Shown here one piece after another: positions 1-64,000 of a stretch of DNA of 64,000 nucleotides. Origin of the DNA: Sphaerolaimus hirsutus (Eukaryota > Nematoda > Chromadorea > Monhysterida > Sphaerolaimidae); assembly GCA_964036195.1 (NCBI GenBank), contig OZ038452.1, forward strand, positions 23,757,785-23,821,784, in the 5' to 3' direction. Made by a program: the position numbers and the translations under genes. Below the pieces are notes generated by a model. It saw only the letters and a program-made list of their open reading frames with translations. It was not told where the DNA came from and searched no databases. The stretch's first letter is position 1; each line of letters begins with the position of its first letter.

Positions 1-3000
1 CCGCGAACGCGTTCAACGTGCCCATCATCAGCTGGGGAGCCACCAGCGACCAGTTGAGCGACTCCTCCAGATTTTCCACATTCGGCAGGACCATCGGCGG
101 GTCAACTCAGTCAGTTGACAATTGTGCTTGTCTTAGTTGACATGGAATGTTCTTTGATTTGGAGCCGTTTTGGAGCCCACCGCACAGCGTAGCCTAAATA
201 TCTACCCTTGTATTTACCGTATTCCTTCTAATAGAACGGTATACCTCCAATACAATGGCAGGTAAAAAGTTGATGAAAAAATAGAACGGCGCCGTTTTAT
301 AAGAAGAAATGTGGTAATGACTTTGAGCTACCCACGCCCCAATTTTGCACCGCACAGGCTCGCAGTGGCCGTGCAGAACGTGTGCAAAAAGTACAGGGTG
401 GCACAAATTTGTGTACAGTTTGGTGATATTAGAAAATTGGCCGGGAATATGGTTCCGCATCGATTCTTCGTGGAGTGGACAAGACATCTTCGATATTGGA
501 ACAGAGTAGACTTACCACCTCCGTCCCACCCAAATTGAGTGTAAAGAGTAGTGATGGAAAAGCCCCATGGCGCTAAGCGCTATTTTGTCGTGGCGCCATT
601 GGCGTTCAGTGCCACACTCATGAAAAGCGCCATGGCGCTTGACACTGCCTTGGCATGGCGCCAGAAACAAAACGCCTGCTGCTGGCGCTTGTATTTAAAA
701 GTATTTCAAAAGGTAAATTTCGACAAATTTGGAAAAAATAAGCCGTCCAACAAGCTCCCTTGAATAAGACCCGCTCAAAATTTCCTGGTGAAATAACACA
801 CCCCCTGTGGATATTTTGAGAAAAGATTTACAGAGTATATACCTATATCTAATCAATTTCACTAACCCGCCAGTCAAAAGTAGTTCCACAAAAATAAAAG
901 CTTACAAATTCCGACCATTTTCTGATAAAAACATGACCAACTGAAACATGACTTTGAGCTACCCTTGGTTTGAATGGAAAAGGGTTGCCCTGATATACAC
1001 AAACGATCACGTGAGGGGAAAATGCGACTTTTTCTCAGCTGGTGCCAATCCCAGACCCTGTAAAAAGCCCTGTAAAATGTAAAATGTCATGCAAAGTGTC
1101 AAAATTCATAGAAAATGTCAGTCAAAATGGCAACCGAGTTGCCATTTTGCAGGGCATTTTCCATGACTCTTGACACTTTGCACGAAATTTGACATTTTAC
1201 AGGGCTTGTTACAGGGTCTGGAATGCCCCCTGGACTAGTGCACGAATTCAGTCAAGCCCGCGAGGAAGACTTCGAATTAGTATTGACCGTCTACATCGAC
1301 AAAGTTCCCACCGATGACCAGATACGGGACAGTATAGAACGGCTCAAATTGCGGGCGAGAAGTGAGTTTGTGGGCCATTTTCAAGGCAGGATTTTTTGAC
1401 TCGACTCGACTCGGCCGAGAAGTTTTTGGGGATTTGAGTCGAACTCAAAGTTTTGAAAAATCTATTTTCGAGCCCTGCGCCTGTATTCCGTGTTGTATCA
1501 ATAGCACTGCAGAAAATAGACTTGTGAAGTGTATGGAAGCGCGCTCGTGCCAATTCCAGACCCTGTAAAAATCTCTGTAAAATGTCAAATGTCGTGGAAA
1601 ATGCCCTGCAAAATGGCAACCGAGTTGAAATTTTACAGGGCTTTTCGCATGGTCTGGGAGTGCGCACTGGATGCTTGTGAATCGGTCGTTGTGAAGAGAT
1701 CTCCACACACTTCACAAGTTTTGAGGTGAAGTGTCTTCCACACACATCATCTATCATCACGCAAAGACGCGACAAGCAAAGTTCGTGAATCGCACTTCAC
1801 AAACCATTACGGCATACCTAATTACTCTGCATGTTTCGTGAAGCGCCGTGAAGCGTTTGGAGGCGCAGTGAAGTGTCTTCACGCTGTCAATGCGCGTCTG
1901 CGTGAAGGCACAATACTGTCCTTACCGGGCATCTCTCACCCATTTTCTCGCTGTGTTAGGGTGGGAACAGTGAATGTCGACGTTTTTGCGTCAATGTTCT
2001 CCTCTAAAGATGCTTCTAAATACCGTATTCCTCCGAATAAACACACCCGTGATTTAACTCCCTCCAAAAAGAAGGAGTTTTTTGAGTTGAGGATACATTT
2101 CCGGGTTTGTCACTTCCCCGGAAGATAAAACAAAAACAAACTCAACCCAAATCCAGAGTTGTTAAAAGTACCAAACTTTTTTTAAAGTATACGTTAACGT
2201 AAAGTACTTATTTTTTTACTAGGGTGTCAAAAAATTTTTTTTATGGAAAACAGAAAGTTGAGCCAGAAAAAGGTAAAATGAGGCGGAAAAATGGGAAATT
2301 GAGGCAGAAAATGGAAAAAACGCGGAAAAACTGGAAATTGAGGCGGAAAATGGAAAAAAGGCGGAAAAACTGAAAATTTAGTAGGAAAACGGAAAATGAG
2401 CCGGAAAAACTGAAACGTAAAAAAAAGTTGCCGGAAAACGGAATGGAAAACAAATAAAAATTTCAGCAGCCGGAAAACGGAACGGAAAACGGAAAAAATT
2501 TGCCTGCGGAAAACGGAAACGGAAAACGGAAAATGGAAATTTGACACCCTTTTTTTACTCACCCCCGTAAAGTAAATTTTTTTAACTTTTACTCAAGAGT
2601 AAACATGAGTAAAACACTTTTCCCTCCAGAAAACGTATTTTTGAGTATTTTTGGAAAATTTTCGCCCTTTTTTCACTCAAAATCATAAATTTTCGTACCT
2701 TTTTGACCGTTTTGACCTTCAAATTCACAAGTACATGTCTTATGTGCCTATTTTAAAAAAATTTTTCCTTATTTTTCGATTTTTCTCCCCCTTTTTCCAT
2801 CTATGCCTTGAAAAAGCCTATAAAAAGCCTACCTAAAATACGTATTCTGTACTCGAGTACTTTCAAAAAGTATACGTAAAATCGAGTACAGCTACTTTTT
2901 TCAAAGCATACGTAAACGTATATACTCAGTACTCGAGTATACGTACTTTTTGAGTAAACGTAAATACGTTTTAACAACTATGCCTAAATCGCAGTCGTAA

Positions 3001-6000
3001 TAGTCTGCTTCGACCGGGCATTCGACAAGCGTCGATTTCTACTCGCCGCCATAGACCAGGCGGCAGTCCCAGACCCTGTAAAGTGTCCTGTAAAATGTAA
3101 AATGTCTTGCAAAGTGTCAAAAGTCATGGAAAATGCCCTGCAAAATGGCAACTCGGTTGCCATTTCGCAGCGCATTTTCCATGCCTTTTGACACTTTGCA
3201 TGACATTTGACATTTTACAGGTCATTTCACAGGGTCTGGGACTGCCCCCAGGGAATTGTCAACGACGAATACATGTTCATTTTTCCCGATTATATACCGA
3301 ATGAACAGGAGGCGACATTTTGGCTGACGCCAGAGGGAAAAGAAAACGATGGAAAAGATGTGAATGCTATTGAAGCTATGAAAAACAGCATGCTGGTTGG
3401 GATTTGGGAGGGGTTTTGGGTTAAGTCCTACCCTGAAAGTTTGGTTTCACCATTTTTAAAATACTACATGAGAAATGACTTGCGAAAAATCGCTTGGAAT
3501 ACCCCAACGGCTGTAAGTTAAATATGTATTTACCCACTATATGTTAAATATTTATACTCGGCGCCCGTGGGCATTTCGAGGGGGTCAGTTCAAAGGGGTA
3601 CAATTCAAAGAAATACGGTGGAAGTACGGGAGAAGTATCGTTCTTGTGTGAAAACAACAAACATCCCCCTTGGATTATTCCCTTCTTAAATAGTGCCCCC
3701 TTAAAAAAATTCTGGCAAAAAAAAGTGCCCAGGGTATAATTTGAGCAATTGTGGTATGTATTAATAATACCTTTGCTTGGCCCACTCATTTTTAGGCCCA
3801 ACTTTGCTAATACACAAAAAAAGTGTAATCAAAACGACCTTTCAATTGCAGATAGCGATCAAAAGCATCGACAACATGGAGCTGAAATATTTCCTGGAAG
3901 ATGTCCCCAAATTTACATCCCAATTGCCATTCAATGTTACACTTCCGGATTTGACTGGCCAAGTGGCGAGTGTAAAATTTTGCTTTTGAGTAAAAACAAT
4001 TGCATCCCAATCCTTTCTACTTTAAGTATCATTCATGCATTTGTGTCACCAAATTGCAAACATCGGCCCCTACACACATTTCGAGGGGGCTTGCATTCGA
4101 ATTTCGGATTACGGACAAAGTTACGGTATTCAGGGTTATTTTCCTTATTTTTCACAAAATAGTCTAAAAATACACTTGGATGCTAGAAATGTGGCATAAA
4201 GTGCCAGACTTGTTAAAATACTGGTATTTCTGGAAAGCGTACACGTAAACGTAAATACGCTTTCCCTCAAAATCAGGGCTCAACCTACTCACCGTACCTG
4301 TACGATGCGTTTTACCTGTACGCCAAAGTTGTGCGAAACATTTTAAATTCCGGTGATGTGGCCGACCTGTCGGATGGGCAAAAGGTGATCGAAACGGCAA
4401 AAACAATTACATTTACAGGTTTGAGACTTTCTTTGCTTGAAACATAAGTTGGTAATTTTTGCGAATATAAGTATTTTTTCAGGAAAATCAGGTTTTGTCG
4501 TGTTGGATGACACTGGCTCGCGTATAAGCGAATTTACGGCTAGAATGTTGATGATCGATGGTTCGAACGTGCCCATATTTGATGTCAGCTTGCACAAGTC
4601 TTCAGACGAGGTAACATTATTGTAAAAACGTATTTACGTTTACTCGATAATTACGGATACTCGAGTACTGCGTAAATACGTTTACGTTTCCTCGCGAAAA
4701 AAATACCGGTACTCACTTACTCGCGTACTTTTTGAAAGTACGCGAGTACAGAAAACGTATTTTTAGGGGACATAAAATGTTATCTTGCCAAACAGAAAGT
4801 GACAAACATAAGACATTTTCGTAAGAAATACTTAGCAGGAGAGAAAACACATCATTTTGTATATCAGAGTGAAAATTAGAAATTTACAGAATTTTTCTGA
4901 GAAAAATACTAACTTTTACGTTTTCTGTGAGAAAAAATATATCCGTTTTTTACGTTCTCTCCTGAAAAATCTCGTTTTTACGTTTTCTCTGGAAAAAAGT
5001 ATTTTACTCACGTTTTACGCAGTGTAAAAGTATTTTAAAAATACTTTACGTTTTCTGTACCCAGGATTGAGTAAAAGAAAAATACTTTACGTTTACGTTT
5101 ACTTTTTAAAAAGTTCAGTACTTCTAACAACTCTGCGAGGTAAGTTTCGTGGGGTTAGTAGATCTTGGGACTTGGATTGGCTAGATAAAGCCGCTGCACA
5201 CACTAGTTTACTAATGGAAAACTAGGAATTTGGTAAACTCATTTTTTAGTTTCCTCGCGCATCTGAGTTTACCGGAATGTGTTCTTTTCAATCTCCGTCA
5301 ACTGTAGTTGACAAACAGCTCATTTCGGTAAACTCAGATGCGCTCAGAAGCCGAAAAATGAGTTAACAAAATTCTTAGTTTACCGTTGGTAAACTAGTGT
5401 GTGCAGCGCCAATATAGCTGGTTGAGATTTAGTTGCTGAATGACCGTATTTCCTCTATTTGAATGAGCGTTAGATGAGCGAGTAATAAAATAACTAATTC
5501 CCCACTTGACTAATACCCCACCATCAATGCAAACTACTAAGATCTGGCGGAAATATAACCCCTCCCCTCGAATAACTCCCCAGTCTAAAAAGTCTGATGG
5601 AAAAATAACTCTCTGGAGGTGGGGAGTGCTTATTTGAGGATATACGTTAAGCCATGCACGTCGATAAATAGCGCTGTAATCTGGAGATTTTTAAAAAGTT
5701 TGAACACTGTTTTACCTGATCGGAATTGATAATTATTTAGAACTTAATCGTATCTTAAACACGCAGATGGTCAAATTGCTGAGCTTGACAATGTCGAAAA
5801 TCTTTGAAACGTACGGAGGGTCGCCCCCACCCGACATCCCCGAATGTGGCTATGATGGATTGCAGTGTGATGACTCTGGTTTGTAAAATTATTTTTGTTA
5901 TTTTTAGTTTTAGAAGCCTCATTAAGAGACAATTTTGCAAATTAACAAGTGACAAGAAATGTGTTACCTGGTAAAGTTGTGCTCAGAGTGGTTAAAGTAC

Positions 6001-9000
6001 TGAACTATTTAAAAGTAGATGCAAACGTTATTTTGTTTGTACTCACACCCTGAAATTTTTTACTTCAACATTGCGTAAAACATCGAGTACCTAATATACT
6101 TTTCCAGGAAAACGTAAAAGTTTACTAATAAAATTTAACTTTACTATTGTAACATTATTCAACTTCCAGCCAGGATCGTGGCGTTGGCGAGCACCGGTGC
6201 CGGTCTTTTCATAGTGCTGATTATATTTTCAATCGTTGGATTTTTCCTTCTGTGAGTTCACGTTTTCTGCTTCACACCTTATCTCCTAAAAAATTTAACA
6301 ATTTTTCGACGTTTGCAAACGTGAAGAAATCGCCAGCGAAACATGGAAAAACAGCGAAATTTGTGGCGGGTCAAGCCGGAGGAACTGGTCAAATTTGAGG
6401 ATAGCAAAGCTGTTCGCTAGTTTTTATTTTTTCCTAAGATTGACAGTATTGGCGCCACACAGACTAATTTTCATAGTTCCAAAGTGAAAACTGGTTCCCA
6501 TCCCAATTCAAAGCTTGCTGACGAGTAACACTACGAGTAACGTTGTACACATATACTTGATACCAGCTTTGTACTTTGCGCTGTACATACCGAAATACTT
6601 TTTCCAACACTGCAACTTTATAAGCAACATGATTCAACACTTTAGATTTGAACGTCGTTCGTCGGCTCCTCAGCAAGCTTTGAATTGGGATGAGAACCAG
6701 TTTTCATTTTGGAACCATGAAAACTAGTCTGTGTGGCCACAATATGATTGTGACTTGCTGGAACTCAGTAGCACACTAGATGTAGCATTTGTATTAAACT
6801 GCCACGTTGTCAACTGAATGAGCTTGCATGCGCTTTTAGTTGACACATGCAGTTGCCAACAGCCCAAATTTTTTGACATGTCAAATAGTGTGCAGCAGCC
6901 ATTGATAAAACAATCGTCAAACAAAATCACTCAAAAAACCACAACGCAGATGTCCCAATCGATGACCTCAGTGGGTTCCAATTCAACCACAAACACAAGA
7001 CTCAAATCGGCCAAATCTAGAGCATCCAGCGTGCGCAGCGTGGCCGGGCCCATTTACTTCTACCAGAACATGGAGTGCATGGTGGTCAAGCACGAGGTGG
7101 CCGGCTTGGTGGTCAAGCTGCAGGACGAGCTCGAGTATAGGACCGTGTGTTGGGGGGTGAACTTTTCCTGGCAGGTACCGTATTTCTTGTAATAGAACGG
7201 CATACCTTCAATAGAACGGGAGGTTTTGGCACGTTTTGGTTTTGGTTTTGGCACTCATGAAAACAATAGAACAGCAGCCTCCAATAGAATGTCACCTATA
7301 ATAGAACGGCAGGTAGAAATTAGTTGGAAGAGTGCCAAAACACAAAAATATTAGAAAAATGGGTGGTGAGAACATCCTAAGTGTTCGTAACTATGATTTA
7401 AGGTTTTTTTCACATTTCACAATTGATGCTCTGATATTAAAATGTTGTTCATGTTACATTAAAAACGACATGTTCAAATGAAAAATGTGTGAAAAATATT
7501 AGTGACAAAAATGGAACGGCAGCCTCAAATTTTCGGTAGAAGAATTGAAAAAAACAGCAATTTTCTATTAGAAGAAATACGGTAAGTAGGTTGGATGGGT
7601 TTGCTCGCAGAGGTCTCTGTGACGAAAGGTCCCCCGCCCCAAAATTGGCCAGCTGTCTATCTATCCCGGAGGACACTCAGATATTTATTTGTCCTAAGGC
7701 TAAATTTTTGGGCTACTGTTCACTGAACCACTGTAAAGTCAAGTGCCTAACGTTAGAAACGCCAAGACATTTCCACACCCACAAAATGGAAAACAAAAGT
7801 CAACTCAAATGCAGATGCGTCAACTGAATCACGATTGCGTGAACCCGTTCATCGGCGTGTGTTTTCAAATGGGCGAAGTTCAGTCGGTGTGGCGCTACTG
7901 CGGCAAGGGCACGCTCCACGACATTTTCGAAAAAGAAAGCCTCAATTTGGACTGGTTTTTCAAATTTTCTCTGATAAGGGATATCACTGAGGTGGGCGGA
8001 GCTTTAATTTTGGGCTGAATTTGAGCTTGCAAAAATATGCTGACCTAGTATACTCGGCGTACGTGATACTCTGCCCTCGCACTGATTTATGTCTCGTGTT
8101 GGAAGCGTGCCAATGATTATTAAATCATGCGATTTCCGTAAAAATATGAAAAAAATTCATCGATGTGAATATGTTAATGAATAACATTATAACAACAATC
8201 AATTTTGTCATCTTTTTATGAAACTCGGATGCGTTAACCACCGTTGGCACACTTCCAGCGGGAACCACGCGTGCAGGGTGTAAAGTAACCGGAGTATATT
8301 GGGTTAATAGTGGTTCAGAGTCTGACCCCTGACAATGGGCCCTCCCACACTAGTTGACATGGCACATAAATGTCAACTGAATGTCAACTAAATATCACAA
8401 AAAATCTAAAGCATCACACTTAACAGAAACAATGATATTTTAATTTAGTGTCACGATTAGTGATGGAAAAAGCGCCAGGCTTTTAGCGCCAAGCGCCAAA
8501 AGCGCCATGGCGCCTTTCCAGTCCACGGCGCCAAGCGCCAATGGCGTCAGAGCGTTTCGCGCCAAGCGCCAATGACGTCAGAGCGTTTTAGCGCCAAGCG
8601 CCACAAGCACCATGGCGCTTTTCTGGAAAACGGCGCCAAGCGCCAATGGCGCCAGAGCATTTTAGCGCCAAGCCACATAGGAAAGTTGAAATCCCATAAT
8701 TAACTACAAATTAGTTGACACGAATTTTGATGTCAACTAGTGTGTGTGAGCCCAATCTGACACAGCATGGTAAAGCGTTTTTACTGTTTACTGTATCTTT
8801 GTGATAGTTGATTTGAACGAAATGAGTGCAATTTTTCAATATATAGAGTAAGGCTCCTAGACTCCTACTACTCCTAGAACTCTCATCATATACGAAAAAA
8901 AACGAAAAAACGTGACCTCCCAGGGTCTGGATTACATACACTTGTCAGCGCTGAGATGTCACGGAAATTTGACTTCGTTCAACTGTTTGATGGATGATCG

Positions 9001-12000
9001 CTGGCAGTTGAGAATCAGCAACTTTGGCTTGAGCAACATCAGGGAAACACAGAAAGTGACCGCGGCTGGTCAGTTAGCGGATTGAGTTGACGGAAAACTT
9101 GAACGAGTTGACTAAAATACACAATTTCGATCGCCTGCAATTTGCAGATAAACTGTGGACTGCGCCCGGGACGGAATTCAATTTACCCGACACGTTTTTT
9201 TGAGCAGTCCGATTGAACTTGGCTGCAAAAACTCGTTTTCTACACAAATTTAGAAAAAACTGAGTTTATTGGAATGCGTGAAATATTGTTAGGTAATTTC
9301 CATCAACAGTAGTTAAAAGAGACCTCATTCTGATGAATTCGGATGCGTTCAAAGCTGAGTTTAGAGTCTCCCAATTTTTCGAAAATCCGCTAGAAAACTT
9401 GTATGCGGCACACGTATAGGGCCAATGGAATCTGATAAATGCTGTTAACTGAATATTATTCAGATTGGCAGCCAAGCTAAATCAATCCAAAAAATCGGGT
9501 CGCCCGAAAAAAAACGTTTCGGGCAAATTAAATTTCGTCTCAGAACTTCTGCGGCGCGAAGTGAACAGGGCGAATAGAGGAGCCGATATATACTCGCTGG
9601 CGATAATAATTTCAGAGATTCTCACCAGGAAGCACGCCTACGCCGATAACGAACTGCCGTCTGAATGTTGGAAAATTACTTTTGTCAATTTCCATAACAT
9701 AAATTTGCACGTTCTTAGCGCTCACATAGACCAACATCAGGGGTGTGTCGCTGCACAAGTAAAGCCGGTGCACAAGTAGCAACAGTAGTAGAAGGGCGCC
9801 ATGGTGCGGCATATTTTGGCGCCCTCTCATATGATGCCATTCGTCACTAATCATGTGTATATTTGTTGTTTTTGGAGGGGAGGTCGCAGGGGTTCAATAT
9901 ATGTTTTTTTCAAGCTTTTGGATGAAAAAAGGGAGAAAAATCGCTATATACGTATGTATGTAAGTAGCTGGAGCGTTTTGGGGGTAACCCAACCCCCCTT
10001 TAACCCCCATACTGTACCCCTGTAGTGCCCATGAAGACCCAGTGCTCAATTAGGGGGCCGTACCTAAGCACCGGGTCAACATTGGCACCGGACATTGTTA
10101 CTTGTGTACCGGGTTTACTTGTGCACTGGTCCTGCGCCACCAACATCATGTATAGCGAAGAAAAAACGCACTGTGGTGCCTGTGATTTGTGCCACGTGCG
10201 CGCTTCGAAATTGTCCTGCGATGCGACCCGTCAACTAAAATCTGAATTGACATGAAAACCAGTTGACTCGAAGACTCGCAGTATTATATGTGTAGCGCCA
10301 GATTGCAATTTTTCCATCGCAGTCCCATCAGGGCCTGAGTAACGTCAAATGGGCTCATTTTCATTTTTCAAATTTTCAACCATTTTTCAACCACAAAATC
10401 AACTCAGCCATCATCGATCGGGTGACAAAAGGCCCGGACAAAGACCGCGAACAAACCAGACCGATTTTGAAATTGACTAAGGAACAAAAGGGTCAAATGC
10501 CGGCCACTATAATTCACATGATGATCGATTGCTGGGAGGAATTGGCTGAAAACCGACCCGATTTGAAGACTATCAAAGTGCAATTGAAAGGCATGATGAA
10601 GGGAAAGTTGGTGGAATTTCGACAATTTTTTTGCGATGGTCTAAAAAGCATAGTTGTTAAAACGTATTTACTTTTACTCTATAAATACGTATACGTTTAC
10701 GTTAGTAGAGTAAATACGTTTACGTTTCTTCCGAAAAAAGTTCCTGTACTCGCTTTTAGGTAGGTATACTTTTTGAAAGAACATATTACAGAAAACGTAT
10801 TTCAGATGGCTGGAAAAAGCAAAAAGCATATGAACAAATGAATTTGAAGGTGAAAATGCTCAAAAAATATGAAAATTGGTGATTTGAGTGAAAATTGGGG
10901 CAAATCAAAATTTATCAAAAATACTCACATTTATGTTTTGCAGGAGAAAAAGTACATTTACTCACGTTTACTCTTGAGTAAAAGCATAAAAAATTTACTT
11001 GACGTTCTCTGTACTCACGGTCAGGAGGGGGTGACGGTGTATAAAATAAATACTTTGCGTATACTTTGAAAAAAGGTTGGTACTTTTAACAATTCTGCTA
11101 AAAAGACAACCTCACAAACTGATATTTTTATATTTTAGCAATCAAAATTTGATGGACCACGTTTTGGGCATGATGGAGACATATCAAATTGAGTTGGAAC
11201 AGACGATTAAAGAAAGATCGGTGGAATTGGAAAAGGAGAAAAAGAAATCGGATGAGCTATTGCACAAAATTCTGCCGCCGTATGTTGGCATTTGTGAACC
11301 TGTAAATAATAATTTACATAAATACCTATACATAGTCCACTGAACGGACACCTTGCAATGAAATCTACCATATCCCATGTGAATCAAAAACAGACATTAA
11401 ATTCTTTCTCGTCATCTTTATCACATTGCTCCCACTTTGAATGAATTTGGTGTAAAATGATTCACGTGACCTTATTCATCAAAATATGGTAGCATTCATT
11501 GTATAGTTTTCTGTCCGTCCAGTAAATATAACAAAGTAGCAACATACAAATATTTATGATATTTTTCCAGCCAAATAGCTGACAAGCTGAAAAGTGGAGA
11601 AAGGATCGCACCAGAAACATTCGAGTGCGTGTCTCTGTTCTTTTCGGACATTGTCAGTTTCACCGTGCTCTCCAGCCGCAGTACTCCCATGCAGGTAAAA
11701 AGATTTGGTGTCTTTATGTATTTTAGCATTCACACACATTTGATGTGACACTAATTAGTGATAATAATTAATGATTTGAGCCTCGCGATAGCACACATAA
11801 AAACTTATATTTTCATGACAAAATAGGTGGTTTATATTTAGTATACCACAAACTTTGTCACAGAAAAACATTTTGAGTCTAATTCGTTGTGTGTTTCGCA
11901 AAAATCTCAGACGGATTTTCTGTTCTCAGGTAGTCACCATGCTGAACGATTTGAATACTCTAGTTGACAAAGTCATTGAAGAATGTGGTGTTTACAAGGT

Positions 12001-13421
12001 TAGCTATGATAAATTCTCAAATACCGTATTACCTCGAAATATCCCCAGGGGGTTTATTATTTCGCCAGCAAAATTTGAGGGGGGGATAATTCGAGGGGGG
12101 GGGGGGGTTTATTCGAGGGGGGGGGGTCTATTATTTCGCCAGAAATTTTCGGAAATTCCCCATACGCAGACGTAGAAAAATCGAACAATTACATAGATTT
12201 GTATGTGTTTGTAGGCATATCAAACTGTATATACACATAAACCCTTCCCTAACGTCACTTAATCATCAGTTTTAACGTGTTTTCTGCATTGTACAAATCA
12301 CAAACTGCGGTATTTGTCATGTACGTTCACGTTACACTCAATTTTAGGGGGGGGTATTTCGAGGGGGGGGGTTTATTATTTCCTCAGCCGAAATTTAGGG
12401 GGGGTATTTCGAGGGGGGGGTTAATTCAAGGGGGGGTTAATTCGAGGTAATACGGTAAGACCCCGGCACTTAATGGGTAAGCTTTATTCCATTGTTTATT
12501 TAAAGCCTATGCATATAAACTTTTTATGCTCCAGCACATGTCAGATGGGCATGCTTTATCCATCTCCAATATCATCTTTAGGAGTTCATGAAACAGTTCA
12601 ATAGTTTATAAGAGTTGTTCAAGATAGTGCTATCGAAGGGGTCTTATTCAAGGTGATATGGTACTTTTATTTCAAAATTGCCATTTCTAATAGGTATTCA
12701 AACTACCCAAATTGAAAAATCGCACCAAAACCCAAAGGTCGAAACAATTGGTGACGCTTATTTCTGCGTTTCCGGGTGTCCCAAAAGGAATGAGACACAC
12801 GCATCTGAAATAGCTGAATTCAGCATTGTAATTCTGAAGGAATTGAGGCTGTTCAAAATTGCGCATTTACCAGGGGACAGAATACAAATTAGGATTGGAC
12901 TACACACAGGTTAAAAGACTTTTTTTAAACTGACTCTATATTTAAAAACAACAACATTTTTCTTAAAAAAATCAGGTGCGGTGGCAGCTGGAGTGGTGGG
13001 TTTGAGTATGCCACGCTATTGTCTTTTTGGAAACAGTGTTCAACTGGCTAACAAAATGGAAAGTGCCGGAAAACGTCTGTTGCATTTTCTTTTTTCAATC
13101 ATCAATACTTTATTTCACAATGTATTGTTTGTATTTTATCAAAAAAAACTTATTTACATATTTATCCATTCATTTTTTTACAGCTGGTCAAATTCACATT
13201 ACTACAGAGTATTATGAATACCTGACTGAACACACCCATTCCTATGTGTGCGAGTTGCGCGGAGAAACTCAACTTAAGGTAAAAAAATTATAGACTGTTT
13301 ATTTCAAGTGGACCAGAATTTATCAATTTGTGACTTTTTTTTTCAGGGACAAAATGCACCTGTGATAACTTATTGGCTGGTGGGAAGGAAAGCTGACACA
13401 AATGGCATGTTGAAAGATTAA
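1..13421 (+). CDS. Receptor-type guanylate cyclase, 5' partial, about 25 exons
   Basis: Makes cGMP from GTP at the plasma membrane after ligand binding outside the cell. Exons as I join them: 3-100, 358-390, 959-1041, 1239-1361, 2995-3059, 3252-3512, 3852-3971, 4277-4418, 4483-4610, 5767-5878, 6170-6251, 6327-about 6411, about 6863-7144 (or 7174), 7815-7991, 8924-9068, 9148-9193, 9464-9666, 10408-10606, 11139-11279, 11571-11694, 11930-11998, 12738-12909, 12976-13074, 13184-13278, 13347-13421 (TAA). Phases agree at nearly every junction. Domain order is ANF-receptor ligand-binding, one membrane helix, kinase homology, dimerisation helix, class III cyclase. The start codon and signal peptide lie upstream of the window. 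The exon 12/13 boundary and the end of exon 13 are uncertain. Two introns (1042-1238, 3060-3251) are transposon-like elements. A soluble cyclase is excluded by the ectodomain and membrane helix. Confidence 0.93.
216..316. mobile_element. ACCGTATT-ended MITE in guanylate cyclase intron 1
   Basis: ACCGTATTCCTTCTAATAGAAC at left against AAGAAGAAATGTGGT at right; AGAACGG motifs inside. Confidence 0.6.
549..700. mobile_element. Partial GGCGCC-rich hAT-like MITE in guanylate cyclase intron 2
   Basis: Left terminus TAGTGATGGAAAAGC followed by interspersed ATGGCGC and GGCGCC motifs; no right terminus seen. Confidence 0.6.
1042..1238 (+). mobile_element. Introner-like inverted-repeat element forming guanylate cyclase intron 3
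   Basis: The whole 197-base intron is one element: donor GCTG|GTGCCAATCC, the terminal motif CCAGACCCTGTAAA, an imperfect hairpin made of ATGTCAAA/CATTTTACAGGG-type repeats, and the right terminus GGGTCTGGAATGCC. The acceptor has drifted to GACTAG. CTGG occurs on both sides of the element. Confidence 0.8.
1547..1670. mobile_element. Introner-family element inside guanylate cyclase intron 4
   Basis: Same termini as the introner family (TGCCAATTCCAGACCCTG at left, GGTCTGGGAGTGCGCA at right) with a hairpin core, but lying within a larger intron. Confidence 0.7.
2154..2982. mobile_element. hAT-like MITE, CAGAGTTGTTAAAA family, in guanylate cyclase intron 4
   Basis: Starts CAGAGTTGTTAAAAGTAC and ends TTTTAACAACTATG. 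Flanks CCCAAATC and CCTAAATC give an 8-bp duplication with one mismatch. The right flank runs directly into the exon 5 acceptor. It carries a nested element at about 2219-2553. Confidence 0.85.
2219..2553. mobile_element. Nested element with AGGGTGTCAAA termini and GGAAAA-rich core
   Basis: Termini AGGGTGTCAAA and TTTGACACCCT enclose a degenerate repeat of GGAAAACGGAAAA. TTTTTTAC flanks both sides approximately. It is inserted into the hAT-like element 2154-2982. Confidence 0.7.
3060..3251 (+). mobile_element. Introner-like element forming guanylate cyclase intron 5 (GC-AG)
   Basis: Exactly 192 bases. The exon ends GACCAG, the element starts GCGGCAGTCCCAGACCC and ends GGGTCTGGGACTGCCCCCAG, and the next exon starts GGAATT. 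Left and right both carry CCAGG, consistent with a 5-bp target duplication. The donor is GC, not GT. Confidence 0.85.
4615..5135. mobile_element. hAT-like MITE inserted at a splice donor
   Basis: Element from CATTATTGTAAAAACG to TTCTAACAACTCTG. The target duplication CGAGGTAA is perfect (4607-4614 and 5136-5143) and spans the exon 9 donor GAG|GTAA. The core is made of TACGTTTTCT/AGAAAACGTA motifs. Confidence 0.9.
5191..5410. mobile_element. CACACTAGTT-ended MITE
   Basis: CCGCTGCACACACTAGTTTA at left and GTAAACTAGTGTGTGCAGCG at right, with a long internal palindrome. Confidence 0.85.
6170..6251 (+). other. Transmembrane helix exon of the guanylate cyclase
   Basis: This exon lies between acceptor CTTCCAG and donor GTGAGT. 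It encodes ARIVALAST, then [19 protein letters not shown], a single hydrophobic helix of about 22 residues. The next exon starts at 6327 after GTGAAG and gives the basic stretch [20 protein letters not shown], the usual cytosolic stop-transfer and start of the kinase homology domain. The phase-2 to phase-1 junction (CT+A) is intact. Confidence 0.88.
6451..6740. mobile_element. CACACTAGTT-related MITE in guanylate cyclase intron 12
   Basis: GGCGCCACACAGACTAATTTT and AAACTAGTCTGTGTGGCCAC termini; subterminal palindrome GTTCCCATCCCAATTCAAAG against CTTTGAATTGGGATGAGAAC. The same inner motif is in the copy at 58457. Confidence 0.8.
7177..7583. mobile_element. ACCGTATT-ended MITE touching an exon end
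   Basis: ACCGTATTTCTTGTAATAG and TATTAGAAGAAATACGGT termini. It starts two bases after the potential donor GCAG|GT at 7175. Confidence 0.82.
8341..8755. mobile_element. CACACTAGTT-ended MITE with a GGCGCC element inside
   Basis: CCTCCCACACTAGTTGACAT at left and GATGTCAACTAGTGTGTGTG at right. A partial TAGTGATGG/GGCGCC element occupies 8458-8680 inside it. Confidence 0.75.
8458..8680. mobile_element. Partial GGCGCC-rich hAT-like MITE, nested
   Basis: TAGTGATGGAAAAAGCGCC start, then repeats of AAGCGCCAATGGCG; right terminus missing. Confidence 0.65.
10649..11097. mobile_element. hAT-like MITE, CATAGTTGTTAAAACG family
   Basis: Perfect 8-bp target duplication CTAAAAAG (10641-10648, 11098-11105); ends CATAGTTGTTAAAACG and TTTTAACAATTCTG. 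Lies in the intron between kinase homology and dimerisation exons. Confidence 0.9.
11139..13421 (+). other. Dimerisation helix and class III guanylate cyclase catalytic domain
   Basis: Exon 19 encodes the dimerisation coiled coil ([20 protein letters not shown], then [17 protein letters not shown]). The catalytic domain follows: [13 protein letters not shown] (first metal-binding Asp), [28 protein letters not shown] (guanine-binding Glu and second metal Asp), [15 protein letters not shown] and MPRYCLFGN, whose Cys marks GTP rather than ATP preference. The transition-state Asn and Arg, normally in VNTASRMES, are replaced: this protein reads VQLANKMES (N to Q, R to K). It ends [12 protein letters not shown] with TAA at 13419-13421 and has no C-terminal tail. 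An AATAAA at 13713 could serve polyadenylation. Confidence 0.92.
12022..12457. mobile_element. ACCGTATT-ended MITE in the cyclase-domain intron
   Basis: ACCGTATTACCTCGAAATA and TTCGAGGTAATACGGT termini with poly-G runs and repeated TTCGAGGGGGG motifs. Confidence 0.82.
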
Positions 13422-13712
13422 ATTGGGGGTTATTAAGCTTGTCTGAGCAGTTAAGGTACGCTTAAAAAGCACGTTGTTGAAATCCTGAAAGTGTGGAAAT
13501 GGAAGTGTTTCAAATCGGTGGTTTGTTGACCAAACGATTTTTAGGCAAATTTAAATGTGTTTGTTTATCCATTTTGATTTGAATGTTGTATTTCATGTGA
13601 AATTTTACAATTGTGAACCGTTGTGAGATACTCTAAATTTATATGTGTGTGTTTGTGTGTGAAAAAAGGATTTATTTTTCTTTTATTCTTTTTTCTGCTT
13701 ATTTTACAAGTA

Positions 13713-13718
13713 AATAAA
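13713..13718 (+). promoter_or_regulatory. Candidate polyadenylation signal of the guanylate cyclase
   Basis: AATAAA lies 292 bases after the stop codon, in a T-rich stretch followed by GT-containing DNA, as expected for a 3' end. No cDNA evidence is available. Confidence 0.5.
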
Positions 13719-14443
13719 CGATGTTCAGTGTAATCTATTTATAAGGTAGTCTCGTTTTTTCACATTTATTTTTCCATTGTTGAAAGAAAATAACTCGACT
13801 GGCCCAAGGCTCGACACGGAATGTCACAGCGACTGAATCATAATTCACAATACCTACTTTCTTACTTAAATTCCAGTCAAAATACCAAAAGTATAATAAA
13901 AATTCTATGTATTCTATAAATCTGAGATTCTTGGATGGGTACCTATTTATCTAGCTTTTTCGGTACACGAAAACAATTCACGTGGGATGGAGGTCGCACT
14001 CTGTCATTGCTCGCCTGAAATCCATATAAATTTATCATGGATGTAAAACGGTTCAAACAAATGAAGAAAACATCTATCAAAAACTTTATCTAAGTTTTAT
14101 GCTTGACTTGTGATTGGAATTGTATGCAATTTTTCTGACTGATTTATTGAAAAATTTCTTTGGAAGTTGAAAGAGATTTCCAGTTGAAATTGCTACGGGA
14201 ACATTGTGCATTTCATTTCAATTTTCATCGGTTTTTCACTTTTTAAACAGAAACGATTTCCTCAGAACATTGACAATATTGTGACGACAAAGTTAGGTAG
14301 AATAAAATAGATTTGAGTTGACCAAATTGAATCATTTGCGATCGTCATCAACATTTGTTGACGGATACTCATTTTGAAAAATTCGACTGTGTTCAAAGCT
14401 GCTTTATCAGTTTCCGAAATTTCGGCTGTAAGATGGTAATATG

Positions 14444-14757
14444 CAGAGTTGTTAAAATACTGGTATTATTGGAAATCGTAAGCTTTCTTCATTTTAGTAT
14501 TTATACTAAAGCATTTTTATACTAAAGTATTCATACTAAATCATATTACATTTTTAAGTTACCGAGGAAAGCGTAAAAAAGTGTAAGCGTAAACAGCCAT
14601 CTGCAAAAAAGGTTACGCTTTTTCAATACACGAGTATTTCGACCAGGAATGCGTAATAAAGCGTAAGGGTATTTTATTAACGTGTAATCGTATTACCTGG
14701 GTATTTTAGGTTACCGGGGTATTTTTGTTTAAGCGTAAATACGCTTTTGCAGCTCTG
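14444..14757. mobile_element. hAT-like MITE, CAGAGTTGTTAAAA family
   Basis: Starts CAGAGTTGTTAAAATACTGG and ends GCAGCTCTG; flanks GTAATATG and GTAATCAG match at six of eight bases. Intergenic. Confidence 0.65.
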
Positions 14758-15545
14758 GTAATCAGAGACATCAAAGGAAGAACGTGCAGCTCCGCATCGC
14801 AGCAACATTTATTGTCCATGAAAAATATGTGATTGTGAATTTGCAAAAAAAACTTCAATTTTCTTAACCCCATGCAAGCCATGCCGCAATATCAATTTGT
14901 TGCACAAAAGTTTGGCTTGAGAATTCATTCGGGCATCGTTCTGTTATATTTATCCACGCAAACTGCATTTATCCATTTAAAAATGCATGCGGCACTTAGC
15001 TCGGCGCCAGCCATTCAGATGTTCGCAGTCGGAACGATTTTTCATTTTTCCCGAAAAAATGAAATTGAGAATTGTCGGAAATTGTTGGCCAGACATTATT
15101 ATTTCATTCCCCAATTGTATTTATTTACCTATGTTGAATTTATACGAATAGAATGATATATTTTAACCACATATTGAATTGTCTGACCACAGATGGAACC
15201 CCTGGGGCTGTACATTGAATGTTTCACAGTAGAATGCAGCTATAATATAGTAACGGAAATGGTGTTCTTTGCATTCATCGTATATCCTCGAAAAGGCGCG
15301 CCGCGCCAAGGAAAATGGGCCATCGGCGTGGAAATGGCGCCGTTTGGCGCCCTCAAATGGCGCCAGCGCCGTGGCTAAACCCACAGCCAAAACTGTACCG
15401 CTAGACGCGCAAAAAATAAATTTGCAGAGCAATGAGGACATAAATATTTTCAGCTAGGTAGTTCAAATCATGTCGAAATCAGCGGCGCATCGCATCCCAT
15501 TATTTTTTTCAACATTTTTGATCGTCAAGCATCATCACTCGGCTG

Positions 15546-16091
15546 CAGAGTTGTTAAACTTACTGTCCTCTTTTCAAAATATATGTGTGTGTAAAATACT
15601 TTTTTACACATCCCTGAGTACAGAAAGTGTGAAACACTTTTTTACACGTACTCATGAGTACTCGGGTGAGTTAAATACTTTTGTTGTGGAAATGTAAAAC
15701 AGAGTACATTTATTATCAGAAAATCTAGGAGCAAGTACTTTCCTTCAAAGAATATGCAAAAGTGGGTACTTTTTTATGGAAAATGTAAAAGCTACTACTT
15801 TTTACATGAGAGAGTGACTTTTACACTGGAAAACATCACAGATGTCATTTTTAAATGTTTATTTAGTATTTTTATTGAAAAATTATATGATTTCTTCAAG
15901 GTTTCTTTTTTAGCAACAAAAATTGTGATTTGGATTTTCAAAAATGCATTTTCTGTACACGTGTACTCTTCAAATATACGCGTACAGGTGAGTACGGGTA
16001 CTTTTAAAAAGTTTATGTAAATGTATTTACCCAGTACTCGAGTATACGTACGTATTTTTAGAGTAAATGTGAATACAAATTAACAACTGTG
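15546..16091. mobile_element. hAT-like MITE, CAGAGTTGTTAAA family
   Basis: Starts CAGAGTTGTTAAACTTAC and ends AATTAACAACTGTG; flanks CTCGGCTG and CTCGACTG match at seven of eight bases. Intergenic. Confidence 0.8.
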
Positions 16092-17531
16092 CTCGACTGA
16101 TGGAATAATCTAGCATTGTCGCCGCCCAACAATTGAATTTGGCCCGAGTTGCTGATTTTATGACCTTCGCATTAACCAGTTGCCATTTCACTCTTCATTT
16201 ACGAAATAAATGGAAAAATCGAATGATATCACACAAGCGAGAGCTAATGAAAATAGAGAAAAGGATGGGTCGAGGCTGCGTTTTATCACAGAAAAAATAA
16301 TGAGGCTGGCTGCTGCCAGCCTTCAACCTCAACGCTACCATTGGATAAATATGCGCATTTAATTCTAGTTATTTACACCAGTGATGCATTTTCGTATTAG
16401 CGTTACAAAAAGATGTCTTCGGATATTTATATTTTTGAAAATATTGAAAAATATATAACTTTTTTCAGAGATTTAGTTACATTTTGTTTTGAAAGACTTT
16501 CTGGGTTGAAAAAAGTATCAGAAAATATGAAAAATTAGTTACATTTATTTATACAATATTTACATTTATTTTCCCCGGTTTTTAGCACAAAGATTCAATT
16601 ATATTTTCATTTAATTCATAATTTGAATTTTTCATTATATTTAATTGCATTCACTGAGAATGGCCAATTTTCGCAATGCTAATTCGCATGTTAGTAAGCC
16701 CCAGGGAAACAAAGTCTACCCATGATTTTCGCTACTTTTTACTTAAGAATCGTGGGAATTTCGCCAGACCCAAAAGTCCACTATAATAAGTTGGGAATGT
16801 ATGGGAAATGGTCCCGTGTCTTAAATATAATGCCTACATCTGTCTGTAGCAAGATTATGCAAATAATGGCGCATGGCAAGTTATAGGTTTAAAGCCGCAG
16901 CGCTGCAGTAGTTTTTGTTACGTTTTTGGTATAATGAAGCTTTTTGCAGGGACATAACGGGGATACCTTTAGCAATTAAGGTGTCCATTTCTTACTAAAG
17001 TCGATAAGATCAAAAATGGCAAGATGGAGTTGGATTTGCAGGCCCAATATAGATATTTTCTACGGGCAGCAAATTTTCAGTGTTCTGCAAAGTTAATTTT
17101 TCTACACTTTTATGTAATTTTGTAACAAATTTGTGGAAGACATCAATAAGTCCACTCTTATTTCAGCAAGGATATATAGAAAAAAAGCAAGAATATCCAC
17201 ACACCCCACTTAAAAGTTTTTATTTGCAGGAAAAAAGTCAATAAGTCCTGAGACACTGAGATTTCACAGTGTTAATAAGTGCACAATTTGGCCATAAAAC
17301 AATGGTTTATAAAATAACAAGGAACGAAGTGGACTTACGGCCTTCATGGACTTATCGACCTTTATAAATCACCCCTGAATTTTGCCCAATCTTTAACCAA
17401 GGAAACCGGCAATTAAATATTCATAAAAATGATGATAGGTAAATATTTTTTCCTACTGTAAATGTGACATAAACATCGCCAAACCTTCCCACTTTTTTGG
17501 ACATCTGCCAATTGTCATAGTTATAACATAC

Positions 17532-18187
17532 CTAGTCTGTCCGTCTGAGGAAGCAACTGAACAATTGTTCGATGGTGTAAATTGACGGTTCGAGTGTCAG
17601 TGGACAACTGATTAAACTGTCTCAATATGCATTCATCCGTGATGTTAGGACAGACAGCGTTCAAATGTAATTGCAATATTTTTACATCATAAACAGCCCT
17701 TATTTGCAATTGAATACGTGCAAGTGCGAATGATTTCGAGCGAATTGTTGATGAGTATCGCGTTGTCCGAAAAGGATGCAATTTTTTAATAAAATACACT
17801 ATAACACAAAAATATCCTGGAAACAAACACCACACCACATAGTTCATGAATCATGATACTGATGATAAATAAATAGAATGTCTGATTTGCAAACCAACGC
17901 ATAAAAAGTATGCAAAGTAATAGAGATGGCCGATATTTTTTTAAAGGTTTTTTAAAACACGTTTTTTTAAACACACGCATCGAAACCGTTTTTTAAAACT
18001 TGACAAAATTTAAAATTATGAAGAACGGTTTTATTTTTTAAACAACGTCTTTTTAAAAGAACAAGGTCATTGAAAAAACGTTTTTTTCCATCCCTACCAA
18101 CCAAAAATACTTACCTAGATACACGTAGATAACGTAGTTTCCAATAAAGATTTCATAGCATACGCAAAGTTGGAGTCTAGCTGACAT
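17532..18187 (-). CDS. Unrecognised membrane-protein gene, first two exons
   Basis: Two minus-strand exons fit together. Exon 1 (18187-18115) starts with ATG and ends at a perfect GTAAGT donor, in phase 1. Exon 2 (17816-17532) starts after TTTCCAG, is open for 94 codons, ends at GTATGT and is in phase with exon 1. The join reads EIFIGNYVIYVYLG|YFCVIVYFIKKLHPF: a hydrophobic segment of about 20 residues close to the N-terminus, then a basic flank, then a mostly polar region (RIQLQIRAVYDVKILQLHLN; NITDECILRQFNQLSTD). That is the shape of a type II membrane protein such as a Golgi enzyme, but I do not recognise the family. Later exons were not found. A chance open frame is possible, though two matching consensus donors argue against it. 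Confidence 0.5.
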
Positions 18188-19371
18188 TGATTGCTCCAGA
18201 CAAGTCAATTATAGTTGCAAAGGCGTACATCGTGACCGACTGTGAACGTGTGCGCGTGTGGAATTAAGGTATTAATTTACACGTCATTTGTACGGCTTTG
18301 TGCAGATTAGATACTCTCTAACTCCGCCCACTTCTGATGTGTTGAGCGAGGATAATTTTTTTTGCGTAGTTTTATTTTTTGAAGATTTTTTTCATTTTCA
18401 AACGTTTTCGTGAACCCCCTGTGCATACCACAAAGCCTCAAATAGGTAATTCCATTGAACAATTCAACTATGTCAACTGCGTAAGGAACTCGTAACTCTC
18501 ATCTGAGCTATCCTACATGGAATTTTGTACCGGTAGAAAACCGATTTCGTATGTAAATATTTACAAATATTGGTTTTCAGGTGTGTTTTTTGTGAAGCCT
18601 GGTACAAACATATCAAATTTATTACTGAATTGTTGAATTAAAAACGTATTATTGCAAAAATAAAATACCTAAGGAACTTTCTTAAGTATATTTTTCCTGT
18701 GTTGATCAATGAATTCCGACGAACAAACGTCATCACACCGCGGCCAGGAAAGTGTGACCAAAAAAAATTCACAGGGAAATTTTGTCTGGGACTTATGGTA
18801 TCATAAATTCAATACATGCAAAACTATATTTATCACTTTTTTTTACTAAATCAAATAGCCGTGCGTGCTGCGAAATAACCTAGGCATGCTAGTTTTATGT
18901 TTTATGCAATGCTCTTTGCTCACCCAAATGCGTAGCAAATGCGACATGATAAATATGTATTTGTGACAAAGAAAATGCGGTTGGTAAGGATTTAAAACGA
19001 AAATTAGAAAACTTGAATTTTTTGCCTTTTCGATTTTTTTCACGGTCGTGCAATGGAATTTATGGAGTTTATCATATCATATCACTACCGAAATTTGAAA
19101 AATCCATTGTTCAACTTTGAAAGCATTTGAACTTACAGGAATGAGTTATTATTATCTCCGTTAACTGCAGTTGACGGAAGTCTCATTCCGGTATTTCAAT
19201 CTCAAGCGTAAAAATTGAGGTACGAGTTTCCGAAAAAAATTCAAATTTAGTACTGAACTAGTTGTTGAGGGCCATTAAAATTTATTCAAACTGGTCTAAA
19301 AATTCAGAACTTCCATGGAAAATATTCGACAAATCAAAAATTATTTTTTTTACAAAAACAAAAGCTCAGGT
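18188..19371. other. Non-coding DNA upstream of the minus-strand gene
   Basis: AT-rich sequence without recognisable exons or repeats beyond short simple runs. It would hold the promoter of the gene at 17532-18187 if that gene is real. Confidence 0.4.
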
Positions 19372-19590
19372 GCCGGTTCCGCAAGTGGAAAAGTTAAGAG
19401 TTAAAACTTAAGAGTTGAGTAAAATGATAAATGATAAATTAAGAGTAAAGTTAAAAGTTAAGAGTTGAGTAAAATCATTTGTCGTTTTACTCAACTCTTA
19501 AGTCTTAACTTTACTCATAACTTGTCATTTGTCATTTTACTCAACTCTTAAGTTTTAACTCTTAACTTTTCCACTTGCGGAACTGGCCCG
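19372..19590. mobile_element. Inverted-repeat element with AGTTAAGAGTT motifs
   Basis: GGTTCCGCAAGTGGAAAAGTT at left, AACTTTTCCACTTGCGGAAC at right; related elements lie near 24257-24465 and 25392-25540. Confidence 0.8.
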
Positions 19591-19612
19591 GAAATTTTAA
19601 ATTTTTTTTAAG

Positions 19613-20031
19613 CAGCGTTTACACGCTTTCGTGTGCCGACAAAAAAGTTTGGTGGAAAAGTTCCATAATTCTGGAATTAAGTTTCATATATGCAAGAAAA
19701 AACGGTGAATTGTGCTCACTAGTTATGTGTACACACATGCCAATTTGCAGATAATTTGAGCATGTCGTTCACGAATTATGGGCAATTGAAAATGAATTTT
19801 AGTTGTCGGTTCGGTTTTCGTTTTGAAACCGAACCGACAACTGAAATTCATCTTCAAATGCAAATAAGTTTTGAACAACAGGCTCAAATTATATGCAAAT
19901 TGGCATGTGTGTAGACTTAACTAGTGAGTATACTTCACTGGCTTTTCCCGCAGATACGGAACTTTATTCCGGAATTATGGAACTTTCTCGCTTAACTTTT
20001 TTGTCGGCACACGAAACCGTGTAAACGACCC
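19613..20031. mobile_element. Inverted-repeat element with GTTTACACG ends
   Basis: GCGTTTACACGCTTTCGTG, then TGCCGACAAAAAAGTT at left; AACTTTTTTGTCGGCA, then CACGAAACCGTGTAAACG at right. Confidence 0.82.
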
Positions 20032-20529
20032 TTTAGAAAAATATCAAAATTCCAACACTTGTCGTAAGAGTGTTTTTCATCGTTAGCAGTGGGTAGTCTG
20101 CAATGGTGCGTCCGGAGAAAGTCGAAAAACCAGCCCCCGTTGATTCGAACTTTAAAAAAAGTCATCCCAATTCCCAATATCTATGTTTCAGTGCCGATTA
20201 AGAATATAGAAATGGTGTTTACCATGCTTCTACATAGGTGAGCTTTTCACAGCAAATATATAAATAGCACGCTCATACGTACACGCAGTGCGATGCCCAT
20301 AAACTGGGCACTTACTGTTCAAAACTACTGCGAAATAGGCTATACCTCGGTGGACTGCAAAGTATGTGTCCAAAATTACTTATGTCTCAGTTGATAACGC
20401 GCTAGTAGGATACTTATGCACGCACTTTCACAAAAAAAAAACGTTTTAAAAAAGACAGAGTCGCGTACAATCGACGAATATTTTCCCCTGAAACATTTTT
20501 TTCAACAATTTTGATTTTATCAACGATCA

Positions 20530-20887
20530 CAGCAAAAAAATGGGTGCGTGATGCGTGTGGAAGAGAGCTGGATGCGCGTGAAGCATCACGAAGCACAAGC
20601 ATCACGAAATTTCCGGTCAAGTGTCTTCCACACGCTTCACCTAGCTTCACCTCGCGCTTCACGCGCATCCAAAGTTGTGGCGACACTTCACGACGCTGGT
20701 GCTTCCACACTTCACTATTGTATAGGTACATTTAAGTGCCAGTGGCATGTTAGAACCGTGAAGTGTCTTCACGCAGGTATTCGTGACGTGTGTGGAAGCA
20801 CTAGCGTGCTGCGTGAAGCGTCGGGAAGCGCCAGCGTGAAGACACTTCCCGACGCTTCGCCGCGCATTCACACACCCATTTTTTGCT
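20530..20887. mobile_element. Inverted-repeat element with GTGAAGC motifs
   Basis: CAGCAAAAAAATGGGTGCGTG at left and CACACCCATTTTTTGCTG at right; interior of short GTGAAG/CTTCAC words. A similar interior is seen around 1690-1900. Confidence 0.7.
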
Positions 20888-20933
20888 GTGGATGACGTCA
20901 CGATGGAGTGTTACCGTTACAAAAACACAAAGC

Positions 20934-21059
20934 ATGCATAGTCCGCTGAGCATAGCTACAGAAAGATCAATTCGCACTGGAGCGCCCGGGACCCCATCCA
21001 CATTTATTGCCAGCCGAGAAGTTACCAATGCCACCGAGAACTCATACATCCATTTTACT
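20934..21059 (+). CDS. Possible N-terminal exon of the downstream GPCR
   Basis: An open frame from ATG at 20934 reads MHSPLSIATERSIRTGAPG, continuing to REVTNATENSYIHFT before TGA. It has an N-glycosylation sequon (NAT) and a composition that suits an extracellular GPCR N-terminus. The next exon (22642) needs phase 0 and itself begins PGSTNVS with another sequon. The strong-looking junction CTTCAG|GTGTTT at 21069 is out of frame with this ORF; the in-frame alternative GAA|GTTACC is weak. A 12-codon upstream ORF (20903-20941) overlaps the ATG. I regard this as a candidate only. Confidence 0.3.
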
Positions 21060-22049
21060 TGACTTCAGGTGTTTTTTTTCGCTGTCGGAAGTCGGCAACA
21101 TAGATTCTAGTTACAGGCACTTTGATTAAGAAAGTAATACCTCCATCGTTGTGGGGGGGGGGGGGTTGATGCATGCATACAGATGCATTCCGACTCAACG
21201 ACACTTCTCGCGCTATGATATTGGGTTACATCGATGGGGCAGTCGTTTTTTTTGGAGCCACAAAAAATTAGCCCAGTGGAAAATGTCCATCTTGGATTGT
21301 TTCATTTTAGTAGCGAATTTTCCGCCAGAGCACTTTTTAAGCTTGAATAGTCTACCAGTACCCAACATGCATCACCTAGATTGAAAGTGGAACCGACGTA
21401 CCTTACATAGGTTAGGTGAATAATTAAATTTTTGCATCTTAGCATATACCACCCCTTCGCGCAGTTAAGAATTTAATTCGAGGGAGCCGCGCTAAAACCA
21501 GTTTAACATTTCTAAATCTAGTGGCGTAAATACAGTGCCCACTGCGCAGTTAAATTGAGTGCAGAGTAATCTAGCTGTTTCCACAACAATGAGTGGAATA
21601 TAGCACAAATGTTTGCACAATAATGGGGCATGAACAGTCCTCGGGAAGGATCACAACAAGGTTGACTTTAGTGCATTTTTCTATTTAAAAAATGTGTTTT
21701 TATTTATCATTTCTGTTGAAAGTTGAAGTTTCCCACTCACATTTCAGAAGTGTATCAGAACAAATACAAAATAAGACATCATGTCAATTGGATATAGGCG
21801 ATGAAGATCTGATTAGAAAAATCTTTGTTGGTTTAATTTGGATTGAATATTTTACAGTGCGATAAGTGGGGGTGTCCTTTTGATATAGATGTCATGTTTT
21901 TGTTGGAAAAATATGCTGTCATAAATATAAACATCTGAAGTGATTGCTTCAAATCATTTTTCTTTTGGTGTAAAGTAAACCGAGTCAATGAATCCATCAT
22001 AAAGCACTCAGTATCACTAACATTATTGATACCAGGATGCAGTAATGTG

Positions 22050-22226
22050 TTAAGTAAAGTGTCAAATGTCATGTAAAATTTTAACCAGAACAAAAAAGAT
22101 ATTTTATTACTGAAGTTTGCATGACAATTGACACTTTACCTTACATTTGTCATGACAATTCACACTTTTATGACATTTTACATGACATTTGACACTTTAC
22201 TTTACAGGGTCTGTGATTGGCACCAT
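22050..22226. mobile_element. Diverged introner-family element upstream of the GPCR
   Basis: Inverted repeats of the GTGTCAAATGTCATG type ending in CTTTACAGGGTCTGTGATTG followed by GCACC. The left terminus is unclear. Confidence 0.5.
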
Positions 22227-22641
22227 GTAAATACCTACAATGGAATTTAGTGTAGGCAAGTAAGACACCAAAAGTGTGGCATACCCCCCCCCCCGTTCCC
22301 AGTACCAGTGCCAATAGGGTTAAAAGGCAACCCAGGAACACAATTGATGTGTTGGCGTCAACAATACAGTCTATGATAAATATTTCAGTACCGGATTTCT
22401 CTGTGTAAACCGCCCGGTTATAGGTATACAAAATCGAGAAACTTTTCAACAAACTTTTCTTAAACTTGCATAACCCCCTGGCATGGGGGGTATATTTTAT
22501 AACCCTTTTAAAATAAATTCAATAAATCCACTGTGGATTTTCCTGTTCTGCGTGTTTTTCCCAGAGCACGCACCCCCATTCTTGTGTCTCTATTCATTTT
22601 CACATCCTTCACACTTCACCTTTTTCAGTTGTTTTTTTCAG

Positions 22642-25600
22642 CCAGGCAGTACAAATGTGAGCTTCATCATGGTCGGAATAATTGGGCTATTTTTCGCGTT
22701 GTGCGCACTTGTGGAAAACGCGTTTGTACTGTATTCGTTAGCCAGCAAACCTCAACACAGGTCAGTGGAAGACGAAATTTTGAGGAAGGCAGGGTGTTTT
22801 TCCGGCTCAATCGAATTCACCAGGGTTCAGTCTAGCGCCTAGTAAAGTGTCATCTAAAATGCCAAATGTCATGCAATGCAACTAGTCAAGTAGAAAATGA
22901 TTTAAATAGGATTTGTTACTGTATTTTTGACATTTTGCATGACATTTGGCCCTTTACATGACACTTTACGGTGTACGGTTTTCACCGTTTTCACTTAATC
23001 GGCTCTAACTAATAGCGCCAATGCTGGCAAATCGTACAACCCTCTAAAATTGGTCTACATTTTGCACGTTCTAAACACACGTTATAATTTACCATGCCCC
23101 AATTTCAGACAGTCAAACTTTGTCTACCTAATCTTTCTTGCGGGTTCAGACATTTTTGTTTCAATCACTTATTTGCCAATGTTTGCCATTGATGTTTGGA
23201 GGTGGAAGTTAAAAATTCCAGGATTATTCCAGTTCTGGGTTAGTTACCTTACACACAATTGGATATTATTCATGTTTTTGAACTGTCTAGTAGTCTGTAG
23301 AAGTCTGGATTAGTGATGGAATGGCGCCGTGGCGCTGGCGCTCTTTGATGGCGTCAAAGAGCGCCAGCGCCATGGCTAATTGCCACTTGGCGCTCTTTTC
23401 TCTGACGCTTTTTTTTGAATGGCGCTACGGCGTCATTGGCGCCTAGCGCCGTTTTCTTTGGAGCCCGGCGCCATTTTTCTGGATGGTGCCATTTCTCCTA
23501 GCGCTTTACCATCACTAGCCTGGATCTAGTAAAAGCTTGGGACAACCATGATATAACAAAAATGATTTGCAAAGAGAGAAATAAAATACAAACACATCTG
23601 GAAATGAGTTGCTTATGGGCATGATTTTTAATTTTTCTCTTTTGTATTTCTGATTGTCTGTTTGTTTGTGATTGTCCGAAGCTTGAACTGGCGTTTGCTC
23701 ATTTTCCCTGGCAAATTTCCAAAAAATTATCTCTATCATCTACAGGTTGAAAATACGCCCTGGTTACTGACAGTGACCCACATCACCATGACTGCCAATA
23801 CATTCATTCTTCTCTTGGCCACATTTGAGAGGTTTTTGCTATCGAATCACTACTCTGTTAGTTTGAAAATTAATTAGCTTTAATTAAAAAATTGACACCT
23901 ATTTTCTGAAAAGCTACATTTTACGTTTTCAGAAAATCTTATCGTTTGTTAGCAGAAGAAGATACGGCCTTTGTTGTTCGGCGTTAATTTTAGCATCGAT
24001 ATTGAAATTTTCAGTTTACCTAGAAATTGGAGAAAGGGTTTGTTTGACATCGTGTACGTATAAATAAAATTATCGTCCAAAATACACCCAAGGTTTTTTT
24101 ATTTCGACAGCAAAATTACATTAGCTTCATTCGTTTTCTTTTATGCGCGTGCTCGTTTTTTTGTATTTAGGTATGTACATTTTATAACATCCAGTTTTCA
24201 TAATTAGTACGGTCGATACCAATTCAAAAGAGGGGTGGGTATTCTCTCCAGCTCACTCAGGCCTCTGCTCTGCAAGTGGCAAAGTAAAGAGTTAAGAGTT
24301 AAGAGTAAAGTGAAAAAAGAGTAAAATGTTACCTTAATGGAAAGTTAAGATTTAAGTGAATAGGTGGTAAAGTTAAAAGTAAAGATTAAAGTAAAGAGTC
24401 AAAAGTGAAGTAAAGAGCAAGAATAAAGCTTTACTCATTACTTTGCCACTTGCAGAACTGGATCCTGGGGGTATTTTGAAGGGGAGATGGGCCAACTCAA
24501 TAAGGCCGTTAATTCGAGGATATACGGTAGTCTTTTAAATCACAAATCGCACCTTTAACAACATTATGAATCAGTTCATCTGTGCAGGTGAGCGACGCGT
24601 GCATGAACGATCCATATTTCAGATGGGAACTTTACCAGACCAGTTGGGCTTCGCAGGGGGGCGCCTACGAAGTTTACAGATTTTATATTAGGTCCATACT
24701 TGCCAGGTGCGCCGTTTACTATTCGGATTTGTTTTTCAATGGGTCAAATTAAGTCAGTTTGAAGGAAACTTACAGCTTGACAAAAAACGGCTGACACGAA
24801 AAATTGAAATGCGTCGTACACTTGATAACATAATAACGGATAGAGGCCCTGAATTTTACGAAATATTTTGATGAAAAATTTCTTACCTCGAAAATACCCC
24901 TCAGAAACTTCCGACAAAAAATAACTCCCCCGGGGTCTTATTCTAGGTAATACGGTAATCATATCTTATTCACGTTTCATTACCATTGGCCATCCCAGGG
25001 GGTGGGGTTAATCGAGGGGGTGATTTTTCCTCACGCGGTAAACAGGTTACCTAATATAATATTCAAGTGGGGCTTATTCGAAGAATTGATACGACAGATG
25101 TGAAAGCGCTTCCGTTAACCCGGCCGTCAAATTTGATCACAATCCCAAAATATTAAAAGAACACGTTCAACATTCAGACTTCTGCCATTTCTGACGCTGC
25201 TAATATTGAACATCAGCATAGTGCGCAGCCAGAGCAAAAAGACTAGAGCGGCTCAAATTGGGAATGGCTCCAGTCACTACGGGAGCACGGATTCGGATAA
25301 CAGGTGGGAGTTTTCGCACAGGGGCGGCCACCAAATGCGTACGGTGAGTGAGGTATTTGTAGGGGTTTTGTGATGGCACCTATGCACCTGGGCCCAGTTC
25401 CAAATCATGACAGATACAATTATCTAGGTACATAAATGCACGTTTAAGACAGAAAGAGTAAAGTAAAGTAAATTAAAGTAAAGTAACGTAAAGAGTCAAG
25501 AGTAAAGTACTTGCCAACTTGCGGGACTGGCCCCAGGCGGCAGTCACCCATGTCATGTCAGTCAAAAGTGTCTAAATCAAATTTCATGTAAAACGTCAAT

Positions 25601-28600
25601 CAAAAAAATAAAAAAAATTTACTGGACTTTTGACAGTATGTGTGACATTTGACATAAATATGTGTACTAGTGATGGAAAAGCGCCAGAAAAAATGGCGCC
25701 AGGCGCCAAGGGCGCCATGGCGCCATTCGGAAAGTGGGCGCCAAGCGCCAGGGGCGCCACAGAAAAAGGGCGCCAGGCGCCAAGGGCGCCATGGCGCCAT
25801 TGAGAAAGTGGGCGCCAGGCGCCAGGGGCGCCACGGAAAGAGGGCGCCAAGCGCCAAGGGCGCCATGGCGCCATTTGGAAAATAGGGCGCCAGGCGCCAA
25901 GGGCGCCAGGATAAAAAAGTGCCTACAACACCATGCGTGTGCTAAAAATGTTTCTCCAGCACCATTATATGCGCATTCAGATCTTAATTCGCGTTCTCCA
26001 GGATGTAATGACAAAAAACAAGGCGAGGAACAAAAATTTTTTTGAATAAAATCCACATGACGAATTCAAACGTAATGGAAATTGTCATTTGACAACAATC
26101 CATTCATTACAAATAGACCTTTCCAAACAATGTTTCCTAATTGCAACGATTTAAATCCATTTATTTATGATTTTGCAAGTTAGACGGTCCATCATTCTTG
26201 TCTTCTGATCCGTCAGACAGATCTGATGAACCGTTGGACGAAAGATTTCCACCCACTCACACCACTCCGTCCATTTTTCTGGCGAATTTAGATCATCCAC
26301 GGATGCGGCTTTCTTTTTTTTCGTTTACACAGCACTCACCGTGAAACCTTGATGGCGCTTTTTTGGCGCCCTTCTAAAGCAGGGCGCCAGGCGCCAAGGG
26401 CGCCACGGAAAAAGGGCGCCAAGCGCCAAGGGCGCCATGGCGCCTTTCAGAATGTGGGCGCCAGGCGCCAAGGGCGCCACCGAAAAAGGGCGCCAAGCGC
26501 CAATGGCGCCATGGCGCGGCGCCCTTTGGCGCCCTCAGATGGCGCCAGCGCCATGGCGCCATTCCATCACTAATGTGTACACCTACATTTTGCATGACAT
26601 TGGCGCTTGTCATAACACCTAACACGACACAGGACGTTCCCCACGGTCCAAAATATGATAAATATGATATTTACGTTACGATACCACCCTAAATTTCAAA
26701 GTGATAAAAAATAAGACTAAAAACTCCAAAAAATAATCCAGCGTCGGAAAGCGGCCGAACGCCTGGGGCTGGTGTTTCGTTTCCGGAACAATATGCGTAT
26801 GAATGTGAATCGGATGGACTTGTTTTGGGTTTGGAATGTTTTCCGACCCAGTTTCCTCTGCTGCTAGACCTACCGTACCTGGTCGAATAACTCCCATGGG
26901 GGATTATTATTTTGTCAAAATATCAACTCATTTCGCGAAATTATTAACAAGTATTATTCACGCTATATTAACAAAAAAGATGCAATTGGACACAATAAAA
27001 TTATCATATGGTTATTCAGGCCTGTGCCTCTTGGCATCTAAACCGCTAGGCATCTGGACCCGGATGGCATTAATTTCTCCCCGCTTGACATCTAGACCTG
27101 CATAGCATCTATCCAGTGCCGAATGCAGAGCGGGCTACATGCCAGCACATGTCATGCGGGTTTCCATGCTATGTAGGTGTAGATGCCAATCAGGCTGAGC
27201 ACCGCCACCCCTGCTAGAGCTACGCGACACAAAGACTAAACGCTACACGGCACAAAGACAATAGATTTAGAGCCACTGTTTTACATGTAAATTTGATGCT
27301 ATTTACGATCACAAACGATCTGTGTGGGGAGGGGTGTTTATGCATCAAACGTTGAGGTCAGGAGCCAAGCACAAAGGGGCGTCCATTGTGATGTGTAGTT
27401 GCATTCTTCTCTGTCCTTTGTGTTTGCCGCCTGAGTGACAGTGCTCACAACACCCCCCCGCCCGCCCGCATGGCATCTAGACCCCCCTACCCACCTGGCA
27501 TATGGCTCTGCCCGTCCGCTTGGCATCTACGCGACTGTCCGATTGGCACCCGGCACTGCATAGATGCCATGCGGGTTTAGATGCCAAGTGGGTAGAAATT
27601 ATAGCCATCCGGGTCCAGATGCCAAGCGGTTTAGATGCCATGAAGGCCTTGACCGGTTATTCGAGGGTGGAATTACCTATTCTTTTTCGTCACTCGTCCA
27701 ACGGGCGGGGGGGTGTCCAAGATAGAAAATTATTCAAGGCAGGGGAATTATTCGAGCAAATACGGTACATTTACCCCCTTGGAACTTCTCACAACCCAAT
27801 TCAAGTACTGACTGAAATTTCCCACCGCTGTCTTGTTTGAAATTTGCAATTTCTCTCGTTTCGCGCAAAAAGCATGTCATCGTTGCATCGAGAGAATTTT
27901 GCATGATCGCATATTTAGCAATGCGAAACGAAATGTTTTTTTCCTACATAAAAACTTGCCTAAGCGATAGTGGCAATAAAAACTAACACAGTTGTCAAGA
28001 AACGACACAGATGACACGAAAAGTCTCTGGAATGTAAATAGGTGTCATCAACAGCTCATTTACTGTATTTCTTCGAAATACCCCCTCCCTCCATTTCACC
28101 CCGTCAAAAGTTGCACTCTGAAAAATAAACCCCCTGGGGGTATTTCGAGGAAATACAGTAAATTAGCCGCCCTTTTACTTTGATAAATGATTAAAAGATA
28201 AAAATGCTTTCAAATTAGACATGCAGCTTTTTAGCAGCTTTTATTGAGCCAATGCGCTTCAGCACACCAGAGTTGTTTTAACAAAGTTGTCATCCCAAAG
28301 TTGTTAAAACAACTATGCGGCACACGTCGACAATGGGAAACATTATCATCAAAAAGTGGATTTACGCAGAAATCACCAGTTATAATGCTATCCCATGGCT
28401 TCACATCCATTCTACGGATATACATGTTCATCACAGAGTACTGCCACTTGTATGATATACCTGTATATGTTTACCCATAACCATATTTGGGAACTTAAAA
28501 AAAGCATTTTTAATAAAAAGCGTTTCTTTCCATCCCCGCTCGATTCCCTAGTCCCTATTTTACCAGTGTATAATGCAACTTCTAAATATAGAAAATCAAA

Positions 28601-31600
28601 AGACTGCCATATGCGGATGTGTTTATGTCAGCGAGAAAAATATGCATGCGACCATGCCCATCGTTCGATGGAAAGGCACCGGAAACAGCAAGGGCCATCC
28701 CGGTGCCGGTGCCATTGTTACTTCCGAACCGTACCAAACGGTCTCAAAGTGTCCGGGGCGGACCATTTGCTCCGGTGCCTTACCACCGCCAGTCCGGCAT
28801 CTTCCAATTAGGGTTCAAACGGGATCCCGATCCCGATCCCGGATCCCGTGAAATTCCGGGATTTAGCAGTCCCGATCCCGATCCCGAAACTTTTCAAATC
28901 CCGATCCCGAGAAACTCCAAAGTCCGGGATCCCGATCCCGGAAAAATTTGTGGAAATTATCAAAAGTGAAAAAACTACGTTTTTGCATGCAAAAATGTGA
29001 ACGCAAACCCCCAGTGTTCATCTTATGCCACGTTTCTGGCATCCAACAGTGTTTTAGGACCTTTATGAACAACTGTGGATGCCAAAACATTGGCCAAAAT
29101 CTCCATCCCAAGACCCCAATCCCGATCCCGAAAAAATGCCAATCCCGATCCCGATCCCGTGACTAGTGATGGAATGGCGCCATGGCGCTGGCGCCATTTG
29201 AGGGCGCCAAAGGGCGCCGCGCCATGGCGCCATTGGCGCTTGGCGCCCTTTTTCTGTGGCGCCCTTGGCGCCTGGCGCCCACATTCTGAAAGGCGCCATG
29301 GCGCCCTTGGCGCTTGGCGCCCTTTTTCCGTGGCGCCCTTGGCGCCTGGCACCCTGCTTTAGAAGGGCGCCAAAAAGGCGCCAGCAGGGTTTCACGGTGA
29401 GTGCTGTGTAAATGAAAAAAAAATGAAAAACGCATCCGTGGATGATCTAAATTCGCCAGAAAAATGGACGGAGTGGTGTGAGTGGGTGGAAATCTTTCGT
29501 CCAACGGTTCATCAGATCTGTTTGACGGATCAGAAGACAAGAATGATGGACCGTCTAACTTGCAAAATCATAAATAAACGGATTTAAATCGTTGCAATTA
29601 GGAAACATTGTTTGGAAAGGTCTATTTGTTATGAATGGATTGTTGTCAAATGACAATTTCCATTGCGTTTGAATTCGTCATGTGGATTTTATTCAAAAAT
29701 TTTTTGTTGCTAGCCTTGTTTTTGTTCATTACATCCTGGAGAACGCGAATTAAGAAGTGAATGCGCGTACAATGGTGCTGTAGAAACATTTTTAGCACAC
29801 GCATGGTGTTGTACGCACTTTTTTATCCTGGCGCCCTTGGCGCCTGGCGCCCTATTTTTCAAATGGCGCCATGGCGCCCTTGGCGCTTGGCGCCCACTTT
29901 CCGTGGCGCCCCTGGCGCCTGGCGCCCACTTTCCGAATGGCGCCATGGCGCCCTTGGCGCCTGGCGCCCTTTTTCTGTGGCGCCCTTGGCGCTTGGCGCC
30001 CACTTTCCGAATGGCGCCATGGCGCCCTTGGCGCTTGGCGCCATTTTTTCTGGCGCTTTTCCATCACTACCCGTGACCCCAATCCCGGCCAATCCCGATC
30101 CCGATCCGAAATCTCAAAAAACCAATCCCGATCCCGAAAAGTCAATCCCGTTTAAACCCTACTTCCAATAGACACTTTCCTACCTTGCAAACAAAAATTC
30201 CCGCCAAAAGCTGTCCAAACACCAAAAACACAAAAAAATTCGCAGCAAAAAGTGCGCGAGGCCACTCGAATCACAGTTCTCAACGTGTGCTCATACTTAT
30301 TCGCCAATGTCACCGATGTGACCGTGACCACGATGGAATTCTTCAGGTGGCACTCCCAGACCCTGTAAAATGCCCTGTAAAATGTCAAATGTCACGCAAA
30401 TTGGCAAGGTCATGGAAAATAACCTGTGAAATGGCAAAGACGTTTGCCATCTTACACGGCATTTTACATGACCTTTGGCACTTTGCGTGGCATTTTACAT
30501 TTTACAGGGCACTTTACAGGGTGCGGGAGTGCCCCCAGAGTGGACTGGCTCGTCGGGGACGCCTATTTTTATCAGTACAGCGCCGACCTAGTCAACATGT
30601 TGGTGATGATTTCGTTGGCGCTCAGATTACCCATCTACACCGCCGTCAACCAGCAGCTAAGATTGGCTTTTCTGGTGAGGGACATTTGAGTTAATTTGAG
30701 AAATGAGAAGTGAAATGAGAAGAGAAATGAGTAGTGAATTGAGAAGTTAATTGAGAGCTGAGTTGAGAGGTGAAATGACTAGTGAATTGAGAAGGGAACC
30801 GAGAAAAAAAAGTTGAGAAATGAAATGAGAAATGAATTGAGACGTTTCGAAAATATTTATTCTATTTTTTATATATTTTTATGCATTTTTTTGCTAAATA
30901 TATTTTTTTTACTTCTCAAGTCACGCATGTAAGATTCGCCTTTTGGCTTCGGCATGTTACTTTCACGCTGGACAATGTTACTTTCACCTTTGAGCATGTC
31001 AATTTCCAGAACATGTCAGATTCCTATGGCGGCATGTCAGTTTCCACCACATGTCAGAGTACACAACGTGTCAGAATAACCACATTTGAAAATTTGCACC
31101 ACAAAAATTCAGTAACCCAAACACGCAGAACACCTTGCCGAGATTCTGCCAATCAAATTGCTGTCTCAATTCAGCGCTAAAAGGTGCGCAGCCAACCAGA
31201 TCAAGAGCAATCAGGTGCCACTCCCAGACCGTGTAAAATGTCCTGTAAAATGGCAAATGTCATGCAAGGTGTTAAAAGGTCATGTAAATTGCCCTGTAAA
31301 ATGGCAAACGTTTTGCCATTTTCCAGGGCATTTTCCATGAAATTTTACACTTTGCATGACACTTGCCATTTTACATGGCATTTAACAGTCTGGGAGTGTC
31401 CCACAGGAAGAAATCTACATCCGCAAGCAATAACAGCGACACAGTGAGCCAGTCAAACATAGAAACATTGAATGCAAATTCAATGTCGGAATATGTGGAC
31501 CACCATGGAAAAGTGAACAATGTGCTATTGGCAAATGAGAGGTGGCTCGTTAATTGCGACTCTATAGATAATGATGATGATGTGTACAAGTCTTGTGATG

Positions 31601-31973
31601 GAAACACTGCAAACGTGTCGCATGAGGTTAATACGGAGGCTGCAGGCGATAACCTAAACACAGGTTTCAGAGACAGCAGTCAGTCTATTTTACATTTTCT
31701 CTTGTGTTCCGAAAGTAGTGGGACACTCAATAATATCCTTCCAATATAGGTGCAGAAAAGAAAGTCATCTGGGCGCCAACGGAAAACGGAAAACCTCACT
31801 TGGACGGGTGCCAAGAACGTCCGGAACAAAGCCGCGCGACTTGCGAAAATGCCTTGCCAGAAACTAAGGACGTGCTCACATTCAGACTGATTAGGCAGCA
31901 CAGGTTTGTGCGGAAAAAGTACAACGAAACAGTGGTTCACTTCGCTATTTGCACCGATGAAACGAGATTATGA
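22642..31973 (+). CDS. Class A neuropeptide-type G-protein-coupled receptor (FMRFamide-receptor-like)
   Basis: Exons: 22642-22760, 23109-23238, 23746-23856, 23933-24051, 24593-24706, 25178-25343, 30246-30346, 30539-30674, 31129-31214, 31407-31663, 31750-31973 (TGA). All phases agree. TM1 is MVGIIGLFFALCALVENAFV; TM2 is FVYLIFLAGSDIFVSITYL; TM3 ends in FILLLATFERFLLSNHY, with ERF in the DRY position; TM4 is YGLCCSALILASILKF; ECL2 holds the conserved Cys in RVCLTSDACMN; TM5 is LLPFLTLLILNISIVRS; TM6 is REATRITVLNVCSYLFANVT; TM7 is MLVMISLALRLPIYTAV, with LPIY instead of NPxxY. A Ser/Asn-rich tail ends in ETRL, a class I PDZ-ligand form. Two introns (30347-30538, 31215-31406) are single transposon-like elements. 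The 4.9-kb intron before TM6 carries nested repeats. The extreme N-terminus is not secured. Confidence 0.88.
22838..22975. mobile_element. Diverged introner-family element in GPCR intron 1
   Basis: Hairpin of AGTAAAGTGTCATCTAAAATG and its approximate complement near 22960. The CCCAGACCC terminus is not evident, so family membership is tentative. Confidence 0.45.
23311..23517. mobile_element. GGCGCC-rich hAT-like MITE in GPCR intron 2
   Basis: TAGTGATGGAATGGCGCC to GCGCTTTACCATCACTA, 207 bases; flanks GTCTGGAT and GCCTGGAT match at seven of eight. Confidence 0.85.
24257..24465. mobile_element. Inverted-repeat element with AAGTAAAGAGTT motifs in GPCR intron
   Basis: CTCTGCAAGTGGCAAAGTAAA at left and TTTACTCATTACTTTGCCAC at right; same family as 19372-19590. 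Confidence 0.7.
25392..25540. mobile_element. Diverged member of the AAGTAAAGAGT element family
   Basis: GGGCCCAGTTCCAAAT at left, AACTTGCGGGACTGGCCCC at right, with AAGTAAAGTAAA repeats inside. Confidence 0.55.
25668..26572. mobile_element. Full-length 905-bp GGCGCC-rich hAT-like MITE
   Basis: TAGTGATGGAAAAGCGCC to GGCGCCATTCCATCACTA with a perfect 8-bp duplication ATGTGTAC (25660-25667, 26573-26580). GGCGCC arrays at both ends flank a unique core of about 450 bases (25913-26365). Near-identical to 29164-30069 in reverse orientation. Confidence 0.92.
26872..27766. mobile_element. ACCGTATT-type MITE carrying a second inverted repeat
   Basis: ACCGTACCTGGTCGAATAAC at left and TTCGAGCAAATACGGT at right; an independent palindrome lies at 27028-27645. 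Confidence 0.7.
27028..27645. mobile_element. Inverted-repeat element with GGCATCTA motifs, nested
   Basis: TTGGCATCTAAACCGCTAGG, then GGCATCTGGACCCGG at left; CCGGGTCCAGATGCC, then AGCGGTTTAGATGCCA at right. Confidence 0.75.
28062..28159. mobile_element. Short ACTGTATT-ended MITE
   Basis: ACTGTATTTCTTCGAAATACC and TTTCGAGGAAATACAGT termini, about 98 bases. Confidence 0.75.
28809..30161. mobile_element. hAT-like element with TAGGGTTCAAACGGG ends, split by a second element
   Basis: TAGGGTTCAAACGGGATCCC to GTCAATCCCGTTTAAACCCTA with perfect duplication CTTCCAAT (28801-28808, 30162-30169). Subterminal arrays of CCCGAT. Without the nested 906-bp element it would be about 440 bases. Confidence 0.9.
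29164..30069. mobile_element. Full-length 906-bp GGCGCC-rich hAT-like MITE, inverted copy
   Basis: TAGTGATGGAATGGCGCC to GGCGCTTTTCCATCACTA with a perfect 8-bp duplication CCCGTGAC (29156-29163, 30070-30077). Inserted into the element 28809-30161. Confidence 0.92.
30347..30538 (+). mobile_element. Introner-like element forming the GPCR intron between TM6 and TM7 exons
   Basis: Exactly 192 bases from TTCTTCAG|GTGGCACTCCCAG to GGGAGTGCCCCCAG|AGTGG. The intron is the element and nothing else. The core is a long imperfect palindrome of TGTAAAATG/CATTTTACA repeats. The join restores TTC TTC AGA GTG GAC, in frame between TM6 and TM7. Confidence 0.9.
30690..30845. repeat. Degenerate GAGAAGTGAAAT microsatellite in GPCR intron
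   Basis: Tandem words of about 11-12 bases (ATGAGAAGTGAA and variants) directly after the TM7 exon donor. Confidence 0.8.
31215..31406 (+). mobile_element. Introner-like element forming the intron in the GPCR tail
   Basis: Exactly 192 bases from AATCAG|GTGCCACTCCCAG to GGGAGTGTCCCACAG|GAAG. CAGG is present at both edges; removing the element plus one CAGG copy gives the uninterrupted AATCAGGAAG. Confidence 0.9.
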
Positions 31974-32287
31974 ATGTAAATTCTGTATGGGTACACGTTT
32001 TTCGAGATTATGAAAATTTTGTAACTGGACGCTTTGAGAATTTCGTTTTAGGTGGTCGGTATTTCTGTAGTGTAAGATTTTTTATAAGATGATGAATATG
32101 TCAAGAGAATAAGCTAAATGATGTGAAGCAGTCAATACAAACTGATACTGATAAAAAGGCAGTCCAAACTGATAAAAAGGCACCATATCCAAAAACGACC
32201 ACCCGCAAAACTACGAAAGTCAGTCAAAAAAAATTTTTCTGGCAAATACACAAAAAAAACAGTGCACAAACCGCTGTTACAAACCGC

Positions 32288-35200
32288 TCATAACTTTCCC
32301 CTTGGAACGTGTTTAGCCATTTTCATTTGTGTCTCCGTCCGCTGTCTGAGTACCCGCCTGAGTATCTTTCCCGACGGCAATTTGGGTATTTTATCGATAA
32401 ATTCGATACCACCCTCGAGGCGTTTGTAATGCGCCACACGTTCTGCGGAATAATTTTCTGTTTGGAGACTTTTGTTACGTTTTTTACACGTAATGTACGT
32501 GTCATTTCCTTGTTGTAAATTGAATGTGTGTCCTGAAACAGTCCCAATTTTCAGGATCAGTATTGGGGTTTTGGGATCATAATCGGGACCGCAAAATCCC
32601 GAAAATTATCAAAAGTCGGGATCGAGATCCCGTTTGAACCAAATACAAGCCCCCAGCCGATGAAAAAACCCATGTACGTAGAGTTACACTTCACATACTC
32701 ACACACAATATTTATAAGCAAACTATACGCTAATAGGGCAGCAAAAGAAGAAATGTAAAAACGGAAGTAACTTTCTTTCCAACCTATTCAACACTTCAAA
32801 CGTTTCTTACCTTCAACAAAGTGCACGATTTCTGCGGCTAATTTACGCTTCTCATCGTTACACACAGCAGGGCTCGCCGGTACGATATAGGCTCGCGGTA
32901 CCTGCGTGCAGAAATATGTTACCGTATTACCTCGAAATACCCCCATGGGGGTTTATTATATCGCCAGCAAAATTTGAGAGGGGTTAAGTAGAGGGGGGGC
33001 TTATTCTAGGGGGTTGGGTATTTTTTCGTCAGAAATTTTCGTAAGGATCGTAGTAAATAGTAGGCATGTTCGTACCCAAAACGGATAATAAATGTGTTTA
33101 AACACAATATATTTGGACATAAAAACGTAGATAACTACACAAACTAGTCTAGGTGTAGCTGAAATGCAAATTAGCAGTAATAAACACATCTTGTACATTG
33201 CATACATGATGTAAATCCTTCCGGAGGGGGTATTTCGAAGGGGTTCATTATTTTCCCAGCCCATTTTGAGGGAGGGGAGTTCATTCGAGCGGGGATAATT
33301 CAAGGGGGATAATTCGAGGTAATACGGTAATATAAAAGGTGTACGAACAGATTGTGACTATGGATGTGTATCTTAATTTAGTTAACAGACGGCATCCTTG
33401 GCACAGAATGTCACCCTGTGGTGATGATTTCTGTGCTAAATCATCCCAGAGCCGAAACAATGCTTTTGCATTTTTGATTGGTTGTTCCGAAGATAAATAA
33501 CTTTAAAAAATTTGTGCAAAATTTGCAATCGGCACTCGGCAGTTGAAAATGGAAGTTTATGCGAATATATTTTTATCAATTTCGACTTAAATCATTTTTG
33601 GCAGTGGTGGAGGCGAAATCGGGGGCAGTCCTGTAAAATATCAAATGTTATACAAAGTGCCATAAGTCATGTAAAATGCCCTGCAAAATGGCAACCGAGT
33701 TTACATGACTTAAGACACTTTGCATGACATTTGACATTTTACAGGGTTTGGGACTGGCACCTGGACGCATCAACGCACCTGGCCCTTGCTCGCGCTGGGC
33801 ACCGGCACGACTGCAGCGTCAGCCACATGTTCATTGGCCAGCAGCAAATCCTCAATTTCCGCCGGAGCCACCTGAAAATTGCCAAATTTATTTTTTTTAA
33901 TACACACATCCGTTTTATAGACGAGTAGAAATTACAGTTAAATAAATTTTGACTCACCTGAAACCCGGACACTTTGATGAGTTCTTTGACTCGATCGACA
34001 ATGTAGAAATTGCTGTCCGTGTCGTAGTAGCCCATGTCACCTGTGCATCAGGGGGGGGGGAATCTTCTAAATTTGCTGCCTAAAGGGGATTGTTAGGCGG
34101 TGTTTACAGTGAAAAATTAGCGATGACAACATTTTTTTAAAGTTTATCATATTTCAAGGAAAAACTTCCGTATTTGTGAGAAAAAGCAGGGAAGTATGCT
34201 TGAGTGTATATACACATGCCTAGTTTCAGATAATTTGTACTTGTTGGCTATACCTACATTATAAGCATATTTCAAAATTATTGATGCCGCAGCTCAGTCG
34301 CAGCCAACCCAATACTGAGCCCAGTGTCAAAAAGAATCCTCTGTTTTACACGCAGGAAAAAGTGCAAAAAGACCAGTGTGCAGCCAATTGTTCTCATCAA
34401 TGGTAGCCCTAGTTTCTGCTTCATTTCTATGGTATCCGAGCATAATGGCCGGAGATGTGCACCATAATTCACCAATTTCATTGGGACCCAACCATGCACC
34501 GGTTTTGGTGTCCACCACCTAAAAATGTGAGCTTGAAATGTTTTGAGTTTTGCGTTTTGTGATTGAAAAATCGCTTATATATTGACGCTACACAAATCAA
34601 TTGCAAGTGAAAGCGATTTCAACACGTTTCGTTTTTGGTCTCACTGAGTAACTAGTGAGTTGACCAGCAGTCAACTAGTTCGCGTAACCACATTCGAAGC
34701 AAGCTCACAATGGCTTTGTAATTAGGCAACATTGGGCCCACGGAGGCAATTTTCAAATTCGCACCATTGCCAACCGGCGTCTGCATGTGGCTGATACCCA
34801 ATTCGCTCATACCGTAAGCTGCGAAAAAATGCGAGTGTTCAGTTCGTGAATGCTTGAATAAGCTCTAGAATAAGCGATTTGCTAAATATCTTTCAAAACC
34901 CCCCGAAGGTTCAAAATCTAGGATCACTAAGTAAATATGACCACCTTGTGGCCCAGCCGCACGGAATGAGCACCGGGTGTGAACATTAATACCGGCACAG
35001 GGCTGTAACTTGATAAAAAACATCATACAATGTTAATTGATGGTGTTTGTAAGATAACCCTCGAATAACACCCCAGTCAAGATAATGCCATTGTCAAATT
35101 GTCAAACTCCCCAGCGACTCATTCGAGAATATACTGTATATTTTTTGACGGTAATAAGCTACAAAGCGACAGCCAAACATCGAAAAGAGCCAACCTTGTA

Positions 35201-38200
35201 CAGTGTATTTGATAACTGGAAATCGCCTCTTCAAGTCCATAGTAATCTCTTCGCCAACTGGCGCGGCGCCAACACAAATTTCCTTGACGCAGCCGAGGTC
35301 GAAATTATCCATTTTCGGGTCTTTTGCCATCATAACCATAATTGGTGGCACCAAGTACAGCATGGGTGCCTGTGAATTGACGGGGATTTTGAGATACTTA
35401 GGCTACCGTATTTCATACAATAGAAGGGCGTCTCCAATGGAAAACAGTCTCAATAGAGGGCTCCAATAAAAAGTTGACGAAGATATAGAAGGGCGCCCTT
35501 CTATTAGAAGAAATACGGTAATTGTGCTGACAGGAGAAACACGGTTTTTAAAGCCACATGTCAGCCGCATAAATAACGCAACGAAAAAAGTAACGATTTC
35601 TGGATTAAAATCCACTTTTTCGATGGGGATTCTTAATTTTCCGTACGGTAACCGACATATGGTCGTCTATCAACCACTCAATGAGGTAAATATACTGGAC
35701 GGACAAAACACTATAAATACAAGGAATGATACCATATTTTGATGGAAATGACCACGCGAAAGACATTTATTCAGATGTCATATGGTACATTTCACTGTAG
35801 GGTGTGTCGTCAGTACACTGTATTTATACGACCGCGCAATATCTCGCACCTTGTACTTCTCAACGGCGCCAAAGAACTTGTCCAACGTGAATCTGGGCAG
35901 CGACACGATGGTACAGCCGTCGTTGAGCTGCTTGAAGAACACGATGAAGCCGTACATGTGGAAAATGGGCAGGAACATGACCGAGTGCTCGCCGAGCCGC
36001 GGCTGCAGGTACCAGCTGGGACTGCACGGCAATGTGGGGAAATGTAGATGGAAAATTGTATTTATTTGCACCGTTTTGTTTAAAAGGATTTCGCTCCCTG
36101 GTGATTTTGCGTGGGCAGATAACCCTTGGGCAAATAAAACACCCCTGGACAACCGCACTCAGTGGACAATTGTGTGCGTGCAGTGGGCAGCAAACACCCC
36201 TGGACAATTGCGGCCCAAACGCCACTGTGGCACAGTGGTTGCCGTGTGGCACCAATGCCACTGCTGCAGGTTGCACATCACTTGTGACCAAGTGACAGGG
36301 TAGCAACTCATGCATTGGCGTCACCTGGCAAGCACTGTGCTGCAGCAGCGTGTGTGCCACAGTTGTCCAGGAGTGTTTGTTGCCCATGCCCACAGCTACT
36401 GGGTATTTTGCATATGCTCAATGGACATATATCACCCACAAACACCCATTGCAGTGGCATCCTGCATGCATGCACATAAATTTGTGCCTTCCATGTCCGG
36501 GGTATACAAATGTCCATTGAGCATGCATAAATGTGCAGGGAGTACAAATGTCCAGGAAGGGTAGCGTGATCCAGAGCTAATTCACAGCTCCACAGCCTGC
36601 TGGGTCACTATAGCTCACCTCAGCTGTGCAAACTGTGCAGCGATCATGTAGTGTGATACAAGCACTCCCTTCGGCAGACCGGTGGTGCCACTTGAGTATG
36701 GCATGTACACGGCATCTGCACGTGTCTCCACATGCACTATGGGGAGTGCTGCAACAATGGAAGCATTGTATTATATAACAACAAGGCTTAACCAGGTTTC
36801 AGACCTGACCACTGGCAAGATGAGGATCCCTTGTTGTGTAGTGACAGATAATTGATAATTCTTTTTGGTGGGGGAATACACAAAAACCAGAATTTTCACT
36901 TTCAATCAAATTCCAGTTTCCAGATACTTATAAACAAATACATCACTTAAAACACATTTGAAGGAAGGACTGAATTTTAAATTGGAATTACAGCTCTAAT
37001 TGAAGACAGAACAATGATCCATGTAAAAGATATATTAAATGCAGCATTCCAAGGCATGCTGTGAAGTAGTAATGGGTGATAATGGCACTGACAAAGCAGC
37101 TGTAGACATCCAACACCCCTGGCCACCTAATCCCTCGACACCCAACCCCTCGGACACTTGCATGTGCACAATTGGCATAAAACACCCCTGGACATCTGAG
37201 CACTGAGCATCTGCTATGGCACGTGTCAGCCCACTTGCAGATTATGCCACATTTGTTCAGCACATGCAAATCTGATGCCAGTGGTGCTGTAACATTGCCA
37301 GTGCAGCTTTTCATATGGGGTGCACTGTGGTAACTACAGAAAACTATACAATGGCAACACCTGTAGTGCTGGTTTGGCAGGCACATGTGAATGCTTGGCT
37401 GTCTGTTGGTGTTTGGTTACAACTGCGCACATGCAAATGGTCAGGGGTGCTTGATGTCCACGGAATAGGATTTGTAGATTTGGACCCCCGCGGGGGTTCA
37501 TATAGATCGTAAATCGCTCCTCCGGAGGGATAGATAGCTGAAAAAAATTTTTTTTTTTGGTGGGGGGGTTCGCGGGGGTTCAATATATAGGCTTCTCCGA
37601 GGCATAGAAGGAAGAAAATGGGGAAAAAATCGCTAAAAGTAGGAGAAAAACAGCACAAAATAGGTATACAAGTACATATAGTACAAAAAAAGCCGAAAAT
37701 AGGCAATGCGGAACATGAATTAGAATTTTGAAGGTGAAGAACTATAAAAGTACGAAAATTAGCGATTTTGAGCGAAAATTGGGGCAAAATTTCTTTAAAT
37801 CGCTTCAGATAGGTAGATAGCTAGCCGATTTGGGGGGGGGGGGTGGTAGGGGATAGTAGCCCAAAACTGTGCCTCCAGGATAGTTAGATAGCTGGCGGAG
37901 CTCCCCCCCCCAACCCGCCCCTACTAAACTCCTGGTCCACGGGTTATTCACTGATGTCCCCAGCTGCTAGATTTTTTACAGCAACCTAAGCATAGATAAC
38001 ATTGTTTCATCTGGGAAGCTTTGCATGTTCGCTCCCATACAAAACCCCTGTTTGTAATCTGTGATTGCAACACAAAATGTAAGCTTACAGCCAAACGCAT
38101 CTGGATTGGCGTATAGGACCGAGAACGGCTTCACTGCCACTTTGCTCTTTTTGCACCGACGTAGCTTCGAATCAGATTTCGCATCCACGACAAAAATACA

Positions 38201-39490
38201 CTGAAAATGTTAATTACGTTTATTTTTGAATACCGTATTATCTCGAAATACCCCCATGAAGGTCTATTATTTCGCCAGCAAAATTTTAGGGGGGGGGGTA
38301 ATTCGAGGGGGGTTATTGTTTTGTCAGAAATTTTCGTGAAATTCATACGTAAAAACGGTAATAAACGTGAGAAAATACGTTATTTTGGGGCTATAGACGT
38401 ACATCTGTACACATGAGCATATCAGTGTAGCTGCAATGCAAATTAGCAGCAATAAATACATCATGTACATTGCATACATGATGTACATCATTCCGGAGGG
38501 GATTATTACGAGGGGGGTTATTATTTCCCCAGCCCATTTTGAGGGGGGTGGGGTTTATTCGAGGGGGCGGTTAATTCAAACGGCGATAATTCGAGGTAAT
38601 ACGGTAGTCTACAATTCAAACTTTTCATTATAACAGTCAAATGACCTGCACTCTGTGTTGATCACCCAGTTGTTCAAGTGCGGAATCCAAAGTGGAAAGT
38701 GCGTCATTTGTGCACACCACAAACTTGGCACCGGTGCCCCCATGCGACAGGCCCAAATAGTGAGTCAATTCATCTGAGAGCAAGGTAAACCAATTCAGAA
38801 TTACACCAAAATTTGGAAGCTTGCCACGTGTTAGCATAGCCGAAAACGCACACTGCCCGAAGGCGGGGTTGAGTCCGGAGCAGAGGGCGCCCCTGGTCGC
38901 GGCGGCGGTGACGGCGAACACGAACTGGGCGCAGTTGGGCAGCAGCAGCGCCAGCCCGTCGCCTGTGGAGCACTGCTCGAATTAGACCCCCGCCCGGAGA
39001 CACGAACGCACGCAACGGACCTTTGCGCAGCCCCGCCCTGTGCCAGCCCACGGCCACCGACCTGCACCTGGCGCCCAGCTCCCCGTAGCTGTACGACGCG
39101 CCCGAGAACAAGTCGATCTAGAAGATTTTGAAAGTAAAAAAGAAATTTTGGACATTTTGCAACCTAAAAACAGAACCGGAACCGAACTTTGGAACCGGAA
39201 CTAAAAATCTTGAGGAACAGAGACCGATATCCGGGCTGACATTTTAGGAACCGAGAACCGGAACCGAAGATTTTGAAATTCCGAACCCTACCACTGGTGA
39301 ACAGCATTTTACCAAAAATATACGCTTGCCGTATCGGTGCAAAAAATACAGTAAACAAACAAGAACTTACAAAAGCAACTCGATTCGAATGTCGATCGCA
39401 TGCGTCGAACAGGAATTCATACATTGGCTGGTCTTTTATATAAACGTCGGGGAACGGAGAGTGGACAATTTTTGACGAGTGTCCGGACAT
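32288..39490 (-). CDS. Acyl-CoA synthetase, 4-coumarate-CoA-ligase/luciferase-like, paralogue A
   Basis: Complete gene of 14 exons, 573 residues: 39490-39371 (ATG), 39117-39021, 38962-38852, 38773-38646, 38200-38089, 36748-36619, 36021-35850, 35369-35195, 34818-34709, 34518-34374, 34040-33958, 33871-33779, 32901-32811, 32442-32288 (TGA). All phases agree. The enzyme activates a carboxylic acid as the acyl-adenylate and transfers it to CoA. It starts [20 protein letters not shown]. It carries the P-loop [12 protein letters not shown], the adenylate motif AYGMSE (the usual Thr of YGMTE is Ser), GDMGYYD, the hinge-region [16 protein letters not shown] and the catalytic-Lys motif [10 protein letters not shown]. 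The C-terminus is HVPRGKL, only weakly like a peroxisomal PTS1. Substrate cannot be predicted. Two introns here (34519-34708, 33872-33957) are absent from paralogue B. Exons 2-3 are identical to B. Confidence 0.93.
32921..33328. mobile_element. ACCGTATT-ended MITE in synthetase A
   Basis: ACCGTATTACCTCGAAATACC and AATTCGAGGTAATACGGT termini; close relative of the copy at 38232, including the shared inner GTAATAAACACATC-type stretch. Confidence 0.82.
33621..33763. mobile_element. Introner-family element in synthetase A, intron 12
   Basis: GGGGGCAGTCCTGTAAAAT at left, ACAGGGTTTGGGACTGGCAC at right. It lies about 15 bases inside the intron from its donor (GTGCGT at 33778), next to a second potential donor CCAG|GTGCCAG formed by the element end. 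Confidence 0.75.
35405..35519. mobile_element. Short ACCGTATT-ended MITE
   Basis: ACCGTATTTCATACAATAGAAG and CTATTAGAAGAAATACGGT termini, about 115 bases. Confidence 0.8.
36100..37470. repeat. Dispersed ACACCCCTGGACA repeats in synthetase A introns
   Basis: Repeats of ACACCCCTGGACAAC/CATCT and TGTCCAGG occur on both strands from about 36130 to 36560 and 37100 to 37460, on either side of exon 6 (36619-36748). They generate several long but meaningless open frames. Confidence 0.65.
37466..37945. repeat. Dispersed repeat with TCGCTCCTCCGGAGGGATAG motif
   Basis: Poly-G/poly-C runs, AAATCGCTCC, GGATAGATAGCTG and GGCATAGAAGGAAG motifs. The same sequence type is at 46856-48716 and, in part, at about 9880-10000. 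Confidence 0.65.
38232..38605. mobile_element. ACCGTATT-ended MITE in synthetase A
   Basis: ACCGTATTATCTCGAAATACC and AATTCGAGGTAATACGGT termini; near the acceptor of exon 4 of paralogue A. Confidence 0.82.
38854..39120. repeat. 267-bp block identical to 45722-45988 (copy in synthetase A)
   Basis: Covers exon 3, a 58-base intron and exon 2 of paralogue A. By eye it is identical, base for base, to the block in paralogue B, including the intron. It is GC-rich (long GGCGGC and CGCCC runs) in an AT-rich gene. It starts at the exon 3 donor and ends at the exon 2 acceptor. Confidence 0.9.
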
Positions 39491-40222
39491 TTTTGGACAG
39501 TGTTAGAAATGTGGATTAGCAGAAATTGGGTTATCAATTAAAACTGTGTTGGGAGAAGGAGAAGAACATGACGATAAATAAATGGTGGATTTATGGTGGA
39601 AATTTAAGGTAGAAATAGAGCGAACGTGATTACATACATCCTGGTGTTACTCACTGTTATCAGTGGGGGACGCCTATCACACATTAAAAAAATTTGCTGG
39701 CATGTATTGCACTTGCGCCAGCCTACATCTTAAAACTGCACATGAATTTTGCTCCACCGCGCGTGTCGTTTTCTCTATAAATATAAACTTGTGATTTTTA
39801 CGAACTTTTTGAGGCCCACCATGCACTTGAAAATTGGAATTGTGGGTCGAGCATACGCACAGAAGGCTAAAATTATGTGCTTTCTCTGTCAAATGTAAGA
39901 AATCGTAGAAATTTAACTGTCGTTATTTAGTTCACACACAAAAAAGACGAGCCTGACGGAACGCTCGTGATTTTTGGGGTTAGCGCGCGCGGGCATTTAC
40001 ACAAAAGTGGGCGGAGCTTATGCTGACCGCCGCATGCAAAGCAAAATATCTGCGCGCACACTAGTTGACACATCTTTATCAACTGGTGTGTGTCAACTCA
40101 GATTTGGGCATCACGTGTCGCAGAGCGATCTCCACATGTACATGCGGCAATGTTGAAGAATAAATGTTACGGCAAGTGTATTGGAGATCGCTCTGCGACA
40201 CGTGAAACCACAATGTGTATGG

Positions 40223-40724
40223 CATAGTTGTTAAAACGTATTCACTTTTACTCGATAAATACGTATACTCGAGTACAGAGTAAATACGTTTAAATTTTCC
40301 CCTGAAAAAAGTTTCAGTACTCGCTTTTACGTATACTTTTTGAAAGTACGCGAGTATAGAAAACGTATTTCAAACCGTCTTTTATATCGATTTTTGAAGG
40401 CATAGAAGGAAAAAATGTAAGAATATGCTGAAAATATGGGGAAAATAGTCGAAAAAAATATATAAGCCCATATCTAGCCAAAATTTGCTTAAAATATGCA
40501 AAAGGTGTGAAAATTAGTGATTTTGAGTAAAAATAGGCGGCGACATTTTTCAAAAATACTCACGTTTACGTTTTCCGGGGGGAAAAGTACGTTTACTCTA
40601 GTTTACTCATGAGTAAAAGTAAAAAAATTTACGTAACGTTTTCTGTACTCAAGGAGTGAGTAAAAAATAAATACTTTACGTTTACGTATACTTTGAAAAA
40701 CGTTCGGTACTTTTAACAACTCTG
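40223..40724. mobile_element. hAT-like MITE between the two synthetase genes
   Basis: CATAGTTGTTAAAACG to TTTTAACAACTCTG with flanks GTGTATGG and GTGTGTGG (seven of eight). About 500 bases, core of GAAAACGTA/TACGTTTT motifs. Confidence 0.85.
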
Positions 40725-41091
40725 GTGTGTGGGCCATCTATAGTGAGAAATAGCACGTAAAAGGCTTTTGGCGGAAAATTTGCTGTGGCAGTAAGGTAGA
40801 AAAAGCTGCCAGAAAAATTAACAACAAAACGGTAAGATGGTTGCATTTTTGCGAACCTGGACCGAAAGCAGTGGGGGAGTTGGACGGAATACAAACGAGA
40901 TTTTATAAAATTTTCAAACTTCTACGATAAGAAAGAATGCGGACAATGGAATGCCAAATGATGTTCTGTACACATAGAAAATTTGAAATATGTGCATACC
41001 TAAATCTATAAAATTCGGGGCAATGGGAAATCACAAAAAAAACGGCAAAATTACCGGCACACAGCTCAAAATGAACACAAATTGAATCTCA

Positions 41092-44000
41092 TCAATCCTG
41101 ATTTGCAATTTCACTCTGAGCCTGCTCTCTAAGTATCCGTCTGAGTATTTTGCCCGACGGAAGTTTGGGTATTTCATCCACAAACTGTATACCCCCATCC
41201 AGACGCTTGTAGTGCGCGGCGCGGTCTGCACAGAAAAAAATCAAGTAAAATTACATTTCACCCGAAAAATTGTAACACATAATTGTATTATTATTCACCT
41301 TCAACAAATTTCGCAATATCTACGCCGAGCTGACGTTTTTCATCTTCACGAACGTTTCTCTGTTTCAGCACGATGTAGGCGCGCGGAACCTGCGAAACCA
41401 CCGATTATAATCTGAATAAACAGATTGAAAAATTGTGAATGGTGAGATTGGTTAGTCCATAAATCTTGTCGAGCTGGGGGCAGTCCCAGACCCTGTAAAA
41501 TGTCAAATGTCATGCAAAGTGTCGAAAGTCATGTAAAATGCCCGGTAAGATGGCAAACGTACGTTTGCATACGGGCATTTTACAGGTCCTGGGACTGGCA
41601 CCTGCCAGACGCACTGTACCAAACTGGCACCAAACGATACTATAACTAATGCGGATGTACTTTACCAGTAAGGAAAAATCCACATAGAATCGGTAAAAAT
41701 GGGCTTACTACCAATATCCCCTCCATGGACATCTTTTTCCCTGGATAGAAATAGTCCGCGAGAACTATTTCCGTCGACTGTGGGTAAATAGTCCTCGATA
41801 GAAAGGCCTATATCCCCCCATTGTATAAGTAAAAATGCGGGTTTGCCACCATCAAAACAATGAATAGGACATTGAACAATGAATAGTACATATAGGCGTT
41901 ACGCACACTAGTTCACGGTGAGACTTTGGAAACTGATAAATCAGCTCTGAAGAAGATTCAGTTCACCGGAATGAGAAGTCCGTCAACTACAGCTGGCGGA
42001 ACTTGAAAATAATCTATTGTGGTTAACTCAAACAAATTCAAGACATATTTCAGCCGTAAACTTGTGTTTCCACAACGGGTGTATCAAGTTTCCCAATTTC
42101 GCGTGAACCCTGCAAACCTGTCCTTTGTCAACGTGCTCCACTGGCACTACGGCTGCATCGGAAACGCTTTTGTGGCTCAATAATAAATCTTCTAATTCCG
42201 CGGGAGCCACTTGAAAGCCGGACACTTTGATGAGCTCTTTTAGTCGTTCGACGATGAAAAAATTGCCATTTGTATCGTAATATGCCATGTCGCCTGAGCG
42301 AGTAACGTTTTTTAACATGTCCCTGGCGCCAATTTTTTCCTGGCGCAGTAACATGGCGCCAACAGCGTTCTTTGCGCTATCAGCCTTTTATGTGGGGCCG
42401 TGTCATTTCATCTTATGGTGCGACTAGTGACTGAAAAGCGCCATGGAGCTGGCGCTTGTCGCAAAAGGAAGAAGCGCCACGGCGCTTATGGCGTTTGGCA
42501 CTATTTTGCTATGGCGCTTGGCGCCAAAAATCTGGCGTATCTTCCATCACTAAGCGCGTTAGAACCCTCGCCGTTAATTTTTCTGGGGCTTTACTTTCAC
42601 TAGAATATGAGCAGACAATGAAAACTGCAGATACCTGTATGCAACCACCCATCATGATCGATCGTTTCCCATGTTTCCGTGGGTCTTTCATGGTAGCCCA
42701 ACATCAAAGAGGGTCCTCTGATCCACATTTCTCCAATTTCATTAGCACCCAGTGAATCTCCACTCTCCGTGGAGACAATTTTTGCGGAGAAATTTGGCGC
42801 CAAGGGACCGACGGAGCCAGGCGCCATGAATTTTGGGTCGTAAATGAGTGGAGTTTGGTAATGTGTCGGTAGACCGGTCTCGGTCATGCCATAGCCTGTA
42901 AAATGTGATGTGTGTAGATATTTAGGGATGGTCAGGGGGGTTTCAAAGGTTATTTTTAAACGTTGTTTTTCACAAACGTCAAACGCGATCAGAGAATTTG
43001 ACATTTTTACCAACGGTTCAACGAGAACTTGAATCTTTGTTGAAATATGTCAAATACAGCAGGGCACTTGACAGTTTGACACATGGAATTCCAAAGAACA
43101 GGACGACTACCTGAAGTGACAGAAATAAGCCACCAACCCTGCAAAACGTGTGCGATCCAGGGAAATTTATGTTTCACGTCTTTGATCAAGTTTTCGTACA
43201 CCGGGGCAGCGCCCGTAATTATCGACTTGATCGATCTGAGGTCGAAATTGTCCATCAGGGGACTTTTTGCCATCAAAACCAATATGGGCGGCACCAAATA
43301 GAGCACTGGCGGCTGAAAATTCCAACCCAGGCTACAAATTATTAACAAAGCCTACCGTATTTCCTCGAAATACCCCCAGCCCCAGGGTTGTTACCTATGC
43401 CAGAGTGCACATTTTGAGGGGGAATTCGAGGGGAGGTATTATTTCACAAAATTTTTGTGAACTCCCAGTACTTGATCGTTGTTTGTAAACGTAAGCAGAT
43501 GTATAAAAATACAACAAAAACCGACATGTATAAGCGTCTATAAACTTCTATAAGAAGGTATCAAGATGGTATAAGCCCTGTCCTAAAGGAACTCAGGCAC
43601 AAACTGCAGATTTTGTCAATTACATTCTCTTTACAATCAATTCGGGTGTGGGTATTTCGAGGGGGCTTATTTTTCATAAGATCGAGTTATTTCGAGGGTG
43701 AATATTTCGACGAAATACGGCAAACTAAAATTTTTTTCCCAGTTTTCAGGCAGCGTGTCGTCACAAATCCCTACGAACGCCCCTTCACCAACCTCGTATT
43801 TCTGCACGGCGCTGAAAAACTTGTCCGGTTCGAATCTCGGCTGCAAAACCACGGTGCACCCGTCGCAGAGCTGCTTGAACACGATCACGAAGGCGTACAT
43901 GTGGAACATGGGCAAAAACATGACCGAGTGTTCGCCCAGCTTCGGCTTTACATAATGCTCTAGGCTGCGTGTCGAGTTGGAGCGTACCTAATTGGTTATA

Positions 44001-46505
44001 CGGGCCTGTTCGGCATATACCGTATTTACTTGAATAATTCCCCCACTTGAATAATTGCACCTGTTGAATGGTTTCCCTTTGTTAGACGAGCGGAGGAAAA
44101 AATCTCCCCCTCGAATAATTTCCCGTTTTAGGTTTATGATAAATTTGTTGTGCATAATTTAAAAATAATATTTTATGAAATGAGTTGATGGAAACATGTT
44201 TGAAAATTTTTATGACCCCCACTTGAAAAATACCCACCCCCACGCAAAAAGGTCTGATGACCCCCCAGGGGTATTATTCAAGCAAACACGGTTATTTGTC
44301 AAGCAGATTATATTCAGTAGAGAAGGTGGGGTCGAAATAAAATACTACGTGGGTGACTTTTCTCACGAAACACATTCGCAAACTCAACCAACTCCAAAAC
44401 GGCAAACTGGGCCGCCATCATGTGGTGGGACACGAGCACGCCCTTGGGCAGGCCCGTCGTGCCGCTAGAGTACGGCATGTACACCGCGTCCAAACGGGTA
44501 TCAAAAGGCACATGGGGAAGCGCTGAAATGGAGCGAAGACTGCGTTTGAGTGTGCTGGGTGGCGTGTGTGCGCTTTTATTAATAGACTCCAGCGACTTTG
44601 CAGCTTGCACGCGTGCTTCCTGCTGGAAGCGTGCCAACGATAATTAATACGGGCGATTTTTATCAAATGATGAGAAATTCACATTTTGTTATAACGTTTT
44701 ACGGCACAACAAATAAATTTTTCAATCTTTTCACAAAAACCGCATGACATGATCATTATTCATTGGCACGCTTCCAACATGAAACATAAATATTGCGAGT
44801 GCAGAGTGGCATGTCACCGGAGTATAAATGTGGTATTGGTCATAGTAGACACTGGACAGCCCGATTGATTCCCCCGTTCAATAATTTTTGACTCTTTTTG
44901 TTTTAAAGGGGGGGGGCGATTCAAGGGACTAGCTATGGACTATAAACTAACAAGTAAATTCCGCAGGATCACCATAAAGTTCATCAAATGGACTGATTGG
45001 GACACTGCTCTTGGGACACTTATCGTCCGAATCGCCATTGGAATGGTCGACAATGTAAATGCGCTGAACTCACAAAAGGTCATTTGATTAAGCCACATTT
45101 AATGTTAAAAATTAAAAAATAATTATAAAAAATAATATAGAACATAAAAAATTAAAAACCTATATAAATCGGCTCACCTGGACATTATGGGCCTCGCCCA
45201 GTTCCTTCAAAGTTCCGCCCAATTTGTCCAAAACATCCTCACAGGTTACCACAAATTTTGCGCCGGTGCCGCCGTCTGACCGACACAGGTAATGTGATAA
45301 TTCGTCTGCGAATGGCCGCATTCAACTAAATGGCAGGTAGAATGGGATCATGCCATGATAGCTGCAAAATCAGGCGACTTTTGATCTAAAACTAAAACTC
45401 GGTCACAACAATTCAAAACACCAGGCAGAATCCTAACTATCAAAAATAAGCACTCACGATAAAAAGGGCCATGGCGTTTTAGGCACAAGGAACAAAAGAG
45501 CCTGCCGCTGGCCCCAAAATATAACGCCATCATAGTTGTTAAAACGTATTTACACATTTACTCGATAAATACGTCTACTCTAGTATAGAGTAAATACCTA
45601 GGTTAACGGTTTCTCCGAAAAAGTTACTGTACTCGCATTTACGTGTACATCTTGAAAGTACGCGAGTACAGAAAACGTATTTCTGATAGGTGTTCAACGA
45701 TAAATATGTACCTACATACATTGCCCGAAGGCGGGGTTGAGTCCGGAGCAGAGGGCGCCCCTGGTCGCGGCGGCGGTGACGGCGAACACGAACTGGGCGC
45801 AGTTGGGCAGCAGCAGCGCCAGCCCGTCGCCTGTGGAGCACTGCTCGAATTAGACCCCCGCCCGGAGACACGAACGCACGCAACGGACCTTTGCGCAGCC
45901 CCGCCCTGTGCCAGCCCACGGCCACCGACCTGCACCTGGCGCCCAGCTCCCCGTAGCTGTACGACGCGCCCGAGAACAAGTCGATCTAAAATAGAAGAGC
46001 TGATCAAGCCATCATGGCCACAAATTGTCCGTGAGGCCGACAATATGAAAATAATCGAGAGAAAAAACGGTGAGGGTCAACAGTAGTGATGTTAAAGGGT
46101 CGTGGCGCTGGCAACTGGTGCTAGCGCCACAGTAAAAACACCATGGCGCTATTGGCGCCATTTTGCTCTGGAGACATTGACGCTTGGCGCGGGGGTTCGC
46201 AAAAGCGCCATAGAAATTTTGGAGCTTGGCGCCAAACTCTTGGTAACTTTAAAATCACTTGTCAACAGCCAGAAATCACTGACAAGCGCCATTTGACGAT
46301 CATATTTGTCACACGCGTCGAACACAAACTGGTGCATGGGCACATCTCGCAGTGGCATGTCGGGGAATGGCGAATGAACTACATTTTCTTCCGATGAGGC
46401 TGTCTGCAATTTTGATAGGTTTTTACTTTTATTTTGTATTTTGTCAAATACTTTTACACTTTCATCGAGGAGTATTTAAGTAACCTCACCTGAGTTGAAA
46501 GCCAT
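41092..46505 (-). CDS. Acyl-CoA synthetase, 4-coumarate-CoA-ligase/luciferase-like, paralogue B
   Basis: Complete gene of 13 exons, about 586 residues: 46505-46490 (MAFNS), 46399-46284, 45985-45889, 45830-45720, 45305-45178, 45063-44952, 44522-44374, 43987-43793, 43312-43138, 42895-42635, 42293-42118, 41389-41299, 41225-41092 (TGA). All phases agree. Motifs: [76 protein letters not shown]. All key adenylation residues are present, including the canonical Thr of YGMTE that paralogue A lacks. The start was chosen because a 16-base first exon ends at GTGAGG and joins in phase to acceptor GACAG at 46400; a longer frame at 46409 starts only at TTG. The ATG follows directly on TTTTAG, so it may be a trans-splice or 5'UTR-intron acceptor. 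It ends EIANQD, with no PTS1. Head-to-tail neighbour of paralogue A. Confidence 0.93.
41476..41605. mobile_element. Introner-family element in synthetase B, intron 11
   Basis: GGGGGCAGTCCCAGACCCTG at left and GGTCCTGGGACTGGCACC at right around a hairpin core. It sits in the intron homologous to the one holding the copy in paralogue A, but near the opposite end. Confidence 0.75.
42424..42552. mobile_element. Short GGCGCC hAT-like MITE in synthetase B intron
   Basis: TAGTGACTGAAAAGCGCC to ATCTTCCATCACTA; no convincing target duplication. Confidence 0.7.
43354..43721. mobile_element. ACCGTATT-ended MITE in synthetase B
   Basis: ACCGTATTTCCTCGAAATACC and TTTCGACGAAATACGG termini. Confidence 0.78.
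44019..44292. mobile_element. ACCGTATT-ended MITE in synthetase B
   Basis: ACCGTATTTACTTGAATAATTC and TTATTCAAGCAAACACGGT termini. Confidence 0.75.
45531..45685. mobile_element. Truncated hAT-like MITE next to the conversion block in synthetase B
   Basis: Left end CATAGTTGTTAAAACG and the first 150 bases match the copy at 40223; the right half is missing and the sequence breaks off about 36 bases before the 267-bp block. Confidence 0.7.
45722..45988. repeat. 267-bp block identical to 38854-39120 (copy in synthetase B)
   Basis: Partner of the block in paralogue A, spaced 6868 bases away. Flanking sequence diverges immediately on both sides (TGTATGTAGG versus TGTGCGTTTT at the donor; CTAAAATAG versus CTAGAAGAT at the acceptor). 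Exons 4 onward differ strongly between the genes. Confidence 0.9.
46084..46295. mobile_element. Diverged GGCGCC element in intron 2 of synthetase B
   Basis: Starts TAGTGATGTTAAAGGG and has scattered GGCGCC/TGGCGC motifs up to the exon 2 donor; right terminus not seen, so the boundary with the exon is approximate. Confidence 0.5.
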
Positions 46506-47000
46506 CTAAAATTTAGCAATTTAGCATTGTGCAAAAGTTTAGAGGTAGATGGTTTTGGGATGGTCCCAAATTGTATAAAATTCTTGGAAGCGTGCCAGAG
46601 AAGTCTTCTTGTAAAATTGAGCATGTCTGAGGAAGTGAAAAAATTGAAGAATTTTAGATGCATGCATTTATTTACGTTTTATTTGCCACTTTTGTCATAT
46701 TTACATTTTATATACCCTACATTTATGCGTTCATTTGATGTAATCGGGGCAAGTTATTAAGTAATTACATACCTAGTAATTTTAGAATAGTAGGAAACAG
46801 CAGATTCAAATTCAAATACCTATATGTGAGGAAGCACCCCATAACAGGGGTATCTTGAATTTTGACCCTCCGAGTGGTTGGATAGAGTGTAAATCGCTCC
46901 TATGGAGGGATAGATATCTGGAAAAATTTCTGGGGGGGGGGTTGGGGGCTTTGGGGGGGGGGTTGTGGTGGTTCGATGTATAGGCTTTTTCGGGGCATAG

Positions 47001-47965
47001 CAGAGTTGTACAAATACTGGTATTTTTGGAAAACGTAAACGTAAACGTAAATACCTTTTCTAAATCAAAAGTATAAATACTAAAACGTAAGGTATTTTTA
47101 AAATACCAAGGAATACGTAAAATAAAGCGTAAACGTAAAAATGTTATATGTCATATTTGCCACTGTGCTTTGGAAAATACCATTATTTTCACCTTTGGAT
47201 GGGTCAATCGCAGATTTCCATGCAATATCGTCATGTTTTTAGCACTACATGCTCACCATAATAAACAACATGAGTGAGACAACTATTTTTATTTTTAATT
47301 ATCAGCTAATTACTTTAGAAAATTTCGACCAAATAGCCCATGGCCAAATGGTCTCTCTACAGCCACCTATGTAAGGAGAACAGACAGTAATTTCAGTGCA
47401 TTGAAACTTTTAAAACTGTTTTTAGTCTATTTTGGAAAAACACTCCATCAAATATACTGTGAAATCTGCTACACCTATCTGAAGAGGGTAGCTGGAATTG
47501 TGTTGAATTTTCAATCATAAATATAAATTTTTTTTCACTATTTTGTTCATAATTTGTTGTCAGTTTATTACAAAATACAGTTACCTACATTCTCTGAGCA
47601 GCATCGACTATGGCCGGTAGACAATGGTGACTATGTGTCGGAGTTTATAAAATGTTTTAGCTATTGTTTGTAATCACCAAATCGCTGCAATAAAGTGGTC
47701 GCCACATCATTCTGATCATTTTAAGTGTTCGACGATCAAAATCTGTAGAGAATTCATGGAAATACGCAGTTCCGTCTGAGGGCGCGGCCACTAAGAAACT
47801 ACTAAATATCAGAATTTTTACGTTTTCCCTAGTACCCGGGTATTTTGGTCAGGAAAACGTAACAAAACGTAATGGTATTTTTGGAAAACGTAAACGTAAA
47901 CGTAAATATAAATACCCGAATAACCGGGTATTTCGGGTAAACGTAAATACGTTTTTCCAACTCTG
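47001..47965. mobile_element. hAT-like MITE nested in another repeat
   Basis: CAGAGTTGTACAAATACTGG to TTTTTCCAACTCTG with a perfect target duplication GGGCATAG (46993-47000 and 47966-47973). The host sequence is the repeat at 46856-48716. Confidence 0.85.
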
Positions 47966-48236
47966 GGGCATAGAAGGAAGAAAAAAGAGAAAAATCGCTA
48001 AAAGTACAAGAGCATATAGTACTAAATATTGCTGAAAATAGGCAAATAGGAACCAGAACCATGATTTTGTAACTGAAAATCTATAAAAAGGTATGAAAAA
48101 TAGCGATTTTGAGCGAAAATTGGGATATAGTTTCGCAAACATCGCTCCAGATAGGTATAGATAGGTTTTTTATAGATAGCTGGGCGATTTGGGGGGGGGT
48201 TTAGGGGGTAGCAGCCCAAAATTTTGGGGCATGCCT

Positions 48237-48602
48237 AATACGCACATCTGCCCGTTACGCACATTTGCCTGTTTTTTCATGTGACACTTTTTCAAGTGAT
48301 GTTCAAATATGAGTGAAGTGAAAAAAAGTTGCGCAATGACATCAGTGAACTTTTTTCACTTCACTCACATCTGAAAATCACTTGAAAAAGTGTCAAGTGA
48401 AAAAACGGTCAAAAATAGCCATTTTTCACCGTTTTTTCACTTGACAATTTTTCAAGTGATGTTAAAATATGAGTGAAGTGAAAAAAGTTCACTAATGTCA
48501 TTGCGCAACTTTTTTTCGCTTCACTCATATCTGAAAATCAGTTGAAAAAGTGTTAAGTGAAAAAACGGGCAAATGTGCGTAACGGGCAGATGTGCGTATA
48601 AG
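48237..48602. mobile_element. Palindromic element with TACGCACATCTGCCCG ends
   Basis: TACGCACATCTGCCCGTTAC at left and GTAACGGGCAGATGTGCGTA at right. The interior has two alternating hairpins of TTTTTCAAGTGATGTT and its complement. Confidence 0.85.
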
Positions 48603-48716
48603 TACACCCTCCAAAATTTTGCCTCCGGGATAGATAGGTAGATAGCTGAGCGGCCTCCGGGATAGATAGATAGCTGGGCGTTTTGGGGGGGGGGGGGGTA
48701 ACCCCCCCCATTCGAC

Positions 48717-50251
48717 ACCCCTGCCCCAGAAATACATGATGTATGGGTCTACATGACGCATGGGTAGAATTACATGATGCCCTAGTCTACATGATGTACG
48801 GGTTTACATGATGAGAGAACAGTCTCATCAGACGACCATCATCAATGTAAGCCACAATACCTAAATTCCTGCCCTACACGTAGAAAATTGAGCAGACTAT
48901 TCTTATTACCAAAAATAAATTTGTACTTGTGCCAACTTCACAATGCCGCACGGGGCTGCGGCGATAAAAAATACCGAAATCCAGACCTAAATTCTGTTTT
49001 CACTACTGACTACACGGTGTTGCTGTATTTTTGCTGTATGTAAATAATAGATGTTTGTATTTACAGTGTAAGCGCACAAGTGATAACGCGTAAAACAGTT
49101 GTTTTTAAAGTAGCACATGATTGTAATGTGGCAACTTCGTTTTTCCAAGGAAAGAAAATGTATTTTTACTTTTTTTATTAATTTCTAATTACCATTACGC
49201 GATCGACTAGGAACGGTTCAATGCGAAAAAATTACTCGTCAGATTCTAAATATGTATGCGGTCTGAAATGATAGGTTATTGTGCCTACACACACTAGTTT
49301 TCACCGTGACTTCGTGTGAAAACTGAAAAAAATTTCAAATGCAAATTAACGAACATGGTTGAATGATTTAATTTAATTTAAATTAGAATTTAAATTAATG
49401 AAAGTTAAGCTTTGAAAATTTGAAAACTAAAACACCTATAGCATACAATAAGAGTGGGCTGGATGTCGCCATGTGGCCATTTCAGTTTTCACATCAGTCA
49501 CGGTGAAAACTAGTGTGTGTAGGGCCATTGAAACTTGAATGAACAATTAACAGAATTGAATATGCACAAGATAAACATAAATTTTTGTTTAGCCACTAAA
49601 AAATTAACAGCAACCAAACGCCTAGCGGAAAATCTGTAGCAAACACACCATAAATAAATATAAACACAACAAACTACAAATATCTAAAATACAGCAAGGA
49701 AAACTACAAAAATATCAACAAAAATATTGAGCAATTTCCCGGTTGAATAAGAGCATTTCACACTGAATACTGCGCATCAGAAATCTACCTGCCGCTCGTC
49801 ATGCCGGCCGCATTGAAAGGCGATACTAGGTGAGCTGAGAAATGCAAATTTACATTAGAACAGTGGGCTACAAATAACATACGTTGGAGTATAACATACA
49901 AGTGCTGGTGACATAAATACGATGCTGGCATTTGACCAGAATTTATCGGGTAACATGTGCTTGACATATAATGACATGTCCCCCCTGTGCGATTAAAACG
50001 AATGAGCAACTATGCAGAAGAATCGGTAGTGTTTTCACCGCATCTACCGAAGAAAACTCTCTCGCGATCCTTCTGTGTCTATTTATTTATGTCATTTACA
50101 TGTCACAAATGTCAATTGCACTGCATGGGCATATAACTGAAGCTATACAACGCTGACTACTATCCCATACATACAGCCATAAACCAGCCCAGCATAAATA
50201 TGTCATAAGCCCTTGTTTTTATGTTATCTGTACTCCCAAAAAAACAAACAT
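48717..50251. other. Region between synthetase B and DNAJC11
   Basis: Holds TACATGATG-type short repeats at 48730-48810 and the MITE at 49281-49527. No exon chain is visible. It would contain the 3' UTR of DNAJC11. Confidence 0.45.
49281..49527. mobile_element. CACACTAGTT-ended MITE
   Basis: GTGCCTACACACACTAGTTTT and AAAACTAGTGTGTGTAGGGCC termini around an AT-rich core. Confidence 0.82.
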
Positions 50252-53200
50252 TCACGCTGCACTAAAGAACATTTCAAACCAACATCTATTGGGAATACAA
50301 ACGGATTCAGTGTCCTTCGCGATTACCACGTGTTCCTGATTTTGGAAGCTGTAGGTGATCATGAGCGATTTCTCAGAACCCACAGCCGGGTCGTAAAAGC
50401 CAGGCAGTTGTGCCTGCGATTGTCGATTGTCATGATAGCTGATGTAAAAAGTGACTTTGTCGCCAAGCGCCAATGACGCTAGGGATCAAACGGGATCACG
50501 ATCCCTATAATTCCCGGATTCGGCGGTTCCGATCTCGAAACGCCAATTCCGATTCCGACATCTGAGAACCCAATTCCGATTCCGAAAATTTTCAAATCCC
50601 GATCCAGATCCCGAAAACCCACAAAACCAATGCCGATCCCGATCTCGATAATTCAAAATATTAGTTTGGAAAGAAAGATGTGTCAGTTTCTAGCAACAAA
50701 GCAGAGCGGAGCCGTCATGTTCAACTGTCAACTTTTGTTTCTGTGAAACGGCCAAAGTAGAACCGTTGTCGAAGCCGAAGCCGGACCAGCAAACACAACA
50801 ATCCAAAAACTGACAGAACTTTCTGTCCAACCTAATACTAATCTCGATCCCGAAAAGTCGATCTCGTTTGAACCCTAGATTGTGCATGAGCAAAAAGCGC
50901 CATGCGCCATTGCTGTTTTTGCTTTTGCTGCGGTCTAAAAAGGTATCGATGCTTGCGTTTTTTAAAGACGTTGTTGTTGCTTTAAAAACACAGTTGAAAA
51001 AACCTCGGCCATCCCTATGGAGACTACAAATATTTAGACAAACAAGACCATGTTTTTTAAAACAACCTTGGAAGAATCAGTGAGGAGCAGTTTCGAATCA
51101 GAGACTAAACTCTGCAGTTGCATGGTGACATCGATTACCCGCTCCACGCTCGCCCCATACTGCGCTCTGCAAAATAAAATCGACTTTTTTGACAGTAAAT
51201 AATGGTGTACTTAGAAAAGAACAAAAAAATGAACGGTTGAAGGGTGCTAAATGTTTACAGATGGAAATTAATGTCAAATGAAAAGGGTTCATCTCAAAAA
51301 AACTTTCAGTGGGCAACAGAATTAGGCAACGTTCGCAAATAAAATCGCCTTCGCAACGATCCTACAATTTTTGCACGGACTGGTGATAAACATAAATCCG
51401 TATCAAGATACTTACCTAATATTACGCAGATTTGCCGAAAATCGACTGAAACATTTGACCCGGGTTTCCATCAAGTTCCGAGCCATAAAAAACAGAACCA
51501 GACAAACCTAAACTGATAATCTGCGGGCGAGCCGGCCAGCTGTCCATATTGCGCCTGCACAATGACCAGCCCGGATCTGTTTTCCTCCCGCTGTCGAATT
51601 CTTACCGCTGTGTCGCGCATCAGCTCAACCTAGGTGGACGATTTGCATAGTAAACACCTTCCCGGTCACGTCCGGCAGCCATTTTTTGATTTTACTTCTT
51701 ATATCCTATCCCCAGTTCTAGGGCGCCCCCGAGGCTGAAACTTGGGGGAGATATTGGCGCAACCCCCCTCTACTTCGCATGAATTGGGGGGGTCGCGAAG
51801 ACCCCTCTCAGCGTGGGTCACCCTAAGTGCAAATTTTTTTGTGGCTTTTTTGGTGTCCCACAGCAGGTCTGGCACCCGCTGATTTCTGAGCTGTGGGAGG
51901 GGTACAAATCTAAAATTTTGGGATGTGTTACCAACACCACTCCCCTACTATACACTATTCAATAATGTGAGATAAATGTCAAAAATTTCTTAAAAATACA
52001 CTTATTCTCTAAAAAACACCACTCCCCAAAAGATGGATGTAAAAAATTCACTTTTTGGAACTTTTTTATTAGACACTTGAAGAGCTGGTTTACGATACTT
52101 TAAAGAGAAGGGTTTAATGTTTAAAGTTTTGTAAAGAACCATACCTCTAAAATGCCTGCATTGCAAAATTTACTTGGGCGAATTTTATGACACCATAATC
52201 ACATCATCACAGGAACAAAAATTTACAAAATTTACACTTTGAAATTCCCCCCAAGTAAATTTTGTAATGCAGGCATTTTAGAGGTATGGTTCTTTACATA
52301 ACTTTAAACATCAAACCATTCCCTTAAAAGTATTGTAAACAAGCTCTTCAAGTGTCTAATAAAAAAGTTCCAAAAAGTGAATTTTTTGTTATCCATCTAT
52401 TGGGGAGTGGTGTTTTTAGAGAATAAGCGAATTTTTCAGAAATTTTTCACATTAATCTCACATTATTGAATAGTGTATAGTAGGGGAGTGGTGTTGGTAA
52501 AACATCCTCAAAATTTTAGATTTATACCCCTCCCACAGCTCAGAAATCAGCGGGTGCCGGACCTGCTGTGGGACACCAAAAAAGCCACACAAAAATTTGC
52601 ACATAGGGCGACCCACCCTGAGAGGGGTCGCCGCGACCCCCCCCAATTCATGCGAAGTAGAGGGGGGTTGCGCCAATATCTCCCCCAAGTTTCAGCCTCA
52701 TGGGCGCCATAGAACTGGGGATAGGATATAAGAAGTAAAATCAAGAAAATGGCTGCCGGACGTGACCGGGAAGGTGTTTAGGTGGGTTTTTTATCTCTGA
52801 TGGACATAGACCTACTAGTCCTGTGAACCCGTTAGTCATGTAGACCCGCCAGTCATGTATTTAGGTGGGATTAGCACGGCGCGGGTGATTAGCGGCAGCG
52901 TGTTTACATGATCAGTAGAGTACGTAGAATGGGCCGCAGTGCGTGTGAACTCACATTGTTTGTGTCGCTATTTTGATGACACTGCTCAAATAAAAATTGA
53001 ACAATTCAAATGTGTAACCACTGATTGAGCTTTAAAATATTTTTGAACTGCATCATCACCAGAGCGACAAAAACACATATGCGACATGAGTGCACACGCA
53101 CTGCGGATTATGCTAAGTACTCTGCTAAAATACATGACTGGCAGGTCTACATGACTAGCGGGTTTACATGACTACAGAGTACGGGGCACATGGTCTTTCA

Positions 53201-56200
53201 AACAGCACAAACCGCCTGCAACGCCTGTTCCCTGCGTCGCTCAGTCTCTTCCTTGACAAGCTTTGCCCTCGCCTGCCAATCATTCTCGTCACCGTTAATG
53301 AACCATTTATCCAAATACGGTCGGGCTATTTTGGCACCCATCCAAAATAGGATGGCCGGCGCGCAAACGCCCAAAATCACGCTCGAAGGCAGATAATCCA
53401 TGTTGTCGCATAATGTCGTGTCGATTTCGTACCAGTGCCCGCCGCGGCGCCACCTGGCAAAATATGCATTTCTATTTTTGCGGGTAGTGAGAAGTGACAG
53501 GAGTGAGTAATGATGGAAAACAAAAATTCGCAAATTTGATAACGTTTTCAATTTTTTTAAATTAGGTTTTTTCGCATTTTTATTCCACCACCAGAACAAA
53601 ACACAGAAAATCTATTTTTCCTATCTTAATTTCGAAAAGTGCTTTTTCTATATTTTGCGACGAAATATCATTTCGATATTTATGGTTGCAATCGGATGAA
53701 AACTTTCTAGTCTGCCGAGTATGCATAAAACTTTTTTGGAACTTTTGGAAAAAGAAGAAGTAAACCGGACCTTAGTTTAACACGTAGACCTCCAGTTGGC
53801 GCAAACAAAAGTGCAGAGCAGCCAAATCGGGAATAGCTGGTTACCTGAAAAAGCTACTGGAGTTTTAGATAACAAAAAGTGATCATTCGAAAAGTTATTT
53901 CATTTACAGATTCAATGTCATTCAATAATTGATATACCATTTTGGCAGGATTTATATTCGAAAAATGGATCAAACTCAGGAAACATAAGACTATAAAATT
54001 TTGAAAAGTATAATGAGAAATAAAAAATAAAAATCTTAACGTTTTTTTAAATTTTTTATTACCCACCAAAACTTTACAAAACGACACAGAACACAAGATA
54101 AACAAACCTGCGTCTCAAATCCTCCATCCAAAATCAACCCCATAGTACCAACTTTTACGCCGCCGTTTATCAAGCACCCAGAGCTGTCAGCGGCTGAAAT
54201 GTCACCATAATCTGATTCCGTTACGCTCAGTAATGATGCACATCTGTAGGCGCTGGATAATGTCAGGAATGACGATGTGCCCAGCTGAATTTTTGGTTGG
54301 AATGTGACTTGGTTTGTGTTTTAAATTAAATGGCCCTGCGCACACTAGTTTTCACACGAAATTTCGAAAACTGCTAAATGAGCTTTTAACGTGTTTGGGT
54401 TTTCCACAATGAACCATTTTTAAATTCCGGCAACTGCAGTTGACGGTAGGGTTCAAACGGGACCAGTTTTTCGGACCGGGACCGGGACCAGAAATTTTCT
54501 AATGTCGGGACCGGGACCGGGACCGGGACTGGGGGGTCGGACCGGGTCCGGGACCGGGACTGGCTTTTTTCAATTGTCGGGACCGGGACCGGGACTGGGG
54601 GGTCTGGACCGGGACTGGGATTTGCCGAACCATGTACCGGCACCGCGGTCTTGTTTGAACCTTATTGGTACGTAATATCAAGCCAATGTGGTTCCACACA
54701 CATCCACTGTGTGAAGAACCACGCTCAATGTATTAGCCTTCTCTTATAACATTATTCAAGCACTATTTCATTGCCATCTTCACTCGATTGTATACGGAGT
54801 AGTGATGTAAAGGCACCGGGGCACCGGTGCCCCGGTGCTGGGCACCGAAGGGCACCAGCACCGGTGCTGGTGCGGTGCCATTGCAATCTTCAGGGGTGCC
54901 ATGCCGGTGCCATTTTTTTCAGAATAGCACCGGTGCTGGTGCGGTGCGGTGCCATTTTTTTGCCGGTGCCAAAGGTGCTAGCACCAGGGCCAAAGTAAAA
55001 GGCACCGGGAAAGGCACCGGCCAAGGCTTCATGTGCTGTGCAATTTTGTCACTAGTATGTGCTTATTCATATTTCAAAAAAACAGTGATATATTTACCCA
55101 ACCATTTTTGCCTATTTTGTAAACCTCCCATCAAATAAATATACCTACTGTGAAATCCATTATACCTGATACGAGATCTGATGAGCGAATCTAAAATTTT
55201 GTTGAATTTTTAATCATTTTTATATTTTATTTTTATCTTACTTTTTTGTTCAAAATTTGTTGTCAGTTTATGACAGAGATAGCTCCGGCCATTCTCTGTA
55301 CAGCAACGACTCCGATCAGTAGACAATAGTGGCTATGGACATTGTAGTGAATTAAATATTTTATCTTTCATTTGTAATCATTGTAATTGCTTCATAAAAG
55401 TGATTGCCACATCATTCTGATCATTTTAAGTGCTCAACCATCAAATACGGTTGAAAATTCATGGAAATATGCACTTCCAAAGGTGAGACCACTGAGAAAC
55501 TGCCCGATATTTACTTCAGAAATTCCAGTCCGGTGCGGTGCCTTTCGGTGCTAGCACCAGCAACCCGCCGGTGCCCTTCGGTGTCGGTGCTATTTTTTCC
55601 AAAAGGCGCCGGTGCCGGTGCGGTGCGGTGCCATTTTCTGGCGGTGCCCCAGGGTGCCAGGTGCCCTTTTCATGCGTTGGCAAAGGTGCCGGTGCGGTGC
55701 GGTGCCATTTTTCCCGGTGCCTTTAACATCACTAATACGGAGCCCAGCGCACGGGGGAGGTGGCGACGCCCCCCCTTAATTTTGGCCCTATAGTTAAGAA
55801 ACAGAGCCATGGCGCTGGCGCCATTTGTAGGCGCCAACGCCTACTATCTAGGTATGTTTATATACCTATATTTCATACTAGAATCATGTTGGGGACCTTT
55901 CTAACGCTTCTGTACCATTACACAAAAATACATAGTAATCATTGGGTGGGTATTGGCGCGCGCGCGCGCGCGCAAAATTTTTTTTATAAACACCTTCCCG
56001 GACAAGTTCACCACCCATTTTTTTCTTTCACTTCAGATGCAATATCTATGGCTATGGGAGTGGTATAAAGCTAATATTTGGTGGGTACATGGTCCTAACA
56101 CCCTGCTACTCAGTATCAATGGGGGAAGGTGCGGCGACTCACTACAGGGTGGGTTGCCCTATATGCAAACATTTTTTGTGGCGTTTTCGGTGTCCCAAAC

Positions 56201-58743
56201 AAGTTCACCACCCACTTGATTAGCTACACTACCAGGGCCATATCTCCAGCTGTGAAGGCGATAGAAAGCTGAAATTTGGGAGATGTCTTGCAAAGAACCC
56301 CCCTCACAATACACCAGTGGGTAGCCACTGACGACCCACTACAGCATGGGTCGCTGCATATAAAGTTGTTCATTTTTTAAAAACAACCCAAGTCTCCCAA
56401 ACAAGTTCGCCACCCAACCGCATTATAAGAAAATGTTGTGAGAACATACCTGATATAAAATTGAATCAGATTTGAACCCTAGTTCTGCTCATAAAATTTT
56501 TTTCAGTAGGGCACCCACCCAGTCCCATAAACAGCAGACTGAAAATTTAACCTTAAACCAATTTTTTGTTTCACACTTAAAAAGTTGGTTTACAAAGTTC
56601 ACTAGGGGAGGGTCTAAGGTGCAAAGTTATGTAAACAACATAACCTCTAAAATGCTTGCATAAGGAAATTTATTTGGGGTGAATGAAAATTTTTAAAAAT
56701 TGTCAAATTGTGTTCCTGTGATGATGTGATTATGACATCATAATATTCACCCCAAATAAATTTCCTTGTGGGGGCATTTTAGAGGTCATGTTGTTTACGT
56801 AACTTTGAACATTAGACCCTTCCCTAGTGAACTTTGTAAACCAACTTTTTATGTGTGAAACAAAAAATTGGTTTAATGTGAAATTTTCAGTCTGCTGTTT
56901 ATGGGACGGGGTGGGTGCCCTACTGTAAAAATTCTAATGAGCAGAAATAGGGTTCAAATCTAATTCAATTTTATATCAGGTATATTATCACAACATTTTT
57001 TATAATGCAGTTGGGTGGCGAACTTGTTTGGGAGACTTGGCTGTTTAAAAAAAATGAACAACTTTATATGCGGCAACCAATGCTGTAGTTGGTCGTCGGT
57101 GGCCACCCACTGGTGGATTGTGAGGGGGGGTTGTTTGCAAGACATCCCCCAAATTTCAGCTTTCTATCGCACTCACAGCTGGAGATATGGTCCTCGTAGT
57201 GTTGCTAATCAAGTGGGTGGTGAACTTGTTTGGGACACTGAAAAAGCCACAAAAAATTGTTGCATATAGGGCAACCCACCTTGTAGTGAGTCGCCCTACC
57301 TCCTCCCATCGAAGCCGAGTAGGGGGGTGTTACAACTTTATATATTCGAAGTTTCAGCTTTATAACACCCCCATAGACGGAGATATTACAATCCAAGTGA
57401 AATAAAAAAATGGGTGGTGAACTTGTCCGGGAAGGTGTTTATGTGCCTACATAATCTTTAGAAAAGTGTCATTTCTGGCAAATTTCTTGAAAAGGTCGTT
57501 GAAAATTACGTTTTTTCCATCCCTTGTCGGGACCGCTCTAAAATTCCGGACCGGGACCGGGACTGGGTGGTCGGGACCGGGACCGGGACTGGCTTTTTTG
57601 ATTGTCGGGACCGGGACCGGGACCGGGACTGGGGTGTCGGGACCGGGACCGGGACCGCCCCAGTCCCGACTTTTTGCCGAACCATGTACCGGGACTGCGG
57701 TCCCGTTTGAACCCTAGTTGACGGCCACCTCATTGTAGAAAACTCAAATGCGTTCCAAGCTGATTTGTGAGTTTTCGAAATTTTGTGAGAAAACTAGTGT
57801 TATTGTAGGCACATTATTGTGTAAAAATGAATAAACATGAAAAAATATCGCAATCAATGGTGCTTCGCAAACTAGTTGACGCCCTGTCAACTGCTTTCGA
57901 TGTCAGTTCAGATTTAAAAAGTTAGATTAAAATCGGACAAAAGTCAGGAACACGCACTGAGAATTATTTAGGGTAAAAAGTTACTGAGGGCATTACTTTC
58001 GGAACACACCCAGCTAATTTCCAGTTTCAGTACACAGCAAAAAAATAGGCTAACCACTAATCCGGTGACAACTTGCCACTTTGACTGGTCATCGTAAATC
58101 AAAGTGGTCACAAAATTCTGACTGGCCCCGCCCAAACGAGTGGCTATTTTCCCAGATAGATGCCTGTCTAGTTGACGAGTTACACCTGCGAAAAAAATAT
58201 GTATTCTTTCCATTGCTTAATAATACACCTCATTGCCCATTTTCAACCATTTTTGGCTAGGTATATACTTCTCGTTTTTTTCGGACATCACACTTAGTAT
58301 GGAAACCTACCATAACTCATCTGAATAATGAACCAAAAATTATACAGTTAAAATTACATCATAAAATTTCGGTTTTTACAATGGAATAATTACAAAATTT
58401 ATTACAAGATTTTATTCATTAATTTATGTTACGATTCTGCACCAATACTTTGCAATGGCCCCACACACACTAGTTGACATCCACACCAAATGTCAACTGG
58501 TGCCAATTCCAATTTCAAGCTTGCATTTGAACGTCGTTCGTTGGCTCGTGAGCAAGATTTGAATTGGGATCGGAACCAGTTAACATTTGGTGTCGATGTC
58601 AACTAGTGTGTGTGGGGCCAATCCGCCGAGTATACCTGAAACCACGCCGAGTATACTTGAAACAGGTGTCAAAATCGATAAATTCCCGCTGCCCCAGCAA
58701 CTCAGGCTGACCGGGGCACTCAAAAACAGATCGAATAGTGTAC
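50252..58743 (-). CDS. DNAJC11: DNAJC11 homologue, C-terminal part (5' end not found)
   Basis: Exons: 58743-58636 (frame doubtful), 58185-58058, 54284-54108, 53844-53771, 53453-53213, 51629-51508, 51166-51067, 50413-50252 (TGA). Phases agree throughout. DNAJC11 is a J protein of the mitochondrial outer membrane linked to MICOS and cristae; this part is the beta-strand-rich region and the DUF3395 C-terminus. Diagnostic blocks are GVTRQLDRHLSGKIATRLGG, LGTSSFLTLSSAY, LPSSVILGVCAPAILFWMGA then KIARPYLDKW, VELMRDTAVRIRQREENRSG then LVIVQAQYG, VIDVTMQLQSLVSDSKLLLT, and LPGFYDPAVGSEKSLMITYS. The J domain would be upstream of 58743. For the first listed exon the phase-compatible frame gives LFLSAPVSLSCWGSGNLSIL; another open frame does not join in phase. 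Introns are large and full of nested elements. Confidence 0.88.
50480..50877. mobile_element. TAGGGATCAAACGGG-ended hAT-like element in the last DNAJC11 intron
   Basis: TAGGGATCAAACGGGATCAC to ATCTCGTTTGAACCCTA with CCCGAT-type subterminal repeats. Flanks AATGACGC and GATTGTGC do not clearly match. Confidence 0.75.
51651..52780. mobile_element. Large foldback element in a DNAJC11 intron
   Basis: TAAACACCTTCCCGGTCACG at left and CGTGACCGGGAAGGTGTTTA at right. Arms of about 500 bases pair along their length (GTGTCCCACAGCAGGTC near 51860 against GACCTGCTGTGGGACAC near 52560). Shares termini with 55987-57441. No open frame for a transposase. Confidence 0.88.
54800..55734. mobile_element. GGCACC/GGTGCC-rich hAT-like MITE, level 3 of the nest
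   Basis: TAGTGATGTAAAGGCACC to GGTGCCTTTAACATCACTA with a perfect 8-bp duplication ATACGGAG (54792-54799, 55735-55742). Same termini as the GGCGCC elements but with GGCACC/GGTGCC arrays. Confidence 0.9.
55987..57441. mobile_element. Large foldback element, level 3 of the nest
   Basis: TAAACACCTTCCCGGACAAG at left and CTTGTCCGGGAAGGTGTTTA at right. The arms stay complementary for most of the 1.45 kb, for example CCAGTGGGTAGCCACTGACG near 56320 against the sequence near 57100. Confidence 0.85.
58457..58620. mobile_element. CACACTAGTT-ended MITE abutting a DNAJC11 exon donor
   Basis: GGCCCCACACACACTAGTTG and CAACTAGTGTGTGTGGGGCC termini, 164 bases. In gene orientation it begins about 15 bases after the donor at 58635. 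Confidence 0.85.
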
Positions 58744-59188
58744 CTCAACGGCTAAGTCGGGTCAAGACTTATCCGCCAATGCACACTATATATTGAAAAA
58801 AAAGAAAAAAATCGGAACGATCTTTCTATGTTTCTGGTAGTTTGACTGAATGTGTAAACTTTTTGAAACGTAAAAAATGTGGGTTCAAAAACATCACAGC
58901 AGGCTAAGTAGGGCTCGAACTCGACTCGACTCGACTCGTGACTCGAGGGTAAAACAGGGTACTCTGACTCGACCGGAAAAATATAGCCCAAACTCGAGAC
59001 TCGAGGTTTTTGCCCGACTCGACTCGAAATTTTGGCAAATTTCGAGTCAGGGTTTCCATTGAAAAATGTCCTTAAATATCAATTTTGATATGAAATTTTT
59101 AACATATTTTTAAAAAATTTTGTGCGCGAGCGCGCATTTCCACACCACATGTGTGATATATTGTGGATTGGCTTGGCAAATGTATTGA

Positions 59189-59640
59189 ACTAGCAGGATT
59201 CTCTCCGACCTTCGGTCGGGTTTTGTGGTTCTCTACAATTAATACCATTGGAGAAAATATGATACTTTAGTTAAGTTTGCCCACATGCTAGGCATGTGTT
59301 TTGAAATGCGGTATGTAATCTACCAACAATAACAAGACCAATACCAAAGATGCAATGTTTTGGAATGGATTTTTGTAAACTTCTGTAAAATGGTTGGGCA
59401 TGAAACTCGATAGTAAAATGTAGACAGTTTGCGATTTGGTATGATGGTGTGCAGTGTGCAATCTGTGTGGTATAGGTTTTGTGATATGATAGTGTGGTTT
59501 TTGCAAGGTGTCAAACTTTGTTGTAATCTTCAATTGGTTACATTTGTGCTTTGCTGTTCTTTTTGTGTTTGTAAATCCTTGTGGTATAAATTGTAGAGAA
59601 CCACAAAACCCAACTGAAGGTTGGAGAGAATCCTGCTATA
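59189..59640. repeat. Inverted repeat leading into the minisatellite
   Basis: AGCAGGATTCTCTCCGACC at 59190 and following bases are the complement of GGTTGGAGAGAATCCTGCT at about 59620; pairing extends for roughly 50 bases (TTTTGTGGTTCTCTAC / GTAGAGAACCACAAAA). Confidence 0.75.
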
Positions 59641-59679
59641 GGTACCCACTACTCAGAGGCTTGCAAAAACTGACACCCC

Positions 59680-61100
59680 GATGGGGACCCCCCTCCAAAT
59701 GGCACCCCCTGGGGAACCTCCCAAAAGTGGCACCCCCTGGGAACCGCCCAAAAATGGGACCCCCTAGGGCCCCACAAATATGGCACCCCCTGAGGACCAC
59801 CAGAAAATGGCACCCCTTAGGGCCCCCCCAAAAATGGCACCCCCTTGGGACCCCATAAAAATAGCACCCCCTGGGGACCCCCCAAACATGGCACCCCCTA
59901 GGAACCCCCACAAAAATGGCACCCCCTGGGGACCCACCCAAAGTTGGCTCCCCCTGGGGACTCTCCAAAAATGGCACCCCCCTGGGGACCCTGTGCATTC
60001 TGTGTGGTATAGGTTTTGTGATATGATAGTGTGGTTTTTGCAAGGTGTCAAACTTTGTTGTAATCTTCAATTGGTTACATTTGTGCTTTGCTGTTCTTTT
60101 TGTGTTTGTAAATCCTTGTGGTATAAATTGTAGAGAACCACAAAACCCAACTGAAGGTTGGAGAGAATCCTGCTATAGGTACCCACTACTCAGAGGCTTG
60201 CAAAAACTGACACCCCAATGGGGACCCCCCTCCAAATGGCACCCCCTGGGGAACCTCCCAAAAGTGGCACCCCCTGGGAACCGCCCAAAAATGGGACCCC
60301 CTAGGGCCCCACAAATATGGCACCCCCTGAGGACCAGCAAAAAATGGCACCCCTTAGGGACCCCCCAAAAATGGCACCCCTTAGGGACCCCCCAAAAATA
60401 GCACCCCTGGGGACCCCCCAAACATGGCACCCCCTAGGAACCCCCACAAAAATGGCACCCCCTGGGGACCCACCCAAAGTTGGCTCCCCCTGGTGACTCT
60501 ACAAAACCCAACTGAAGGTTGGAGAGAATCCTGCTTTAGGTACCCACTTCTCAGAGGCTTGCAAAAACTGACACCCCAATGGGGACCCCCCTCCAAATGG
60601 CACCCCCTGGGGAACCCCCCAAAAGTGGCACCCCCTGGGAACCACCCAAAAATGGGACCCCCTAGGGCCCCACAAATATGGCACACCCTGAGGACCACCA
60701 GAAAATGGCACCCCTTCGGGACCCCCTAAAAATGGCACCCCCTTGGGACCCCCCAAAAATAGCACCCCCTGGGGACCCCCCAAACATGGCACCCCCTAGG
60801 AACCCCCACAAAAATGGCACCCCCTGGGGACCCACCCAAAGTTGGCTCCCCCTGGGGACTCTCCAAAAATGGCACGCCCCTGGGGACCCCCCCCTCAAAA
60901 TGGCACCCCATATGGACCCCCCCCGCAAAAAAAAATATAGCACCCCCCTGAGGACCACCAAAAAATGGCACCCCTGGGGACCACCCAAAAAATGGCATCC
61001 CATGTGGACCCCCTTGAAATGGCACCCCCATATGTACCTCCAGAAAATGGCACCCCCTGGAGACCCCCCAAAAATGGCACCCCATGGGGACCCCCTCTAA
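59680..61100. repeat. 27-bp minisatellite with embedded 537-bp duplication
   Basis: Units of the form CCCCCTGGGGACC, then CCCCAAAAATGGCA (27 bases, nine codons). The non-unit segment from TGTGTGGTATAGG to the first units recurs 537 bases apart (59464 and 60001), and its last part again near 60500. Because the unit is a multiple of three, all frames stay open on both strands. Confidence 0.92.
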
Positions 61101-61179
61101 ATCCTGTAAACACAGCCCCTAGTTTGGAAACTCCTGTAAACTCAGCCCCTAATTTGGAAAATGGTATGAATATTTCAAA

Positions 61180-64000
61180 AAATCACTATCATCAATCCAC
61201 AAATGCATCAATTCACAATTTTCAATTTTTTAGCCCCAGGGGTTAGACTTAAAAAGTTATGGTAATGTAGAGTAGAAATGGAGTGCACATCTCAAATCAG
61301 TGCAATAAAAAACCCACAAATGCATCATTTCACAAATTGAAAGTTTTTGTGCCCAGGGGTTCATTATCAGGGTTTTAGTAATGTGGTGTCAAAATGGAGT
61401 GCATATTTGAAATCGCTACAATCAGAAACCCACAAACACATCATTTTATGATTTGAAAATTTTTGGCCCTGGGGGTTCATTTTCAGGGTTATGGTAATGT
61501 AGTGTCAAAATGAAGTGCATATTTCAAATCAAGGCAATCAAAAAGCCACAAATGCATCATTTCACAATTTCTAATTTATTAGCCCCATGGGTTCAATTAA
61601 AGGCTTACAGTAATGTAGAGTTGAAATTGAGTCATTTCAAATCAGTGCAATTAGAAACCTGCAAAATGCATCATTTCACAATAAGAAATTTTTGGGTCTA
61701 GGGGTTCAATTTCAGGGTTTTAGTAATGTAGTGTCAAAATGGAGTGCATATTTAAAATCGCTACAATCAGAAACCCACAAATGCATCATTTTATGATTTG
61801 AAAGTTTTTGGCTTAGGGGGTTCATTTTTATGGTTATGGTAATGTAGTGTGAAAATGAAGTGCATATTTCAAATGAGTGAAATCAGAAACCTGAAAATTT
61901 ATGATTTCACAAATTGAAAGTTTTTGGCTCCAGAGGTTCATTTTCAGGGTTATGGTTATGTAGTTTTCAGGGTTTTGTAGTGTCAAAATGGATTGCATAT
62001 TTCAAATCAGTGCAATTAGAAACCCACATCAAATCATTTCACAATTTCTAATTTTTTAAGCCCTGGGCATATTTGAAATTGCTACACTCAGAAACCCACA
62101 AATCCATCATTTTATGGTTTGAAAGTTTTTGGCCCAGGGGGTTCATTTTTAGGGTTATGGTAATGTAGTGTCAAAATGAAGTGCATATTTCAAATGAGTG
62201 CTTTCAGAAACCCGAAAATGCATCATTTCTCAAATTGAAAGTATTTGGCCCCATGGGTTCATTTTTAGGGTTATGGTAATGTAGTGTCAAAATGGAGTGC
62301 ATATATCAAATTGGTGCAATCAGAGACCCAAATTTGAAATCAGTGCAATCAGAAACCCAAAAATGAATGATTTCACAAATTGAAAGTTTTTGGCTCCAGA
62401 GGTTCATTTTCAGGGTTATGGTTATGTAGTTTTCAGGGTTATGTAGTGTCAAAACAGAGTGCATATTTCAAATCAGTGCAATTAGAAACCCACATTGAAT
62501 CATTTCACAATTTCTAATTTTTTAAGCCCTGGGCATATTTGAAATCGCTACACTCAGAAACCCACAAATCCATCATTTTATGGTTTGAAAGTTTTTGGCC
62601 CAGGGGGTTCATTTTAGGGTTATGGTAATGTAGTGTCAAAATGAAGTGCATATTTCAAATGAGTGCTATCAGAAACCCAAAAATGCATCATTTCTCAAAT
62701 TGAAAGTATTTGGCCCCATGGGTTCATTTTTAGGGTTATGGTAATGTAGTGTCAAAATGGAGTGCATATATCAAATTGGTGCAATCAGAGACCCAAATTT
62801 GAAATCAGTGCAATCAGAAACCCAAAAATGAATGATTTCACAAATTGAAAGTTTTTGGCTCCAGAGGTTCATTTTCAGGGTTATGGTTATGTAGTTTTCA
62901 GGGTTATGTAGTGTCAAAACAGAGTGCATATTTCAAATCAGTGCAATTAGAAACCCACATTGAATCATTTCACAATTTCTAATTTTTTAAGCCCTGGGCA
63001 TATTTGAAATTGCTACACTCAGAAACCCACAAATCCATCATTTTATGGTTTGAAAGTTTTTGGCCCAGGGGGTTCATTTTAGGGTTATGGTTATGTAGTG
63101 TCAAAATGAAGTGCATATTTCAAATGAGTGCAATCAGAAACCCGAAAGTGCATCATTTCTCAAATTGAAAGTATTTAACCCCATGGGTCCATTTTGAGGG
63201 TTATGGTAATGTAGTGTCAAAATGGAGTGCATGTATCAAATCAGTGCAATCAGAAACCCAAATTTGAAATCAGTGCAATCAGAAACCCAAAAATGCATCA
63301 TTTCACAAATTGAAAGTTTTTGGCCCCAGTGGTTCATTTTCAGGGTTATGGTAATGTAGTGTCAAAATGAAGTGCATATTTCAAATGAGTGCAATCAGAA
63401 ACCCAAAAATGCATCATTTCTCAAATTGAAAGTATTTGGCCCCATGGGTTCATTAACGGGTTATGGTAATGTAGTGTCAATGGAGTGCATATATCAAATC
63501 AGTGCAATCAGAAACCTAAATTTGAAATCAGTGCAATCAGAAACCCAAAAATGCATCATTTCTCAAATTGAAAGTATTTGGCCCCATGGGTTCATTAACG
63601 GGTTATGGTAATGTAGTGTCAATGGAGTGCATATATCAAATCAGTGCAATCAGAAACCTAAATTTGAAATCAGTGCAATCAGAAACCCAAAATTGCATCA
63701 TTTCACAAATTGAAAGTTTTTGGCCCCAGTGGTTCATTTTCAGGGTTATGGTAATGTAGTGTCAAAATGGAGTGCATTATATATCAAATCAGTGCAATTA
63801 GAAACCCACAATGCATCATTTCACAATTTGAAAGTTTTGGCCCCATTTTGGGTTCAATTTCAGGGTTATTGTAATGTACTGTCAGAATGGAGTGCATATT
63901 TCAAATCATTGTAATCAGTAACCCACAAATGCATTATATCACAATTTATATTTTTTAGCCCCGGGGGCCTCACTTAAGGATTATGGTAATGTTATTGTTA
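61180..64000. repeat. Satellite of about 116 bp with 465-bp higher-order period
   Basis: Monomers contain TTATGGTAATGTAGTGTC, ATTTCAAATCAGTGCAATC, AGAAACCCACAAATGCATC and TTGAAAGTTTTTGGCCCC. The anchor TTTTTGGC(T/C)CC recurs at 61921, 62387, 62852 and 63317, a spacing of 465-466 bases or four monomers. The array runs to the end of the window. Confidence 0.92.

Follow-up and report, generated by a model that had tools for sequence, protein, structure and literature searches.

Palindromic 192-bp elements coincide with predicted introns in the nematode Sphaerolaimus hirsutus and probably represent an introner family with a CWG target

The window examined in the present study, by which we mean the whole stretch of 64,000 nt analysed within a 348-Mb genome of 762 contigs, contains several genes interrupted by copies of one short repeat family. 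The first-pass annotation had proposed that three stretches of exactly 192 bp, at 3060-3251, 30347-30538 and 31215-31406, are introns consisting of an inverted-repeat element and nothing else. Their positions and lengths were confirmed and each contains a single palindrome of an approximately 192-bp family, but each also includes one 3-bp copy of the target site. Regarding the host genes, the name guanylate cyclase for the gene at 3060 was supported in part only, by an ANF_receptor match (3.8e-12) and a kinase-like piece (4.2e-7), and the designation of the gene at 30347 as a GPCR did not stand because its joined receptor peptide matched no receptor family in Pfam and gave one weak unrelated match (E 0.0066). 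The copies of the putative introner in the window and the exons around the best-supported one are as follows.

1042-1232, plus strand: copy in the same ANF_receptor gene as the copy at 3060; CTG/CTG target pair, GT..TG at the seamless junction SAG/LVHEF
1547-1669, plus strand: shortened copy, CTC/CTG
3060-3251, plus strand: whole-intron copy in the ANF_receptor gene; CAG/CAG, GC-AG
22144-22225, minus strand: decayed remnant, with weak further pieces from about 22044
22842-22969, plus strand: decayed remnant in two pieces
30255-30346, plus strand: coding exon left of the 30347 element (REATRITV...MEFF R; 100% self match)
30344-30346, plus strand: left target copy CAG of the 30347 element
30347-30538, plus strand: whole-intron copy, comprising the element at 30347-30535 (GTGGCA...GCCCC) and the right target copy CAG at 30536-30538; GT-AG
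30539-30674, plus strand: coding exon right of the 30347 element (R VDWLVGD...)
31215-31406, plus strand: copy with CAG/CAG, GT-AG; putative coding flanks, judged from open frames alone
33628-33746, minus strand: partial copy
41474-41601, minus strand: shortened copy in the region of an AMP-binding gene; CAG/CAG on the minus strand, candidate junction

The terminal motif, with up to three mismatches, occurred 11 times in the window against a mean of 0.03 in shuffles; the form in which it had first been given, TGGCACTCCCAGACCCTG, reproduces the tip of one particular copy exactly, and the family consensus starts with GTGCCACTCCCAGACCCTG. BLAST with the three 192-bp stretches found six further element places, with matches at 1042-1230, 1547-1667, approximately 22044-22225, approximately 22842-22985, 33628-33746 and 41474-41601, in agreement with the earlier count of at least six more copies, and a scan with the consensus returned 9 loci, 4 of them full, in 64,000 bases. 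The window also holds other long hairpin repeats, at 56430-56999, 48213-48624, 52041-52387, 19372-20053 and 5185-5415, with arms of 103-255 nt that are 82-93% complementary; none of these was marked when the three elements served as BLAST queries, and they perhaps belong to other MITE families. Frames of the APWRPWRLAP or GARRQGRHG type occur in both orientations at approximately 25650-26050 and 29000-30100, upstream of the exons around 30347, and a repeat array at approximately 59490-61100 carries GPPKWHPLGTP or GGPKGCHFWGV open frames on both strands.

The element was characterized from 20 loci of approximately 8.1 kb each around the best genome matches, the window and 20 further small loci, one of which was no match and was dropped. 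Ends were defined for 65 copies, 46 from the 20 loci and the window and 19 from the small loci; the exclusion of three loci that were near-identical to others (L027, L044 and L045) left a non-redundant set of 62. The consensus of the 47 full copies is 192 bp long and matches its reverse complement at 97% identity, which characterizes a palindromic element with terminal inverted repeats (TIRs), and full copies have a mean identity to the consensus of 92% (minimum 64%). In the first 60 bases of the consensus, the two arms differ at positions 2, 4 and 7 only, and the difference at position 2 separates the two tips: of the 47 full copies, 42 have GT and two have GC at the left tip, whereas 41 have GG and one has GT at the mirrored right tip (GT at 42/47 vs 1/47; Fisher p 1e-19). 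The longer forms are GTGCCA at the left in 35/47 and, read inward, GGGGCA at the right in 30/47. This asymmetry indicates that the element brings the 5' splice site. As RNA, the 30347 copy is predicted to fold into a hairpin of -120.4 kcal/mol (z -16.2), a stability that none of 200 shuffles equalled. The copy at 3060 starts with GC, and its orientation is not decided by its tips.

The same copies define the target. Among the 47 full copies, the pairs of flanking triplets were CAG/CAG in 20, CTG/CTG in 13, CTG/CAG in five and CCG/CCG in two, with seven single combinations, such that CAG/CAG or CTG/CTG accounted for 33/47. When copies were oriented by their tips (n=43), the left flank was CAG in 21, CTG in 13 and CCG in three (CAG or CTG in 34/43), and the right flank repeated the left triplet exactly at a fixed offset in 21/43. 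With shifts of a few bases allowed, identical CNG triplets stood on both sides in 40 of the 62 non-redundant copies; in the other 22, the two triplets are not an identical CNG. When there was no exact pair, the nearest CNG was taken, which may have added noise. These counts point to a target duplication of 3 bp, CWG with some CCG. The 4-bp CAGG-like site that had originally been proposed was rejected because the base 3' of the right copy varies, being G in 13, A in four, C in three and T in one of the 21 exactly matched copies; the 30347 copy itself has CAGA at its right edge. With a target of 3 bp, the whole of the GT lies inside the element and the target contributes just the AG, which corrects the earlier account of where the GT originates.

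The joined flanks were translated, and 40 coding-looking peptides, picked by eye among the 65 copies and including some that are not junctions, were compared with Pfam; most copies had no homology support either way. A junction was called clear when a Pfam match above the cut-off or a strong PDB match spanned it, and at ten junctions conserved domains were restored across the joined flanks:

dynein heavy chain, DHC_N1, 6.6e-21 (Pfam)
7tm_1, 1.7e-15 (Pfam)
Med8, 2.2e-14 (Pfam)
Myb, 3e-11 (Pfam)
ANF_receptor, two junctions, 5.6e-11 (Pfam)
TSP_1, 1.4e-8 (Pfam)
Fringe, 1.7e-7 (Pfam)
VWA, 2.9e-5 (Pfam)
DCAF13, 7e-24 (PDB)

Three further junctions had weak matches (L050, L053 and L023). In L021 (Ion_trans), L037 (TPR) and the copy at 3253 of L020 (7tm_1), the domain lay beside the junction and not clearly across it; the copy at 896 of L017 had a weak VWA match and doubtful ends, and the remaining peptides gave nothing or unrelated matches in Pfam. 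Cross-junction alignments to PDB entries were free of gaps in all four cases run (DCAF13, MED8, DNAJC2 and dynein). Searching the genome for the Pfam family Med8 gave no match, and the MED8 gene was located by a peptide search. The GT tip faced the 5' side of the gene in 11 of the 12 orientable clear and weak junctions (p 0.006), and in 8/9 of the clear junctions alone (p 0.04). Many copies are present in the genome, ten of them at homology-spanned junctions, and the copies resemble each other from end to end, up to and including both predicted splice boundaries.

Paralogues in the same genome provide the empty sites. At 30347, all seven non-self genome matches run straight through the junction, including a paralogue at C13:3808281-3808508 that is uninterrupted across it (72% amino acid identity, 152/228 at the DNA level), a C761 copy identical to the C13 copy at 227 of 228 positions, and five others at 29-42% identity. 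The five non-self matches at the 3060 junction are likewise uninterrupted (31-41% identity). In the L020 receptor interrupted at 4941, 14 of 16 non-self matches begin ahead of the junction, although in four cases by only 2-3 residues, and two begin beyond it; the split copy occurs again on contig C579. One distant match to DNAJC is uninterrupted, and each of three nearby copies on C3 is split. The junction peptides of DCAF13, MED8 and the 1042 copy matched no second place in the genome. By this within-genome comparison, the predicted introns at the junctions with uninterrupted paralogues are probably gained and not ancestral.

Taken together with the inverted repeats, the target duplication and the restored domains, these findings support the logic proposed at the outset, in which an element and one target copy would be removed and the old exon restored. 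We consider the elements to be introners, namely palindromic DNA transposons of the non-autonomous type (MITEs) whose most likely mobilizer is a PHIS-superfamily transposase with a CWG target, and assign this reading a probability of approximately 0.88. The element would insert at CWG and duplicate it. Its left tip, which has GTG in place of the GGG of the right tip and of NuwaI tips generally, would bring the 5' splice site and may be derived and adaptive, while the C run of the right tip followed by the AG of the duplicated CAG would supply the 3' splice site. Where a correctly oriented element had inserted at a CAG within an exon, the spliceosome would remove it together with one CAG, and the old message would be exactly restored.

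Some copies do behave as ordinary MITEs that landed within older, pre-existing introns. The myosin locus L076 has two stretches of element remnants inside larger introns, and its paralogue L077 has the same introns without them. The ordinary myosin introns inspected, judged by eye and not by gene prediction, each have a fitting GT and AG. Although true for myosin, this reading was rejected where paralogues run uninterrupted, and it is very improbable as a general account because the coding flanks at the ten clear junctions are separated by the element and one target copy only and the paralogues found have no intron at these places. The insertions may alternatively be damaging alleles that break their host genes; several junctions end without AG, and some copies sit in large receptor families in which a loss may be tolerated. 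However, DCAF13 and MED8 are each present at one genomic place with open flanking exons, and in both, as well as in the dynein heavy chain, conservation reaches the junction from both sides, and we regard breakage as very unlikely. A protein-coding insert of approximately 64 extra amino acids merits next to no credence: in 27/47 full copies the combined length of element and target copy is divisible by three, and some frames are open, but all 13 elements in which the frame of the gene was followed contain 2 to 4 in-frame stops, which excludes read-through in these 13 cases, and the length of 5/13 is not a multiple of three.

With elements accepted as probable introners, the question arises of how the copies without a target AG may be processed. 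A seamless AG end is present at five of the ten clear junctions (dynein, TSP_1, VWA, 3060 with its GC start, and Fringe). It is absent from MED8, the 7tm gene and 1042, in which the target is CTG/CTG, and from DCAF13, in which it is CCG/CCG, because these triplets leave no AG at the seamless junction; the DNAJC element lies in the reverse orientation, so that GG stands at the start of its seamless junction. These five odd copies may be removed either at TG, at CG or from GG, or through a neighbouring site, and the cases of MED8 and DCAF13 suggest GT-TG or GT-CG splicing. One possibility, which we hold tentatively and consider rather doubtful, is that splicing would be seamless whatever the target, with the GT of the element and a 190-nt hairpin that draws the two ends together permitting AG, TG or CG as the 3' end; TG- and CG-ended introns in single-place conserved genes such as MED8 and DCAF13 would later mutate to AG, and an excess of right-hand CAG would record this change.

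The other possibility, to which we give slightly better than even odds, is that copies at CTG and CCG targets are also spliced as GT-AG through a nearby AG or an inner GTAAAA donor, with small in-frame changes to the protein. An in-frame AG lies at -9 in the 7tm copy, where its use would add three residues, and at +6, downstream of the seamless junction, in both the DCAF13 and 1042 copies, where each would drop two; in the reversed DNAJC copy, an inner GT at +18 with a CAG at 0 would add six residues in frame. Such near in-frame AGs may offer an alternative to TG and CG ends, least so for MED8, in which there is no AG within 12 nt and the nearest in-frame GT-AG pair would drop 10 MED8-aligned residues. 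An in-frame AG within 12 nt was present in 10/18 non-AG copies, but was equally frequent where it is not needed (15/30 AG copies, p 0.77), and we rejected selection for nearby AGs in non-AG copies because they are no commoner there; the gap-free alignments of DCAF13, MED8 and DNAJC2 at the seamless junction also speak against this possibility. The target pairs themselves are lop-sided, in that copies with CAG on the right and another triplet on the left outnumber the reverse by 13 to 3 among all copies (p 0.02) and by 8 to 0 among full copies (p 0.008), with CTG/CAG exceeding CAG/CTG by 7 to 1 (p 0.07). This skew fits AG being favoured after insertion, and so fits TG being a poor site as well. 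Copies at CAG and CTG represent a natural experiment on the strictness of the 3' AG rule and on the improvement of splice sites after insertion.

Regarding the mobilizing enzyme, the CWG targets and GGG-type tips are in agreement with NuwaI/PHIS (Harbinger-related) transposons. The NuwaI group of PHIS (PIF/Harbinger-related) was described from animals only, with a CWG target site duplication (TSD), a TIR of 12-61 bp that usually starts with GGG, and autonomous candidates of approximately 4.5 kb, most with two open reading frames (PMC4482050). The 3-bp CWG duplication is shared by the present family, in which the right tip is mostly of the GGG type but the left tip reads GTG; it also differs from the NuwaI elements described there in that only palindromes of approximately 192 bp were seen. 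At least 163 DDE_Tnp_4 matches were found in the genome, among which three copies of two families were read (L032; L033 and L034), and these three included no autonomous element with introner ends. L032, of the commonest DDE_Tnp_4 kind, had no introner tips within 4.8 kb. L033 and L034 are 99.3% identical over 3,668 bp and each carry a divergent introner, CTG/CAG, inside a Harbinger-type transposase gene (approximately 125-325 on the minus strand in L033 and 621-818 in L034); being common to both, this introner appears to travel with the transposon copies. The transposon ends of L033 and L034 were not located, and no introner tips stood at the ends of the sequence read, so that the assignment to PHIS is based on the target and the tips. 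A viral carrier was rejected: an exact 19-base match in viral contigs was attributable to chance, with 22 aligned bases and no element around it.

Introners have been reported in few animals, in two animal groups with copepods among the hosts (PMC9860276, Gozashti et al. 2022), a paper whose main text contains neither "Harbinger" nor "superfamil"; in the literature searched, which does not extend to subscription journals and preprints, "introner" and "Harbinger" occurred together in a fungal study only. The introners of Symbiodinium and other lineages resemble the present elements in having TIRs, a short target duplication and many similar introns, and in taking one splice site from the element and the other from the duplicated target, with mRNA length mostly unchanged (PMC9860276). 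However, the Symbiodinium elements have a 4-bp target, with the 3' site in the element and the 5' site from the target (PMC9860276), whereas the present ones have a 3-bp CWG target, with the 5' site in the element and the 3' AG from the target. The introns of the larvacean Fritillaria borealis are similar in that a triplet occurs twice, ahead of the 5' site and as the 3' end, and introner transposons with weak splice sites were named as a possible source of splice-site divergence in Fritillaria; 95% of its introns are non-GT/AG and the triplet is YAY (PMC13326754), whereas the triplet here is CNG, the commonest copies allow GT-AG and the ordinary myosin introns judged by eye fit GT-AG. The introner elements of Amoebophrya resemble the present ones in their inverted repeats, in the direct repeats of 3-5 nt that bound them, in hairpins by which exon ends are joined and in non-canonical ends, but they are described from parasitic dinoflagellates, where the repeats vary and no inverted repeat is specific to a family (PMC7789003), in contrast to one conserved family in an animal. 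For 36 human genes, U2-type introns are reported to use TG as an alternative 3' splice site (PMC2374985), whereas here TG would be the sole seamless site.

Introners are already known, animals included (PMC9860276), and introner-like introns of non-canonical type have been described from Fritillaria (PMC13326754) and Amoebophrya (PMC7789003). As far as the papers in the searched literature show, a palindromic animal family with a CWG target, a one-sided GT tip and a high copy number is new, as is the possibility that conserved genes tolerate TG and CG ends, although the species or family may be described in subscription journals or preprints, which lay outside the search. The origin of new introns is an old question, and a hairpin element of this type would show one route by which an animal may gain them; this genome offers a dense introner family with clean ends and empty paralogous sites, in which the difference between the tips lets the element carry a 5' splice site.

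In a first look at the genome, scoring of 40 of 2,312 candidates yielded 84 matches; as the element is palindromic, most of the places were hit on both strands. Density was estimated from 20 pieces of two kb at round-number positions on ten large contigs (40,020 bases), which contained four element loci, none of them full; scaled to the genome, this corresponds to 34,800 loci, remnants included, with a Poisson range of 9,500-89,000. The sequence around the seeds contained 30 loci, 12 of them full, in 146,120 bases; seed loci and the window were chosen because the element is present, and only the 40-kb sample was scaled up.

Several minor observations were made on the assembly. Adjacent introner copies, tandem or nested, lie at 4396-4807 and 6701-7077 of L029. 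The near-identical loci L044/L048, L045/L049 and L016/L027, as well as C13:3808281 with C761:38172 and C579 with C6:11037884, are perhaps unmerged haplotypes. COX1, translated with code 5, is that of an animal: among the best 120 of approximately 8,000 hits, the two nearest sequences are 90% and 81% identical and the others 66-73%, with the organisms named there, mostly insects, at 66-70%. COX2 gave a similar result under the same limit of 120 hits, with 74% identity to the nearest sequence and 45-52% to named organisms. Contig G000:C762, on which L010 and L011 lie, is the mitochondrial contig, of 14,754 bp with genetic code 5; by eye, nad2 and nad1 are on the opposite strand from cox1, atp6, cox3, cob, cox2, nad3, nad5, nad6, nad4L and nad4, and cob appears to be split across two frames.
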